The notes beneath the pieces were generated by a model, which was given only the letters and a program-made list of their open reading frames with translations, had not been told where the DNA came from and searched no databases. A stretch of 64,000 nt of DNA. It comes from Ptychodera flava. Taxonomy: Eukaryota; Hemichordata; Enteropneusta; Ptychoderidae. The translations under genes and the position numbers were made by a program. The first letter of the stretch is position 1. Each line of letters opens with the position of its first letter. Positions 1-64,000 of this stretch are shown here, one piece after another. The DNA is taken from NCBI RefSeq assembly GCF_041260155.1, contig NC_091931.1, forward strand, positions 10,893,861 to 10,957,860, written 5' to 3'.

Positions 1-745
1 GAGAGGCTTAGGGGGAAAGTGTCACAGGGGCTTTCCCCTATCTTGCATGGAAATTTTTAAGATATTGATGTGTGCAATGGTGCAGTCTGGTGCAATCTGA
101 GAGGTGTTTTTTAATTGTTTTACTACGTGAAACTGTTAGAACACCCCAAGGGGGAGAGCACGAGAGGGGGTTTCCCCCTCTCGTATTGGAAATTTTGGGA
201 AATTGATGTGTTTAATGGTGCAATCTGAGAGGAGTTTCAGGTTATTTTGCACTCGGTAAAACTGTTTGAAAATGACATTGAACACTGCAATATTTTTTTA
301 CATTTTATGCATGATCAGTGTTTGTGTCACAATATTCAACAACCAAACAATGACAATACAATTTGTGAAAAACAGTTCTGTTTGCCAGAGACTGAAGATA
401 AATAAATATACAGGAATGGAAAATCTGTGACCTTCTTGTGTCATTTCTCCAGCTACCAGCTTCTAATGAAAAGCATGAATATGGTATGTTTAACTGTCAA
501 AATGGTCATTGAACTGAGGTACATGAAAACATGTTTCTGTGATAATAAAGGATGATCACAACAGTTCAGTTTTGTCCTAGATCCTGTGAAAATTTTGAGA
601 AATTGATGTGCGCCACAGTGCAGTGTAGTGCAATGCGATAGGTATTTTAAATTTGTCTTTTACCAGTAAAACTGTTAGAAGACCCAAGGGGGAGAGAAAT
701 GGATGTGTGCAATGGTGCAATCTTAGATGTGTTTCAATTTATTTT
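1..745. repeat. Diverged tandem-like repeat units
   Basis: At least four related pieces (about 1-135, 140-255, 590-680 and 683-745) share an 'aattgatgtg' core, a 'caatggtgcaatct' core and a 'aaactgtt' tail. The first two carry a G-rich/C-rich inverted pair (gggggaaag...ctttccccc type). Between 290 and 590 the sequence is unrelated AT-rich DNA. The repeat probably continues left of the window. No coding potential was found here. Confidence 0.55.
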
Positions 746-2833
746 GCCAAAAAAAATTGAGTAACCCCGCCCCCTCTTCCTCTCCACATTTTGAGTAACG
801 CCCCCTGAAGTTTTCAATTTTTTTAGTGACCCCCTCCCTTGTATTTCATTATATTTGTTGTTCCTCAATTTTTCATTGTCAACTTGTACATCTTCCTAAT
901 ATATTTATATTGAGAGAATAATATATTGATTTTAACACTAGTTTATTGACTCCTGTCTTGTGTTTTAAAATTTTCACAATTTACAGAAGTCAAAAAGTCC
1001 CCTTTAGATAGTGCCTATGCCATTGAGATATTGCAACAGAAATCCTGAAATATGATTTCTTGGGTCAGAAAAGGGAAGGAAAACATTGAGTGCACTGAGG
1101 TGTAAAGTAGACCTATGTAGTGCATGCTTATATCATAAGTGCTGGGAAAAAACATAAGAATTGCTTGTGGTATAAAAACATTTGCGCCGCCTAAGGCGGC
1201 GAAATCAAATGGTGTTCCTCTTATCGGAGTATGATATTCCAAGCCAACTGGTATTATCCTATATCATTAACTGAGTAAATGGTAAGCTGCAAGCAAGCTT
1301 TCGTGTAGAATTAAAGCAAAACGACAGAGAGAAATGTGTGCACGTCGCTGGTGTCCCGACGGAGTACGTCACATCAAAGAATGCTGAACGGCAAATGCCA
1401 AAATGGCAGGAAAGTTGAACATTCGTATCATGCTAGCGGGAATGTATGCACTGATGCAAAGCAGTATTATTTGCTGAGCGATCGGTCAAATAATCGAGTC
1501 ACCATTAAAAATGTTCACATTTGTGCAGGTTAATTGTTGATATAAAATAGGAACAGCAATAATACCTGTCAGAAAATGGTCCGAGCCGACTTTGTTTGGA
1601 ATATACTTCGATGGCGTCCAGTCCTTCCGACCGATAGCACAGATCCAACTTTTCCGCCTTTTCATGGACAAAAATTTTGTTCTTTCATCTGGGTAATCGA
1701 TAATTTTTAAACTGTATGATAGGATAGTTGGGCCTCAGGCCGACAGATCGATTATAGCTGCCGACCACTACACAAAATGTTCGCGTTCGGCATCGATTAC
1801 GAGAAGGTAAACAAAAGACCCACACACACGTGTACGTGTACACGTTGTTGATTCACTGAGCGGTGCGGTGCGGCTTGCCCCACAAGATGGCGGATGACAT
1901 CGTGACCTGACCTCGTGACGTCAATTGAAAAGCATCTATAATGTTACTTTTACCTCAGAATCAGGGGGGTGTAAGTCGAGTCACAACATAGATATGGTTG
2001 CCTAGCTACTGTCGATGTCTATTTATAGCTGGCAATAGTCACCATCGCGTGTGGGGGTATTCCAATCTACCGAACACAATAGGGGAAATGTTTGTGTGCA
2101 GTGCTCGCAACAACCTGTATTTTTTTTAGCGTGCAATCACCACAGTCTTTGCGTGAAAACGTAAACAATTTGCGCAAACGTGAGCCCTGTTGGCCCACCG
2201 CGGTCTTTCCAGAACCGTTGATACAACAAAACGTTTGGAAAGTTCGGCTACATCACAGTGTAACTTCTATGCGCAAAACAGATGTACAATAATAATAATA
2301 AAAGAACTTACCCAATTTCTTCACAATGCCAGGGAAAATCCGTATTTTGCCCCTTGTCTTCCAAGCAACATTGTACTTTGCTCCAACTGTAACTGACTCC
2401 CCCTCTTTCAGTACAATAGACGTTATCTCTTGAACGCTGTAAGTGTTTTCATTAACCCATTAAATGCAAACGCCATTGTTGTTGATAGTCACTGATTATT
2501 GCATATATAAGAGCAACGGTCTGTATGCATATGCTGTCCTACTCCGCTTTGGAAGTGAACGACACGAATTTTGATTTGAGCGGGAAATAGAAAACTGGAC
2601 GCGCGTGATCAGCATGAGTCATTAGCCAATCATACCACATAAAAAAATGCTAAATCTGTTTGGCACGTGCCGCTAGCCAATCATAAGTTACCAAAAGTTG
2701 CAAGGTCGTTTTAGTTCACCTGACACGTGCATGATCAGATTAGAAAAGCCATTAAGACTTGGAACGGTCACTGGCTGGGTATGTGGTCTCGGCCGCAATC
2801 TTACGATATATTCAATAGCCAGCAGACGCAAAC
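746..2833. other. Non-coding stretch upstream of CACTA-like gene
   Basis: I see no supported gene. The first half is AT-rich. From about 1,750 the base composition rises, with several CG dinucleotides and a short (CA)n tract near 1,830, which would fit a 5' regulatory or first-exon area for the transposase gene that starts at 2834. No core promoter could be assigned. Confidence 0.4.
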
Positions 2834-5625
2834 ATGTCGAAAACGACGACCTGGCGGAAAAAGCGTACAAAACGCACTAGCAATTTTCGTTCGTCAGCTG
2901 ACAATGAGGTAGAAATAGAAGACGACATGTTTGACGTGGATTACGTCAGCGGTGAGTGCATCAGACTCTGAACTCGATTGTGATCGTGTAGGCCCACCCG
3001 TTGACCATGATCCGGACCGTGATACTAATAATGAACATGATGCACGCCTAGAAATGATAGATAACGACGCTGGAGCAAGCGCAGACAGTAGCTTTACATT
3101 AGAAAATAACCCTATTTACAGAATTGACGATGATGCTAGGGAACCATCGAGTTTTAACGCCGATGAGGGAAATCGACCTGTCAACTTTGAGTTCGATTAC
3201 GACTCTTTCATACAATCTAAAGTTGATGACTTTCAAGATCACGCCAATGACAGTTTTGATGATGGCGACGACGACTACTATGATGATAATAACAATGATG
3301 ATAGAGAACGCACACAGGGCAGTACAGTCGCAAGTGAGGACGAACAAGTGAACGTTGAGGTAGCTCTGGATAATCCGCCGGTGTATGAAAATGCCCCAAT
3401 AACAACAAGTGTGAGTATGTTACTCATACTAACATTTGTAATGAATTACAACTTGACAGGAGAAGCTTTCTGTACCTTGTTGACAATTATCAGCGCTCAC
3501 TGTATGACGCAACCTAAAACGTTGAGATCAGTTAATATTTTTTTCAAGTACTTCAGGAACATGAAAGCACCAATTGTCTGCCACTATTACTGCTCATCTT
3601 GCTGCAGCTACTTGGCAAATGCAGAGGCTGAACTGTGCAGTACCTGTAACAGCAATTTAACTTCACGAACAAGCAAACAATATTTTATTGAGGTGCCATT
3701 AGTCGAGCAACTAGTGGCTTTTTTCAGTCGAAGGGGGTTCTACCAACGCCTTCAGCACCGATTTAGTCGTGAAAAGAAACATCCCTCAAATATAGAAGAC
3801 GTGTATGACGGATCCGAGTATGCAAAATATTTTCTTCCAATTGGTTTTCTTGCTAACCCAAATAACATCTCGTTTGCATGTAACATAGGCGGTGTTCCTG
3901 TCTTCAAGTCTTCTAAATTTTCTATCTGGCCAATATACATAGTCATAAATGAACTACCTTTCAAAGATCGAACAAAGATAACATGATCTAGCTGGACTTT
4001 GGTTTGGTTGTCAGAAGCCTGATATGTTGACTTTTTTGAAACCTCTGCAATCAGCTATTGACTCATTAGGGCCTATATTCTAAAGGTGTTGAAATGTGTT
4101 TGCCAGAGTCTGGTGAAAAAGTATGTGTTAAAGGAATGTTACTTATGGGAAGCTTTGATATGCCTGCTAAATGTCTGGTCCAGAATTGCACTCACGGTAT
4201 GGGTGTCCGAAATGCAAGCAACCCGGGGAAACGGTCAAAGTGGGATTGAGAGGTCATGTGCACGCATTCCCGTTTTCGGAAGGCAATGCAAAGGGCCCAC
4301 TCCGAACCCATGATAACACATTATTAGATGCCAAGGTAGCAATAGAAAAGGGAATTGTCAAAGACGGGGTTAAAGGGCCTTCATGGTTGTCATGGACACC
4401 AAACTATGATATCATAGCGGGTACTGCTGTTGATTACATGCATGCTGTTTGCCAGAGGGTGTTGCGAAGCTTTTACTTAAACTATGGTTCTACTCTGATA
4501 GGAATGAGGATTATTATATTGGAGACAAAGTAGATACAGTCAATAAAAGATTTTTGAACATTAAACCTACCAATGAAATAACACGTTGCCTACTTAGCAT
4601 AGATCAGCTTAAATACTGGAAAGCCAATGAAATAAGATCATGGCTCCTCTTTTACTGTGTTCCATGTCTTATTGGCATATTACCTCTAGATTATTTAGAA
4701 CACTTGCAATTATTAAGTGAAGGTATTTACATTTTATTATTGAATTCCATTTCTGTAGTTGATCTTAATCGTGCTGAAGAATGATTACATAAATTTGTTA
4801 TGTTGTTTCCTGAGTACTATAAGAGACAGCATTTGACATGTAATGTCCACATGCTTGTCCATCTGACGGATGTAGTCCGTGAATTATAGGTCCTCTTTGG
4901 ACATCTTCCTGCTTCCATTTTGAGGATAAGAATGGTCAGTTACTGAAACTCTTCCATGGAACTCAACATATTGAGAATCAAATTGTTACTGCTGTTGTAA
5001 TATTACAAAATTTGCCAGAGATGGCATCAAAGTGTATTTTACCAGGTAGCACTGCAGAAAGTTTATGAACACGTACTATTCCAATTTCTCCAAATCTACG
5101 AGTGGACCTTGGTAATTCCATGTTTGCATTGGGAGCAAGTGATATTCGCAAGTTAAGTAGATCAGAATCTGAAGCACTATATTTTTAGGTCATATGCCAA
5201 CGACTGATATAGTTAGTGCCTATCACCGTCTTTAAAAAGTGTACAGTCATACTCTCTCAGGGTTATCTCCGTGCGGTACAGCGTAATAGCTTCACTGTTG
5301 CTTTCATCGGAAATGATCGACTAGAACATTTTGGATAGATATAAATTTTTTTTTCCAGTATCGTTCATCTGCATATTGTATAAACTGTAACTCTGGCAGC
5401 TGCACATGCCACATTGACAACCTTGCCTTAATAACTGAGCTGCAGCATCTCAATACTGAACAAGTATTCCATAGCTTCCATGTACACAAAGTTAAGATTT
5501 GCAGCAGTAGTAAGAAAATTGTTAAAATTGATAATATTAAGGAACAATGTATGTTTATGCAGACAGTTTGTAATCTTACTGAAGGGTTTGTATGTAAATT
5601 TCCAAATAATTTAGAGAAAGATTAG
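2834..5625 (+). pseudogene. CACTA-like transposase, decayed copy 1
   Basis: The reading starts at ATG 2834 (MSKTTTWRKKRT, basic) and soon needs a frame change near 2,945 to enter an acidic 351-codon stretch that ends at 3,986. Conserved blocks follow in order: a C-rich zinc block (HYYCSSCCSYL...LCSTCNSN) near 3,580-3,660; RFSREKKHPSNIEDVYDG; PVFKSSKFSIWPIY; then, in other frames, GLWFG near 3,995, YGCPKCKQPGETVK near 4,200, GTAVDYMHAVC near 4,420, YWKANEIRSWLLFY near 4,620, HFEDKNGQLLKLFHGTQH near 4,910-4,970, and a C-terminal KFPNNLEKD before TAG at 5,623. This is the layout of animal CACTA/EnSpm-type transposase-domain proteins, and it matches the better-preserved copy at 62.1-63.7 kb. Several frameshifts and stops (at least five) make it a pseudogene. 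A possible poly(A) signal AATAAA lies at 5707. The family name rests on recalled patterns, not on a search. Confidence 0.8.
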
Positions 5626-6170
5626 ATGGCAAAAGATTTAATGAAATGCAAATCGACGTACTATAAAGTCTACTGTTGTTTAACCCACAGTCTCGCGATA
5701 AATTGTAATAAAGTTTTCCAAAGTAACATTGTAGTACTCATTCATAATTCCCAAAGGCCTGAGCATAGGACAGTGCATAAAATGACAATAGTTGTGACTT
5801 TCTAGATATATTCATACCAGGGATTACAAAGACGATTTGACTGGCTAACTCAGCGGATAATTTGAGGAAGGAAATTTTGATAACAATGATTGGTCGTAAA
5901 TACGGTAAATATGCGCAGGTAAGAACTCTGCCGTCGTGCATGCCGCGGTGGAGAATAGACCGGGTGTGAGAGAATGAATAATCAATTGGGTGAACCAGCA
6001 GAATGCGACTGATTCTGTTCCCTTTTGTATTAATGGGGGGAGTTCTCAGTGAAAAGGACATGTTTACAGACACTGATTTTTGGAGACTTACCCTTCACCG
6101 ATGCTAAACTCCCCTCAATACATCAACTATACGAAATGGCCTGTTAGATCGAAAATTTGATGCGTCAAGG
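5626..6170. other. 3' flank of CACTA-like copy 1
   Basis: This stretch holds an AATAAA at 5707-5712 that could serve the upstream transposase gene. I see no other gene or repeat in it. A weak minus-strand open frame (5738-6073) has no recognisable domain and I leave it uncalled. Confidence 0.35.
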
Positions 6171-6875
6171 CACAGAGTAATATCATAGAACAGAGTGGCA
6201 ACAGCTATTGTTTAAGGCGTGAATCGGTTACGTAAGCAATCCATGTTTGCCTCGCCTCACGAAGCTCTTTGCTCTCTTTTCCGAAGAGTGCCGACCATGC
6301 ACCCTTCGGTAATTTTCGGATTTTCACCAATTGTTAAGCGAAAGTATGTTCGACAAAGCTTGTGTTGTTGTTGTCGTGTGGTGCTGATCGGAATTGATGT
6401 GCTGGCGAAAACGGGAGTGTTTCGAGCTTCAGGAATGTGGGTTTTACCGTTTTAAAAATTCCTCTCATATTTTTATGAATATATAATGAGTGTGTTTGAA
6501 CCAAATTTGAAAGTCTTTATCGATACTGTCTGGTTTTACTCAATGGTTTACGGTCAGTCATACCGTCTTTTACACGTGCGCCAAGAAAGAACATGTTTAT
6601 GAAACTGCTGGCGTGTTATGTTTTGATTGGCGTGAGGCAGTGTTTCTGGCCTATGAGCTCACAAAGTAACTATGGTTGCTACGCGACTGGCAGTACGATG
6701 CCATCTCGTCGTATGTTTCGCATAATCTCGTGTAATTATCAACCACAAACCAAGCCTCCAAAAAGTTTAACACCTTTTAAGCTCATTTTAATATGAAAAG
6801 CCAATAGTCTACCGAGACGACCATGGAACAAAAGGCATGCAAGTGTTGCCACTCTGTCTATGATATTACTCTGTG
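6171..6875. mobile_element. Non-autonomous inverted-repeat DNA element (7-bp TSD)
   Basis: The left end reads CACAGAGTAATATCATAG and continues ACAGAGTGGCAAC. The right end is its reverse complement, with about 32 of 34 positions paired and one indel. Both ends are flanked by the same 7 bp, GTCAAGG (6164-6170 and 6876-6882). The 705-bp interior shows no transposase. A 7-bp duplication fits several DDE superfamilies (for example Dada, or a variant of the 8-9-bp groups), so I do not assign one. Confidence 0.8.
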
Positions 6876-7352
6876 GTCAAGGCGAATGCGCTGCACGTTG
6901 TAGAAAATCGCTGGCCGATAAATTTACTGCAGCTCCAAAGCTAGCCTCCTCATCCGTGTGAACTAGAACACGGTATTCCCTTACCTAACCTTTTTCAGAT
7001 GATCGGTCTTCATGATCTTGCTGTATGCCCGCTAATCCATGAAAACTTCCACGAAAATTTTTACATAAATTCACTTAAGGTATAGACACACGTTTAATGC
7101 ATTTTTACAGAGATTTTGGTTTATTTCAAAATGGAGTCCGTACCATATGACCTTTACATGTGGGAAAATGTCGAAACAATATTGTATTAAGAAATGCTAA
7201 AGAAACTAATAAAAACTGATTGTTTTCGAACTACGCGTACTGTTATATTCGGTTGTCTTAACTGTGTACGGATTAGTTAGGATAGCGACGCAAGGTCAAC
7301 AGATTATGTTAATTTTTCTGATCTTGTCCGACGCGCTTGCGCATACTTTCCA

Positions 7353-8204
7353 GTGTCCTGTGTGCGTGACAATAATAATGGCTGCTCGTGTGTGAGACGC
7401 GCGAAACGTAAACGTGGTCGAAAGAAGAAAGTGAGTAAGGTCATGGACCAGAGTACCAGATCAAAGCTTAGATTGTCAGACTTAGGTTCGTATTATAACA
7501 ACGTGGCAGACGAGATGTCGGACACGAGTCTTTCTTCCGACGAGGAGGACGTCATCAGTGCGGACACACGTAATCACGGCCAAGGTAAAGACTCTGTCGC
7601 TTCGCAGCGTAAAATCAACCTTGTTGTAGAGAAAGCAGACAGTGATGAAATGTTAAGAATTTTTGACGTAAGAACGTTGAACTCCATCATTCAATCCGCG
7701 TCACTTTGTAACGTCTGCAAAGTCGGACGCCTTTCTCTGCAGGAATTGTCAACTTATGGCTGGGGCAGTCATTTTACCATGATCTGCTCAAATACCGAGT
7801 GCAACTCCCCTCAAGTGGTTTTTCCGTCTTCAGCGAAAAACGGCCGACATTTTCAATCAACAGAAAGATGGTACTTGGTCTACGAGCGATCGGAAGAGGG
7901 AGACGGGCAGCCATGAAATTTAATTCGTATATCGGTCTCCCACCACCCGTATCACCAACGCCGTTCAAAGAACATGAGCAGACACTAGCGAGTTACAGCG
8001 AAAAGTTGACCGAGCAACACATGCAACAGGCTGTGGCGGAAGTCCGACAGGTGGTGCTGGGGGTATCAGACAAAGATGTTGACGATGGAGGGAATGACAA
8101 TGGACAGGAAATTGTCGATGTTGCAGTTTCTGTTGACGGGTCATGGGCGTCAAGGGGCTTTTCTTCCCTTTATGGCTTTGTCAGTGTGATTTCAATTGAC
8201 ACCG
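7353..8204 (+). pseudogene. Mutator-like transposase, exon 1
   Basis: N-terminal part of a Mutator-like transposase of the animal 'DGSW' type. A basic stretch (RRAKRKRGRKKK) precedes ATG 7443, the first in-frame ATG. A CNVC...C zinc-type block lies near 7,710-7,800 (CNVCKVGRLSLQ and CSNTECNSP). After one frameshift near 7,845 the reading continues as TFSINRKMVLGLRAIG, then the GLPPPVSPTPF block, and ends with VSVDGSWASRGFSSLYG near 8,136. The D of DGSW is a likely first catalytic acidic residue. A strong donor (ACCG|GTAAGT) ends the exon at 8204 in phase 1, matching the next exon. An alternative start at ATG 7378 would need another frame change. Confidence 0.8.
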
Positions 8205-8869
8205 GTAAGTTTTTAATAAAATATCAACGAAAGTTTTTAGGGCCTTGATATGCCCCAGTCAGTATTGGGGCGTTAGATGCATAATATGTATAATATGTAT
8301 AAAGCAAACCAACTACAGTTGCCAGTGCGGTACACCTTCGTGAAAGCTTTTTATGCATAATAAAAATGGTGCGACTGATATCATTGTTGAGAGAAGCATT
8401 ACATAAGTGAATGACATCGATTGAGAAAGTCAGACGACATTAAATTTTAAGTGTTAACTTTTCATATTTTTGTGGTCCTGGGAATATATTAACTTTCAAA
8501 GATTTTTTTGAAGGGTTTGAAAACCTGTTGGCTATTGATATGTATACTTATGTATGCCCGTTTGAAATATTGTGGGACAGACATTTTATTGACTGCTGTA
8601 AAGGAAAGAGTTTGTAAAAAAGGAAAGCCACACTTGCTTGATAGTCCTATCCAAGTGAATAATATTATTTCACAAAGATACTGCTTTCCAAATCTTTCTT
8701 TTTGTCCTGTAATCACTCATGAGCAGTGAATTTATTTGGGTGACTGATATGGCTACTACAAGTAAAATTGATAACTTCAGGTACGAAGTGATAACTCAGT
8801 GTCTGTCTTTTCCATAAAAGTCTGTACAATATAATTTTATTACATCCAAATTCTGCAATTTTTCTCCAG

Positions 8870-9073
8870 GAAAGGTGTTGGATCGACACATCAGTTGCTC
8901 GTACTGCCGAGAATGCCAAGCAATGGAGAACCACCCAGGGACTTTAACTACATGAAATGGTTCATTGAACATGAGCCAGAATGTAAAATGAATCATCAGG
9001 TTTCAGCAAAAAGCATGGAGGCAGCGGGTGCATCAATATTGTTTGAGAGATCTAAAGAAAAGCACAAGTTGAG
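8870..9073 (+). pseudogene. Mutator-like transposase, exon 2
   Basis: The exon is bounded by tttctccag and GAG|GTATGA. It continues the previous exon in phase as GKVLDRHISCSYCREC, a zinc-binding C..C..C block. After a frameshift near 8,940 it reads MKWFIEHEPECKMNH, QVSAKSMEAAGA and FERSKEKHKLR. These blocks sit between the DGSW and GDGDS motifs in the family. The frameshift shows that the copy is no longer functional. Confidence 0.78.
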
Positions 9074-9601
9074 GTATGATAAATGATATAGGCTAATGTG
9101 CCAGCCCTATATTACATCATTCTACTGATGTGCAGAGTGCTCGGAAGTTATATCTGATTGGACGATTATCACTATTCATAGCAATTTAGGGATTGTATTT
9201 TTATTATTCAACTATATTGGTCACATTCAGCCAACCTGTTTGATAACTACACACAGCTTCCGAGATGCTGCACATCAGCAGAATGATGTAATGTTGGGCT
9301 GGACTGGAATCACATTGATTTTCAGACATTCTGTTGATTTGTCTCCGACAAATGAAACCAGACTAACTCTTATATTATCACAGCATTTATCCATATGTAG
9401 CAAAATGATATCTGACAAGTTTATTTGCATAAAAATAAAGTAGTTGCAGTCCATGCAGTCTTGTACTCCTTCAGTCAAAATGTCATTGACTTTTTTGCTC
9501 CAATGTTCATTTCAGCTATTGTCTTAAGATTGTTTGCATTTAGACACAGAAAAACAATTATCTGACAAGGTATATGTTCTTTATATTATTTTACAAAACA
9601 G

Positions 9602-9753
9602 GTACAGTCAATTTATAGGAGATGGAGACAGCGCAGCGTACCAGTCTGTTAAAGATGTGTATGCCAGTGACAATATTATTGTCCAAAAGGAAGACTGTGT
9701 TGGTCACATTCAGAAGAGAATGGGCACCCACCTGAGAAAACTGGTTGATAAAG
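9602..9753 (+). pseudogene. Mutator-like transposase, exon 3 (GDGDS motif)
   Basis: The acceptor is acaaaacag and the donor AAAG|GTAAGT. The phase joins exon 2 across LR|Y. The translation contains YSQFIGDGDSAAYQSV, with the second likely catalytic acidic residue, then KEDCVGHIQKRMGTHLRKL, a block typical of this transposase family. The exon is intact over its length. Confidence 0.85.
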
Positions 9754-10282
9754 GTAAGTATTTGCCAACTACTAAAAGGTCAATACTGTAGTTATACTCT
9801 TTAGGACGGGGACCTAAACTCATGTTTTAAAACAAAACTTTCGCTGTTGCCCACCTTGCAAGACGAAAAGCCCTGGTAATTTTAACATTTCAACTGTAAA
9901 ATACTGGCAATGCCAGACGGCATACTGGCCAACTGCATCATGAAGGGGAAGAGAAATCTTCATACACATAGCAAGTTTTCTACCCCTTGGAAAACTAATG
10001 GGTGAAAATTAGCATGGGCCCTTACAAGATATAACCTCAGTTACAATTATTTGTGTGCAAATAGGGGTGGTCCCTTCGTATAGATTTTGACTGTCACCCA
10101 GGATGAGTGTTTTTATGTCTTGGAGAATCTTTCTGCGTTTTTGTATACCATGTTTTGAACATGCCTTCTTAATATTGTGGTTCCAATTAAAATATTAAAT
10201 TTACCATATTTTTATAATATCACATTATAGTTTGCAGAGAAAAAAAAATTTCTGACATTTTGTATTTGTCTTTCTTCATTAG

Positions 10283-10390
10283 GTGGTAAGCTAGAGGATG
10301 GCAAAGGTTTGACAGGCCGGAATAGACTCACAAACCAAATGATCAACGCATTTCAAGTGTTCTATGGTATTGCCTTGAGAAATAATAAAG
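10283..10390 (+). pseudogene. Mutator-like transposase, exon 4
   Basis: The acceptor is ttcttcattag and the donor AAAG|GTAAGAG. It encodes GKLEDGKGLTGRNRLT and NAFQVFYGIALRNNK, the linker block that follows the CVGHIQKRMG block in the family. The phase (one base left over) matches the exon at 24,852. The intron between the two is 14.46 kb and is filled by nested mobile elements. Confidence 0.82.
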
Positions 10391-11204
10391 GTAAGAGCAA
10401 TTTAGAATGTATCACTTTTAAGGGTTTTTTATTAGCTCCCATAGCCATATGTATATATGGCAATGGAAGCTATTCTTATAGGCTAGGGAAATGTCTGTAT
10501 GTATGTATGTATGTCTGTATGTCTGTATGTCTGTATGTCTGTATGTCTGTATGTCTGTCCGTCAACATCAAAAACTCCAAAACCGCTGCACATTTCATCT
10601 TGATATTTGGTGTGTACATGGATGATGGGCTGTAGATGAGATTTTGTTCAAATGAAGTTGTCATTGCCAAAAATATGCAAATTAAGTGAAAAAATGTAAA
10701 AACAGTCAAAATTGAAAAAACTCAATAACCACTAGCAGATTACATGAAAAATTAGCATGTAAGTACTTTGGGCTGACATGAAATGATTGTGCACATCTTG
10801 GGTCAGTATCTTGGACTTGCTATTTTTCATGAATTTTTTTGTAATTTGTCCCATTTTTGGTCAAAAAATCTCTTCTCTGAAACCACAAGTCCGATTGATT
10901 GAAACTTGGTATGGAAGTGCATAGGAGTGACCTTTCCCAAATTTGGGCAAATCGTGGTGAAATTTGCATATTTTAGTTTACACGTCCATAGACTCCCATG
11001 TATAAGGCAGATCTCCATAGACTCCCATGTATAAGGCCACAAAAAATAAAAATTTAGTTTCTCATCGTATTCATATTGCAAAAAGGATGCAGTGACACAA
11101 TTTTTAGTCCCCACGGATGAAGTCCAGTGGGCTTATAGATTGGGTCATGTCCGTCTGTTCGTCCATCCGTGAGTCCATCCGTTCACGCAGATATCTCGGA
11201 TATT

Positions 11205-11499
11205 TTGACAAAATGTCATGTGACCTTGATGACCTTTGATCTCAAATATACATATTTGTCCAATAACTCAGTAACCACAAGTGCTACCACCCTTCATATA
11301 TGGTATGATGGGACACCCTATGACGCCACATATTGTACCTCATTAATTATGCACATATCTAATTTTGAGCGAGCCAATAGAGCTAGAGGTCTGATTTTGG
11401 TATATAGGGATAACTTAGCAAAACAATTTTTTTGACAAAATGTCACGTGACCTCGGTGACCTTTGACCTCAAATATACATATTTGTCCATAACTCAGTA
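11205..11499 (+). repeat. 226-bp minisatellite, left part
   Basis: About 1.3 units of a 226-bp tandem repeat. The unit includes GTAACCACAAGTGCTAC, TGACGCCACATATTGTACC, GAGCGAGCCAATAGAGC and GTGACCTCGGTGACC. The phase marker gtaaccac falls at 11271 and again would fall at 11497. The array breaks there and resumes at 21,551 in the same phase, so the two parts were one array before an insertion. Confidence 0.9.
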
Positions 11500-12176
11500 C
11501 ATAGGCTCCCCACGTATGTTTAGTTAGCTGAAAACCGAGAATTAAGTTGTGCGCATGCGCAAGCTAAATTTACACAGGGCAAAGGTCGTGTGCAAAAAAA
11601 TGTCACCTGATTGTATGTTAATGAGCTACAGAGCTTCGTAGCAACCGGGCGATTTCTTCAAGTTTCTATGGCCTTTTAACCAATAAAAATGATCAGAATG
11701 ATGTCAAACTAGTGTCAGAATGTTCTTTGGGAACTAATTTTATGAATATGTATGAGTTTGGGGCGGTCAGACGATTGTAAACCCGCGAAAATTTGATCGA
11801 GTTGTAGGCTACCTAGCGACTCACGTCTGTCTGCCAGCTGTTGTGTACAGTTTTGAGGTCAAATTTTGTCGGCGATTTTTGATATTTTCTTGAGTTTGTC
11901 AACTAATTTCACCAACATAGTAAGTTAAAGCTACTATATTTTATTACATTCCAACAAAGTTTCACTGAGGCTAATTTTTTTTGTAAGGTTTTTGAAAAAA
12001 AATTACGTGGTTTAGACTCTGTTTACACTTCAGTTCATTGACCTTCATTGTAATTTACAACCCAGCTGACGGCCTTCTACTTTTTTTCTTGAGTTTCGCA
12101 TAATTTTTTTGTGGTTTCTTCTTTTTTTGTGTTGTGAAGATGTCTGGTTTGATTTTCATCTTGCCTGCCTCAGAAA

Positions 12177-12815
12177 ATGTGCAGAATTTGTGGGGGTAGG
12201 GCCCAAAATTCAGTAGATGAGTTGACAGGAAAATGTCCTAAATTATGTTCCAAATATACAGATCAGATTCTTTTACTTTGGTATTGATGTAGGGACTGAT
12301 GAACAGGATGTGCATCCAAACCACATTTGTTATTTATGTTATAAGCGTTTGTTCAATGATTCAGTATTTTCTTTTGACAATGATGTATGGGAACCCCACC
12401 CAAGAACAGGAGAATGTAATGTTTGTAAAGAATTTAAACAGCAAAGTAAAGGAGGAAAGCCAAAAAAGGTAAAACGGGGCAGACCACCAACAAAATCAAA
12501 ACAAAATCATGACAGTGACCGCCAAACTGATATAATTTTAACAGAGGATGGTAAGGCACACTTAATGCAACAAGCTGAATTGTCACCGACTTTTGATTGG
12601 CCTGACCAATTCAAGCCAATACCAATGGATGATGTAAAATGCACCATTTGCCTGTCTGTTTTCACTAATCCATTGGAGACACCGTGTGAACATGTTTTTT
12701 GTAGTAAATGTCTTGTTGGTGTATTCTTACTGAAAATGCCCAGTGTGTCCATTGTCCATTTTGTACCCAGTCTGTATGTTGTTTTTCTGTCCGTCCTGCC
12801 AAGTTGTACAGGGTT
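12177..12815 (+). pseudogene. RAG1 N-terminal-like zinc/basic/RING block
   Basis: This is the N-terminal exon of the transposon gene. It starts at ATG 12177, which lies just after a tgcctcag acceptor-like site, and reads MCRICGGRAQNSVDE. After a one-base frame slip near 12,280 it continues FGIDVGTDEQDVHPNHICYLCYKR, then VWEPHPRTGECNVC, and a lysine/arginine-rich stretch (KKVKRGRPPTK). A RING finger follows from 12,637: CTICLSVF, NPLETPCEHVFCSKC, and after a second frame slip near 12,722 NAQCVHCPFC. Vertebrate RAG1 has the same blocks in the same order: CRICG, FRIDV..D..HP..FCHNC, WHPHTPSCDIC, basic region, then CQIC...CKHVFCR.C...YCPSC. That makes common origin very likely. In RAG1 this region is the zinc dimerisation and ubiquitin-ligase part. 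Two frame slips mark decay. Confidence 0.82.
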
Positions 12816-12961
12816 TGCTCTGGCTACTCAAGCTGATTAGCCTTTTGGCTAATACAGTGTGAACACAAGTAGCCAGATTTTTATTTTGAGAGGTGAGGTC
12901 AAGGGTCACACACATTCATCTCGAAGGGTCAAAGGTGATATCATTAAACACTCAAGAGTAA

Positions 12962-13703
12962 GGGACCGTCTCAGATTGTCGCAGAAGTTCAAAAAGCGAA
13001 ATTCATTCGTTTAGGGGGGGAGGGGTTTGACCTCCATTCAATTAGTGAACTTCACTTTCGCACTTTTATTTTGTGATCACAAGTTTTCGTGTGTTTATTT
13101 TAAATTAAAGAAAAACTGCACACTCGTGCCAACAAATTTGTAACTGTTTCCATCTCGTTTGTGCCACAAACACAATTTACCGATAGTAACATTGTATCCG
13201 GCCCTAAACCTTTCATTCATCAAATTAGACAAAGACAAAAGTATCATTTTTTTAAATGTGCTATTTATAAGCGTCTGCTCTAACCCCTAGATTTCTTTAT
13301 TCTCACTCGTAATGCACCTGATCATAGTCGTTTTAATATCATTGAACATGCCTGGGCCACCTTGTCAAAGTTTCTCGCTTATTTACCGCCCCTCCCAAGT
13401 ACAAATTGCGTGTTCACAAAGACAAAGAACAGCACAAGAGATTCAAAAAGGGGAAATGAAATAAAATGAAACTTTTATGCGGTAAAATGCCCTGTTAGTA
13501 CTCAAATCTGATCGATTACTTTAATTGTATGTGGCAAGGGGCATACGTCTTTAGTAGCTATAGCAAAATGCAACATTGTAGTCCCAGGCAGACATGAACA
13601 TTTCGCACTTTTGAAGTTTCGTTTAGGGGGAGGGGGGAGGGGGTTTTGATCTAAACGAAGAAATTTCGTTTCTTGAACTTCTGCGACAATCTGAGACGGT
13701 CCC
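12962..13703. mobile_element. Harbinger-like MITE (TAA duplication)
   Basis: The ends are inverted repeats of about 45 bp beginning GGGACCGTCTCAGATTG and continuing TCGCAGAAGTTCAA. The flanking 3 bp are TAA on both sides (12959-12961 and 13704-13706). A 3-bp TWA duplication and a GG-starting terminus are typical of PIF/Harbinger. The 742-bp interior has no transposase, so it is non-autonomous. It lies in the first intron region of the RAG1-like gene and is younger than the host transposon. Confidence 0.85.
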
Positions 13704-14770
13704 TAATCATAACCAAATATTTCAGAAGTCTGCCACTTTCTCATCATCATATGTATCCTCAGTGCTGCTTTATAGTTCAATAAAAAGAATGCTTCGTATC
13801 AAAACTCATGCATGACCATTGATCACCACTTGAACTTTGAAGTACAAAAAAATACAGAAAAGAGAAACATCCTCAAGATCTTCATGAACGTGGCATGGCA
13901 TGCCATGCATGATCACTAGTACTGATACTGATACACGTCCGTGCATGGCCAAAAGACAGCAAAACTCAGTAACAATTTCCGAGCTAAGTAAACAGTGTTT
14001 TACAAAGCTGTTTCAAATCAAACTGGTTTGCACAATCCCTCGCTATAAAAGTGACATTTTGGTGACATTTCAGCTTGAATCATACCTTGAAATAAAATAT
14101 AAACGTGAAACAAAGACATCATGTATGCTGCCGTTCACGTTCAAGAGCATGGTTTGAACCCGTGAACTGGCATGTGCATTGGCTGCACGTAAAAGCAACT
14201 CTACTTTCCAAGATCAAACGGTCCGTGTCTTGTGAAAACAACAGCAGAGCAGTGAAAATTGTAATGGTCACCGGTAAAAGCTCTTCACAGATGAAAGGAT
14301 GATCGCTGAAAACAACTGAAATTGCATGTTTAGACTATGACAACTCCCGGGAAAACAGGACAGCGTGAACGTGAACAATGGCGGACGTCACTGAAGTAGG
14401 ACTATTCTATTTAGGTAACGGGGGACATTTCGGAGGGGCACAAGTACATGTATACGTGCCATTTTCCTCACGATACTAATCACGGGAACTTCGATGTCCC
14501 ATTAGTTTCTCTGATCTGAAAAGTAATTTTACCAACTTGTACGACCCATTATACTCTGAAAACAGTGGCGGGGCTTATACTTAGATAAGTACGGTAGTAC
14601 TATGGTGAAAGACTTCCCAAGAAGTAAAACAACACACCGCAATGCCACAGAACATCGTAGAACAAAGTGACCGAACGTACAAATTTTGAGTCGCCAGTCT
14701 GGCGATTGTTCTGACCGTCTGAGTCGCCAATGAGTGAATCAATTCGCCATTTTGCCGTCGTTCTTTACCA
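13704..14770. other. Intronic DNA of the RAG1-like transposon
   Basis: I see no conserved protein block or clear repeat between the MITE and the next coding block. A CG-containing patch at 14,340-14,480 could hold a secondary promoter, but nothing decides this. Confidence 0.35.
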
Positions 14771-15016
14771 ATGAAATGCCAAACATGTCAACAAATTTGC
14801 AACTCCTCTGACCTCAATAAACACAGCTGTACACCAAGTCAGATTACAGAGTCAAATAAACAAAGTGAACAAACAGCAGGCATACTGTCAGTATTAGAGC
14901 GTCCGATAGAATTACCACTCACAAAGGACTTGGAGAAAGTGGCAACACATTTACTGAAAAGTAAACTAAATAAATCAGCAGATGGAAAAACAGCCATCTA
15001 CAAAACAGGAGGACCA
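14771..15016 (+). pseudogene. RAG1-like gene, C2H2-like block and linker
   Basis: Reads MKCQTCQQICNSSDLNKHSC, which resembles the KCP..C......Y..H zinc-finger region that follows the RING in RAG1. It continues LPLTKDLEKVATHLLKSKL and ends AIYKTGGP before the donor CCA|GTAAGT at 15016. The TGGP end resembles the KGGRP motif at the same place in RAG1, where the DNA-nonamer-binding region begins. The left border is uncertain because no good acceptor is visible. The stretch itself is open and undamaged. Confidence 0.6.
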
Positions 15017-15373
15017 GTAAGTTTGTTTTTCTATTTTTTATTGATATTGCAACAATGAAATTTTTAACACAAAATATACAGAAAGTTATGTGTGGATATT
15101 GATCATTTAATGAGTTCACAGAAAACACTAGTATATATGCTGCTGGGCTAGAGTAGATTGTAGTAGACTGGAAAAGAACTGCTCATCCAAAGTTTATAAC
15201 TTAGATAAGAATGAAAAGTCAGTGGTCTTGATGATGATATGCTTTGCATTCTAAAATATGTATTTCAGGATATTTCTGCCCAGATAAATATTTATTTCAT
15301 TCAGTGAGTCAAGACTCTGTTGTAACCAAATCTGTTGTCTACATCATCAATGCTCAATTTATCTTTTCTTCAG

Positions 15374-15654
15374 AACCGTGTTGTTGTTCAGGCACCACAA
15401 GCAAGAGTTGCTACAAACACAGCCTGCAGGAGCACCATACGCAAACGGTATATTTACCTGGAAAATCAAAGAGAGAAAATCAGTAAAGGTTCAACAGATG
15501 CACAGCAAACAGATGAAATTAAAGTTGCTGCAAAACAAAGAAGAATAGATGAGTTGTTTTCCAAAATCCCAAAGAAGACGGTCAGCGGTGAAGAAATGTT
15601 GGCTGTAAAAAGTGATCTTGGAATGTCTTGGAACAGGAACAGGAAATTGAAGAG
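15374..15654 (+). pseudogene. RAG1-like gene, basic exon
   Basis: Bounded by tttcttcag and AAGAG|GTTAGT. It encodes a lysine/arginine-rich segment (NRVVVQAPQARVATN, RSTIRKRYIYLENQ, AAKQRRIDELFSKIPKK, then LGMSWNRNRKLKR). It sits where RAG1 has its GGRPR nonamer-binding region, but I see no clear alignment, so a DNA-binding role is only an inference. The open frame runs through the exon and joins the next exon in phase (KR|W). Confidence 0.6.
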
Positions 15655-15751
15655 GTTAGTCTTGGCATATCCTACTTACCTGCTAGAGAAGAAACACTAT
15701 AAAATGGAAAAAAATTCAATTAAAGGGTCAAAGTAACAAACACATATTATT

Positions 15752-15822
15752 GATATTATTTTTGTCATTCTGGTTTCATTTATATTATATATAAATGAAA
15801 CCAGAATGACAAAATTAATATC
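15752..15822. repeat. Perfect hairpin in intron
   Basis: A near-perfect foldback of about 70 bp. ATTCTGGTTTCATTTATAT pairs with its reverse complement immediately downstream, with almost no loop. It lies just before a second, unrelated hairpin. It could be a tiny foldback MITE; no target duplication could be fixed. Confidence 0.75.
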
Positions 15823-15836
15823 AAAAGTTGTTGTTT

Positions 15837-15912
15837 GTGTCAAGCCTCAGTGAGCAGAACAATATGAATAATATTACTATTCATATTGTTCTGCTCACTA
15901 AGGCTTGACACA
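15837..15912. repeat. Second perfect hairpin in intron
   Basis: TGTCAAGCCTCAGTGAGC with AGAACAATATGAATA pairs with its reverse complement over about 36 bp with a minimal loop and one mismatch. The sequence is unrelated to the hairpin 15 bp upstream. Such near-identity of arms suggests recent origin or ongoing arm-to-arm correction. Confidence 0.75.
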
Positions 15913-15994
15913 CCATAGCTATACATGGACATAGAACAAAAGTACATGTGTACACTGAAAGGTAACTGGACATTCTTTCTATTGTTTTGCATAG

Positions 15995-16198
15995 ATGGTT
16001 CAGTCAGTGGGGTTTGAGAAGTGAAGGTGAACTGAAAATGAGAAGAGAAAAGGAACACATTATTGGTGATAATTTGCTAGCAGAAAGTTTGCCTTTTGTC
16101 TTCAATGATGAAAAGGGGAAAACTGTGAAGCCTGCACCCTGTGTGTATGCAAGAAGTCTGCCTGAAAAAGTGTTACAACATCTTGAGGACAATGACAA
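15995..16198 (+). pseudogene. RAG1-like gene, WFSQW exon
   Basis: Bounded by gttttgcatag and GACAA|GTAAGT. It encodes WFSQWGLRSEGELKMRR, EHIIGDNLLAESLPFVF and KPAPCVYARSLPEKVLQHLEDND. I recognise these blocks from a multi-copy invertebrate protein family in which they directly precede a WHDG...GGD.GGGSFK block. Here that block follows in the next exon. The exon is intact. Confidence 0.7.
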
Positions 16199-16406
16199 GT
16201 AAGTGATGTAACTGTGCACTGGAATCTAAATTTTAAATTCATTTCTGATACTGACAATGTGATCATACTCCATAGATCTTCCATTTTTTTTTGTCATCAA
16301 AGCCCAGTAACTGTAACTTTGTGTTTTACATATAGTTCACATGTCAACTAAACATGTCAAGGGTACAGATGCTGGGGCTTTTAAGTCATAAAGTCTTTAT
16401 TTCCAG

Positions 16407-16648
16407 ATTAAACCTACGACATGGCATGACGGACACATACCAGAGAATGAACTGTGGATCAAACTAGGTGGAGACAAGGGCGGAGGAAGTTTTAAATCCA
16501 TGTTCCAGCTAGGCAACGTTCCTCACCCTAACGCCAAACAAACACAGTTGTATTTGCCTGTTTGAAAGTGGAGACAGCTTTCAAAACTTGCTCACTGCTC
16601 TGGGAAGATACAAGAACAACTACATCATCTCAAGACACTGACCTGGAA
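16407..16648 (+). pseudogene. RAG1-like gene, GGDKGGGSFK exon (candidate first catalytic D)
   Basis: Bounded by tttccag and TGGAA|GTGAGT. The conserved frame reads TTWHDGHIPENELW, IKLGGDKGGGSFKSMFQ, then CLFESGDSFQNLLTAL and IQEQLHHLKTLTWK. Moving between these blocks needs three frame changes within the exon, so this part is damaged. The D of GGDKGGGSFK occupies the position where RAG1 has its first active-site aspartate (LADESDHE); this equivalence is inferred from block order, not from an alignment. The exon end joins the next exon in phase (WK|G). Confidence 0.6.
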
Positions 16649-16944
16649 GTGAGTTGAAAATATTGAAAACATTACTTACATGACTTTCAACAGCAACAGC
16701 AAGGGGTGGACGATACTCCACAATACTGGAGTGTGTGGTCCCAGTTTCCCCTAAATTTCAATGTTTATCTTTCTGTATATACCTGTACAAAATCGAAACT
16801 AAAAATGATTATGAATATGTACAACCTTAGTGATGTATGTTAGCATGTGCAATTGTGTGCATCTCACCAGACTCTGCTGTGTGATAACACCAGGCATTGG
16901 ATTGTAAAAACTTGGTCAGTTGTTGAATCAACCTTTTTTAGGGT

Positions 16945-17020
16945 TGAGAATATGGCAGAGCGGTCTGATGTCCCAGCTACGCAATTTGGTGCAGTAGGTG
17001 TGGGTTCAAGATCTGGTGGT
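16945..17020 (+). repeat. tRNA-like SINE fragment
   Basis: ATGGCAGAGCGGTCTGA resembles a box A of a Leu/Ser-type tRNA, and GGTGTGGGTTCAAGAT about 45 bases later resembles a box B. The intervening stem sequences do not fold cleanly, so this is more likely a tRNA-derived SINE head than a working tRNA gene. Confidence 0.4.
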
Positions 17021-17138
17021 AAAATATATGAAATTGTCTGCAGAATTCAGTCAAGCTGTTACTCAATGGTCTTCTGGTTTTAAAATACTCACTTTCACTT
17101 GTTTTTTTTTTTGCATATATTCTCTATATTTGTCTTAG

Positions 17139-17418
17139 GGGAAAGACATTCAGGCTGTTTGCTTTCGGAGACTATGAATATCTTTGTAAGATGTACGGTT
17201 TGAGTGGACCAAGTGGAAGACATTTTTGTCTGTGGTGTTTAGTAACCCAAGAGGAGTCCCAGATACCAAGACAACTGAGAATTTCACAACCCAGGACCCT
17301 TGAACAAATTTCCAAGGACTACAATGAATTCCTGACCATTGGCAAAGGGAAGTTGTCAAATGCAAAGCACTTCAACAATGCAATAAATGAACCAATATTT
17401 GACATCCCAATAACACAG
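17139..17418 (+). pseudogene. RAG1-like gene, CxxC zinc exon
   Basis: Bounded by tttgtcttag and ACACAG|GTAATT. It encodes FAFGDYEYLCKMYGLSGP, SGRHFCLWCLVTQEESQ, SQPRTLEQISKDYNEF and a conserved NEPIFDIP end. RAG1 has [23 protein letters not shown] at the same relative place, where a CxxC pair forms half of its core zinc site. The similarity G(L)..SG....C..C.....EASQ/EESQ is visible by eye. The exon is intact and joins its neighbours in phase. Confidence 0.7.
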
Positions 17419-17701
17419 GTAATTATGCACTTACTTCTTACTGTATACAGGCAAGACTTGTTATTGGTTTTAGTGCTGTCAATTATACACATTACCCAAC
17501 CCAACTAGATGGACAAACTAATCTGTAATATTTACATTTGTATTTACATTTGTGTAGATCACAATGTACTCTGTTTTCCTAATTTGAAATGGCAATCTTT
17601 ATACCGAATTTTGTGAGAAAAGTTGAAGACCTCTACTTGGGTTTGATACAGTAGGTAAAGACTTACACATCCATATTTTACTTCTGTTTAAAAACAATTA
17701 G

Positions 17702-17910
17702 GTGTGTGTGCCGAGTCTTCATCTGGACCTGGGTATTTATCTACGCTTCTACAATATGTTGAAATGGAAGTTAGTAAGCTGGATAAAAAAATAGATGCAG
17801 ACGGTCTTCTTGTGCAGACACTTGACAACACTCTGCAAAAAATAAATGTCCACCGGCAGGCATATCATGGAAAGGCATTCGTTGGAAATCATGTGCACAA
17901 ATGTTTACAG
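17702..17910 (+). pseudogene. RAG1-like gene, LHLDLG exon (candidate second catalytic D)
   Basis: The acceptor is acaattag, in phase with the previous exon, and the donor is TTACAG|GTTAGT. It begins VCVPSLHLDLGIYLRFYN, which parallels the RAG1 segment around its second active-site aspartate (SIDALHCDIGNA.EFYKIF). After one frame slip near 17,770 it continues KLDKKIDADGLLVQTLDN and HRQAYHGKAFVGNHVHKC. The parallel to RAG1 is by eye only. Confidence 0.65.
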
Positions 17911-18161
17911 GTTAGTTGACAAACTGTGCAAAGTAAAGTCATGCACGATGTGGGATACAGAATTTGACAAGCACATGACAGAATATACATGTCATCTGCA
18001 CAAGTTCTGTATCACACACACATTAGGCATTACATTTGGAAATCAAGAAAATGACTTACCTGATACTTGTGGTGATTATCCACTTCTTAACTGACCATTA
18101 TTGAGCCTACCAGTCTTCTTTAAACTTCACACATGCAATATGTTCTCATCCATGCATGTAG

Positions 18162-18344
18162 GACTGCAACATTGATATGCTCACACAAGCTGTAGTTGAT
18201 GAAGTGGGAAAGAGAAACCAAGAGATTACTGCTGAAGCCTGACTGTATGTGAGAAATTCAACAAACTTTTCAAATTGTTTGCCAAGTGCCATGCTGCATA
18301 CAGCTCATCTAACTACATGGAAGCTGGAGAAATCGACTACTTAG
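18162..18344 (+). pseudogene. RAG1-like gene, VCE exon
   Basis: Bounded by gcatgtag and TACTTAG|GTAAGG. It reads DCNIDMLTQAVVDEV and, after one frame slip near 18,240, TVCEKFNKLFKLFAKCHAAY followed by MEAGEIDYL. RAG1 has [22 protein letters not shown] in the corresponding interval between its second D and its E. The exon joins the last exon in phase. Confidence 0.6.
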
Positions 18345-18472
18345 GTAAGGTATACTTCTGTATAGAAACAATCCTATCATCTGGAAGTGGGGTAACTGGT
18401 GGGGTAACAAGAGCTTTATGAGTAATTGTGCCAACTGACCATTTTAATTGTTTGTTTTTTCTCTTTCTCTAG

Positions 18473-18792
18473 AAGCAAATATAGATGCTCTCATGGCCTA
18501 CTACAGGCAGCAATTTCCTAATGCCAAGATCTCACCGAAGTTACACATCCTTGAAAATCACAACCTCCCATGGATCCGAAGATGGGGATTTGGCTGCAGT
18601 TTTCATGGGGAACAGGGTGGGGAGCATATTCATGCAGACCTCAATAATATCAGATTTAGTATAAGGGGCCTTAAAGACAGTCTCGAAATTGCCAAGAGCC
18701 TGATGAAAGAACACTGGATGCAGGCATCTCCCACCACTCAGAAGCACAAACCCGAAATCGTGTGTGAAATTGGAAAGAATAAAAGCCAATAA
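18473..18792 (+). pseudogene. RAG1-like gene, last exon with GEQGGE (candidate catalytic E)
   Basis: The acceptor is ctttctctag; the TAA stop ends at 18792 and overlaps an AATAAA signal. It encodes ANIDALMAYYRQQFP, PKLHILENHNLPWIRRW, GFGCSFHGEQGGEHIH and SLMKEHWMQASPTTQK. In RAG1 the active-site glutamate lies in IGAWASEGNESGNKLF, followed by MEDVLKHHWLYTS. The G.G....E.G.E..N/H pattern and the HW segment correspond. The exon is intact, and it is a widely repeated block in invertebrate genomes, as far as I recall. Confidence 0.7.
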
Positions 18793-19102
18793 ATGTTAAT
18801 ATGTATCGACAAAAATGCTTGTGTACACAGAATGTACTGGCACATGTATATAGTACTGAAAATGTTAATGAGACATTTTATTGGTTTGACAATCTGTAAT
18901 TTGGTCAGTCACTCGCAAAATCCATTTCTATTTTACTTTTATTTTTGAACTGTACATGAACCAAAACATCCTCACAAATGGGTTGATAAGCATCTCCTTG
19001 AACAGATGATTAGTTTTACAATCATATCTAATTAGTTTTAATGGAAGAGAATCTGCAAGGGAAACACCATTTTTTGTGTGGTATGATACAACAGTTCTCA
19101 CC

Positions 19103-19651
19103 ACAGGGGGCAGATGAAAGTCCCCTGGGGTGGGGAGGAGATTTTTTGTGCAACGGTTGACCTTTTTTTTTATTAATTTTGACTGTGGTATTTCAAATAA
19201 AGATTTCGACTCCATACCGTCCGATTGCTTTATATATTACCGACAAGTCCTTATCTCCTCTCCAACTTGTGTATACACCACTGTAATTGCTCCAAAAACA
19301 TTGCCAACTTGCTAATCCGCTGTCGGTATCAGCGGATAAAGTGATTGAGTCAACACCCACAGCCGTCCCTCTTATTTCACTACGTGTGGGACTGTGGTGT
19401 TGACTTAATAAGCTAATCCGCTGATACGCGCAGTCATTAACAAGTTGGCAATGTTTGCGCAGCAATTAGAGTGGTATGTGCACGGTTGAAGAGGAGATAA
19501 GGAATTGCAGGTATTGAAAACACAGTCAGACAGTTTGGAGTCGAAAGCTTTATTTGAAATATCACAGTCAAAATTAATAAAATCAAATAAGGTAAACCGT
19601 TGCACAAAAAACCCTCCTCCCCACCCCAGGGGACTTTCATCTGCCCCCTGT
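19103..19651. mobile_element. MULE-like MITE with long inverted repeats (9-bp TSD)
   Basis: The ends are inverted repeats of about 220 bp starting ACAGGGGGCAGATG. The flanking 9 bp GTTCTCACC occur on both sides (19094-19102 and 19652-19660). Long terminal repeats and a 9-bp duplication are the Mutator-like signature. No transposase is present. It lies in the 3' non-coding part of the RAG1-like transposon. The two arms are slightly diverged. Confidence 0.85.
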
Positions 19652-19740
19652 GTTCTCACCATGTGTATATAGTAAATGTTTATGTGATTGATACTTACCT
19701 TTTTATGGTGAAGAATGATAAACATTTATGTGATTGATAC

Positions 19741-19869
19741 CAATCTGATTATAATCAGACTTTAGGGAATGGCAAAGTGAATTCTGATGTGTTGTCGTCT
19801 CTGACTACAGGCGACAACACATCAGACTTCACGACGCCGTTCCCTACATCTCAGATTTTGATCAGATTG
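19741..19869. repeat. Foldback between short direct repeats
   Basis: CAATCTGATTATAATCAGA ... TCTGATGTGTTGTCG is followed by its imperfect reverse complement, giving arms of about 55 bp and a short loop. It is flanked by three copies of an 'aatgtttatgtgattgatacttacct' direct repeat (near 19,674, 19,722 and 19,908). Confidence 0.7.
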
Positions 19870-19929
19870 GATCGATACTTACCTGTTTATGGTGAATAAT
19901 AATAAATGTTTACGTGATTGATACTTACC

Positions 19930-21490
19930 TGTTTATTGTTTCTGTCTCAAGGACATGACATGACAATGACAACTTATGAATATTATTAATATATGACTTG
20001 CCTTTTGATTTGTCTGTTGCCAGCTCCCCCTTTTTTCGGATTTTCCATCCACATATCCATTCATCTATCCATGTCAAGCATCACAGCCTGCACACTTTGT
20101 GTGTGTTGTCCTAGTTTATCCTGTACAAATAATGCATAAATCATCAGATTAATAATATATCACATCCCATGCACAGAAATATGTAGTTAATAATATCACC
20201 TACATCAAAATGAGATACTTTTCCTCAATCATATTTGCATGAGTCAAAATGGAAGTATCATCATCCACTGACATGGAAAAATTGCATTATGCTACAACTG
20301 TTGAACTGATGTCTAGACAAACCAATTTTCAACAATGCTGACATACTGTGACCTTTGTGAAATTTTCTGATTCCCCATTTGCTATATAGAATTCATCATC
20401 CTCTAGTCCACTGTTGACTTGAACCCAAAAAGCTGAACAGCAATATTTTTTATGCAGTGAACGGCAAAGGTCAATAAACTCTACCACCCACGTCTTGGAG
20501 ATATTTAAATGGCTTCCGTCAGTTCTACTTTGTAGTGGATTTCCAGCTATTCATCAGTCAGGTCACTGTTATTGAGTGAGCACCCACAAATACAAAAGTG
20601 TCAAGTAAGATTCTGAACTCTTACTATGTCGTTTCAACGTGAGCTATAGATCGCCTGCTACGCAATCGATGGCATGTCGACAATGCATGTCATTGTCAGT
20701 GTCATGTCACCTGGCATTTCAAAATCACGCTAGTCTGTTCAGATGAAATTATAAGCACGTTTCTATCCATTAGACGTAACTGAAATAACTTATTTAATAC
20801 TATAAGGCATGGCTTTATGCCACAAACACTTCGTGAAAGAGCGGGACCGTGATCATGCCATTTACAAAACCGAGCGTGACTTCCGGTTTCCCACGCTCGG
20901 CATGTACAACGTTGATATATGGCTTCTACAAGTACGTACTATGCATAAACGATGACCAGATCAGCCCAAGACCAATTTAGAGCTAAAAATGAACCAAAAC
21001 GGGAATATGTCTGAAGTAATATCACTCGGAATTTGTTTCAGTACATAATTTAACGAACTATAGGCTTCGACAAGAGCTATTAATGCATAAAACTTACCTC
21101 TCAGTCCGTGAACTACATCGAGCTGTGGCGGCGGCTAGGAAAATTAGCCGCGCACATGGTCGGGTGTGGCAGTAAAACTGAGGCACACACTTCTCAAATC
21201 ACCATGTGATTTCTCCGGAAAACTCAAGAACATAATAATATTCATCATCAATGTCTTGGAATTTTTGGAAATTCAAAAATATGACCGCTACGCCAGTATT
21301 GTTCGATAAAACATTTGGATACAACGATTTTCATCCCGTTTTCGCACCAGAACTATCTCTTGTGAAGGAAAACATTATTATGCATTCAAATTATTCATGA
21401 CGATGTTAGATTAGCTGATTTCATTGGTTAAAGTAAGGGGCGGAGTTCGTTGCTAACGACGGTTGCTATGTTATTAACATAATCCTACAG
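19930..21490. other. 3' non-coding part of the 10-kb transposon
   Basis: I see no second gene here on either strand; in particular no kelch-repeat (RAG2-like) sequence. A minus-strand donor-like site (CTGAGAG|GTAAGT, read from about 21,105 down to 21,090) and GC-richer DNA at 20,830-21,180 could mark a promoter and first exon, but no protein follows. Confidence 0.4.
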
Positions 21491-21550
21491 CGCACAAAGA
21501 TGCGTTCGCTAGCGCATGCGCACAACTGAATTCACGCTCAAAACATACGT

Positions 21551-22988
21551 GTAACCACAAGTGCTACAGCCTTCATGTATGGTATGATTGGACACCTTAT
21601 GATGCCACATATTGTACCTCATTAATTATGCGCATATCTAATTTTGAGCGAGCCAATAGAGCTAGAGGTCTGATTTTTGGTATATAGGGATAACTTAGCA
21701 ATACAATTTTTTTGACAAAATGTCACGTGACCTCGGTGACCTTTGACCTCAAATATACATATTTGTCCATAACTCAGTAACCACAAATGCTACACCCTTC
21801 ATGTATGGTATGATGGGACACCTTATGACGCCACATATTGTACTTCATTTATTATGCGCATATCTAATTTTGAGCGAGCCAATAGAGCTAGAGGTCTGAT
21901 TTTTGGTATATAGGGATAACTTAGCAATACAATTTTTTTGACAAAATGTCATGTGACCTCGGTGACCTTTGACCTCAAATATACATATTTGTCCTATAAC
22001 TCAGTAACCACAAGTGCTACACCCTTCATGTATGGTATGATGGGACACCTTATGACGCCACATATTGTACCTCATTAATTATGTGCATATCTAATTTTGA
22101 GCGAGCCAATAGAGCTAGAGGTCTGATTTTTGGTATATAGGGATAACTTAGCAATACAAATTTTTTGACAAAATGTCACGTGACCTCGGTGACCTTTGAC
22201 CTCAAATATACATATTTGTCCATAACTCAGTAACCACAAGTGCTACACCCTTCATGTATGGTATGATGGGACACCTTATGACGCCACATATTGTACCTCA
22301 TTAATTATGCACATATCTAATTTTGAGCGAGCCAATAGAGCTAGAGGTCTGATTTTTGGTATATAGGGATAACTTAGCAATACAATTTTTTTGACAAAAT
22401 GTCATGTGACCTCGGTGACCTTTGACCTCAAATATACATATTTGTCCATAACTCAGTAACCACAAGTGCTACACCCTTCATATTTGGTATGATTGGACAC
22501 TTTATGACACCACATACTGTACCTCATTAATTATGCACATATCTAATTCTGAGCAAGCCAATTGAGCTGGATGTCTGATTTTTGGTATATAGGGATAACT
22601 ATAGGAGAGAAATTTTTGACCAAATGTCATGTGACCTCGATGACCTTTTACCTAAAATATATGTTTATGTCAATAAATAAGTAACCACAAGTGCTATGTC
22701 CTTTGTATTTAGTAGGATGGGAGACCTTATGACAACACACGCTTTACCTCATTAATTATGTACACATCTAATTCTGGGCAAGCGAATAGAGCTAGAGATC
22801 TGATTTTTGGCATATAATTAGCTATGTAATTTTTTTTTCAAAATTTCATGTGACCTCGATGACCTTTGACCTTTGATTATACATATATATGCATATCTCA
22901 GTAACCACAAGTTCTATACCCTCCAATTTTGATAGGATATTAGACCTTAAGATGTCACATCTTGTACCTCATTTATAATGCGCATATG
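21551..22988 (+). repeat. 226-bp minisatellite, right part
   Basis: Six to seven head-to-tail units; the phase marker taaccac starts at 21552, 21778, 22005, 22231, 22457, 22682 and 22902. Spacing is 225-227 bp for most units and 220 in the last. The first units are nearly identical to each other and to the left part, while the last two are clearly diverged, so expansion started from the left side. Each unit contains two GTGACCT-type direct half sites (CACGTGACCTCGGTGACC, then TTTGACCTC). Confidence 0.92.
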
Positions 22989-23950
22989 CAGTGTTCGCGG
23001 TGAATTTTTTCTCCTCGCGTACGGCATACGCATTAGTCTGCTAAAATTGCGTAATGGCTGTATTTGAGTGCGTAATTTCACTTCCGCACTGGATTGATAG
23101 AAAAAAACTGACCACAAAATACAATGTGCCGTTCAATAAACCTACACTACATATTCGGATTGTACGATGTAAGATTATTTTAATGAAAACAGTTTAACGA
23201 ACAACTTGAACAACTGGGCATTGTTTCAAACATACTGAAACATAACAGCACAGGGTATTTTTTGGTAACCGGTGCATCATCATCACGGCTCACGGCTTCA
23301 CTGTGGCGCTGATCCCCTGTTGTTGTATCGGGACAATATGTCGTGGATTCCGACATGGGTTCAACTTCACTGCGCTTCTCCGTGTTCTCCATGTTGGGTT
23401 GCCTGGTAGTGTCTTTCGAATGACCCTCTGAATCATTTTTTTCACGGACTCGTAGAGCAAAGTTGAAAGAAAATAGAGTTGTCTGCTTCGACGCCATGCT
23501 GCATGTGTGCTTTGATCAAATTTGGGGACAGTGAGACGCGATGAGAGTGCACAGTTGGCATTTAATTTGTTGCAACATTTCTGTCAATCACTCACTTTGT
23601 GTCAAAAGTTTCAGAAACTATCGCTCGCTTGAAAATTAGCAACGTAATTCATAGGCACAGCTGACATGATAACGTGCCTTTGAACTACGATGCCGATTTT
23701 TCAGATCACGCCAGAGAATCCGAAACTTTCCACACAAAATGAGTGATTGACAGAAATGTGTTGCAACACATTTAATGTCAAGCGGGCACTCTCGTCTGGT
23801 TGTCGCCTAAGCTCATTCGCTTGGACTGCTTTCGGAAACATTGTACTATTATCCTTTGCGTATAGAAAACGCATAACAATGAAAAAAATGCGTAGAGGGT
23901 CAATTTCAATGCGTAAATACGCATGATTTTTGCGGTAAACGCGAACTCTG
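22989..23950. mobile_element. hAT-like non-autonomous element (5-bp TSD)
   Basis: The left end is CAGTGTTCGCGGT and the right end, read inward, CAGAGTTCGCGTTTACCGC. ATATG flanks both sides (22984-22988 and 23951-23955). It interrupts the last minisatellite unit exactly at 'gcgcatat'. The interior holds the start of a minus-strand transposase (23180-23497) and a 60-bp internal inverted pair (about 23,553-23,612 against 23,720-23,780). A related element is at 46.5 kb. Confidence 0.78.
23180..23497 (-). CDS. N-terminal hAT-type transposase remnant
   Basis: An open frame of 105 codons starting MASKQTTLFSFN, followed by a hydrophilic, acidic and Ser/Thr-rich stretch. The start M.(K)(R)Q.TL..F is the short N-terminal motif I know from hAT-type transposases of animals. 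A similar 53-codon frame (MSKRQKTLDSLW) lies in the sister element at 46.5 kb. The zinc-finger, catalytic and dimerisation domains are missing, so at best this encodes the leader of a transposase. Confidence 0.5.
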   Translation of the reverse strand: MASKQTTLFSFNFALRVREKNDSEGHSKDTTRQPNMENTEKRSEVEPMSESTTYCPDTTTGDQRHSEAVSRDDDAPVTKKYPVLLCFSMFETMPSCSSCSLNCFH

Positions 23951-24851
23951 ATATGTATTTCTTGGCTGGCCAATACTGCTAGAGGTCTGATCTTTTTTCC
24001 GATTTAGAACCATAACTTAGACATGCCTCATGTGTTTCAAATTGGGAACAACGACATAGACCTATGTGCCCATAGATCTCAACATATACACTCCAGTGAT
24101 ACTTCTTAATGACCACATTTTCCTGCCCTATCAAGACTAATACTCCTATTACAAGTGGGGACTATGTCATTGTAAATGACTTGTTGAGTTAATGGTTGTA
24201 TCACAGTATTCGATATATCTATTTCTGTATTTTTTCCATTTTATATTCTGAATAAATACATTAAACATATTTCACTGTCTCCAGTACATTACATTTAAGT
24301 ATTTTCACTTCATGCACTTTATCCCTTTCACACATGTTCAAATATCTGACCAGAGAATAAACACTAAATAGTCCAGGATGGGAGCTACAGTGTCATTGAC
24401 GCTATTTTTAGTAAAACTATTCATAGTTGTAGAAGTGTAGTATCATATTGCTATGAGGGCAGTTTCTTGATGTCTTCAGCAATCTTGTGATACCTAGAAA
24501 ATGGAAGTTTAGGCCAGCCTTACCTTTACTTTGGGTTGTGTACAATGAAAAAAAATAAGTGCCATCTCCTTGGAAGATAAAGACTAAGGGATGGGTGACT
24601 TTCATAAATTAGCAGGGGGCTCTAGAAACCTTTGCTTGCTTGACTTTACCATGGCTTTTTAACACCCACTGTACATGAATGAATATTGTATGAAGACCAT
24701 ATTGACAGCAGAATCTTTGATAGACTATATTTATAATGGAGAATGGAATTTGGATTCGAGAGTTTTTCAGTAAAATGTGATAAGTAGAAGTGAACCAGTG
24801 TATTTTTTGTTTTTCAAACATAATCACAAATGACTTCTTCAGTTTTTTCAG

Positions 24852-25065
24852 GCAATGTGGAAGAAATGAGCAGGCAGACGAGGGCCATTTTACTGCACTA
24901 CGCAAGTACTCATGATGAGCCCCGCCATGAGTATTGTCCAAAGGGAGCTGGTAGTTGGTGCAAGTGGCAAAAGGATAAAGTGTCTGGCAAACAGACGTAC
25001 AGACCTCTCCTACATCCACTTGCACCAGCCGTTGTCAAGGCTGTAGAAAAGTATTACTGTGCTTC
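24852..25065 (+). pseudogene. Mutator-like transposase, exon 5
   Basis: The acceptor is gttttttcag and the donor GCTTC|GTAAGT. It joins exon 4 in phase (K|GNVEEM) and reads VEEMSRQTRAILLHYAST, then HDEPRHEYCPKGAGSWCKW, a block that follows the EDGKG region in this family and carries a likely catalytic acidic residue, and HPLAPAVVKAVEKYY. The exon is intact. I found no later exon (a block with a TQN.NE motif is expected), so the 3' end is lost or too diverged to see. Confidence 0.82.
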
Positions 25066-25158
25066 GTAAGTAAATGAATAAAAATGAGAAATATTAGACT
25101 GAAAAATCTTCGGAAACAGCGTAAATTGTTGTCATAAGCTTGCGAACTACCCGCGGTT

Positions 25159-25374
25159 ATGTCGTTCATCCGTCACACCTCATTAACCGGAGGGACTGTA
25201 CGCGGAAAGCAGCGGACTATCGGCAATATCGGCAATATCGGCAAGACGCGTCTGCGTCTCCGGTCTTCGGCAGACAGGCGAGAAAACGGTCCGCCACTCG
25301 AGTTCAGAAATAGCATAGGCCACGATGTCGAAAGACCAAAGAAAAAGATAAAGAGGATCACAAACGCGAAGAAA
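25159..25374 (+). CDS. Candidate first coding exon, unknown
   Basis: ATG 25159 opens a basic reading frame (RLRLRSSADRRENGP, then ERPKKKIKRITNAKK) that ends at a good donor, GAAGAAA|GTGAGTAT. The DNA is GC-rich and CG-rich compared with its surroundings. The end resembles the basic leader of the Mutator-like gene (KRKRGRKKK before GTGAGT at 7,430). It could be a first exon of another transposase copy. No downstream exon was found, so I give it low weight. Confidence 0.3.
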
Positions 25375-25907
25375 GTGAGTATGTTGAATGGCGCTGTTCA
25401 CGGTTACAGGTTTGTTACTAAATATAGCTGTACGCGCGCGACATCGCACACGCAGCTTGAAATGCGGACAAATTTTATCAATGTTGCATACGTGGCCGTT
25501 TTTGCAGCTAGTACTCAGAGTCGTGAATATGTTTTTTAGTATTCATTGTTACACTAGCAGTCACCCACTGAGATGTATTTTCGTCGTTCTTGCATGCGTA
25601 ATTTTAAAAAGCGTAATCTAAAAATGCAGACAATATTTATTTTTGTATATTAATGAGAGAACAGTGACGTTAACTGTGAACGGCCCTATATCAAGTAGGC
25701 CTATAGGCCTATACTCCTATAGGCTATAGTTAAATATTTTGGGTTGCACGATTAATATCTCGTTTCTTATTTAGCCCCGTTCTGGCGCTATAGGTCGAAA
25801 AAACGGCGTGATTTGGGGGCTCCAGGTTCTCTACGATTTCAGGAATATGACGGTATTCAAATTTATGTGTTTAAAATCCCGAAATTTGAACTAACAATGT
25901 GATTTTT
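25375..25907. other. No supported feature
   Basis: I see no gene. The stretch contains a short 'taggcctatag' palindromic patch near 25,695-25,725 and then moves into the next hairpin-headed repeat. Confidence 0.35.
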
Positions 25908-28466
25908 ACCTTCCATTTGCCATACATATATGGCAATTGGGAGGTTATATGGTTGAAAAAAGTCTGTATGTGAGATGTCTGTCTGTATGTATGTATGTAT
26001 GTATGTATGTATGGATGTCTGTCCGTCCAACGCAAAAACTCAAAAACCGCTGCACGTATTGAGCTGATTTTTGGTGTAGTGATGCCATATATGATGTAGA
26101 TGTGCCGTTGTTAAAATGAACTTTTTAGTCCCATAGATATGCTAATGAGGTAGAAAAAAAAGCGAAAATGGTCAAAAATCAATAACTCAGGAACTACTCA
26201 TCTGATCATTGTCATATTTGGGTTTTAGGTACCTTGGGCCCAACTCATTTAAACATATAGATTTGATGTCAATATTTGATGCTTTCTATTTTTAATGAAT
26301 TTTTTTTTCTTTTTTTGCCATTTTAGTAAAAAATCTTTTCCTCTTAAACCAATGGTTGGATCGCTTTAAAATTTGGCGTGCAGGTACCTTGTGAAAACTC
26401 AAAATAGAATTCATCAAAATTATGGCACAATTTGCATATTTGTATTTTTGGGCAATTTTTGCCATTTTTGGTTAAAAAAATCTTCTTTGAAACTGTGTAT
26501 GCCATTACTTTCTAATTGGGTGTGCAGGTTCCTAGGAGTGACCTGAAGATGACTCTGTGAACTCAAGCTGAAATTTGCAAATTTTGTGGTACTTTTTGTC
26601 ATGCTTTCAAATTTGGTACACAGGTGAAATGAAATAGGTCATTCATTCAAAGTCAAGTACTGCCTGTGTGAATGAGTAGATTATGATTGTGCTGTTCCAG
26701 GCTGAGGTGCTATTTATAGGAATGATGCAGTGTACGACGGTAATTGATGTTTTAACTGAATTTGACTTACCTTGTATGTAACTCTTGTACTGTATAAACC
26801 CTATCAATTCACCCAGAAAAAAATAATTAATATGATTTTAAATAATTGAATTAATGAGGATATCAACAAAGCCAAAATAATTTTAGTGTAGAATTATTAG
26901 AATGTTCAACTTTTTTGACAGTTCATGGTGAAATGCTTACCATCTTGGAGGATTAAAACATGTAAAGGCAACTTTCCTGAATCCCAACTTTGACATATTC
27001 TGAACCATCATATATTGTGCTCTGTATGTTATCTAAAAGAAATTGCTCATAATAGTTTGTCATGATAGGTTTGTCAAATAAATAGAGATAGGGAAAGTTC
27101 CAATTTCCATTTATGGTTGACTTGGTAAGGTAAAAATAAAATTACTTTTTGAGGAAAAAAATAGAGTGATCAATTAAAAGAGTGGTCAAAGTGATAGGGT
27201 TTTTATGGTAAAGCTGGACTGTAAGATTCCTCATGTGCTATTTATAGCAATTATGCAATCTGTGTAAACAGTGCAATGAAAGTGTTACATGATTCCTTAT
27301 AATGCTTTTGATGACCTTGAACTTCTTAAGTTGCAAACATTTGTCTCTTCAGTGTGCTTTCTCTGAGTACCTACAGGCTCAACTTATTCAACAGAACTTA
27401 CTTGCAATGTTAATTTGAAAGTTAAAATGTGCTTGGTTAATAGGATGAAATACTGATAAAGATAACCAGCTGAAGATTCTTTATAACCTGACAGATATGC
27501 TGTTTTTTATGACGTAAATGTTGATAAGCAAGTCTTGTTTACTTTAATTAGAATGTAATTAACTCTCATTTATATTATTATAAGCAGTAGTATCAAGTTG
27601 ATCAAGCTAACATTGACAAGTTGGTCGGCTGTTGAAGGTTAAAAGCTGTAAAAATAAATGTATGCATGTCTATCTGTTTGTCTGTCTGTCTGTCTGTCCA
27701 TAGACCCGGGTTTTTTGGAGGGTCTATGGTCTGTATGTATGTATGTATGTATGTTAGTTATTATGTGCGGATGTATGTCTGTCAACATTAAAAACTCCTA
27801 AATCGCAGCACCTACCATCTTAGTATTTGATGGACAGGTGCATCGAGGGGTGGAGATGTGAATTTGTTGAAATAAACATGTCAAAGTCAAAAATATGCAA
27901 ATGAGTGGGAAAAAAGGAAACATCCTGCAAATTGCTAAAACTTTGTAACCACTGGCCAGATTTGGTTGAAACTTGGTATGCAGGCTCTTTATAGTGACTT
28001 AAGTTACATTTCTTCAAATTGTGGTGAAATTTTGAAAGTTGTATTTTTTGGCGATTTTCCCATTTTTTGTCAAAAAATCTTTTCTGAAAGCACTCATCCC
28101 ATTGCCTCGAAAACTTGTATGTATGATCCTAGGGTTGACCTTTGTCAGATTTGTTCAAATTGTGGTGAAATTTTCATATTTGTATTTTTGGGCAATTTTT
28201 CCCATTATTTTTGTCAAAAAATCATTTTTCTCCCAAAGTATTTGTTGGATTGCTGTAAAACATGATAGTCTTGATCCTAGGGTTGTTTTCTGTCAGACGT
28301 GTAAAAGTCATTATGAGAGGAGCATTTCATATTGCTGGGGTATAAGATTTATTTGGACTTGCAATGGAATTTTCTTAGTCAACCTGTAAGAATGCAATGT
28401 CATGTGTGTACTAGTACTTACTATCATTGCAAAATGGGAGGACAGTGTCATTGACACTATTTTTTA
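25908..28466 (+). mobile_element. Hairpin-headed repeat, subfamily ACCTTCCAT, composite
   Basis: The 5' hairpin is ACCTTCCATTTGCCAT ... ATGGCAATTGGGAGGT (25908-25947), followed by a (TGTA)n tract at 25,984-26,012 and the 'caaaaactcaaaaaccgctgcac' block. The 3' end ATGGGAGG at 28434 is followed by ACAGTGTCATTGACAC. Inside are a shared 0.8-kb module (26,761-27,573) and a second head with its own hairpin CCATAGACCC ... GGGTCTATGG (27,700-27,731) and (TGTA)n. So two heads share one tail, as in the composites at 41.5 and 44.5 kb. Confidence 0.6.
26761..27573 (+). repeat. Shared 0.8-kb module, copy 1
   Basis: It begins TTTGACTTACCTTGTATG and ends AATTAACTCTCATTTAT. Two further copies are at 41881-42930 and 44924-45699, always between two hairpin heads. 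No open frame is conserved between the copies. Identity by eye is above 90 percent. Confidence 0.85.
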
Positions 28467-29588
28467 AACTCCCGTTTGGCATCTCCGAGTCGCGACAGAG
28501 ATGAAAGTTTAAATATTCCATCAGTCGTCGGTATCCCCGTTAATGGTTCCGGTGCATTAAATCGTTAATTAAAGTGATTTTTGCAAAACAAAATTGAAGT
28601 CGGTAACCCTTAATTTGTATGTCATTAAATTATAATATTTTCATGCGCTAATTTCTTCAATTTTCGGCATAATTTGCACTTTTCTGTATTTTTTACTCGG
28701 TCGGTCGAGCGCATGAGTGTGCTCTTCCATTTACTGCCTGACACCATTATCGAACGCCCCTGATATATTCGTGATCGACCCTCGTAACTTACCCTATGGA
28801 CTTCTGTGGTTTTATGATGCCGAAGGAAAACAAATAAATGGCTCAGAATTGGCACATCTTGATTGATTTAACCTCTCGGGTATATCGCAAATTTGTATGT
28901 TTATCATATTTCGCAGTTTGAATGAAGAATTACCTGCACCTAACGACGAAAAGTATAAAACTCGACATGTTACGAGTGTATCGGTGTGCGCCCCTGGCGT
29001 GGTATAACCATAGGATTGGAGTCATCGAACTCATGTGGAGTTGACGCGCGCTGAAATGTATAAATTTGCAGACGGACAAGCGGGAAGTTTTCGTATTCTG
29101 CGCGCCGCGCGTCATGCCCCAAACATCACAAGTTTACTGACCCGGTGACCTGCTGAGGTCAGGTGTTCAGCGGGGCAGTCCCGAGGTTCGACCTTTAGCT
29201 ACTTTGGCGCGGCCCATCTTCGCTTGCCAAGGCCTGATGTTCAGGCAGCCGGATGCTTACTGAAATCAAGTTAGTGGAAGACTCCTGTCTGGCTAACGAG
29301 CCGTGCTGGCGGACGATGGGGCGGCCAGGTGCCTCAAACTGCGATCCAGGGCCTTCGATCGACTGCAGTGTTCTCCCCAGGATTTTTTTACAAGAGGGCG
29401 AGGACGTGGTGCGAAGCAACATACGCGGGCGGGGGGGGGGGGGAGGTCAGGAGGGGGATGTCCCCCCTCCTGCCGTTGGAGCTTTTGAAAAACAGAGATT
29501 AAAATGGTGTTTTTTGGTCACTATCCAACCACAGGCGCTCCTAAGCTGGGTAGTCTGCTAAGTAGATCGATTTTCGGATTGATCTATT
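28467..29588. other. No gene; GC-rich patch
   Basis: I see no supported gene. From about 28,970 to 29,480 the DNA is GC-rich and includes a G homopolymer around 29,430-29,445 and a 'gtgttctccccagg' motif that also occurs in weaker form at 40,660 and 43,467. The open frames here are low-complexity. Confidence 0.35.
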
Positions 29589-29640
29589 GATCCCGTAGTC
29601 AATATTAGGTTGCAGTGGCGGTCATATTGACTACGGGATC
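29589..29640. repeat. 17-bp-arm hairpin
   Basis: GATCCCGTAGTCAATAT is followed after 18 bases by its perfect reverse complement. It sits at the left border of a tandem duplication. Confidence 0.75.
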
Positions 29641-29651
29641 ATGATACGAGT

Positions 29652-30230
29652 ATCTAGATTTTGTTACCATCAGTTTTTATGACAGGACACGTCGACAAAT
29701 ATATATTACCGAAAGTCATTAACTGAGGTTTTAATGAATTGATCCCTTTTCAACTCATTAAAGGTTGTATAAATTTAAACTCACAAAAAACAACATGATG
29801 ATGAAGCAAAGATTGAATAGGTGAAAGTTCTGACACATATCAACGAAATCCAGGATAGACCTTTGTACTAATATGGTCAGTTTTATGTAGAATTTCATGC
29901 AAAACATTACAAAATGAATGAAAGTTTCAGGATAGGTTTGGAAAATTGGTAGGTTTGATTACCTACTGAGTGTACATATAGATTTTGTTACTATCAGTTT
30001 TTATGACAGGACATGCCAACAAAAATATATGACAGAAAGTCATTGTCATAAAATTAGGTTTTAATGAATTGATCAGTTGTCAACTGATCAAGTATTAGGC
30101 CTATAAGCCTTACATGTATAAATATAACTCACAAAACGAAAAAAAATAACGATGATGAAGCAAATATTGAATGAGGGAAAGTTCTGACACATTTCCATGA
30201 AGCTATCCAGGCTAGACCTTTGAACTGTCG
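29652..30230 (+). repeat. Tandem duplication of about 330 bp
   Basis: Two direct copies share 'agattttgttac', 'atcagtttttatgacaggaca', 'ttttaatgaattgatc', 'gatgatgaagcaaa' and 'gaaagttctgacacat' in the same order (about 29,652-29,980 and 29,983-30,230). They are diverged, so the duplication is old. There is no coding potential. Confidence 0.7.
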
Positions 30231-32459
<2,229 letters not shown>

Positions 32460-33075
32460 GGGTCACCCCTCAGTAGAAATCACAAATTTTGATGACAAAT
32501 CAAAATTTTACTTTTCATCAAAAATATATGTCTTGTCATTCTGTCTTACTGTGTGAGAAATTTTAGATCCACATTCCAACTGGTTCCACTCAAAATACAG
32601 CATTGACATTGTCTGTGTGTCCTGTACTGTTTACTGTATGCTTCACTGGGAATTAAGCTTAATGTTACCATCATGACATTATAATCTATCAATGTTATGT
32701 CAGTCCTGCTTCAAATGAATCACTGTGATCTGTCTCTATATGTCTATGATATAGCCACTATGATAATTATGTACATGATTTTCCCCCTCACTTTGTAGTG
32801 AATTTAAGACACCCCTAGGCCAGGGGAAATATGTTTACTGGGACTTTGTCTCATCTTCTCTCAAGGTCAATGGTAAAGCTCCTAAATGATAAGAATGGAA
32901 ATGGTGCATGTCTTTTCTTGCATACAATAAAATAAAGCATAAAAGTACTTGTACAATTGTACAAATATTTATTTTTTTTAAATTATATCAGTATCTATCA
33001 TTAATTACAACATTTCTCAAAGGCAATGAGAAAGTAGACCTCTTTACTATTTCACAAATCATCTCTTTCTACCTG
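32460..33075. other. No supported feature
   Basis: Non-coding AT-rich sequence between the microsatellite and the retroelement fossil. I see nothing in it. Confidence 0.35.
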
Positions 33076-36048
33076 TTAACGCAAAGGAACGACACGGAGA
33101 CAAGTGTTTGGCCGAAATCCGGGGTTATGCATGTACTGCCATGGCGGGGGCAATGAGGCGTCATAGCGGCCTGGATGGCGGTACCGGGTTATCGGTACCG
33201 TGCATCGGGCAATGTGCTACCAGTCGCCCGCAGCAGACCCATGACAGTACCCCCCTGGAACTTTATTATGTAAAGTTAGCAATATAGAGACATACAGTAT
33301 CTTTTATTGTGAGCTGCTAGCCTGCAGCGAGGTTTTTTTTTTTTTCTAGTGGAGGGTGGGTGGGAATTTTGTGGTGTGAACTTGAGCGTGGCAGAAGTTG
33401 AAATGGACGATCTGTGGCTTTGATCATACTGATATGCGCATGGATAATGACGTGGCAAGGGTGACGCAAGTTGTTTAGATAACGGTAAATTTGAAGGCGG
33501 TTGGTAGATAAGGTTACGTCTCCAGTGCATCCAGCAAGCAGTAGAAGTAGTGGTGCATGGTGACCCATACTTAGCAAGGTCTAAACCCTTCTCCCCGTGT
33601 CCCTCCAGACGTTAACAATGATTATAGCAAAGCCATAATCACCCATTAACGCAAAGGAACGACACGGAGACAAGTGTTTGGCCGAAATCCGGGGTTATGC
33701 ATGTACTGCCATGGCGGGGGCAACGAGGCGTCATAGCGGCCTGGATGGCGGTTACCGGTTATTGGCACCGTGCATCGGGCAACGTGCTACCAGTCGCCCG
33801 CAGCAGACCCATGACAGTACCCCCCAAATTATGGCCAAACCGCGGGCATGCATGACTGCGGTGCGGCAGTAAAGCAGCCCCCCCCCACCCTCCCCCCCCC
33901 CCGTGGTGACCATGCGTCATTGGGAGATTTCTCATAGTATATGTTCATTGTTCCTAACGTTTCATGTCTCTATAGTTCATGTAGCGCCATTACATCGTTG
34001 GTATTGTCCACCGAGAACAGAGTCCTACGTCAAATTGTTGGCAAGTTGCGAGTACCTTCGGTACTACGTCGAGGGTCTCCTATGGTGTCGTGATGTAGAT
34101 CTGGTACGCGTCACTCCTCCATCTGCCCAGTGTCTTTATGAGCCAGCCAGGTAAGCCGGCTTCGGCGGTGGTTGTGGCGGCACCACCGCGGAAGCCGTGT
34201 CCCCAAATTGAACAGGCGACTAATATTGGGTACATCTCTTTCCATTCTCTTGCCATCCCATGGCAGAGGTGGCACGGCGAATGGGCCAATTGTGTGGCCC
34301 AGGTGCAGTTCGTTTGTTATTGCGGTGGAGACGGTATCCGGGTTGATCGTTGCTGACTGGCATTGCGGGTGTAGCGCGGTGTTTGGTTTTCACTGGAGCT
34401 GATGTTGGCACCATGGGTGAGGTCGTGGATGAGGCTGGCTGTGAATTGTTTATGCTGGTGGTCGTGCAGGGCAGCTGGGTCTTGCATGAGCCTCGGTTGA
34501 GAGATCGACATACCTGAGGTTCGTCGTACTGTTTCTTGTTCGCTGAGCTCTCCCAGTAGTATGGGTTGGTATCGCTGCTGCGTAGGTTTGGGCAGTCGGT
34601 CTTCACATGACCATGTTGGCCACAGGCGAAGCAGGAAGGGCGCAGGGGGTGTGGCTGGTTGAGGAAGTGCTGGAAATTGAGGTCTGGGTTTGGCTTGCTC
34701 CAGTTGGCCCTGTCTGGGTAACGGGCAGCGTACAGGCGGAAGAATTGTCGTACGTGAGCCAGGCCTCCGGCTTGTAGGCGGCAGCTTTGGAGGCGATGAA
34801 ACGAAGGTAGGTGGTCATGGGGATCGCCAAATGTGGGTAGTAGAATGTTCGATATAAGAAAAAGACGAGGAAGCACTGTAACCAGGTGTCAAAGTCGTCG
34901 ATAGTTTTCCGCTTCACCTCGGTTGTGAATGTGGCTACGCCACGGTTGTCTGGATCGAAAGCTACTTGTGTCTTGGTAGCCTGGGTTGAGTTGGGAGCTA
35001 GGGCATCCGGGTGTAAGTCACCAAATTCGATGAACTTACCGAGGTTAGCCAAGGCGTTGAGTGTTGATTGATCGACGTATAGCAGTAGCATGTCGGCTGG
35101 GGGTATTGCTGCAGAGGATTTGCCCGTTGGCCCGGCGCTAGGTGGTGGGCGCCATGGCGGTGCATTGTGACCGGCTGGCTGGGCGGGTTGAGCGTAGGGC
35201 GCAGCCATATTGTCCAGGTTGTTGTTATGAGGTGCGCCGCCATCGGTAGGGTGATGTGCGCAGCGCCACCACTGGTGGTCGAGTCGGGTGGGGCAGCTGT
35301 AATGGCGAGTTGATATCCATTACGATTAGCGAGATGATTACTTGGGTGGGCTTGAGTAAGCACCGAGCTGGACGGAGCGGCGAGCGTCGTCGGCCCGGCG
35401 GCGATGAGTGAAGCAGGTGATAGAGCACCAACGACTGTATCAGTTGGCTGGACTTGCAGGTTGGGCGTCGGGATAGGCGCCTGTGCTGTAGTGTTGGTAG
35501 TTGGCTGCCGTAGTTCCCGTCGGATTGAATCAATGGCGCTTGCGATGCCGGTTTCTATTAGTTGGCGACGTGGTCTGACATACCTGGATCGGCTGCCGCT
35601 GTGGCGGTTGTCGGCACGCTGCTGGCAGGGTTGGTAGGTGTGGTTTCCGTCGGTACTGACTGGGGTACTAGGTATTTGCCGAGGTGCGCTGGGCGTCTCT
35701 TCGCCCTCGCCGATGTACGGGTGGCCGCCTGTGCGCGGCCCCTGCTTTTCTTCGGTTTTGGCATGGTGAATTTTGTGGTGTGAACTTGAGCGTGGCAGAA
35801 GTTGAAATGGACGATCTGTGGCTTTGATCATACTGATATGCGCATGGATAATGACGTGGCAAGGGTGACGCAAGTTGTTTAGATAACGGTAAATTTGAAG
35901 GCGGTTGGTAGATAAGGTTACGTCTCCAGTGCATCCAGCAAGCAGTAGAAGTAGTGGTGCATGGTGACCCATACTTAGCAAGGTCTAAACCCTTCTCCCG
36001 TGTCCCTCCAGACGTTGGCAATGATTATAGCAAAGCCATAATCACCCA
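33076..36048 (-). mobile_element. Fossil split-direct-repeat (Ngaro/DIRS-type) retroelement
   Basis: The element lies on the minus strand. Two different repeats each occur twice as direct copies: repeat A at 33076-33255 and 33646-33825, repeat C at 33364-33645 and 35768-36048. Read on the minus strand the order is C, body, A, C, a 108-bp spacer, A. This is the A1-body-B1-A2-B2 split-direct-repeat order known from Ngaro/PAT members of the DIRS group. The body (33,826-35,767) is GC-rich and shows only a gag-like part with a CxxC..GH.K..C zinc knuckle (CFACGQHGHVKTDC). Reverse transcriptase, RNase H and tyrosine recombinase are not recognisable. It is broken, with a few breaks in the gag-like part. 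The copies of each repeat are still very similar, so I infer a fairly young insertion. Confidence 0.68.
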
Positions 36049-36558
36049 ATAAACTGTGACTTTTTATTATTCTTGTTACAGACAATTGCCTGCAACATGA
36101 AACTGCTGTAGAATCAAATATAGGCCTACAATGTCTTTATATTTGAAAACAAAAATTACTGAAAGTGAATGAAGTCCAGGCAATGTTCACAAGCAGAATA
36201 GTAGACAGTTAAACACGGAATAGAAAGTAACCAGAGAAATTGCACTCAAGACTCAAAACAAAGGGTGTTGTCAAAGTTACAGCATAGCTTAGAGTTGCAG
36301 CTGATGACCTCAAACTGTTTCTGTTTTCAATGTTCTTTGCAAATTTAAAAATTTTGTGAGTTTTCTACACAAAATGTTAGTGTCTATTGACTGGATGTCA
36401 GCCGTGTAGTTCTCTGTTTGTTCACTTCTCGTATAAAGCGTGTACCAAGTTGTTATGTTCCAGGTTCAGTATTGCAGCTCAATTCTGTAACATTTCTCTT
36501 TGAGATCACATAAGGCAAAGGCAACAAAGACAGCCTTCCTTCTGGGGGTATGTATCTG
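36049..36558. other. Probable 3' region of minus-strand host gene
   Basis: No gene is visible apart from what may be the 3' untranslated part of the two-exon minus-strand gene just downstream. A second open frame (36453-36635, minus) overlaps its last exon in another frame and cannot be excluded as the real reading. Confidence 0.3.
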
Positions 36559-36657
36559 TCATACATCTCTGTCAGGTGCCTGAGTTTTTCTGATGTCAGT
36601 TGACGGCTGCAGATACCGGTAGTCTCTGCAGGCAAAACCTTGCACAGAGTCTTTCAC
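36559..36657 (-). CDS. Host-like gene, last exon
   Basis: Minus-strand exon with acceptor ctttttgacag. In phase 0 it continues the exon at 37,061-37,240 and reads VKDSVQGFACRDYRYL, then QPSTDIRKTQ, ending in TGA at 36559. Another frame of the same DNA is open longer (SEKLRHLTEMYDRYIPPEG), but it is out of phase with the upstream exon. I do not recognise the protein. Confidence 0.4.
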   Translation of the reverse strand: MKDSVQGFACRDYRYLQPSTDIRKTQAPDRDV

Positions 36658-37060
36658 CTGTCAAAAAGTAAAAAAACACACTTTTGAAATTACCCAATCT
36701 GATATGGGATAAAAGACAAACTGGAACAGGATAACAGGATGCAACCTCCACATATCAATGTTTATGGTTTTATATGTCCTAACATACCACTAGTTTAAGA
36801 ACATCCATTGATTACGAGGCTTCAAAACATGTAGCTATGGGGAGACAGGTTATAGATGTGCAATGTTTCTCTCATGTGAGTCATCCTTTGACAGAAGATT
36901 TACTATTTACTACAGCTGATAGAACATACAGAGGATGCTACAATTTTGTATTCTTCTGCAGATGAATTATTCAACTATTCCACTGACACAAAATGGAAAC
37001 AAACAACATTCACGATACACTGATGTGTTTCTGGTGTTCATGGTATATATGAATACTTAC

Positions 37061-37240
37061 ATTGAGTGTCACTTCCTTCCAGTCACCAGAATCCAAATTC
37101 TCTCTGACCAAAATAGTCACTGTGTTCTGTCTACGTTCAGCTCTGAAGTCATGATATTTGGTTATGCCATGCAAGACATATCTGCCATACTTGGATTCAA
37201 GGGACTTTCTCCAGTCCATGACATCATTTTGTACTGTGAC
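37061..37240 (-). CDS. Host-like gene, internal exon
   Basis: A 60-codon minus-strand exon between a clean acceptor (tctgttcttcag) and donor (CTCAAT|GTAAGT). It reads VTVQNDVMDWRKSLESK, YGRYVLHGITKYHDF, RAERRQNTVTILVREN and DSGDWKEVTLN. Length, codon content and both splice sites support a real exon. No domain is recognised and no upstream exon was found before the element at 38.16 kb. Confidence 0.5.
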
Positions 37241-38156
37241 CTGAAGAACAGAAATATATTTCCAGCAGTGAGACTCACACATTGACCGCTTTGATATTTT
37301 TCATTTGTGCTCCATTTTAGTGAGTACATGAGTCCATCATACATGGTTAAGCCTGGGGAATGTGACCCATGCCTCACTCATTACACACAGTTCAGATAGA
37401 TGAGATAATGTAAGTTCAAATTTTTCAAGATGTGACTAGACAGTCATCTTACTGCTATATTACTCCACATGAAGGTCATACCATTTTATCTATAAGGAAA
37501 CCTACACCATATTGAGGGACAACATTGTGGACAAAGGAAGGAAACAATGCGCTGTATTTTCGAGGAGACGAACTGTGTTTGTTTTTTAGATTTCACCCCA
37601 AAACCTACCCGCACGCGGATATTAAACAGAGAATTTATTTTACGGCGCCTAAGGAGACAGACATTGTATTAAGGTAGAATGTGCCTAGGGGACAGATAAG
37701 CTTATCCGACTCAACTTTTTAAAAACTTTTCTTGTCTACCTCTTGTGGTGGTTTATTTTCAAAACTTTTGTTGTAAGAATAACTCTTCCCATCTTAGGTT
37801 TTCAAAAAAGTGACTCCGTACCGTCGGTCACAACGTGCAATGCCTTGCATGAAGCTTGCAATCGACTGTAGTCCTCCGTCGTTAGTTCAGCTGTTCAAGA
37901 CGTTTGTTTGCAAGGCTCATTATAGTCGGAAAAATCTGTAAACACATATTTATATCTTTCCGGTATTTCACCCAACTTTCGTGCGTTTTAGTTGAGTCTC
38001 CAGTTTCGATGGACCAGACCTTTTCGAAGAGCGTAAGTTTCTATGGACGCCACAGTAAAACTTGCGTAGATGTGGTTGAGCATGCGCGGTGGTGCGATTA
38101 CGTTTGTTTCGTGTATCAACAAGCCTGACTTCTGGTCCGGACAAGAAGTCATTTTT
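37241..38156. other. Non-coding; possible bidirectional 5' region
   Basis: I see no gene. The stretch 37,560-38,110 is richer in CG than the flanks, which could mark a promoter or first exon, but no start is supported. Confidence 0.3.
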
Positions 38157-39737
38157 AGCTCACATTTGGTTTTACCAATGTGAGTTTATCGTATAGGCTG
38201 AAGTCGATGGCGTCTGTATGTATGTGTGTATGTATGTATGTATGTATGTATGTATGTATGTATGTACGTACAGTATGTCCGTCAACATCAAAAACACGCA
38301 AACCGCTGCACGTTTCAGCTTGGTATTTGGTGTGTGGATGCATCCTGGGCTATAGATGGGATTTTGTTCAAATGAAGTCTGCATTGCCAAAATTATGCAA
38401 ATGAGCTTACAAAATGTGAAAATGGTTAAGAATTAATAACTCAAGAACCGCTTTTTGATTGCTTTGAAAATTTGTGTGCAAGTACCTTAGGTGAACTTTT
38501 ACAGTTTTATGAATATTGTGAAGATATCCTTAATTTTGTATTTTTGCTGAATTTTTTGTGATTTTCTCATTTTCAGTAAAAATTCTTCTTCTCTGAAACC
38601 GCCAGCCAATCGCTCTCAAATTTGGTTGTCTCTTTGCAAGGGTGTTACTCTTTTAATTTGTTGAAATTATGACAAAATTGGGAAAATTACTATTTTTGTG
38701 CAATTTTGTCATTTTTGGTCAAAAAATCTTAGACTGTATTTCCTTTTTAAAACAACTGGACAGACAGCTTTCATATCTGGTACACAGACGTACAGAGATG
38801 ATAATAGTTAGATATGTGGAAATTGTCCTGAAATGTAAAAAATTGTATTTTTTAGACAATATTGTCATTTTTGGTCAAGAAAACTTTATCTCAAATTACT
38901 TGTTTGATAGTTTTGTAATTTGGTATAAAGTCCCTTGTTTGATAGCTTTGTAATTTGGTATAAAGTCCCGAAAGATGTTATTAGATAAATTTTCTGCTCA
39001 AAGTGTTGGGAAACCCCAAAATTTGTATATTTTAGGTACTTTTCTCAGTTTGTGACCTTAAATGACCTACACCAACCCAGGATATGTTGTGAGACAATTT
39101 TGAAGGCTGTGAACATAATTTTGTCATATTTGGTACCAATTTGTAGGAAAATTTGATCCAGAAAACAAAGCTGAGGTGATTTTTTTCATTTTGGACCAAT
39201 TTTTGCAACTTTTCTATGTAAGACATACAAGAACTGATGAGAAATTTGGATCCAGGATAATTCCAGCTGTTGTAATCACCGCCCACAATTGAAGGCATTT
39301 CACTATCTGTAACTAGTGCTGTTTACATTAGAATGATAACACTCATGGCATTAATTAAAAATCTCCAAGGTTGTAAATGTACTTCCTGTCATTTGGTCTT
39401 ATGTAATACCAAGGGGTGGAACATTTGATATTCAGGAGGGGGTAGGGTCTAGAAGATTGATGATGTAGCATTACTTTTTTTATCAGATCCCTTGTGCATT
39501 TTTTGCCCACTCCCACCTTTTCTTTTTATCAAGCCTTCTCTGTTTTTTGTTGTTGACATCTGCTTCTCCCATTGCTATAGAAGTTGATATGCATGTTCCT
39601 AAAGATGACCTCCAGTACCTAAGTTGGAGACCTTATTTGCTTTTGTCATTCTTGTTTTTCCTGGTTTAAATATTTCTTGAATGGACCAATTCAAACCGAA
39701 TGTGAGCACATAGTGTCCTTGACGGTATTTTTCATTC
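38157..39737 (+). mobile_element. Hairpin-headed repeat, subfamily AGCTCACATTTGG
   Basis: The 5' end is AGCTCACATTTGG, loop tttta, CCAATGTGAG (38157-38185). A (TGTA)n tract covers 38,215-38,268 and is followed by the 'tccgtcaacatcaaaaac' block. The body repeats motifs such as 'tttggtcaaaaaatctt' and 'ctggtcagacagctttg..atttggtat' two or three times. The 3' end ATGTGAGC (39700-39707) is followed by ACATAGTGTCCTTGACGG. There is no coding capacity. A reverse-strand copy is at 53.66-55.28 kb. Confidence 0.7.
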
Positions 39738-39837
39738 CTTTTACTGTTAATCGTGGCGGCTGGGCTGGGCATGCAAACCATGCGATTCAGTATTAATTAT
39801 GGTCTACTTTCACATACTGAGAATGTCATTTTAATCA

Positions 39838-40616
39838 AAAATATGAAAAAAATTGTTAAAAGTTACAAATACTGGGGCTTTAAGACAATTTTGTCATTTT
39901 TGGTCAAGAAAACATTTTTAAAACAATTTTGTCATTTTCGGTCAAGAAAACTTGTTCTCAAAAACTACTTGTCTGATAGCTTTGTATTTGGTATAAAAGT
40001 CCTCAAGAATGTTATCTTCTGCTCAAAGTGTTGGGAAACCCCAAATTTGTATAATTTAGGTAATTTTCTCAGTCTTTGACCTTAAATGACCTATACCAAC
40101 CCAGGATATGTTGTGAGACAGTGGTTAAGGCCGTGAACATAATTTTGTCATATTTGGTATCAATTCGTAGTGAAATTTGATCCAGAAAACTAAGCTGAGG
40201 TTAATTTTTCATTTTGGACCAATGTTTACAACTTTTCCATGCAAGACACACCATGAACTGATAAGAAATTTCGATCCAGGATAATTCCAGATGTCATAAT
40301 CACCGCATTTCACCATCTGTAACTAACTTAAGTGCTGTTTACATTTGAATGACAGCACTAGTACTGATAGCATTTTAAAAATTGATATGCATGTTTCTAA
40401 AGTTTACCTCCAGTACCTATGTTGCAGACCTTATTTGCTGTTGTCATTCTTGTTTTTCTGGTTGTACTGTATAGAAATTGTCATAATATCAATGTAGAAT
40501 TTTCCTGCACTGAACAGATAGAAATAACATTCATCGTTGACCTTTGGTACCAATACTACTAGTATGTACCAATTACGATCAAATGTGAGCAACACCCTAT
40601 CATTGGCGGTATTTTT
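39838..40616 (+). repeat. Partial second copy of the AGCTCACATTTGG repeat (3' part)
   Basis: It repeats the 3' 0.8 kb of the previous element in direct orientation ('gctcaaagtgttgggaaaccccaa', 'acccaggatatgttgtgagaca', 'ggataattccag') and ends with ATGTGAGC at 40583 plus a degenerate tail (cattggcggtattttt). The head is missing. Confidence 0.75.
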
Positions 40617-41474
40617 TGGTATACCAAAGAGAGCTTATCTTATAAGGTGAATCAGTTCACAGTGTTCGCTCTAGGATTTTTTTCAAATTAGCCACGGTCT
40701 GCTGGTGTGGCTAATTCATGCAAAAAACCATTAGCCACACCAAACATTGATTAGCCACGCAAATATTTTACTCAAAACAAAAAGATGTGCAACTGATGTG
40801 ACTCTGTTATTCAAAGTAAACAATTTTGGACGTCATAGGAACATTTCTAAACACACTTCAGTGTATATAGGTTTTCATTCTGAGCAAATCATTTTTGAGT
40901 TATTAACTCACTAGTCCCCGGGCTAAAAGGCAAAACAAAGCTAGCCCAGCCTGTTTCAACTGGCCTGCCTGTGACTTGTGGTTTCACTGCCTGCTCTCCA
41001 GCTGCAAAATGTGAGGGAAAAATTGCGTTTGACATGAAGATTTTTTCCTAAATTAATGAAACTTGTGTACCAAAAACTATAGCAAAATACCACAGGCTTT
41101 TCTCCTTGTCTTTGAAGATACAAATCAGTTATTTTATTAGCGTAGAGCATGACTGTTTATACATTAAATGACTATACTATACTTTTATGCTTTCCTTGCA
41201 ACCTCGGGAGCTCCATGTGAGTATCCTGATTCTGATCCTTGATACCCATTTAATAATTGCGGAAATAAATGAAATTACAACAACAGCAACAACAACAAAA
41301 CCCACACAAAATAGCATGTCATGCAATCACAGTGTCCAGTGGTGGTTGACTCCTACATGCATGTGTTGATTAAAAAGCATGGATGGTCATGATGCAGGGA
41401 AAGACACTTATTTTTTTAATCCACTTGCCCAGTAAAATTAACATGGCTTGAAAAAAGCGAAAACATTGATTTTT
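40617..41474. other. No gene; TTAGCCAC cluster
   Basis: A cluster of 'ttagccac' and its complement occurs at 40,688-40,758, just after a 'gtgttcgctctagg' motif. It may be the end of an unrecognised element. The rest is featureless. Confidence 0.35.
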
Positions 41475-43394
41475 AGCTACTATAGACTATAGTCTATACA
41501 AGCTATTGGGATGGGTATCCGTCCAGCGTCCGTCGTCAGTCTGTATGTATGTACGTATGTATGTCCGTTTGTGAGGCGTCCGTCCACTCAAATATCTTGA
41601 GAACCACAGTACTTACTGATTTGATATTTGTTGTGTAGATGAAAAATATGATTTTGAGAAACGATTTTTTTAAAATTTTTTGATATTGTTGAAAATAGGC
41701 AAATTAATGCCAAAAAAGGCGTTTTTGGTAAAAAATCTTCTTCTTCAGAACCGCTGGTCAGACAGCTTTGTTATTTCATATACAGGTCCCTAGGGATAAC
41801 CCAACTTAGATTTGTTCAAATTGTGATGAAATATGCAAATGTGTATTTTTAAGGAATTTTTTTGTCATTTTTGGTCAAAATTTGACTTACTGGTACGTTG
41901 TTTGTAGTTCTTGTACTGTATAAACCCTATTAATTCACCCAGAAAAAAATAATTAATAAGATTTTAAATGATTGAATTAATTAGGAAATCATCAAAGCCA
42001 AAATAATTTTAGTGTAGAATTATTAGAAAGTTCAACTTTTTTGACAGTTCATAGTGAAATGCTTACCATCTTTGAGGATTAAAACATGTAACCCTTTTCC
42101 TGCCAAGTCCATATTTCACCACCAGGTCAAGATGGTTAAAATTAATGAAACAAAATGTATTCCATATGATGTATTTTAACATAATAATGTACATTTGAAG
42201 GCTGTTGAAAACATAATACTGTAAAGTTGATTTTTTTTACTAAAGATGCTATAACATACCAAGCCAAGTGGGTGAAATCCGTCATGTTTTGGCTCAATAC
42301 CGCTTTTTACTTACTTGACTGATGGGGAAGTGATACAGTAATTACTGTCTGGCAGGAAAAGGGGTAGAGGCAACTTTCCTGAATCCCAACTTTGACATAT
42401 TCTGAACCATCATATATTACGCTCTGTATGTTATCTATAAAGAAATTGCTCATAATAGTTTGTCATGATAGGGTGTTCAAATAAATAGAGATAGAGAAAG
42501 TTCTAATTTCCATTTATGGTTGACTTGGTAAGGATAAAATAAAATTACTTTTTGAGGAAAAAATAGAGTGGTCAATTAAAAGAGTGGTCAAAGTGATGGG
42601 CTTTTTATGGTAAAGCTGGGCTGTAAGATTCCTCATGTGCTATTTATAGCAATTATGCAATCTGTGTAAACAGTGCAATGAAAGTGTTACATGATTCCGT
42701 ATAATGCTTTTGATGACCTTGAACTTCTTAAGTTTCAAACATTTGTCTCTTCAGTGTGCTTTCTCTGAGTACCTACAGTCTCAACTTATTCAACAGAACT
42801 TACTTACAATGTTAATTTGAAAGTTAAAATGTGCTTGGTTAATAGGATAAATATGCTGTTTTTTTATGACGTAAATCTTGATAAGCAAGTCTCGTTTACT
42901 TTAATTAGAATGTAATTAACTCTCATTTATTAGCTACTATAGACTAATATAGTCTATCGAAGCTATTGGGATGGGTATTCGTCCGGCGTCCACCGTCATT
43001 CTGTATGTATGCATGTATGTATGTATGTCCGTTTGTGAGGCGTCCGCCCACTCAAATATCTTGAGAACTGCAGTACTTACTGATTTGATATTTGTTGTGT
43101 AGATTAAATATATGATTTTGAGAAACTATTTCTATTAAATGAAATAAGCTATCAAAGATATCCACCTTCTTCATCAATACATGTGTCACAAAAGGTTATT
43201 CTCTACATAACACAGCAGAGCTCTATCAACTGTTGGGTCACTTGTTTTTTCAAAACCCTGGTCAGACAGCTTTAATATTAACTGGTTTACAAGTCACTAG
43301 GATGACCTTAGTGAGATAATTTCATACAGTCAGGAAATACTTAATTTTGTATCCATGTCTATAGTAGCTTCAGGGACTTTGGCCCTATGTTTTA
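41475..43394 (+). mobile_element. Hairpin-headed repeat, subfamily AGCTACTATAG, composite copy 1
   Basis: The head AGCTACTATAGACTATAGT plus CTATA..AGCT (41475-41502) is followed by (TGTA)n and 'ccgtttgtgaggcgtccgtc'. The shared 0.8-kb module follows at 41881-42930 (with a TA-flanked MITE inside), then a second head of the same subfamily at 42932. The single tail CTATAGTAGCT is at 43359-43369, followed by TCAGGGACTTTGG. Copy 2 is at 44,480-46,399. The two are colinear, so they are a duplication or two insertions of the same composite. Confidence 0.7.
42091..42364. mobile_element. TA-flanked MITE
   Basis: Ends: ACCCTTTTCCTGCCA on the left and TGGCAGGAAAAGGGG on the right; TA on both sides (42089-42090 and 42365-42366). 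The two other copies of the shared module (27 kb and 45 kb) lack exactly this 274-bp piece, which proves insertion. A TA duplication suggests Tc1/mariner-type mobilisation. Confidence 0.88.
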
Positions 43395-43923
43395 TTTCAC
43401 ACTTTTATTTCAAAAACTATCATGAAACTTCATGATGTAGTGAGAAAATGTCAGTCACTCTCTCAGGGTTCTCCCCAGACTTCCAAGAGTGCTGGTCGGC
43501 TCATTAGCATTCATGACCATTAATATTCTTGAAACAATTTCTAAGAAAGTAAACATACAAGCATATAAAATGTTAGGGCTTAATGTACAATTACCAGCCA
43601 TTTCCACTGTACCTCCAAGGTAGTTTTCAGTTTTAACTGAACTAACATAGAGAAAGAAAAACAATCTTTACTAATTATAAAGGAATGCGTTGAAGTTTCT
43701 GAAAAATAATGTACTTCTTTGTCATGTTTTTACTGTGCTTATATCATCCCTCACAACTATGAAGTTTGGATTACCATTGCACTAATCCAGTCCCCCATGT
43801 TTTTCTAATGAGCTAGGTGGTCTTTTAATGCTCATGCGCAGACTCGATCAATAGAGCTTAAACCAACAACTTTAAGGTGTCCGTGTTTACCGTGTATTTT
43901 GAAAGCTGAATTTACTCCCGATG
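43395..43923. other. Likely 3' flank of minus-strand host gene
   Basis: No mobile-element end or gene is visible. It would include the 3' untranslated part of the host-like gene that ends at 43924 on the minus strand. Confidence 0.3.
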
Positions 43924-44253
43924 TCAAATTTGCTCATATTGCTTCATGTAGGGTACGTAGTTTAGTGACCAAGTACTGGAATTGGATGATGTAACTGATC
44001 GTTGTAATTTGTCATTCGGTGTGTTTGCAGCTTCGAATTCATCGTCGGACTCTGGGAAATCCTCTTGGAGGCGTTGTAATAATTCAAGTTCATTGAAGGC
44101 GTCCCTTTCTTTGTCGGCATTGTCTTCACTGCGCATATTTTCGGAGATGCCCCGACCAAACTTGCCGGTATCCTTTTGCATATCCCACGACATATAAATG
44201 GCATGTACGAGGTAGAGATACTCGTACAGGTCTGTGCAACAGATATCGGTGTT
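43924..44253 (-). CDS. Host-like gene, last exon (unknown acidic protein)
   Basis: A 109-codon minus-strand terminal exon with acceptor gtttttatag and stop TGA at 43924. It starts NTDICCTDLYEYLYLVHAIY, then MSWDMQKDTGKFGRG, an acidic part (NELELLQRLQEDFPESDDEF) and a Ser-rich end (SSNSSTWSLNYVP). It joins the exon at 47,720-47,824 in phase 0. I do not recognise the family. A host gene is likely because splice sites, phase and composition agree over three exons. Confidence 0.6.
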   Translation of the reverse strand, partial: NTDICCTDLYEYLYLVHAIYMSWDMQKDTGKFGRGISENMRSEDNADKERDAFNELELLQRLQEDFPESDDEFEAANTPNDKLQRSVTSSNSSTWSLNYVPYMKQYEQI

Positions 44254-44479
44254 CTATAAAAACAAAAGAGGAATGAATATTTGTTAATTTCACCTCGGAG
44301 TTTAAAATTAATGAAGTACAAGCAAGAATGATTTGTGGTATCGGTCCTTTCATTATATACCGGTAGATGTCTAATGACATTATATATATCACGGAATGAA
44401 GGCTTTAGCCGCATTTCTTTACACGATAAAAGTGAAGGAAAGCGGTATGCGCCACTATGTATGTGTTTTTTTGTTTTTT

Positions 44480-46399
44480 AGCTACTATAGACTATAGACT
44501 ATAGAAGCTATTGGGATGGGTATCCGTCTGGCGTCTGTCGTCAGTCTGTATGTACGTATGTATGTATGTATGTATGTATGTATATATGTACCGGTATGTC
44601 CGTTTGTGAGGCGTCCGTCAACTCAAATATCTTGAGAACCGCAGTACTTGCTGATTTGATATTTGTTGTGTAGATGAAAAATATGATTTTGAGAAACTAT
44701 TTTTTTTAATTTTTTGATATTGTTGAAAATAGGCAAATTAATGCCAAAAAAGGCGTTTTTGGTAAAAAATCTTCTTCTTCATAACCGCTGGTCAGATAGC
44801 TTTGTTATTTAGTATACAGGTCCCTAGGGGTAACCCAACTTAGATTTGTTCAAATTGTGATGAAATATGCAAATGTGTATTTTTAAGGAATTTTTTTGTC
44901 ATTTTTGGTCAAAATTTGACTTACATTGTATGTAATTCTTGTACTGTATAAACCCTATCAATTCACCCAGAAAAAAATAATATGATTTTAAATAATTGAA
45001 TTAATTAGGAAATCATCAAAGCCAAAATAATTTTAGTGTAGAATTATCAGAAAGTTCAACTTTTTTTGACAGTTCATAGTGAAATGCTTACCATCTTGGA
45101 GGATTAAAACATGTAAAGGCAACTTTCCTGAATCCCAACTTTGACATATTCTGAACCGTCATTTATTGTGCCCTGTATGTTATCTAAAAGTAATTGCTCA
45201 AAATAGTTTGTCATGATAGGGTGGTCAAATAAATAGAGATAGAGAAAGTTCTAATTTCCATTTATGGTTGACTTGGTAAGGATAAAATAAAATTACTTTT
45301 TGAGGAAAAAAATAGAGTGGTCAATTAAAAGAGTGGTCAAAGTGATAGAGTTTTTATGGTAAAGCTGGGCTGTAAGATTCCTCATGTGCTATTTATAGCA
45401 ATTATGCAATCTGTGTAAACAGTGCAATGAAAGTGTTACATGATGCTTTTGATGACCTTGAACTTCTTAAGTTTCAAACATTTGTCTCTTCAGTGTGCTT
45501 TCTCTGAGTACGTACAGTCTCAACTTATTCAACAGAACTTACTTACAATGTTAATTTGAAAGTTAAATGAAAATACTGATAAAGGTAACCAGCTTAAGAT
45601 TCTTTATAACCTGACAGATATGCTGTTTTTTTATGACGTAAATCTTGATTTAAGCAAGTCTTGTTTACTTCAATTAGAATGTAATTAACTCTCATTTATA
45701 GCTATTGGGATGGGTATCCGTCCAGCGTGCACCGTCAGTCTGTACGTATGTATGTATGTATGTATGTATGTATGTATGTCCGTTTCTGAGGCATCCTTCC
45801 ACTCAAATATCTTGAGAACTGCAGTACTTACTGATTTGATATTTGTTATGTGGATAAAATATATGATTTTGAGAAACTGTGTTTTTTTAATTTTTTGATA
45901 TTGTTAAAATATGCAACATAGCACCAAAAAAGGCGTTTTTGGTAAAAAATCTTCTTCAAAACCACTGGTCAGACAGCTTTGTTATTTGGTATACAGGTCC
46001 GTAGGGATAACCCAACTTAGATTTGTTAAAATATGCAAATCTGTATTTTTACGGATTTTTTTTCCCCATTTTTGGTCAGGCCATCCTGAAATGAGCTATC
46101 AAATACGGATAGTTTTCAATCGATTTGAACCCACAACATACGGCATCAGTCGCCTAGCGAAAGATATCCACCTTCTTCATCAATACATGTGTCACAAAAG
46201 GTTCTTCTCTACATAACACAGCAGAGCTCTGTCAACTGTTGAGTCGCTTGTTTTTTCAAAACCGCTGGTCAGACAGCTTTAATATTTGGTTTACAAGTCC
46301 CTAGGATGACCTTAGTGAGATAATTTCATACAGTCAGGAAATACTTAATTTTGTATCCATGTCTATAGTAGCTTCAGGGACTTTGGCCCTATGTTTTTT
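44480..46399 (+). mobile_element. Hairpin-headed repeat, subfamily AGCTACTATAG, composite copy 2
   Basis: Head at 44480; (TGTA)n at 44,545-44,590; shared module at 44924-45699; a second, shortened head at 45,700 (the hairpin arm is missing, 'agctattgggatggg' present); and a single tail CTATAGTAGCT at 46363-46373. It lies in an intron of the minus-strand host-like gene. It contains a 50-bp SINE fragment (46,107-46,159) absent from copy 1. Confidence 0.7.
46107..46159 (-). repeat. tRNA-SINE fragment
   Basis: The reverse complement reads GCTAGGCGACTGATGCCG and GTGGGTTCAAATC..ATTGAAAACTATCC, the same sequence as the box B region of the SINE at 50.3 kb. Confidence 0.75.
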
Positions 46400-46508
46400 A
46401 TCCGGAGAAGCGCACTTTGATGGGGCGTGACACAGGTCAATTTTTAGACAATATGTTAACTAAATCTAGCGGCCATGCAAGATTCGTAGAGTTATAGCTG
46501 GCATAGTT

Positions 46509-47574
46509 CAGTGTTTCCGTTAGTTTTTTTCTACTTGCGTACGATGTACGCATAGGCTCTGGAAAATTGCGTACAAAGTAAAAAAAGTCGCGTACGGTGA
46601 CCACTGACCTCATAAAACCAAAACAAAGAAGTACCTCTAATACACAGAGGCTGCCGCTGGTATCAGTGGTGACGTCATCGTTCCCTAAATAGACGTCAAA
46701 CAAATCTATTTTCTCCGCTGTTTCTGCCGTCTAAACTCTTGCATCGCACTTTGGAAGTCAAACTCTCCGATCTCTGGCCCTTGCAGTGTTATCATCATGA
46801 TGTCATCGATGACGTTCTCATTTAGTCGACTTCGTTTTGATGTTTTTATCCGTCTGTTTTAGGCGTGTCCAAATCGGTAACTGTTGTGCTTCAAACCGAG
46901 GCATGCGGTGTTGAAATTCCAACGTCTTCGGTAGCGTTATTAGGTTCATTATTATCACCCGGCTCCGTGTCACGAACATCGTCGTTAACGCGTGGTTCTG
47001 TAGTCTTTGTTGTCTTCCACAGAGAATCGAGTGTCTTTTGACGTTTCGACATATTTATTTACGTCTAGCCCAGTCCGTGGATAGAGGATCAACAGTCAAA
47101 TAGCAAATAACACGTGCGTGGAGAAGCGACTCGAAATGATTGTGCAAGCCCGTGGGAAAGAAAAAAACATCGTGTGATGATAAAAGTTTATTTGTTTCTA
47201 AGTTAATTAGGCACGTCTTGTCATTGGTCGAAAGTCAATGTGCGTGGAAATGATTGACAGCTACAGTATTGATTTGTAGATAGGAGAAACTATGTTTAGT
47301 CTGCGCTGGTATGTGAACATCAACGAACGTGACCTGAAACTCGCTAGGGACGTCTTTGGTACGCGTTCACTCCGTGCTATTTATAGTTTCAACAGGTCGA
47401 CGCCCCACTTACTTGCGTGTGCTGAGAACGTCTTTGAACACATACGCGAACAATTTTGATTTTCAGTCGAGAGCCAGAAATTTGCGTACATCCGTACGCA
47501 AGCGATTTTTATTTTGCGTACAGAGCCATAAATATGCGTACAGTACGCAAGTTTGTACGCTAACGGAAACACTG
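46509..47574. mobile_element. hAT-like non-autonomous element (6-bp TSD)
   Basis: Ends CAGTGTTTCCGTTAG and CTAACGGAAACACTG are perfect inverted repeats; ATAGTT flanks both sides (46503-46508, 47575-47580). Subterminal 'gcgtac' motifs recur at both ends (GCGTACGATGTACGC on the left, GCGTACATCCGTACGC on the right), giving many candidate transposase-binding sites. It resembles the element at 22,989-23,950. It is in an intron of the minus-strand host-like gene. Confidence 0.85.
46891..47052 (-). CDS. N-terminal hAT-type transposase remnant
   Basis: A 53-codon frame starting MSKRQKTLDSLWKTT, then a Thr/Asn/Asp-rich spacer, ending in TGA. The start motif parallels MASKQTTLFSF in the sister element at 23.2 kb. 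The rest of the transposase is absent. Confidence 0.45.
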   Translation of the reverse strand: MSKRQKTLDSLWKTTKTTEPRVNDDVRDTEPGDNNEPNNATEDVGISTPHASV

Positions 47575-47719
47575 ATAGTTAAAATCTAAAACCTACATGA
47601 AAAACATTTCTGGTACTTCAAATCTGTTTAGGTAATTTTTGTCTGATTGGCAAGTTAATGGCTTTTTGTCTCTAGAATTTGCGTCATATTTCATTGATAC
47701 AAAAGTACGGAAAACTTAC

Positions 47720-47824
47720 CCTGCTATCATCTTCGGCCAGGAGACGAAACCCTAACCACGGGGCATCCTCCATTCGATCAAAAGTGGTTAAACTGAACTC
47801 TTCACCCTTTTTCCTCATGAACCT
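47720..47824 (-). CDS. Host-like gene, internal exon
   Basis: A 35-codon exon with acceptor aacttgacag and donor AGCAGG|GTAAGT. It reads RFMRKKGEEFSLTTFDR and MEDAPWLGFRLLAEDDSR. It is in phase 0 at both ends and joins the exons at 48,136 and 43,924. The intervening 3.5-kb intron is filled by the composite repeat and the hAT-like element. Confidence 0.6.
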
Positions 47825-48135
47825 CTGTCAAGTTAGATGATAAACAAAGAATGATAATCCAGAAAGTAAACGACTAATGTACTATTTCGCTAAACTTTAA
47901 ACATAGGTATATCCTGAACGGAAATATAATTGTATATTTGCTAATGTTTCATTTAAGATGATGATCCGTTTATTCGGCAGCGAAGACACTAATACGCCTA
48001 AGTAAGGATATAAAAGAGCTCTCGTTTTGATATATTGCACAAATTTTATGGTTATTTCTGTCACAGTCATGGATAATGTTAATAACAGTAGCAAAAGATT
48101 TGTTCTATGGTATGCGACGAGAAATCAGTTCTTAC

Positions 48136-48154
48136 CTTCTTTGATAACTTCATC
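48136..48154 (-). CDS. Host-like gene, 19-nt microexon
   Basis: GATGAAGTTATCAAAGAAG lies between a strong acceptor (tttacccttgcag) and donor (GTAAGAA). In phase with the next exon it reads MKLSKK, so the protein could start here. Microexons are easy to imagine, but both splice sites are good. Confidence 0.4.
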
Positions 48155-48835
48155 CTGCAAGGGTAAATTATTTCAACATTCCTCTTTTGCCATCGTTGGA
48201 AACTGCGACGTCCTGTTTTTATCTTAAACTAGCTTACCACTGTAAAGCACATCTCCTGACTGCAACAAAATCAGGGGAAGTTTTAGTTTTCCTCATACTC
48301 TCTTTGTGATTTTGTTTCCGTCAAGGCTGGATAAGTGTTTCCATACAGTTTTAACATGTTATTGTGAGGAATATTTTATACACAAATTATTAACATGCCC
48401 TCACACAATACCACAAGACATGCATCATATTTGCTGCACAATGAAAGTGTAATTTGGTACAGTCAAAATGTCTCCATCAAGGAAGTGCTAAGACAGCTTA
48501 ATAGGAAAGTTTTATTAACAATATTGTAAACCAAATTATTTCATGTACTCCATATGCACTTGCATAACAGTAAATATGATACACGTTACCTAGGGCAAAT
48601 GGTGCAATTACATGTATGTGTATAAGGAGAGAATGATGCACAGTACACAATGATACATTTGGATTGAAATTACTTGGTTACATTATCCTTATATTATGTG
48701 ATTTTTATTTGCATCACACAGGCAAGACTGACAAGTGTGTAGTTTGTTGATGGCATTTATCACTTTACATTTGATACGTATGTGCTGCACTCTGAGATTT
48801 GAAGAGAGATAGGTTGTTGTGTTATCATCACCATA
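48155..48835. other. No supported feature
   Basis: AT-rich intergenic or intronic DNA upstream of the microexon. Further 5' exons of the host-like gene were not found. Confidence 0.35.
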
Positions 48836-51497
48836 TCAAACAATTCGTAGACTTCCTTCACGATAATCATCTTGCAGCTGATAGGTGTAGATAGCATCAA
48901 AATCGTCATATTTCACATTGTACCAGTTTGCAAAGCCAGGAACCACGTTGATGACATATCCTTTGTAACACTTTTCATCATCAAATGTATGTTGGATGTC
49001 TTTGCCAACTAGAAGAGGTGTATGGCCCGACGGAGATTTAGTGGTTGGACAATCTACCCTTGCTTCATTTACTAGTAACAATACGTCCTCTTTTAGCTGC
49101 TGCAGTGACTTTGGTGTGCTTGCCTGATTGCTGTCTTTGTGAAACATTAAAAACCTTTGGGTTTGCCGTTGTCTGCTGAAGAACAGTTTGTCGGAACTTC
49201 AACTGTGCAATCTGTGCACGTTTCGTTTCTTTGATTGTAAAAATCTCTTGCAGATGTTGTTCAACTTCCTCCTCTGTCTGCCAAAGCCCGAAGTATATCA
49301 TCTCATCACTGATTTTTATTCTTGGCAATTAGCTCTTTCCTTTTCCTGTTTTCGATTACAAGCTGTTTGGATCTTAATTTTCTTAGTCTTTCTTGCTGAA
49401 TGTCTACACATCTCTGTTTCAACAAAAGGCTCTTGTTTTGGACCTTCTCTCCTAGATTCTACCAAAACCGGACTTCTTTCCTGCTGTGATAAAGAGTTTA
49501 ACCACTGATCTGTTTTGTACATCAACAATGCCTTTAAAGTACCATCATGATGGTAGTTGCATTTGGGTGATCGCGATAGCGCAGCAGAAAATCAACAATT
49601 CCAAAAACAAATTCGGGCAATTTATTGTGTGGAATCACAGAAAGGCTGACATTTGTCTGCGTGTCATCTCCAACAGCTGCTGCTAGTCTACCACCAGGGA
49701 GTTGATGTTTCATAGCACTGTAGTAATGTAGATACTGCAAGGCAGATTGCTTGTGCTAGTGGAACTGCTATGTCATCGATGCTGGGTGTCTCTTCAAGAA
49801 GGGCATCAGTAGTTGTTGGTCAGCTTAAGTGACTGGTCAGCAAATGGCTTATCAGACCCCTGGATGAACTCAGTTGCATTCTGTGCAGTAAGTGCAAGGA
49901 AGTCCATCAGTTCAGATGTGTTTGAGAAATCCAAGACTTTTATACTTTGCTCAACGATTCTCCAATATGGCCCAGTTACAAGCTTGTCTAAAAGGCCCAA
50001 CACTTCCGATTGAAAACTATCCGAATTTTCTACCCTGGGTAGGTAACAGTGGCTGCTGGTGGACAGAATTGTCCCCGAGGTTATCGTTCGCCCAGTTAAA
50101 GCGATGAAATTCGTTTCTTCGCTTCGATAAAGTGTGTATGTGCGATGTATGATAGTGAGCATGCGTGCGTGAGTGCTTCACGAACTCTACAACGTGTTGA
50201 GCGGTCTCAGTCAGAAAAATGTAACAACTTAGCCGGCTATTGAACCACTCTTTTTGGGAGTGGAGATTTAGCCGAGTGGTTCTGTCTGTGGCCTCTCAGC
50301 TAGGCGACTGATGCCGTATGTTGTGGGTTCGAATCCGATTGAAAACTATCCGAATTTCAACCCTGCCAGACAACATGGGTCCTGTATGGACTGGAGTACT
50401 GCAGTCTGCAGGGCATTTGTGGTACCATGTACTGTGTGCAAGAATGTTGTTATGTGTGTGCGATGAAAATAAATGCGATATGCTAAAAGAAAAAGAATGT
50501 TGAAACGATTACCTCGGAAAGAAGCTATGTTATTCTTGGAGCTTTCAGAAGAAACGTATGTTGAGAAATCTGCATATTAGCCATGCACTCTTTTCATCAC
50601 CACCGCGGGAGAAACACTTGGCAGCTGCATGTATAAGTGCAACACATCCCTCATTTGGTGGGTTATCTTCATCTTGGTATTCCTTCTCAAACTTTTGAAG
50701 GATTTCTGCAGAGCAGTCAGGAAAATTCATCAAAATGTTAAAAGCACAAAAAAAATTGTTCATCTTGGCGAAGCTTTGCTGTTCTTCTTCAATAGGTGCC
50801 AATTGTCCATCATATTTGGTAGAATTTCCTTCCTATAACCTTCCAGCAACTCATTGAAAGCTATGTTGTTGCTGGCTCTATCACTCATTGTCTTAGAAAT
50901 GTGGCCAAGCAGTGTTGTGGCCACACCGCTTGTACCGGTAGTTGAGGCCTCAATGTCTCCTAGAATTAACTTAAAAGTGCTGAGCAAGGTGTGTGATGAT
51001 TTATCAGCCATATTGCACAATCCCAACACATGTGTTCTTCTCTTGGTCAGTTACAACGTAAGTATTGTAGGTCTTTCCGAATTTCTTCGTTTCATCTTGC
51101 TAAAGACAGGTGTGTTCAGAGGGGGCAAGACTCTGTGCTATTTGCTGTTGGGCTACAAACACCCGCGAATCCATTATATTGTCAATCGTTTGACGACTTG
51201 GAAGAGGGTTTGCACACTTACCAGCAATTTTGAGAACCTCTTCTACTACGGTACTAATTCTTGATGTAGCGATGTGATGATTGCCCAGGCTCATGACACA
51301 TTTCCTCAAGGATTCTGTGTATACCTGCTGTCTTCATCATACACATTCAGTGTGGCATTTTCTTCTACTATACTTTTCAAAAAATCATTCTCAGTGGTCA
51401 CATCTCTGAGCTGTACAGTAAGTTGATTCACTTCATCAGCCTGCCTTTGTACTTGTAGTTGCAATTTACAAACAAAATAAATGTGAAAAATCATCAA
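48836..51497 (-). pseudogene. Transposase-like gene of a widespread unnamed family
   Basis: The protein reads on the minus strand from about 51,460 to the stop at 48836. Blocks in order: a coiled coil (VQRQADEVNQLTVQLRDV); CVMSLGNHHIATSRIS and CANPLPSRQTIDNIM; TMSDRASNNIAFNELLEGY; SFAKMNNFFCAFNILMNF; VLGLLDKLVTGPYWRI; DQWLNSLSQQE; FGLWQTEEEVEQHLQEI; and a C-terminal Tudor-like segment (GKDIQHTFDDEKCYKG, GFANWYNVKYDD). I recall the same order in multi-copy proteins of corals, hemichordates and fishes. I do not know an accepted superfamily name. The reading needs several frame changes (at least four), and a SINE interrupts it at about 50.0-50.5 kb. The coiled-coil and Tudor-like ends are unusual for a transposase, so another mobile-element role is possible. 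Confidence 0.65.
49997..50505 (+). mobile_element. tRNA-derived SINE, two joined pieces
   Basis: Box A (TTAGCCGAGTGGTTCTG) is at about 50,271 and box B (GGGTTCGAATCC) at about 50,325. The tail contains CCGATTGAAAACTATCCG. A second copy of that tail start occurs at 49,996, followed by a diverged tail. The elements split the minus-strand transposase gene between its NNFFC and LVTGPYW blocks. The head folds only partly as a Leu/Ser-type tRNA. Confidence 0.7.
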
Positions 51498-51962
51498 AGG
51501 TTAGATATTACTTGCCCTTTTATTAACATTTGGAGAATTTATGCATATGTATTTCGTTAGTAATTTAAAATGCAAAATTTCATTAAGTCATTTACTTTTT
51601 GAGTTCATTAAGCTTTTGGTCCGCATATTTACTACATATTCTAATGTGGGAAGGGGATACATACAAAGTATATGCGCACTTCATTCTGAGAACAACTGAA
51701 TGTTTTGCATTGCCTGCAGTCATACAGAAAAAAAGTTGTTGCACAAGCACATTTTGGAAAAAAAAATTGCTGCCATGGAGGTGTGAAAAAAATTTGTCAA
51801 CACCCCCTATTTCCTCCAGCCCCCCCCCAATCAAATGGTTCTCCCCATAGAGTGAATTAGAGTGATCCAATTAAAGTACAGGGAAACTTGTTTTTATTTT
51901 GTAAGCTACTTAATTTCATTCATACAAACAAGTCATGGTAGGGAATTTCAGGGAAACTTTAG
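51498..51962. other. No supported feature
   Basis: Upstream flank of the minus-strand transposase-like gene. I see no gene; two opposing short frames have no domain. Confidence 0.3.
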
Positions 51963-52178
51963 TAAATATAGATTATTAAATTAAAGGGGTATAGTCTTAA
52001 AGGCCCATGAGCTGCAACTCTGCGAAAATGTCCAACCTTTAGAATCTTTAGTAAGTATAGATTATTAAATTAAAGGGGTATAGTCTTAAAGGCCCATGAG
52101 CTGCAACTCTGCGAAAATGTCCAACCTTTAGAATCTCTTGTAAATATAGATTATTAAATTAAAGGGGTATAGTCTTAA
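51963..52178 (+). repeat. 89-bp tandem triplication containing a transposon end
   Basis: Three direct copies with period 89 bp (marker gattattaaatt at 51971, 52060 and 52149). Each copy includes TTAAAGGCCCATGAGC, the left terminus of the MITE at 52179. So a transposon end and its flank were copied in tandem. Confidence 0.9.
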
Positions 52179-52684
52179 AGGCCCATGAGCTGCAACTCTG
52201 CAAAAATGTACTCCGGATACCTTCCAATTTTCTTAGAAATTCATTGTTATCTATAAATTTAACGATATAGTTATTAACTAGGTCTCAACAACTTTCACCG
52301 ATGGCAGAAAAGGCAAGAAATTGGACAGATTTTTGTTCATTTTGAATTTCCCACTATTTTCAAAATCTTGCCATATTATGTGAAAAACAGAGTGGAATGA
52401 ATCTCTTTCCTGTCCTTTCAGTGCGTTGCACCATGTTGTATTTGCAGAGATTCAAATGTGTGCATACACCATTTACACTGTTTATCATATAATTGTATGG
52501 AGGCGGCCATATTTGGGTGCGGCACTGTTTTATTGTTTGTCTTACTGAAATCTCCCCATGCAGTCCCACTCAGTGGATAATCAGGCTTGAGTAAACGTCT
52601 CCCAGTAAGAAAATTTGTATGAACTAATTATAATCTATATATAAATTCACAAAAATAATGTCAAAAGTTGCAGCTCATGGGCCT
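52179..52684. mobile_element. TTAA-flanked MITE (Kolobok/piggyBac type)
   Basis: Ends AGGCCCATGAGCTGCAAC and GTTGCAGCTCATGGGCCT are perfect inverted repeats of 18 bp; TTAA flanks both (52175-52178 and 52685-52688). There is no transposase. TTAA targets are used by piggyBac and Kolobok; the ends do not decide between them. Because of the 89-bp triplication the true left end may be any of 52001, 52090 or 52179. Confidence 0.85.
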
Positions 52685-53281
52685 TTAAGTATTACATTTT
52701 TAAGTGTGCCATAGTGATCATAACCAATTAAGCACAAAATTGTATGGTTACCAATATTTTTAATGCTGAATTATTTATGAAGTTCTTCCTGGGACCCAGC
52801 TTTTGACCTGATTTTGAGATATCCTTGCTGATCATCCTGATTTTTCTGAACACCCTTGGAGCTATGTCTTTTTCATTTGGCCTTTCTTTGTCAGATGGCC
52901 TCTTTGTTTGAAAATATTGCTAAAAAACAAGTGTTTTTTTCTTCAAATTATCACTTTATTCATATTTAACAAAAACAAAACAAACGCTAAAAACAGTTTT
53001 TTTCTTCAAACGATCACTTTAATCATATTCAACAGATAACAAAAATGAAAACAAAAACAAACATCAAGCATGAACTTTTCACGATAAGCTTATCATATGA
53101 TTAACACAGTTAACTAAAAGAAATAAATAATTCCATGATTGAGAATTTTGGGAGAATGAACGTACATCTCATTTTGGGCAATTGCCAATTTTCTTATCCC
53201 CAGCATGTGCTGGTGCCATTCTGAACATTTTTAGATTGCTTTTCTGTCTACACAGCAACACTGAATCTGAAGAGGGTTTTA
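52685..53281. other. No supported feature
   Basis: AT-rich DNA with an imperfect local duplication ('aaacaagtgtttttttcttcaaa' against 'aaaacagtttttttcttcaaa' near 52,925-53,015). No gene is seen. Confidence 0.35.
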
Positions 53282-53651
53282 GGGGCGACGTCAAAAGATC
53301 GATGTTTGAAAGAAAAATTTAATTGCTTAAGTTTGGGGGGGGGGGGGGCCAAATTAATTTCTGTGCAGTCAATAAAGATTTAACGTCTTTTTGGCAAATT
53401 TTACGATTTCAAGGCTGCTTTTTGTATGCTAAAACCGATCCAGTCACCCGTATTTTTGTTACTTTATAATGGTTTTCAATTTTTATTTAATTCAATGGTA
53501 CATTGGTACGTCGTTTGAAAGAATTAGTACAGGGTATGAGTCCGCAATGTTTTTCAATTTTAGGTCTGTTAAGTTAGAAGGGGGGGGGGGTCTGAGGCCA
53601 AACTTAAGCAATTAAGTTAGATTTATTATATTGAACTTTCGATGTTGCCCC
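53282..53651. mobile_element. TA-flanked MITE with poly-G/poly-G arms
   Basis: Ends GGGGCGACGTC and, read inward, GGGGCAACATCGAAAG; the inverted similarity continues through GATGTT and TTAATTGCTTAAGTTTGG, about 55 bp. TA flanks both sides (53280-53281, 53652-53653). Each arm is followed inside by a G homopolymer in the same orientation (near 53,335 and 53,580). No transposase is present. Confidence 0.75.
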
Positions 53652-53654
53652 TAA

Positions 53655-55283
53655 GGTATGCTCACATTATGTGAATAATTTTTGTACACCAACAATATAT
53701 AGTACTGTTGGCAGTTTAGAGAAACTTTGTAATACACATGACAAAGGAAATTTGCTTGATGAGATCTTCACTAACAAAGACAACTTCTAACAAACAAGTA
53801 TTCAGGTGCTAAAAACAGGTGAGGTGATACTGCAAGGTCCCATAAAATTTGTTCCTACTTCTGTGAAATACATACCGGTACAATAGCGAGAGCATTTTGC
53901 CTTCAACAACCCAATTGTGCAAATTGCATATATTTAATCATATTATTTAAGTGCCTCAAAAAGTTATCCAAAGAAACCATGCACTTGACTAGGTTCTATG
54001 ATCCAATGCTCAACAGCAAACAAAACCATTCAGCCATAAATGGTGATAATATCAAAATGGAATCAGCATTATATTTTAAAATTGCCTAATGCCTCAGCCA
54101 ATTTGATTCATACTTGGCACAGAGGTAATGTATCATGACATTATGTACACATGAATTTTCCTTGCAATATAATTCAAAATGGCTGCCTGGCAGCAGTTTT
54201 TGTATGTAATTTTCATATTTCAAGCCCTGTTACTCGGACATGCCTTGTAGAATTTTGTTCCGACTTTAAATCCCTAATAGCTGCTAATTTTAAGAATTAT
54301 TATCATGATTTTATTTTCAAACCAAAGTTGGTTCGTGTAAATGTGCTAACTGAAGGACGTGTATAGACGTATCACTGCTCGCTGATTTGGACCATACCTA
54401 AATGTTTTAACAGGCTGAATAATAAATGGGTGCCGCACTCATGAAATGGCGCCCCCACAGAAAAGTGTAAAAATCAGTATTTCCTGCACATACACATCGT
54501 GGTCGTAAAAGAAACAAGCATGATGCTATTTACTTGAATGAACCACGCATGATGGCCAACATTTTGTTGTTGTAATCTTTATTTTCTCTGTCATATGATT
54601 AGTTTTTGAAAATGGTGGGAAATCTACAATAATGTGGAAACGTTTGAAATTACATGCCACTTTCCACACTTATAATAGTGTTACACACTTTTTCAGTCTC
54701 TAATGGGTCTTATTCAAAGAAAGTTCTGGGAAAACTGAGGATATTCTGAGATCAGTTTATTACACAGTTGCCGCTATTGGGGCTTTAATCACAAGGGTCA
54801 TGACATATACACGTGATATCATGACAAATACAATTTGATTCAAAATGGCCACCCTGTAGCCATTTTATTATGTATAATTTTCATATTGTGGGCCCTTACT
54901 CAGACATGCCTCAGCCAATTTGGTTCAAACTTGGCACAGAGATCATGATCATGACATATTAGTCATGTTCTCATGAAGTTTTATCGTGATACAGTAGAAA
55001 ATGACCAGCAGGTTGAAAGTCCTCAATTTATGTCATAAATAATAATGTCATTTTTTGTAATCACATCATTGCAATAAAAAAGAGATGAAAGGAATTCAAG
55101 CTTTCTCTAAGCGTAGAAAAGATGAAAATGCTTCCTCATTACATGCATCTACACACTAAATATCAAGCTGAAATGCACAGCGGTCCTCAAGTTTTTGATG
55201 CAGACAGACATACATACGGTACATACAAACATACAGACGATGGATGCTAAAAGCTAACATTGGTATGAAACCAAATGTGAGCT
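53655..55283 (-). mobile_element. Hairpin-headed repeat, subfamily AGCTCACATTTGG, reverse copy
   Basis: On the minus strand the head AGCTCACATTTGG ... CCAATGTTAGCT (55283 to 55251) is followed by a (TGTA)-like tract and the 'caaaaacttgaggaccgctgtgc' block. The body has the repeated 'cctcagccaatttg' block. AATGTGAGC at about 53,661-53,669 (minus) is the expected tail arm. The length of about 1.63 kb agrees with the plus-strand copy at 38.16 kb (1.58 kb). Confidence 0.65.
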
Positions 55284-55373
55284 AAAAAACTGTCACAGCT
55301 TTCTTGTTTCTCAGCTAGTATGCTACTTATTTAAGTTGCATGGAAAGTTTCTTTTCTTGATCATGCACAGTCT

Positions 55374-55894
55374 CTACAACTCCTGTCGAGGTACCGGTAG
55401 AGTTTTTTTCCTCGCGTTCTTCACTCTTTTCCTTTGCTCTGGTTTTCTTGCTGTTTTTGGAGTTCTCGGTATAACGAGTTTACCATCTGTTGATGTAACT
55501 GTTTTTTCCTTTGCAGGGATGCCATTCATGAATTTTCTGTACACTTCATCTTTTTCTTCGGCTGTCTTCTGTGCCCAAATAACTTCCTTAATCTGCAACT
55601 TGGCCATCCATGGTGATAGCTCATAATTTCTGTGACTGTGCAAGGCGCGTCGACAGTCTGCTTGTTGTAACATTACAATTCTTTACAGTTTGTCCACAAG
55701 ATCAGGCATTTTAAGCTTTTCCAATTTGCTGAAAGTTTCAAAATATTGTTCATACTTTCGCACGAGTTGTTTTTCCAATCAACTTGAATCCACTTGTTTA
55801 GTTGTCTTGGAGTGAATACACAGGACCGTAACTTCTCTGAAATCTTGTCAAAATATTTGCTGAAAGCAGGAACTGATTTGGCATACTCATCTGA
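55374..55894 (-). pseudogene. MULE transposase, C-terminal half
   Basis: On the minus strand the region reads SDEYAKSVPAFSKYF, DWKNNSCESMNNILKLS (with the likely catalytic E), SANWKSLK, and in the next frame WAQKTAEEKDEVYRKFM, TSTDGKLVIPRTPKTARK and a basic end (QRKRVKNARKK) with TGA/TAA at about 55,374. The NNCES.NH.LKL and STDGKL.IP.TP blocks are typical of the C-terminus of an animal MULE transposase family. At least one frame slip is needed near 55,700. The N-terminal half lies at 59,686-60,990, beyond an inserted element. Confidence 0.75.
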
Positions 55895-56182
55895 CCCTTA
55901 CCGAAATTTTAGGCCTCCCGCAAACTGTTACTGCAAATTTGCCGCAAGCTTTGCAGTAAATTTGCAGCAAACTATTTGCCGCAAATATGCAGGTGGTTCA
56001 TTTTTCAGATGCAAATTAGGTTTCTTGTGAACTTGCTGCAAATATGCAGCAAACTCCCTGCCGCAACGTTGCTGCAAACTCTTTGCAGCAAATTTGCGGC
56101 ACAATCCTTGCAGCAAACTTGCGGCAAATTAATTTGAATGTTACTGAAAATTTGCTGCAAACTCCATACAGCAAATTATTTT

Positions 56183-56337
56183 ATTTGCGCTGACCATTGT
56201 TTCTCGCGAAACTGGTATTTCAGAGTTTAGTTGGATAAAACACATCTTGTGCTGTCCACAGTCCGCCAATATAAAATATTATTTATCCAACTAAACTCTG
56301 AAATACCAGTTTCACGGGAAACAATGGTCAGCGCAAA
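56183..56337. repeat. 56-bp-arm hairpin inside the 3.8-kb element
   Basis: ATTTGCGCTGACCATTG through GTTTAGTTGGATAAA pairs with its reverse complement after a 43-bp spacer, with only two or three mismatches. It may be a foldback MITE inserted near the left subterminal region. Confidence 0.8.
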
Positions 56338-57323
56338 TAAAGTTATTATAAACAAAAAGATGACAGAGAAAAAAAGGTTAAATTCAATTGTGGTACAATT
56401 TATTTTATATGCCATGTTCATTTCATGCCACATAAGTGTCATGATCATGTCAAGATTTTCTTTTGACTTGAGAAGTTTCATGTAACATTTACATTACTGT
56501 CAAAGGCTTCGATTTGGCTTTCTGTTCTCTGAATTTCTTGTCCCTTTAGTATACCAGCAATGGATTCTGAAAAATATAAATCGTTCAGGGAAGAGTGTAA
56601 GTCTTTACCGTTTGACCAAGCATTGTAAATTTCATGAAAGAAATCGATAATTATTTGAAAATGAGACAAAATCAAGTTGAAAAATTGAAGCAGAAAATGC
56701 ATAAATATTCATGATCGAAATTAAATTAATAATGATTAAAATGTCCGACAGCGGACAACTCGCCGTATGTTGTTTACATACACGACGGCGACAATCTGCA
56801 AAAATCTCAGCACTTACTGTAAGTAACTGTTGTGAAACGAAAGTGAATTCAGTATGAATCAGTATGCAATGAAAATTTATCTTTAGGTAAAGATTGCAAT
56901 ACAACAATAACAGAACATAATTATAGCGATCGATGTACAGACGAACAGTACATTGACTTACATTTCTGAACGGCTCGCAGACGCTGGACGATTCCCGGTC
57001 CGGTTGCAGGTCTAACCGTGCTGTGTGTAAATACCGTACTCAGAAAATATATCGGCATCTTTACTGCCGCTCGCGTTCACAAATATAGAACTCCGCCTGT
57101 CCCTGGTACTGTATACACGTTTTTGCAACTATGTGATATCATTTGGCTGGCGATTCCATAGAAAGATCACGAAATTGTCCACTAGAAAACTCCCTGCTCA
57201 CAAGTACGCAGCCGACACTGGCCGATGGTACTAAAATCTAACTTCGCGCCGATCAAGCCTCATGACGATAACGGAAGTGCGATCTATAAATCATTATGCG
57301 ATTGATAATGTAGTCCCGTTTTT

Positions 57324-58441
57324 ACCTCGCGTGCGCATGCGCGCAGCGAGGTTATGGTTTAGGCGTTTCTGTGTGTGTGTCGTCTGTCTGTTAGCACGAT
57401 ATCTCAAAAACGGCTTGGCAGATTCCGATCACATTTCGCACACAATTTGTTCTTCAAATTTGCAAGAACTGATTAGTTTTTGGTGGTTGTGCTTTGCAAA
57501 TTTATCAAGTTATGAGTAAAAGAAAATTTGTGGCCTGTATAAGTCTATGGGAGGCTAAATAGTATGTTTGAGGGCGCTATACTAAAACATTTTACACAAA
57601 GTGATTTCTGAATTCAGTCACTCGGCCGCGCTGATCGCTAATCTTGAGTTTGACTGTTGATGTCGTCGTGTCGACGTTTGACTTTAAGAATCGTGTGGGT
57701 TACTCTGGACATAGCGAACCAAAAGCTAGATTATCGAAGGTAAGCGTCATAATATTTGATCAATGCATTTTTCTCTGAGATGAGATGTAGAGTGACACTT
57801 TTCAATCTTGTGTGTGTGTCAGCGAATTTATATTCCGGCATGGTTCCGCTGAGATCAGCATAATATTATGGCGACGTATTGACAGTCTGTGTCTTTTAAG
57901 TTGCTTTTCAAGATTGTATTAGCTACAGAACCAACAATGACAATTTTTCATGAGATTTCCATGTTGGCATTGATGTTAAATCAGCAGCAGTAGGCTAGCT
58001 CCTGCGTACAATAGGTCTGCGTTTCCCGGCGGTACGGTGGTAGGCCGACGGCTTGTACCACACTGTCCACAGGACACCACGTGGTAGAGGCCGTGTGCAC
58101 AACCTGTACGCAGAGCTTCGAATAACTAGACAGAGTTCGTGTTTCCGTAAATTAGGCATTGAACTTGACAATATAGGCAATAACCAGAATCATCGACCAT
58201 CGCCTGACAAGTGCACCATAGTCAGCTGTACATGAGTTGCGTGGCGTGGTGAGCAGGTTCCCATGGGTATTTATTTTTTGAAACGCGTACTTCAAGGGTC
58301 ACGAACTCATTTTGCTGCTACACGGCGCGGCACAGATGATTTTGAGAAATTCGGGAACAAATTTTGTCATCTATTGACACATTTTCCTTCTTCATAAAAG
58401 CCAATACCCCAAGAAGTACTTTACAAAATGTGCACGCGAGG
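57324..58441 (+). mobile_element. Hairpin-headed repeat, subfamily ACCTCGCGTGC
   Basis: The head ACCTCGCGTGCGC ATGC GCGCAGCGAGGT (57324-57351) is followed by a (TG)n/(TCTG)n tract and 'gatatctcaaaaacggcttg', the counterpart of the block after the microsatellite in other subfamilies. The tail arm GCACGCGAGG is at 58432-58441. It is nested in the 3.8-kb element. Confidence 0.55.
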
Positions 58442-58740
58442 CCATTCAGTTCATATCTGGTTAAATGCTGGAATTGACTCTACATCTGCACCAATCCGTT
58501 TTATTTCATACTTAATATAGCATTTAATTTATTATTTTAATGAAAATGGTTATTTTTATCATAGAAAGACTAAAAAGAGAGTAAAAATTCTTTCAGCACG
58601 AAGAATCAATATCAATGCGCGAACTGACCTTGATGAACCGTGACCGGAGAGTGTAAACATGTCGGCTGCTCGCAGCTGATACACAGGACGTGTTGGACGT
58701 TGGTGAAGCGGCGCTTTGAATTTTTGTACAGCGACTCGGG

Positions 58741-58875
58741 ATGGAGTGTAATCCTAAACCTCAAATTTGTGCTCGGCAATATAACTCTAACGCTGAAAAC
58801 ATGGACAAAAGCCTTTTACCTCGACCCATGTTATCAGAAGGCGAGATTTTGTCAGCGGCATCGATGGGACAGACT
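58741..58875 (+). CDS. Candidate first coding exon, unknown
   Basis: ATG 58741 opens 45 codons (MECNPKPQICARQYN, then SLLPRPMLSEGEILSAA, SMGQT) to a donor-like ACT|GTAAGC. The upstream DNA is CG-rich, as in a promoter. No downstream exon is visible before the right end of the 3.8-kb element, so it may be a captured or stranded first exon. Confidence 0.3.
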
Positions 58876-59685
58876 GTAAGCTGCAGTGCATTGTACGTAC
58901 CGTATACATGTACTATATTGATGGGATGAATAGCTTGGAGCACAGCCACTACTCTGCTTGGAGGTAGTAGCGGAAACATTACTGTACAGATTTGCAGTAA
59001 CAAAAGTCTACGACGTGTCCTTACAGACCATCATCAAACGCACATTTCGTTCGAAACTGTTTGCATTTTGGTATCATTCGCAGAAAATACAGGGTGTAAC
59101 TTGCAAGACTTAGACAAGTCCCTGTTTGAAATATGTTTCCCTAAAAATTGAGTTTTCGATCCAACCATAATTTACCCAACCAGATTGTCAAAGGGCACTT
59201 TTATTACATCATGTCACTACAGTATATACTATAGATGCACTCTATATCCATGCAATGCTTTCACCAGCATAACTGAAGCTGTTCATTATCTAGCATTACC
59301 AGTTATTATAATTTAAAAAGTGGATTTCTGTTATGAAATAAATGAACATAAAATATAAATGAAGATCAATTTTATGTTGCTTACACATGACTGGTCACGA
59401 AGTGCAACAGTACTCAGTGTGTAGTGTGTACTCCCTGGTAATGAAATAGTGGGAAATATGTCAATCATGTGTTGCTGCATATTTGCAGCAATAATCTGGT
59501 TTGCCGCAAATTTGCAGCAACTTAGTCGTTTACCGCAAATTTGCTGCAAACTGACTTAAGGGTTTGCAGGAGGGTCACAGCTAGCTGCAAACTTCTGCAA
59601 CTCCTTCCTGCAAGCTATATGCTTGCTGCATATTTGCAGCAAACTTACGGCAAATTTGCAGTAGAAATAATTTTCGGTAAGGGGA

Positions 59686-60990
59686 CAGCTTCATTTGTTT
59701 CAGTTCAAAGTCAGTCTCCCTCTCACAGGCAATCAGCCCTTCTTTTCCAAAGATTCATTAATGACTTTCTTCAGAGTCTGCCTGTCAGCCCCGACTTTAT
59801 TTGTCAAGCATCTGCGCGTGTTATCTTCTAAATGCCTTGTGCAAAAGATTTGGTGGATGATGGAAAACACTTTTTAATTGCTTTTGTAAGGGCTGCCTCT
59901 TCATCAGAACCCATGATGAAATTTGAACTCTGAGTATGGCCGATGCTCTCTGATAATTTGCTGTGTAAATGTGAGAAAAACCTGTGATATGTAGTGTAAA
60001 GTCCATCCCAGTGTAAATACAGTGCAGCCAGCATGATGGGAAGGTTCAGTGTTCCTTTCCTAATAAAGTTGTTGTGGTGGTATACTAGAGTTGTAACAAT
60101 GCAGGGACCAATATTAAATGTCCTGTCTATCCCCAGAACACTTGGATATTTTGCAGTTGAAGTGCAAAATTGCTGTATGTCTCTCAGATTGTCATCGTGG
60201 TAAAGTATTATAGATGGGGGTTTTCCTTTTGTCTGTATTATTTCTTGTATGAAGGGATGGTTGTGGATCTGAGACATTAAAGTCTGTATGTTATCTGCAG
60301 TGTGTTTCTTGGAGCAGACATAGGGTTGTGTATTTTTTGTGAGGGCATGTTTGGCATTCTGCACTTGTTTCAGATCTCGTGGAGCATCCATCGACCCATC
60401 CAGCACCATCTCTTCATACACATCATGTGGTGTCTACACTTTCACCAATTCATCAATTTTTCTCTTTGCATTTCTTGTTGATCTGACATAGTCGTTTGTT
60501 GTTTTCTTTGCATTTCCATGCGGTGCAGTAACAATAGGGTATGCCCCGATGTATTAACTGCAGCCAAATGTTTTATTTCTTGTACTGAAGCTGCAGCTTA
60601 GTCACAGTTGAAACCCTCCTCTTATATGATGGGTCTCACTTCAGAGACACATAGTACCGTTTGAACACTATGATATCTTCATCTTCAGGCTGGGACTCAA
60701 TCAGACTTCGTTTTCCAGCCTTTACTTTGAAAAATATTCCGGCTTTGAGATCGACAAAGTGAAAACATTGTTCTTTCAATACGTAATGGTGTATTTTGCA
60801 TGAGGCTTTTCCCCAGGTGCCACAGTCATCGGCATAGTAGGCCCGCTTTCCTTTTACTTTACTTTCATTGCTCTGTGTATCGTCTTATAAAAATAGGGCA
60901 TCCTTCTTGATACCCCGAGGCACTGAATCATGGCTCGGTTGCTGATGTAGCATTATCCTAAAAATCTCTTCAGCATTCAGGAATCTGCCA
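59686..60990 (-). pseudogene. MULE transposase, N-terminal half
   Basis: Minus-strand blocks in order: RAYYADDCGTWGKASCK (near 60,840), FKVKAGKRSLIES, DIIVFKRYYVSLK, TAPHGNAKKTTNDYVRS, EMVLDGSMDAPRDLKQV, PSVLGIDRTFNIGPCIVT (first likely catalytic D), LHWDGLYTTYHRFFSHL, MGSDEEAALTKAIKKCFP (second D), then RHLEDNTRRCLTNKVGA and FELKQMKL at the insertion. A stop after YYVSLK, one near 60,440 and a frame slip near 59,850 mark decay. The family is an animal MULE group by recalled motifs. The left border is uncertain. Confidence 0.75.
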
Positions 60991-61037
60991 GGGATTGGTA
61001 AAGCGCCGGGAATTTGCGGTCAGGTGAACTTGTAATT

Positions 61038-61123
61038 TGTGGACTTCGGTTGTGGACTTGGCTGTGGACTTGGCTGTGGACTTAGTTGTGGACTTGGCTG
61101 TGGACTTAGTTGTGGACTTGGTT
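61038..61123. repeat. 15-18-bp tandem repeat
   Basis: TGTGGACTTGGC / TGTGGACTTAGT alternate six times (about 86 bp). On the minus strand one frame would give a Lys-Ser-Thr repeat, possibly part of the MULE N-terminus, but this is not supported further. Confidence 0.8.
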
Positions 61124-62113
61124 AGATGAGTGATGAATCACTTGCTTGAGATACTGAGTAGTAGTTGTCGTTAACATGAAAAATTGGGCTTGGCCAGGAT
61201 ACATGGTATCTGAAAGAAATATAATGTAAATTGACTTAATACTGTGCACATATCATTTTAATCAACAGATACCTTAAAGGCACTGTAGCTGTAGCTTACT
61301 TTTGATAACATTTTCATTATTTTTGTTCTGTGTGTCACCTACAGTTTATTGTTCTACTCCCTACATCATGTTGATATGCCAAGTATTCAGCTTGTCACTA
61401 CAGATAATACCGGTATATGCATTGTTTTTATTGACAACTGACTTTTAGTCTGTACTAAAAGTCAAATGTCAACAATAGCATGGCATTTTCAGGGAAAGAC
61501 ACTAAGGGTTGCCTGACTGCCCAGGGCAAGTGAAAACCACATTCGGGCAAGTGAACTGCCAACACCACTTGCCCGACAGGACAAATGGGAAAAACAATTA
61601 TTCAATAATCAATTCATGAGAGCAAGTTTTCTGTACGTGGAACCGTGACTTTAACAGCAAATAATAATGATTCTGTATCATTTGTATGTACTGAAAGGTT
61701 TCGAAAAAATTCTCTGTTGCTTGGTAGAAATGATTACATGTCACTTTTTGCATATCACAGCTTACACATGTACGGGTATAAGAACTAAATATAACTCCAT
61801 GTGCAGGGGTTTTTACCAGATAAATAATAAAGTGGTGCTGCAATGAAATATGGCCAACCGTGTGAATATTCAAATACAACGAAAACAGTGCATTCCCCTC
61901 TTTGAAACTTTATAAACAAATAAGAATGATCTCATCCACTAGAACACATGGAGGTAAATGCACTCCAGTGAGACAGTGCAGTTTCATTTCTCATTGCAAT
62001 ATTTCACGTTTTTAAAGACTTGTGCTATTTGACCAATCATGATGAAAACTTTTAAATTTCATTTAAAATAACTTTATGCTGACTATATTTCTCTTTCTTT
62101 TTTAAAAAAACAG
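61124..62113. other. Non-coding 5' flank of CACTA-like copy 2
   Basis: No gene is seen. A 'cagggaaagacact' end-like motif followed by 'cttgcccgacagg' inverted words lies at 61,490-61,580 and recurs at 41,394; it may be the scar of an unrecognised element. The upstream exons of the transposase at 62,114 are not visible here. Confidence 0.35.
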
Positions 62114-63719
62114 GTGTGAGGATTGAGATAGAACAAAAGATGATCACAGTAAGGGGAATCCTGCTGAATGTTGTCTTTGACGCACCAGTGCGATGTTTAT
62201 TCACAGAGTTCAGTCAGTTCAATGCATTTTTTGGATGCCCATTTTGTCTTGCACCTGGTGTCACTGTAAAGACCAGCGAAAGGGGCCATACACTTGCATA
62301 TCCTTTTAGCACAGACACAGTAAAAATGGGGAATACAGAGGTTGTTACAGGACATGGAGAAATACGAACTCATGATCAGACTGTCCAATTTGCCACAGAA
62401 TCAACACAAACAAAGAAGACTGTTTATGGTGTTAAAACATTTAGTTTTGCTTTATCATTTCCAAGGTTTGACATCATCCGCGGTATTGCTTTTGACTACA
62501 TGCATGGTGTATGTATTGGTGTTGTTAAAATGTTGGTTGGATTGTGGACAGAAAACAAGCACAAAGACTGTTTATGGTTTATTGGTCATAAATTACAACA
62601 TACTGACAAAGCTCTAGTGAATATTCGCCCCCCAGCTTTTGTAACACGTGCACCCCGATCCATTATCAATGATCTTGTTCACTGGAAGGCATCTGAGTAC
62701 CGAACATTTTTGTTGTATTACTCTGTGCCATTGTTATGGAATGTGCTTTCTGATGTTTATTTCAATCATTATTGTCTTCTTGTTGAAGCAGTGTATTTGC
62801 TATTACAGAACTCAATATCTGTAGCTGATGTTAAGAAAGCGCAAGTACTTTTGAAGCATTTTTGCTTAAAACTTGGGACTTTATATCTGCCAAGATATGA
62901 GACATCAAACTGTCATTTGTTACTTCATCTGTCATCTCGTGTTGAGGATTTGGGACCCTTGTGGGCAAATTCCTGTTTTTATTTTGAAGACTACAATGGG
63001 GAACTTAGAGACTTTGTTCATGGAACACAAAGTATTCACAATCAAATTGTTTCAACTGTATGTATGCAGCAGTATATACCCACACTTGAATTAACATATA
63101 ATTATGGAAAACAAAAGAGCATATGATTTCTACAAAAAACTCACTATGGGTAGGAGGGTTAAGGAAAATGAAACAATATGCACAGATACTGTTGGTACAT
63201 ATACTGCCCATGCACCAACAGGTGATCACTGGACTGCCTTGAATCATATAGTAACAAACCCTTGCATGGTATATAAATACAAGCGCGTTTTGGCCCACGG
63301 AAAGATCATTCACAGTATTGAGTATAATCCAGTAACCCAGCGAAATACATACACAATTAAATTCAGTTACAATGATCACATAAAAGTGGGTCAAATTGCA
63401 TACTTTTTAAAATGCCAGCAGACATGTCCAAATGTTATATTTTGCTCTAATGAGTGTGTCTGTCGTAAGGTGCAACATATTGCCATTGTTCACGAACTTG
63501 AAGTTGTTTCAGAGTCAAATATTGTTGAAGACGCTCTCACAAACTGCACCATTCCTCATATTAAGTTACTTAGGAAAGAGAGAGGACCTAGCTGTTTTAG
63601 CAGTGGCAGTGAAAGACATCATTGAAGTAGTTGTTTTTGTTGATGTGCTCCACAAGGACTACAATTTCATCTGTTATGTGCCAAATGTCTTTGAAAAGGA
63701 CTACCGGTGTTTTTCTTAG
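62114..63719 (+). pseudogene. CACTA-like transposase, copy 2 (5' truncated)
   Basis: An acceptor (ttttaaaaaaacag) leads into GVRIEIEQKMITVRG. The main frame (62,116-63,126, 336 codons) has FNAFFGCPFCLAPGVTVK (zinc-type CPFC), RGIAFDYMHGVCIGVVKML, VHWKASEYRTFLLYYSVP, LLLQNSISVADVKKA, HLLLHLSSRVEDLGPLW, FEDYNGELRDFVHGTQS. After one frame change near 63,110 it continues ENKRAYDFYKKL, THAPTG-like AHAPTGDHW and FLKCQQTCPNVIF, and after another near 63,590 IEVVVFVDVLHKDY and YVPNVFEKDYRCF before TAG at 63719. The order is the same as in copy 1, which has the extra N-terminal part (acidic leader and HYYC zinc block). Here that part is missing upstream. The copy is much better preserved than copy 1, so it is younger. 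Only two frame changes are needed. Confidence 0.82.
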
Positions 63720-64000
63720 ACTGCATCAGGTAAACCTATACATAGTAAATACACCCGATGTCAACCATGGATGTTACATCCATGTGTCAACCAACTATGT
63801 TGTTTAACCCTTAAAGCCCCCACTCAGTTATCAGATTCAGTTATCAGATTTATCTAACAAAAATGTTATTTACTTGATAAAAATTTCAAAGGAAAACAAA
63901 AGAATGGCAAACTGTTAATGGGCAGTTCACACCTTCACTAATGCAAGAACCAGGGATTGAGGGGTGACTGAAGCACATCCTGTTTGGCTGAATGCCAGTT
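63720..64000. other. 3' flank of CACTA-like copy 2
   Basis: No gene. A short direct repeat ('cagttatcagatt' twice at 63,825-63,852) is present. No terminal inverted repeat of the transposon could be identified inside the window. Confidence 0.35.

Follow-up and report, generated by a model that had tools for sequence, protein, structure and literature searches.

RAG1 is the enzyme that cuts antibody genes, and the closest described relatives of the transposon reported here are the Chapaev elements, a family reportedly named by Kapitonov & Jurka in 2007. The Chapaev transposase corresponds to DUF1280 (PMC3985635) and is described as carrying a DDE motif set with C(2)C and H(3-4)H (PMC12730594), while CAC/GTG termini and 3-4 bp target-site duplications are given as hallmarks of the elements (PMC4079192). 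As set out in PMC4411706, the Chapa domain is an N-terminal part of RAG1, two Chapaev subgroups carry Chapa and then a RING, and the combination of Chapa, RING and core was attributed to a fusion in a common ancestor. A passage in PMC7204232 describes Transib as being without elements of the RAG1 N-terminal region, and the N-RAG-TP of Aplysia, a mollusc transposon, was reported with a RAG1-like N-terminus (PMC8355894); the latter may be another Chapaev. The Chapaev family and its kinship with RAG1 are already described, and the idea of a full-length RAG1 cousin that works without RAG2 has been published in substance.

In the 64-kb window of Ptychodera flava DNA that we analyzed, we recognize, with a probability of about 0.92, a decayed Chapaev transposon of the Chapaev-Mirage-CACTA group, the named Chapaevs being compared by description, with a single gene for a transposase in RAG1 order. 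An earlier note, made from the letters alone, had proposed a 10-kb DNA transposon starting at 11,500; inverted-repeat ends and a length of 10,041 bases (G+C 38%) bear out the transposon, but its start shifts to 11,511 if the element begins at CAC, as the span 11,511-21,551 assumes. Both ends begin with CACGTATGTTT and have GTTGTGCGCATGCGC in common, and the Chapaev hallmark CAC/GTG termini are present on these inverted repeats. The element splits a 226-bp satellite array, of which the left part ends at 11,499 (...CAGTA) and the right part restarts at 21,552 (TAACC...). Eleven additional bases (11,500-11,510) lie between the left satellite and CAC; TCCC adjoins CAC on the left, TAACC follows on the right, and the satellite edges have TA alone in common. 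No 16-base word of the terminal 150 bases occurred elsewhere within the 64-kb window, and Rfam gave no matches. The unclean duplication, with only TA common to both flanks, and the comparison to Chapaev by description rather than to named Chapaevs would suit an unnamed CMC-type lineage near Chapaev yet outside it; such a placement is improbable, as DUF1280, the CAC/GTG ends and the Chapa plus RING arrangement all fit the described Chapaev.

Within the element, 16 coding pieces totaling 2,592 bases were identified on the plus strand, in the order that the earlier note had given, and all strings that it quoted were recovered: CRICGG in 12,177-12,269; FGIDVGTDEQDVHPNHICYLC, WEPHPRTGECNVC and PLETPCEHVFC in 12,271-12,732; GGDKGGGSFK in 16,407-16,541; GLSGPSGRHFCLWC in 17,140-17,418; LHLDLG in 17,702-17,761; VCEKF in 18,239-18,343; and GEQGGE in 18,472-18,789 (Table 1). 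GT...AG ends were found for seven of the eight introns, and no splice acceptor was seen ahead of the second zinc-finger exon at 14,771; the junction 16,196/16,407 has GT...AG ends, but the frames on either side are incompatible. Seven frame breaks occur among the pieces, near 12,270, 12,732, 16,541, 16,562, 16,615, 17,760 and 18,239, which points either to a dead copy or to indels in the assembly. As assembled, the gene is broken, and such a copy cannot act. The exon from 14,771 holds a further RAG1-like part that the earlier note did not have, a second zinc finger, the counterpart of which in the relative P0015 falls on RAG1 C355 and H372 in the profile alignment.

Table 1. Features of the Chapaev-type element and its surroundings, in positions of the window.
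Feature	Position	Strand	Remark
Chapaev-type DNA transposon, decayed copy	11,511-21,551	+	10,041 bases; 5'-CAC...GTG-3' ends; sits in 226-bp satellite
Left terminal inverted repeat (CACGTATGTTT ... GTTGTGCGCATGCGC)	11,511-11,567	+	
First coding piece: MCRICGG..., first CxxC of RAG1-type (Chapa) zinc region	12,177-12,269	+	
RAG1-type (Chapa) zinc region, basic stretch, first RING half	12,271-12,732	+	RAG1_imp_bd above cut-off; RING families; PDB RAG1 residues 160-315
Second RING half (CPFC), past frame break	12,732-12,812	+	Completes RING profile
Nested inverted-repeat insertion in the gene's first intron	12,961-13,704	.	54-base arms, 93% complementary
Second zinc finger (CQTC...H.C; RAG1 C355...H372 finger) and linker	14,771-15,016	+	RAG1 positions via relative P0015
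Exon ahead of catalytic domain, NBD/DDBD-equivalent by position	15,374-15,652	+	
Pre-RNase H region exon	15,996-16,196	+	
Exon carrying the first catalytic D (GGDKGGG), with three internal frame breaks	16,407-16,646	+	DUF1280 match; D in 96/96 relatives having a residue here
Exon carrying the second catalytic D (FGDYEYL) and the zinc CxxC (CLWC)	17,140-17,418	+	D-x18-C-x2-C spacing as in RAG1 D708/C727/C730
Exon with LHLDLG (H = RAG1 H795)	17,702-17,910	+	Without helical insertion of most measured relatives
Helical insertion domain exon, contains VCEKF	18,162-18,343	+	
Last exon: HILENH (RAG1 H937/H942), GEQGGE (second E = RAG1 E962), stop TAA	18,472-18,792	+	
Right terminal inverted repeat	21,505-21,551	-	
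226-bp satellite array split by the element	21,552-22,987; left part about 11,168-11,499	.	

Both the RAG1 N-terminal zinc region and the RING-dimerization domain are present in the family, and the RAG1-type N-terminus that had been proposed for this copy was confirmed by Pfam, in which RAG1_imp_bd matched the first exon with 26.8 bits (cut-off 23.3). DUF1280 matched the GGD exon with 32.2 bits and the joined core with 33.9 bits (cut-off 25), and was the sole Pfam match of the joined core at E<=5. Pfam RAG1 (PF12940) was matched neither by the joined core (E<=5) nor by the relatives P0001 and P0015 (E<=1), whereas two RAG1s used as positive control in the same library matched it with E 0. Similarity of the core to RAG1 in the core-only profile comparison was weak. 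None of 200 shuffles reached 36.5, the best scoring 33.8, a narrower margin than in the 20-shuffle control that this run supersedes (best 20.3; reversed RAG1 17.75). The core profile was built from 55 of the 99 relatives described below (without P0075, P0088, P0098, P0099 and those missing the motif used) and compared with 31 RAG1s out of 35 that had been selected among the 120 listed (242 in total); the 200-shuffle run used 28 selected RAG1s. A phmmer search of PDB sequences with the joined core returned one irrelevant match at 0.24. For a RAG2-like gene, 36 spare ORFs of at least 60 aa on both strands were searched and gave no kelch or PHD match, a search that shorter decayed pieces could escape. 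The RAG1-type N-terminus and a RAG1 fold all through the core are what a RAGL element of the ProtoRAG or TransibSU type, minus its RAG2-like gene, would also display; the core, however, is DUF1280 by sequence with PF12940 unmatched, its profile similarity to RAG1 is weak and the spare ORFs are without kelch or PHD. That origin was rejected on the DUF1280-only core and the missing PF12940 match, and we regard it as the least probable of the explanations weighed.

Searching with the joined protein, in which frame breaks were written as X, 99 proteins with E<=1 were retained among 3,319 candidates (best 3.4e-117), and DUF1280 was found in 95 of them. Their source organisms include sea cucumber, sea stars, urchins, crinoid, acorn worm, lancelets, Hydra, coral, freshwater sponge and molluscs, with Holothuria and Patiria proteins scoring highest; the window copy matches P0001 at 214 of 454 aligned core positions. 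Of 100 sequences, 98 entered a midpoint-rooted tree, in which the window copy was placed with 17 echinoderm proteins in a joint clade with a support of 0.98. The N-terminal exon alone as query yielded seven candidates, none with E<=1, under a length limit that shut out full-length relatives. Viral and prokaryote contigs, searched for relatives, gave 50 and 8 pattern matches, respectively, none of them confirmed, and a viral structure library yielded a single match at E<=0.001, to a Sylvanvirus protein of 200 aa.

The two halves might also be unrelated neighbors, a host RING gene beside a transposase fragment, since in the window copy 1,958 bases, the nested insertion among them, lie in between and no acceptor was found ahead of 14,771. 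However, N-terminus and core reside in a single predicted protein in P0009, P0012, P0014, P0015, P0024 and others. In alignment A2, which comprises 38 of the 99 relatives picked mostly by length and domains, 37 match DUF1280, 18 RAG1_imp_bd and 13 zf-C3HC4_2 (E<=0.01). Distances of the N-terminal part and of the core also agree: a Mantel test limited to non-redundant members whose N-terminus could be read (13 in all) gave r 0.57, a value reached in 1 of 5000 permutations. An earlier r of 0.91 from 19 of 100 members was discarded, since six almost identical sponge sequences, together with a pair of isoforms from a single Hydra gene, had inflated it. The one-protein relatives, the domain counts and the Mantel test led us to reject a chance neighborhood, which is highly improbable, if marginally less so than a RAGL origin; in the sequences compared, the agreeing distances fit one old fusion without proving it.

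The catalytic and zinc-binding residues of the Chapaev transposase were mapped by profile alignment onto RAG1, the numbering of which was checked on PDB chain 9jpu_A; the catalytic or zinc-binding status of the RAG1 residues other than H795 is one that we assume. H795 itself is named as an active-site residue of RAG1 in PMC7204232. The second D of the family aligned with D708, CxxC with C727/C730, LH with H795, HxxxxH with H937/H942 and, within GEQGGE, the second E with E962. The first D landed on K608, eight residues past D600; because V-K-x3-D occurs in both and the residue sits at a strand end in the model, it probably corresponds to D600. Alignment A1 comprised 96 of the 99 relatives, P0075, P0088 and P0098 being omitted. 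Counting for each site the relatives that have a residue there, the first D is conserved in 96/96, the second D in 99/99, CxxC in 93/93, H of LHxxLG in 85/85, HxxxxH in 93/93 and 92/93, and both E in 90/90. The Chapaev motif set of DDE, C(2)C and H(3-4)H is present. The D of LHLDLG, which the earlier note had equated with the D of RAG1 LHCDIG in a scheme of D (LADESDHE), CxxC and D, is found in just 6/85 relatives and the D of FGDYEYL falls on D708; the catalytic D assignments of the note are thus wrong. Equating VCEKF with RAG1 VCEL was likewise rejected, on five relatives. The note is supported in part: its broader claim, a full-length RAG1 cousin with no RAG2 seen in the ORFs searched, holds in substance.

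Predicted structures of the relatives P0001 and P0015 have the RAG1 core fold, with a core identity to RAG1 of about 14% in the structural alignment; the fold match to HzTransib was weaker than that to RAG1. From the H795 motif to the RQAYHG motif, the median distance is 137 residues in the 49 of 100 sequences that could be measured, window copy included (the value of 592 for P0003 being a mis-hit), and the stretch consists mostly of long helices in models of relatives, which suggest that it is probably a coiled-coil. RAG1 has 55 residues to the equivalent point and the window copy 48. Because of the 137 versus 55 residues, the helical insertion is typical of most measured relatives and absent from RAG1; the window copy either lost it or never had one.

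Collectively, the encoded transposase ran from an N-terminal zinc region through the RING and second zinc finger and a DNA-binding/dimerization region to an RNase H-like DDE domain, interrupted by a zinc domain (CxxC plus HxxxxH), and to C-terminal helices. A single transposase, acting as dimers, may bind both element ends, and its two-metal D-D-E site would nick the DNA 5' of CAC, next to the element. Because RAG and Transib have the same fold, excision would by analogy likely proceed through a flank hairpin, and no RAG2 subunit would be needed for the freed element to insert at another site. Dimerization is probable for the RING, which may also serve as a ubiquitin ligase. On the wider history our opinion is evenly divided: the full RAG1 layout, from the N-terminal zinc region and RING-dimerization domain through a RAG1-fold core to the C-terminal helices, may already have been present in a RAG2-free transposase ancestral to Chapaev and RAG/Transib. 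The N-terminal half of RAG1 would then not come from an N-RAG-TP-like fusion, and Chapaevs would be living full-length relatives of RAG1 in which the RING half works without RAG2.

Compared with known systems, N-RAG-TP, known here by description alone, resembles the element in its RAG1-like N-terminus, and Transib (HzTransib), as described, differs from it in that the element has a RAG1-like N-terminal half. RAG1 and the RAGL proteins (ProtoRAG, TransibSU) have their N-terminal zinc region, RING-dimerization domain and core arranged in the order found in the element, with the same core fold and the same positions of D708, C727/C730, H795, H937/H942 and E962; they differ in the very low core identity and the missing Pfam RAG1 match, in the RAG2 partner, which is not seen in the element, and in the long helical insertion that most measured Chapaev-like relatives have past the H795 motif. 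From Chapaev (DUF1280/PF06918), the present copy departs in being broken as assembled, in having no counterpart to the long helical insertion found in most of the relatives measured, and in its flanks, where a clean 3-4 bp duplication is not seen and only TA is in common; it agrees with Chapaev in its DDE core family, in C(2)C and H(4)H, in the CAC/GTG termini, in the order of Chapa and then RING, and in having no RAG2-like gene in view.

The transposon, a decayed Chapaev-type element with a RAG1-like domain order, splits a 226-bp satellite array in two, and the satellite copies are 62-100% alike to the reference copies. Four nested inverted-repeat insertions lie within the element. In the core, the DUF1280-type catalytic half of its transposase, the spacing between the motifs LHxxLG and RQAYHG was determined to be 48 residues, compared with a median of 137 among the measured relatives (the 49 of 100 sequences, this copy included, in which it could be counted).

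Coordinates of features in the window
Feature	Position	Strand
Nested inverted-repeat insertion	12,961-13,704	
Nested inverted-repeat insertion	15,736-15,912	
Nested inverted-repeat insertion	19,102-19,652	
Nested inverted-repeat insertion	19,763-19,846	
LHxxLG-to-RQAYHG spacing	17,758-17,910	
226-bp satellite array, two parts	11,168-11,499; 21,552-22,987	
Mutator-like transposase piece	7,712-8,248	+
First ORF resembling CACTA/Mirage	2,919-3,986	+
Second ORF resembling CACTA/Mirage	62,083-63,126	+
G+C-rich stretch with zf-CCHC ORF	34,220-35,984	-

Outside the element, a piece of a Mutator-like transposase was identified (PF20700, E 1.5e-16). Two ORFs resemble CACTA/Mirage transposase pieces, as assigned by eye; the Pfam search returned no match for the first, and the sole Pfam match of the second, DUF4218, was sub-threshold (18.4 vs 27 bits). 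A stretch rich in G+C (56%), within which a zinc-knuckle (zf-CCHC) ORF is found, is probably a gag-like retroelement remnant.

Among the relatives matched by the core, P0075 of the mollusc Elysia marginata (1507 aa), annotated as immune-associated nucleotide-binding protein 5, carries DUF1280 together with PF01926, PF04548 and PF01079, which we take to be the GTPase, AIG1 and Hint families, respectively; this combination reflects either a gene-model fusion or a real capture. The sole viral structure match of the core at E<=0.001 was the 200-aa A0A3G5AI30 from the giant virus Sylvanvirus (1.5e-4). Of the 38 aligned relatives (alignment A2), 4 match zf-AD in addition to other domains (best E 0.0025), a hint of a possible kinship between the RAG1-type N-terminal zinc region (Chapa/RAG1) and zf-AD.
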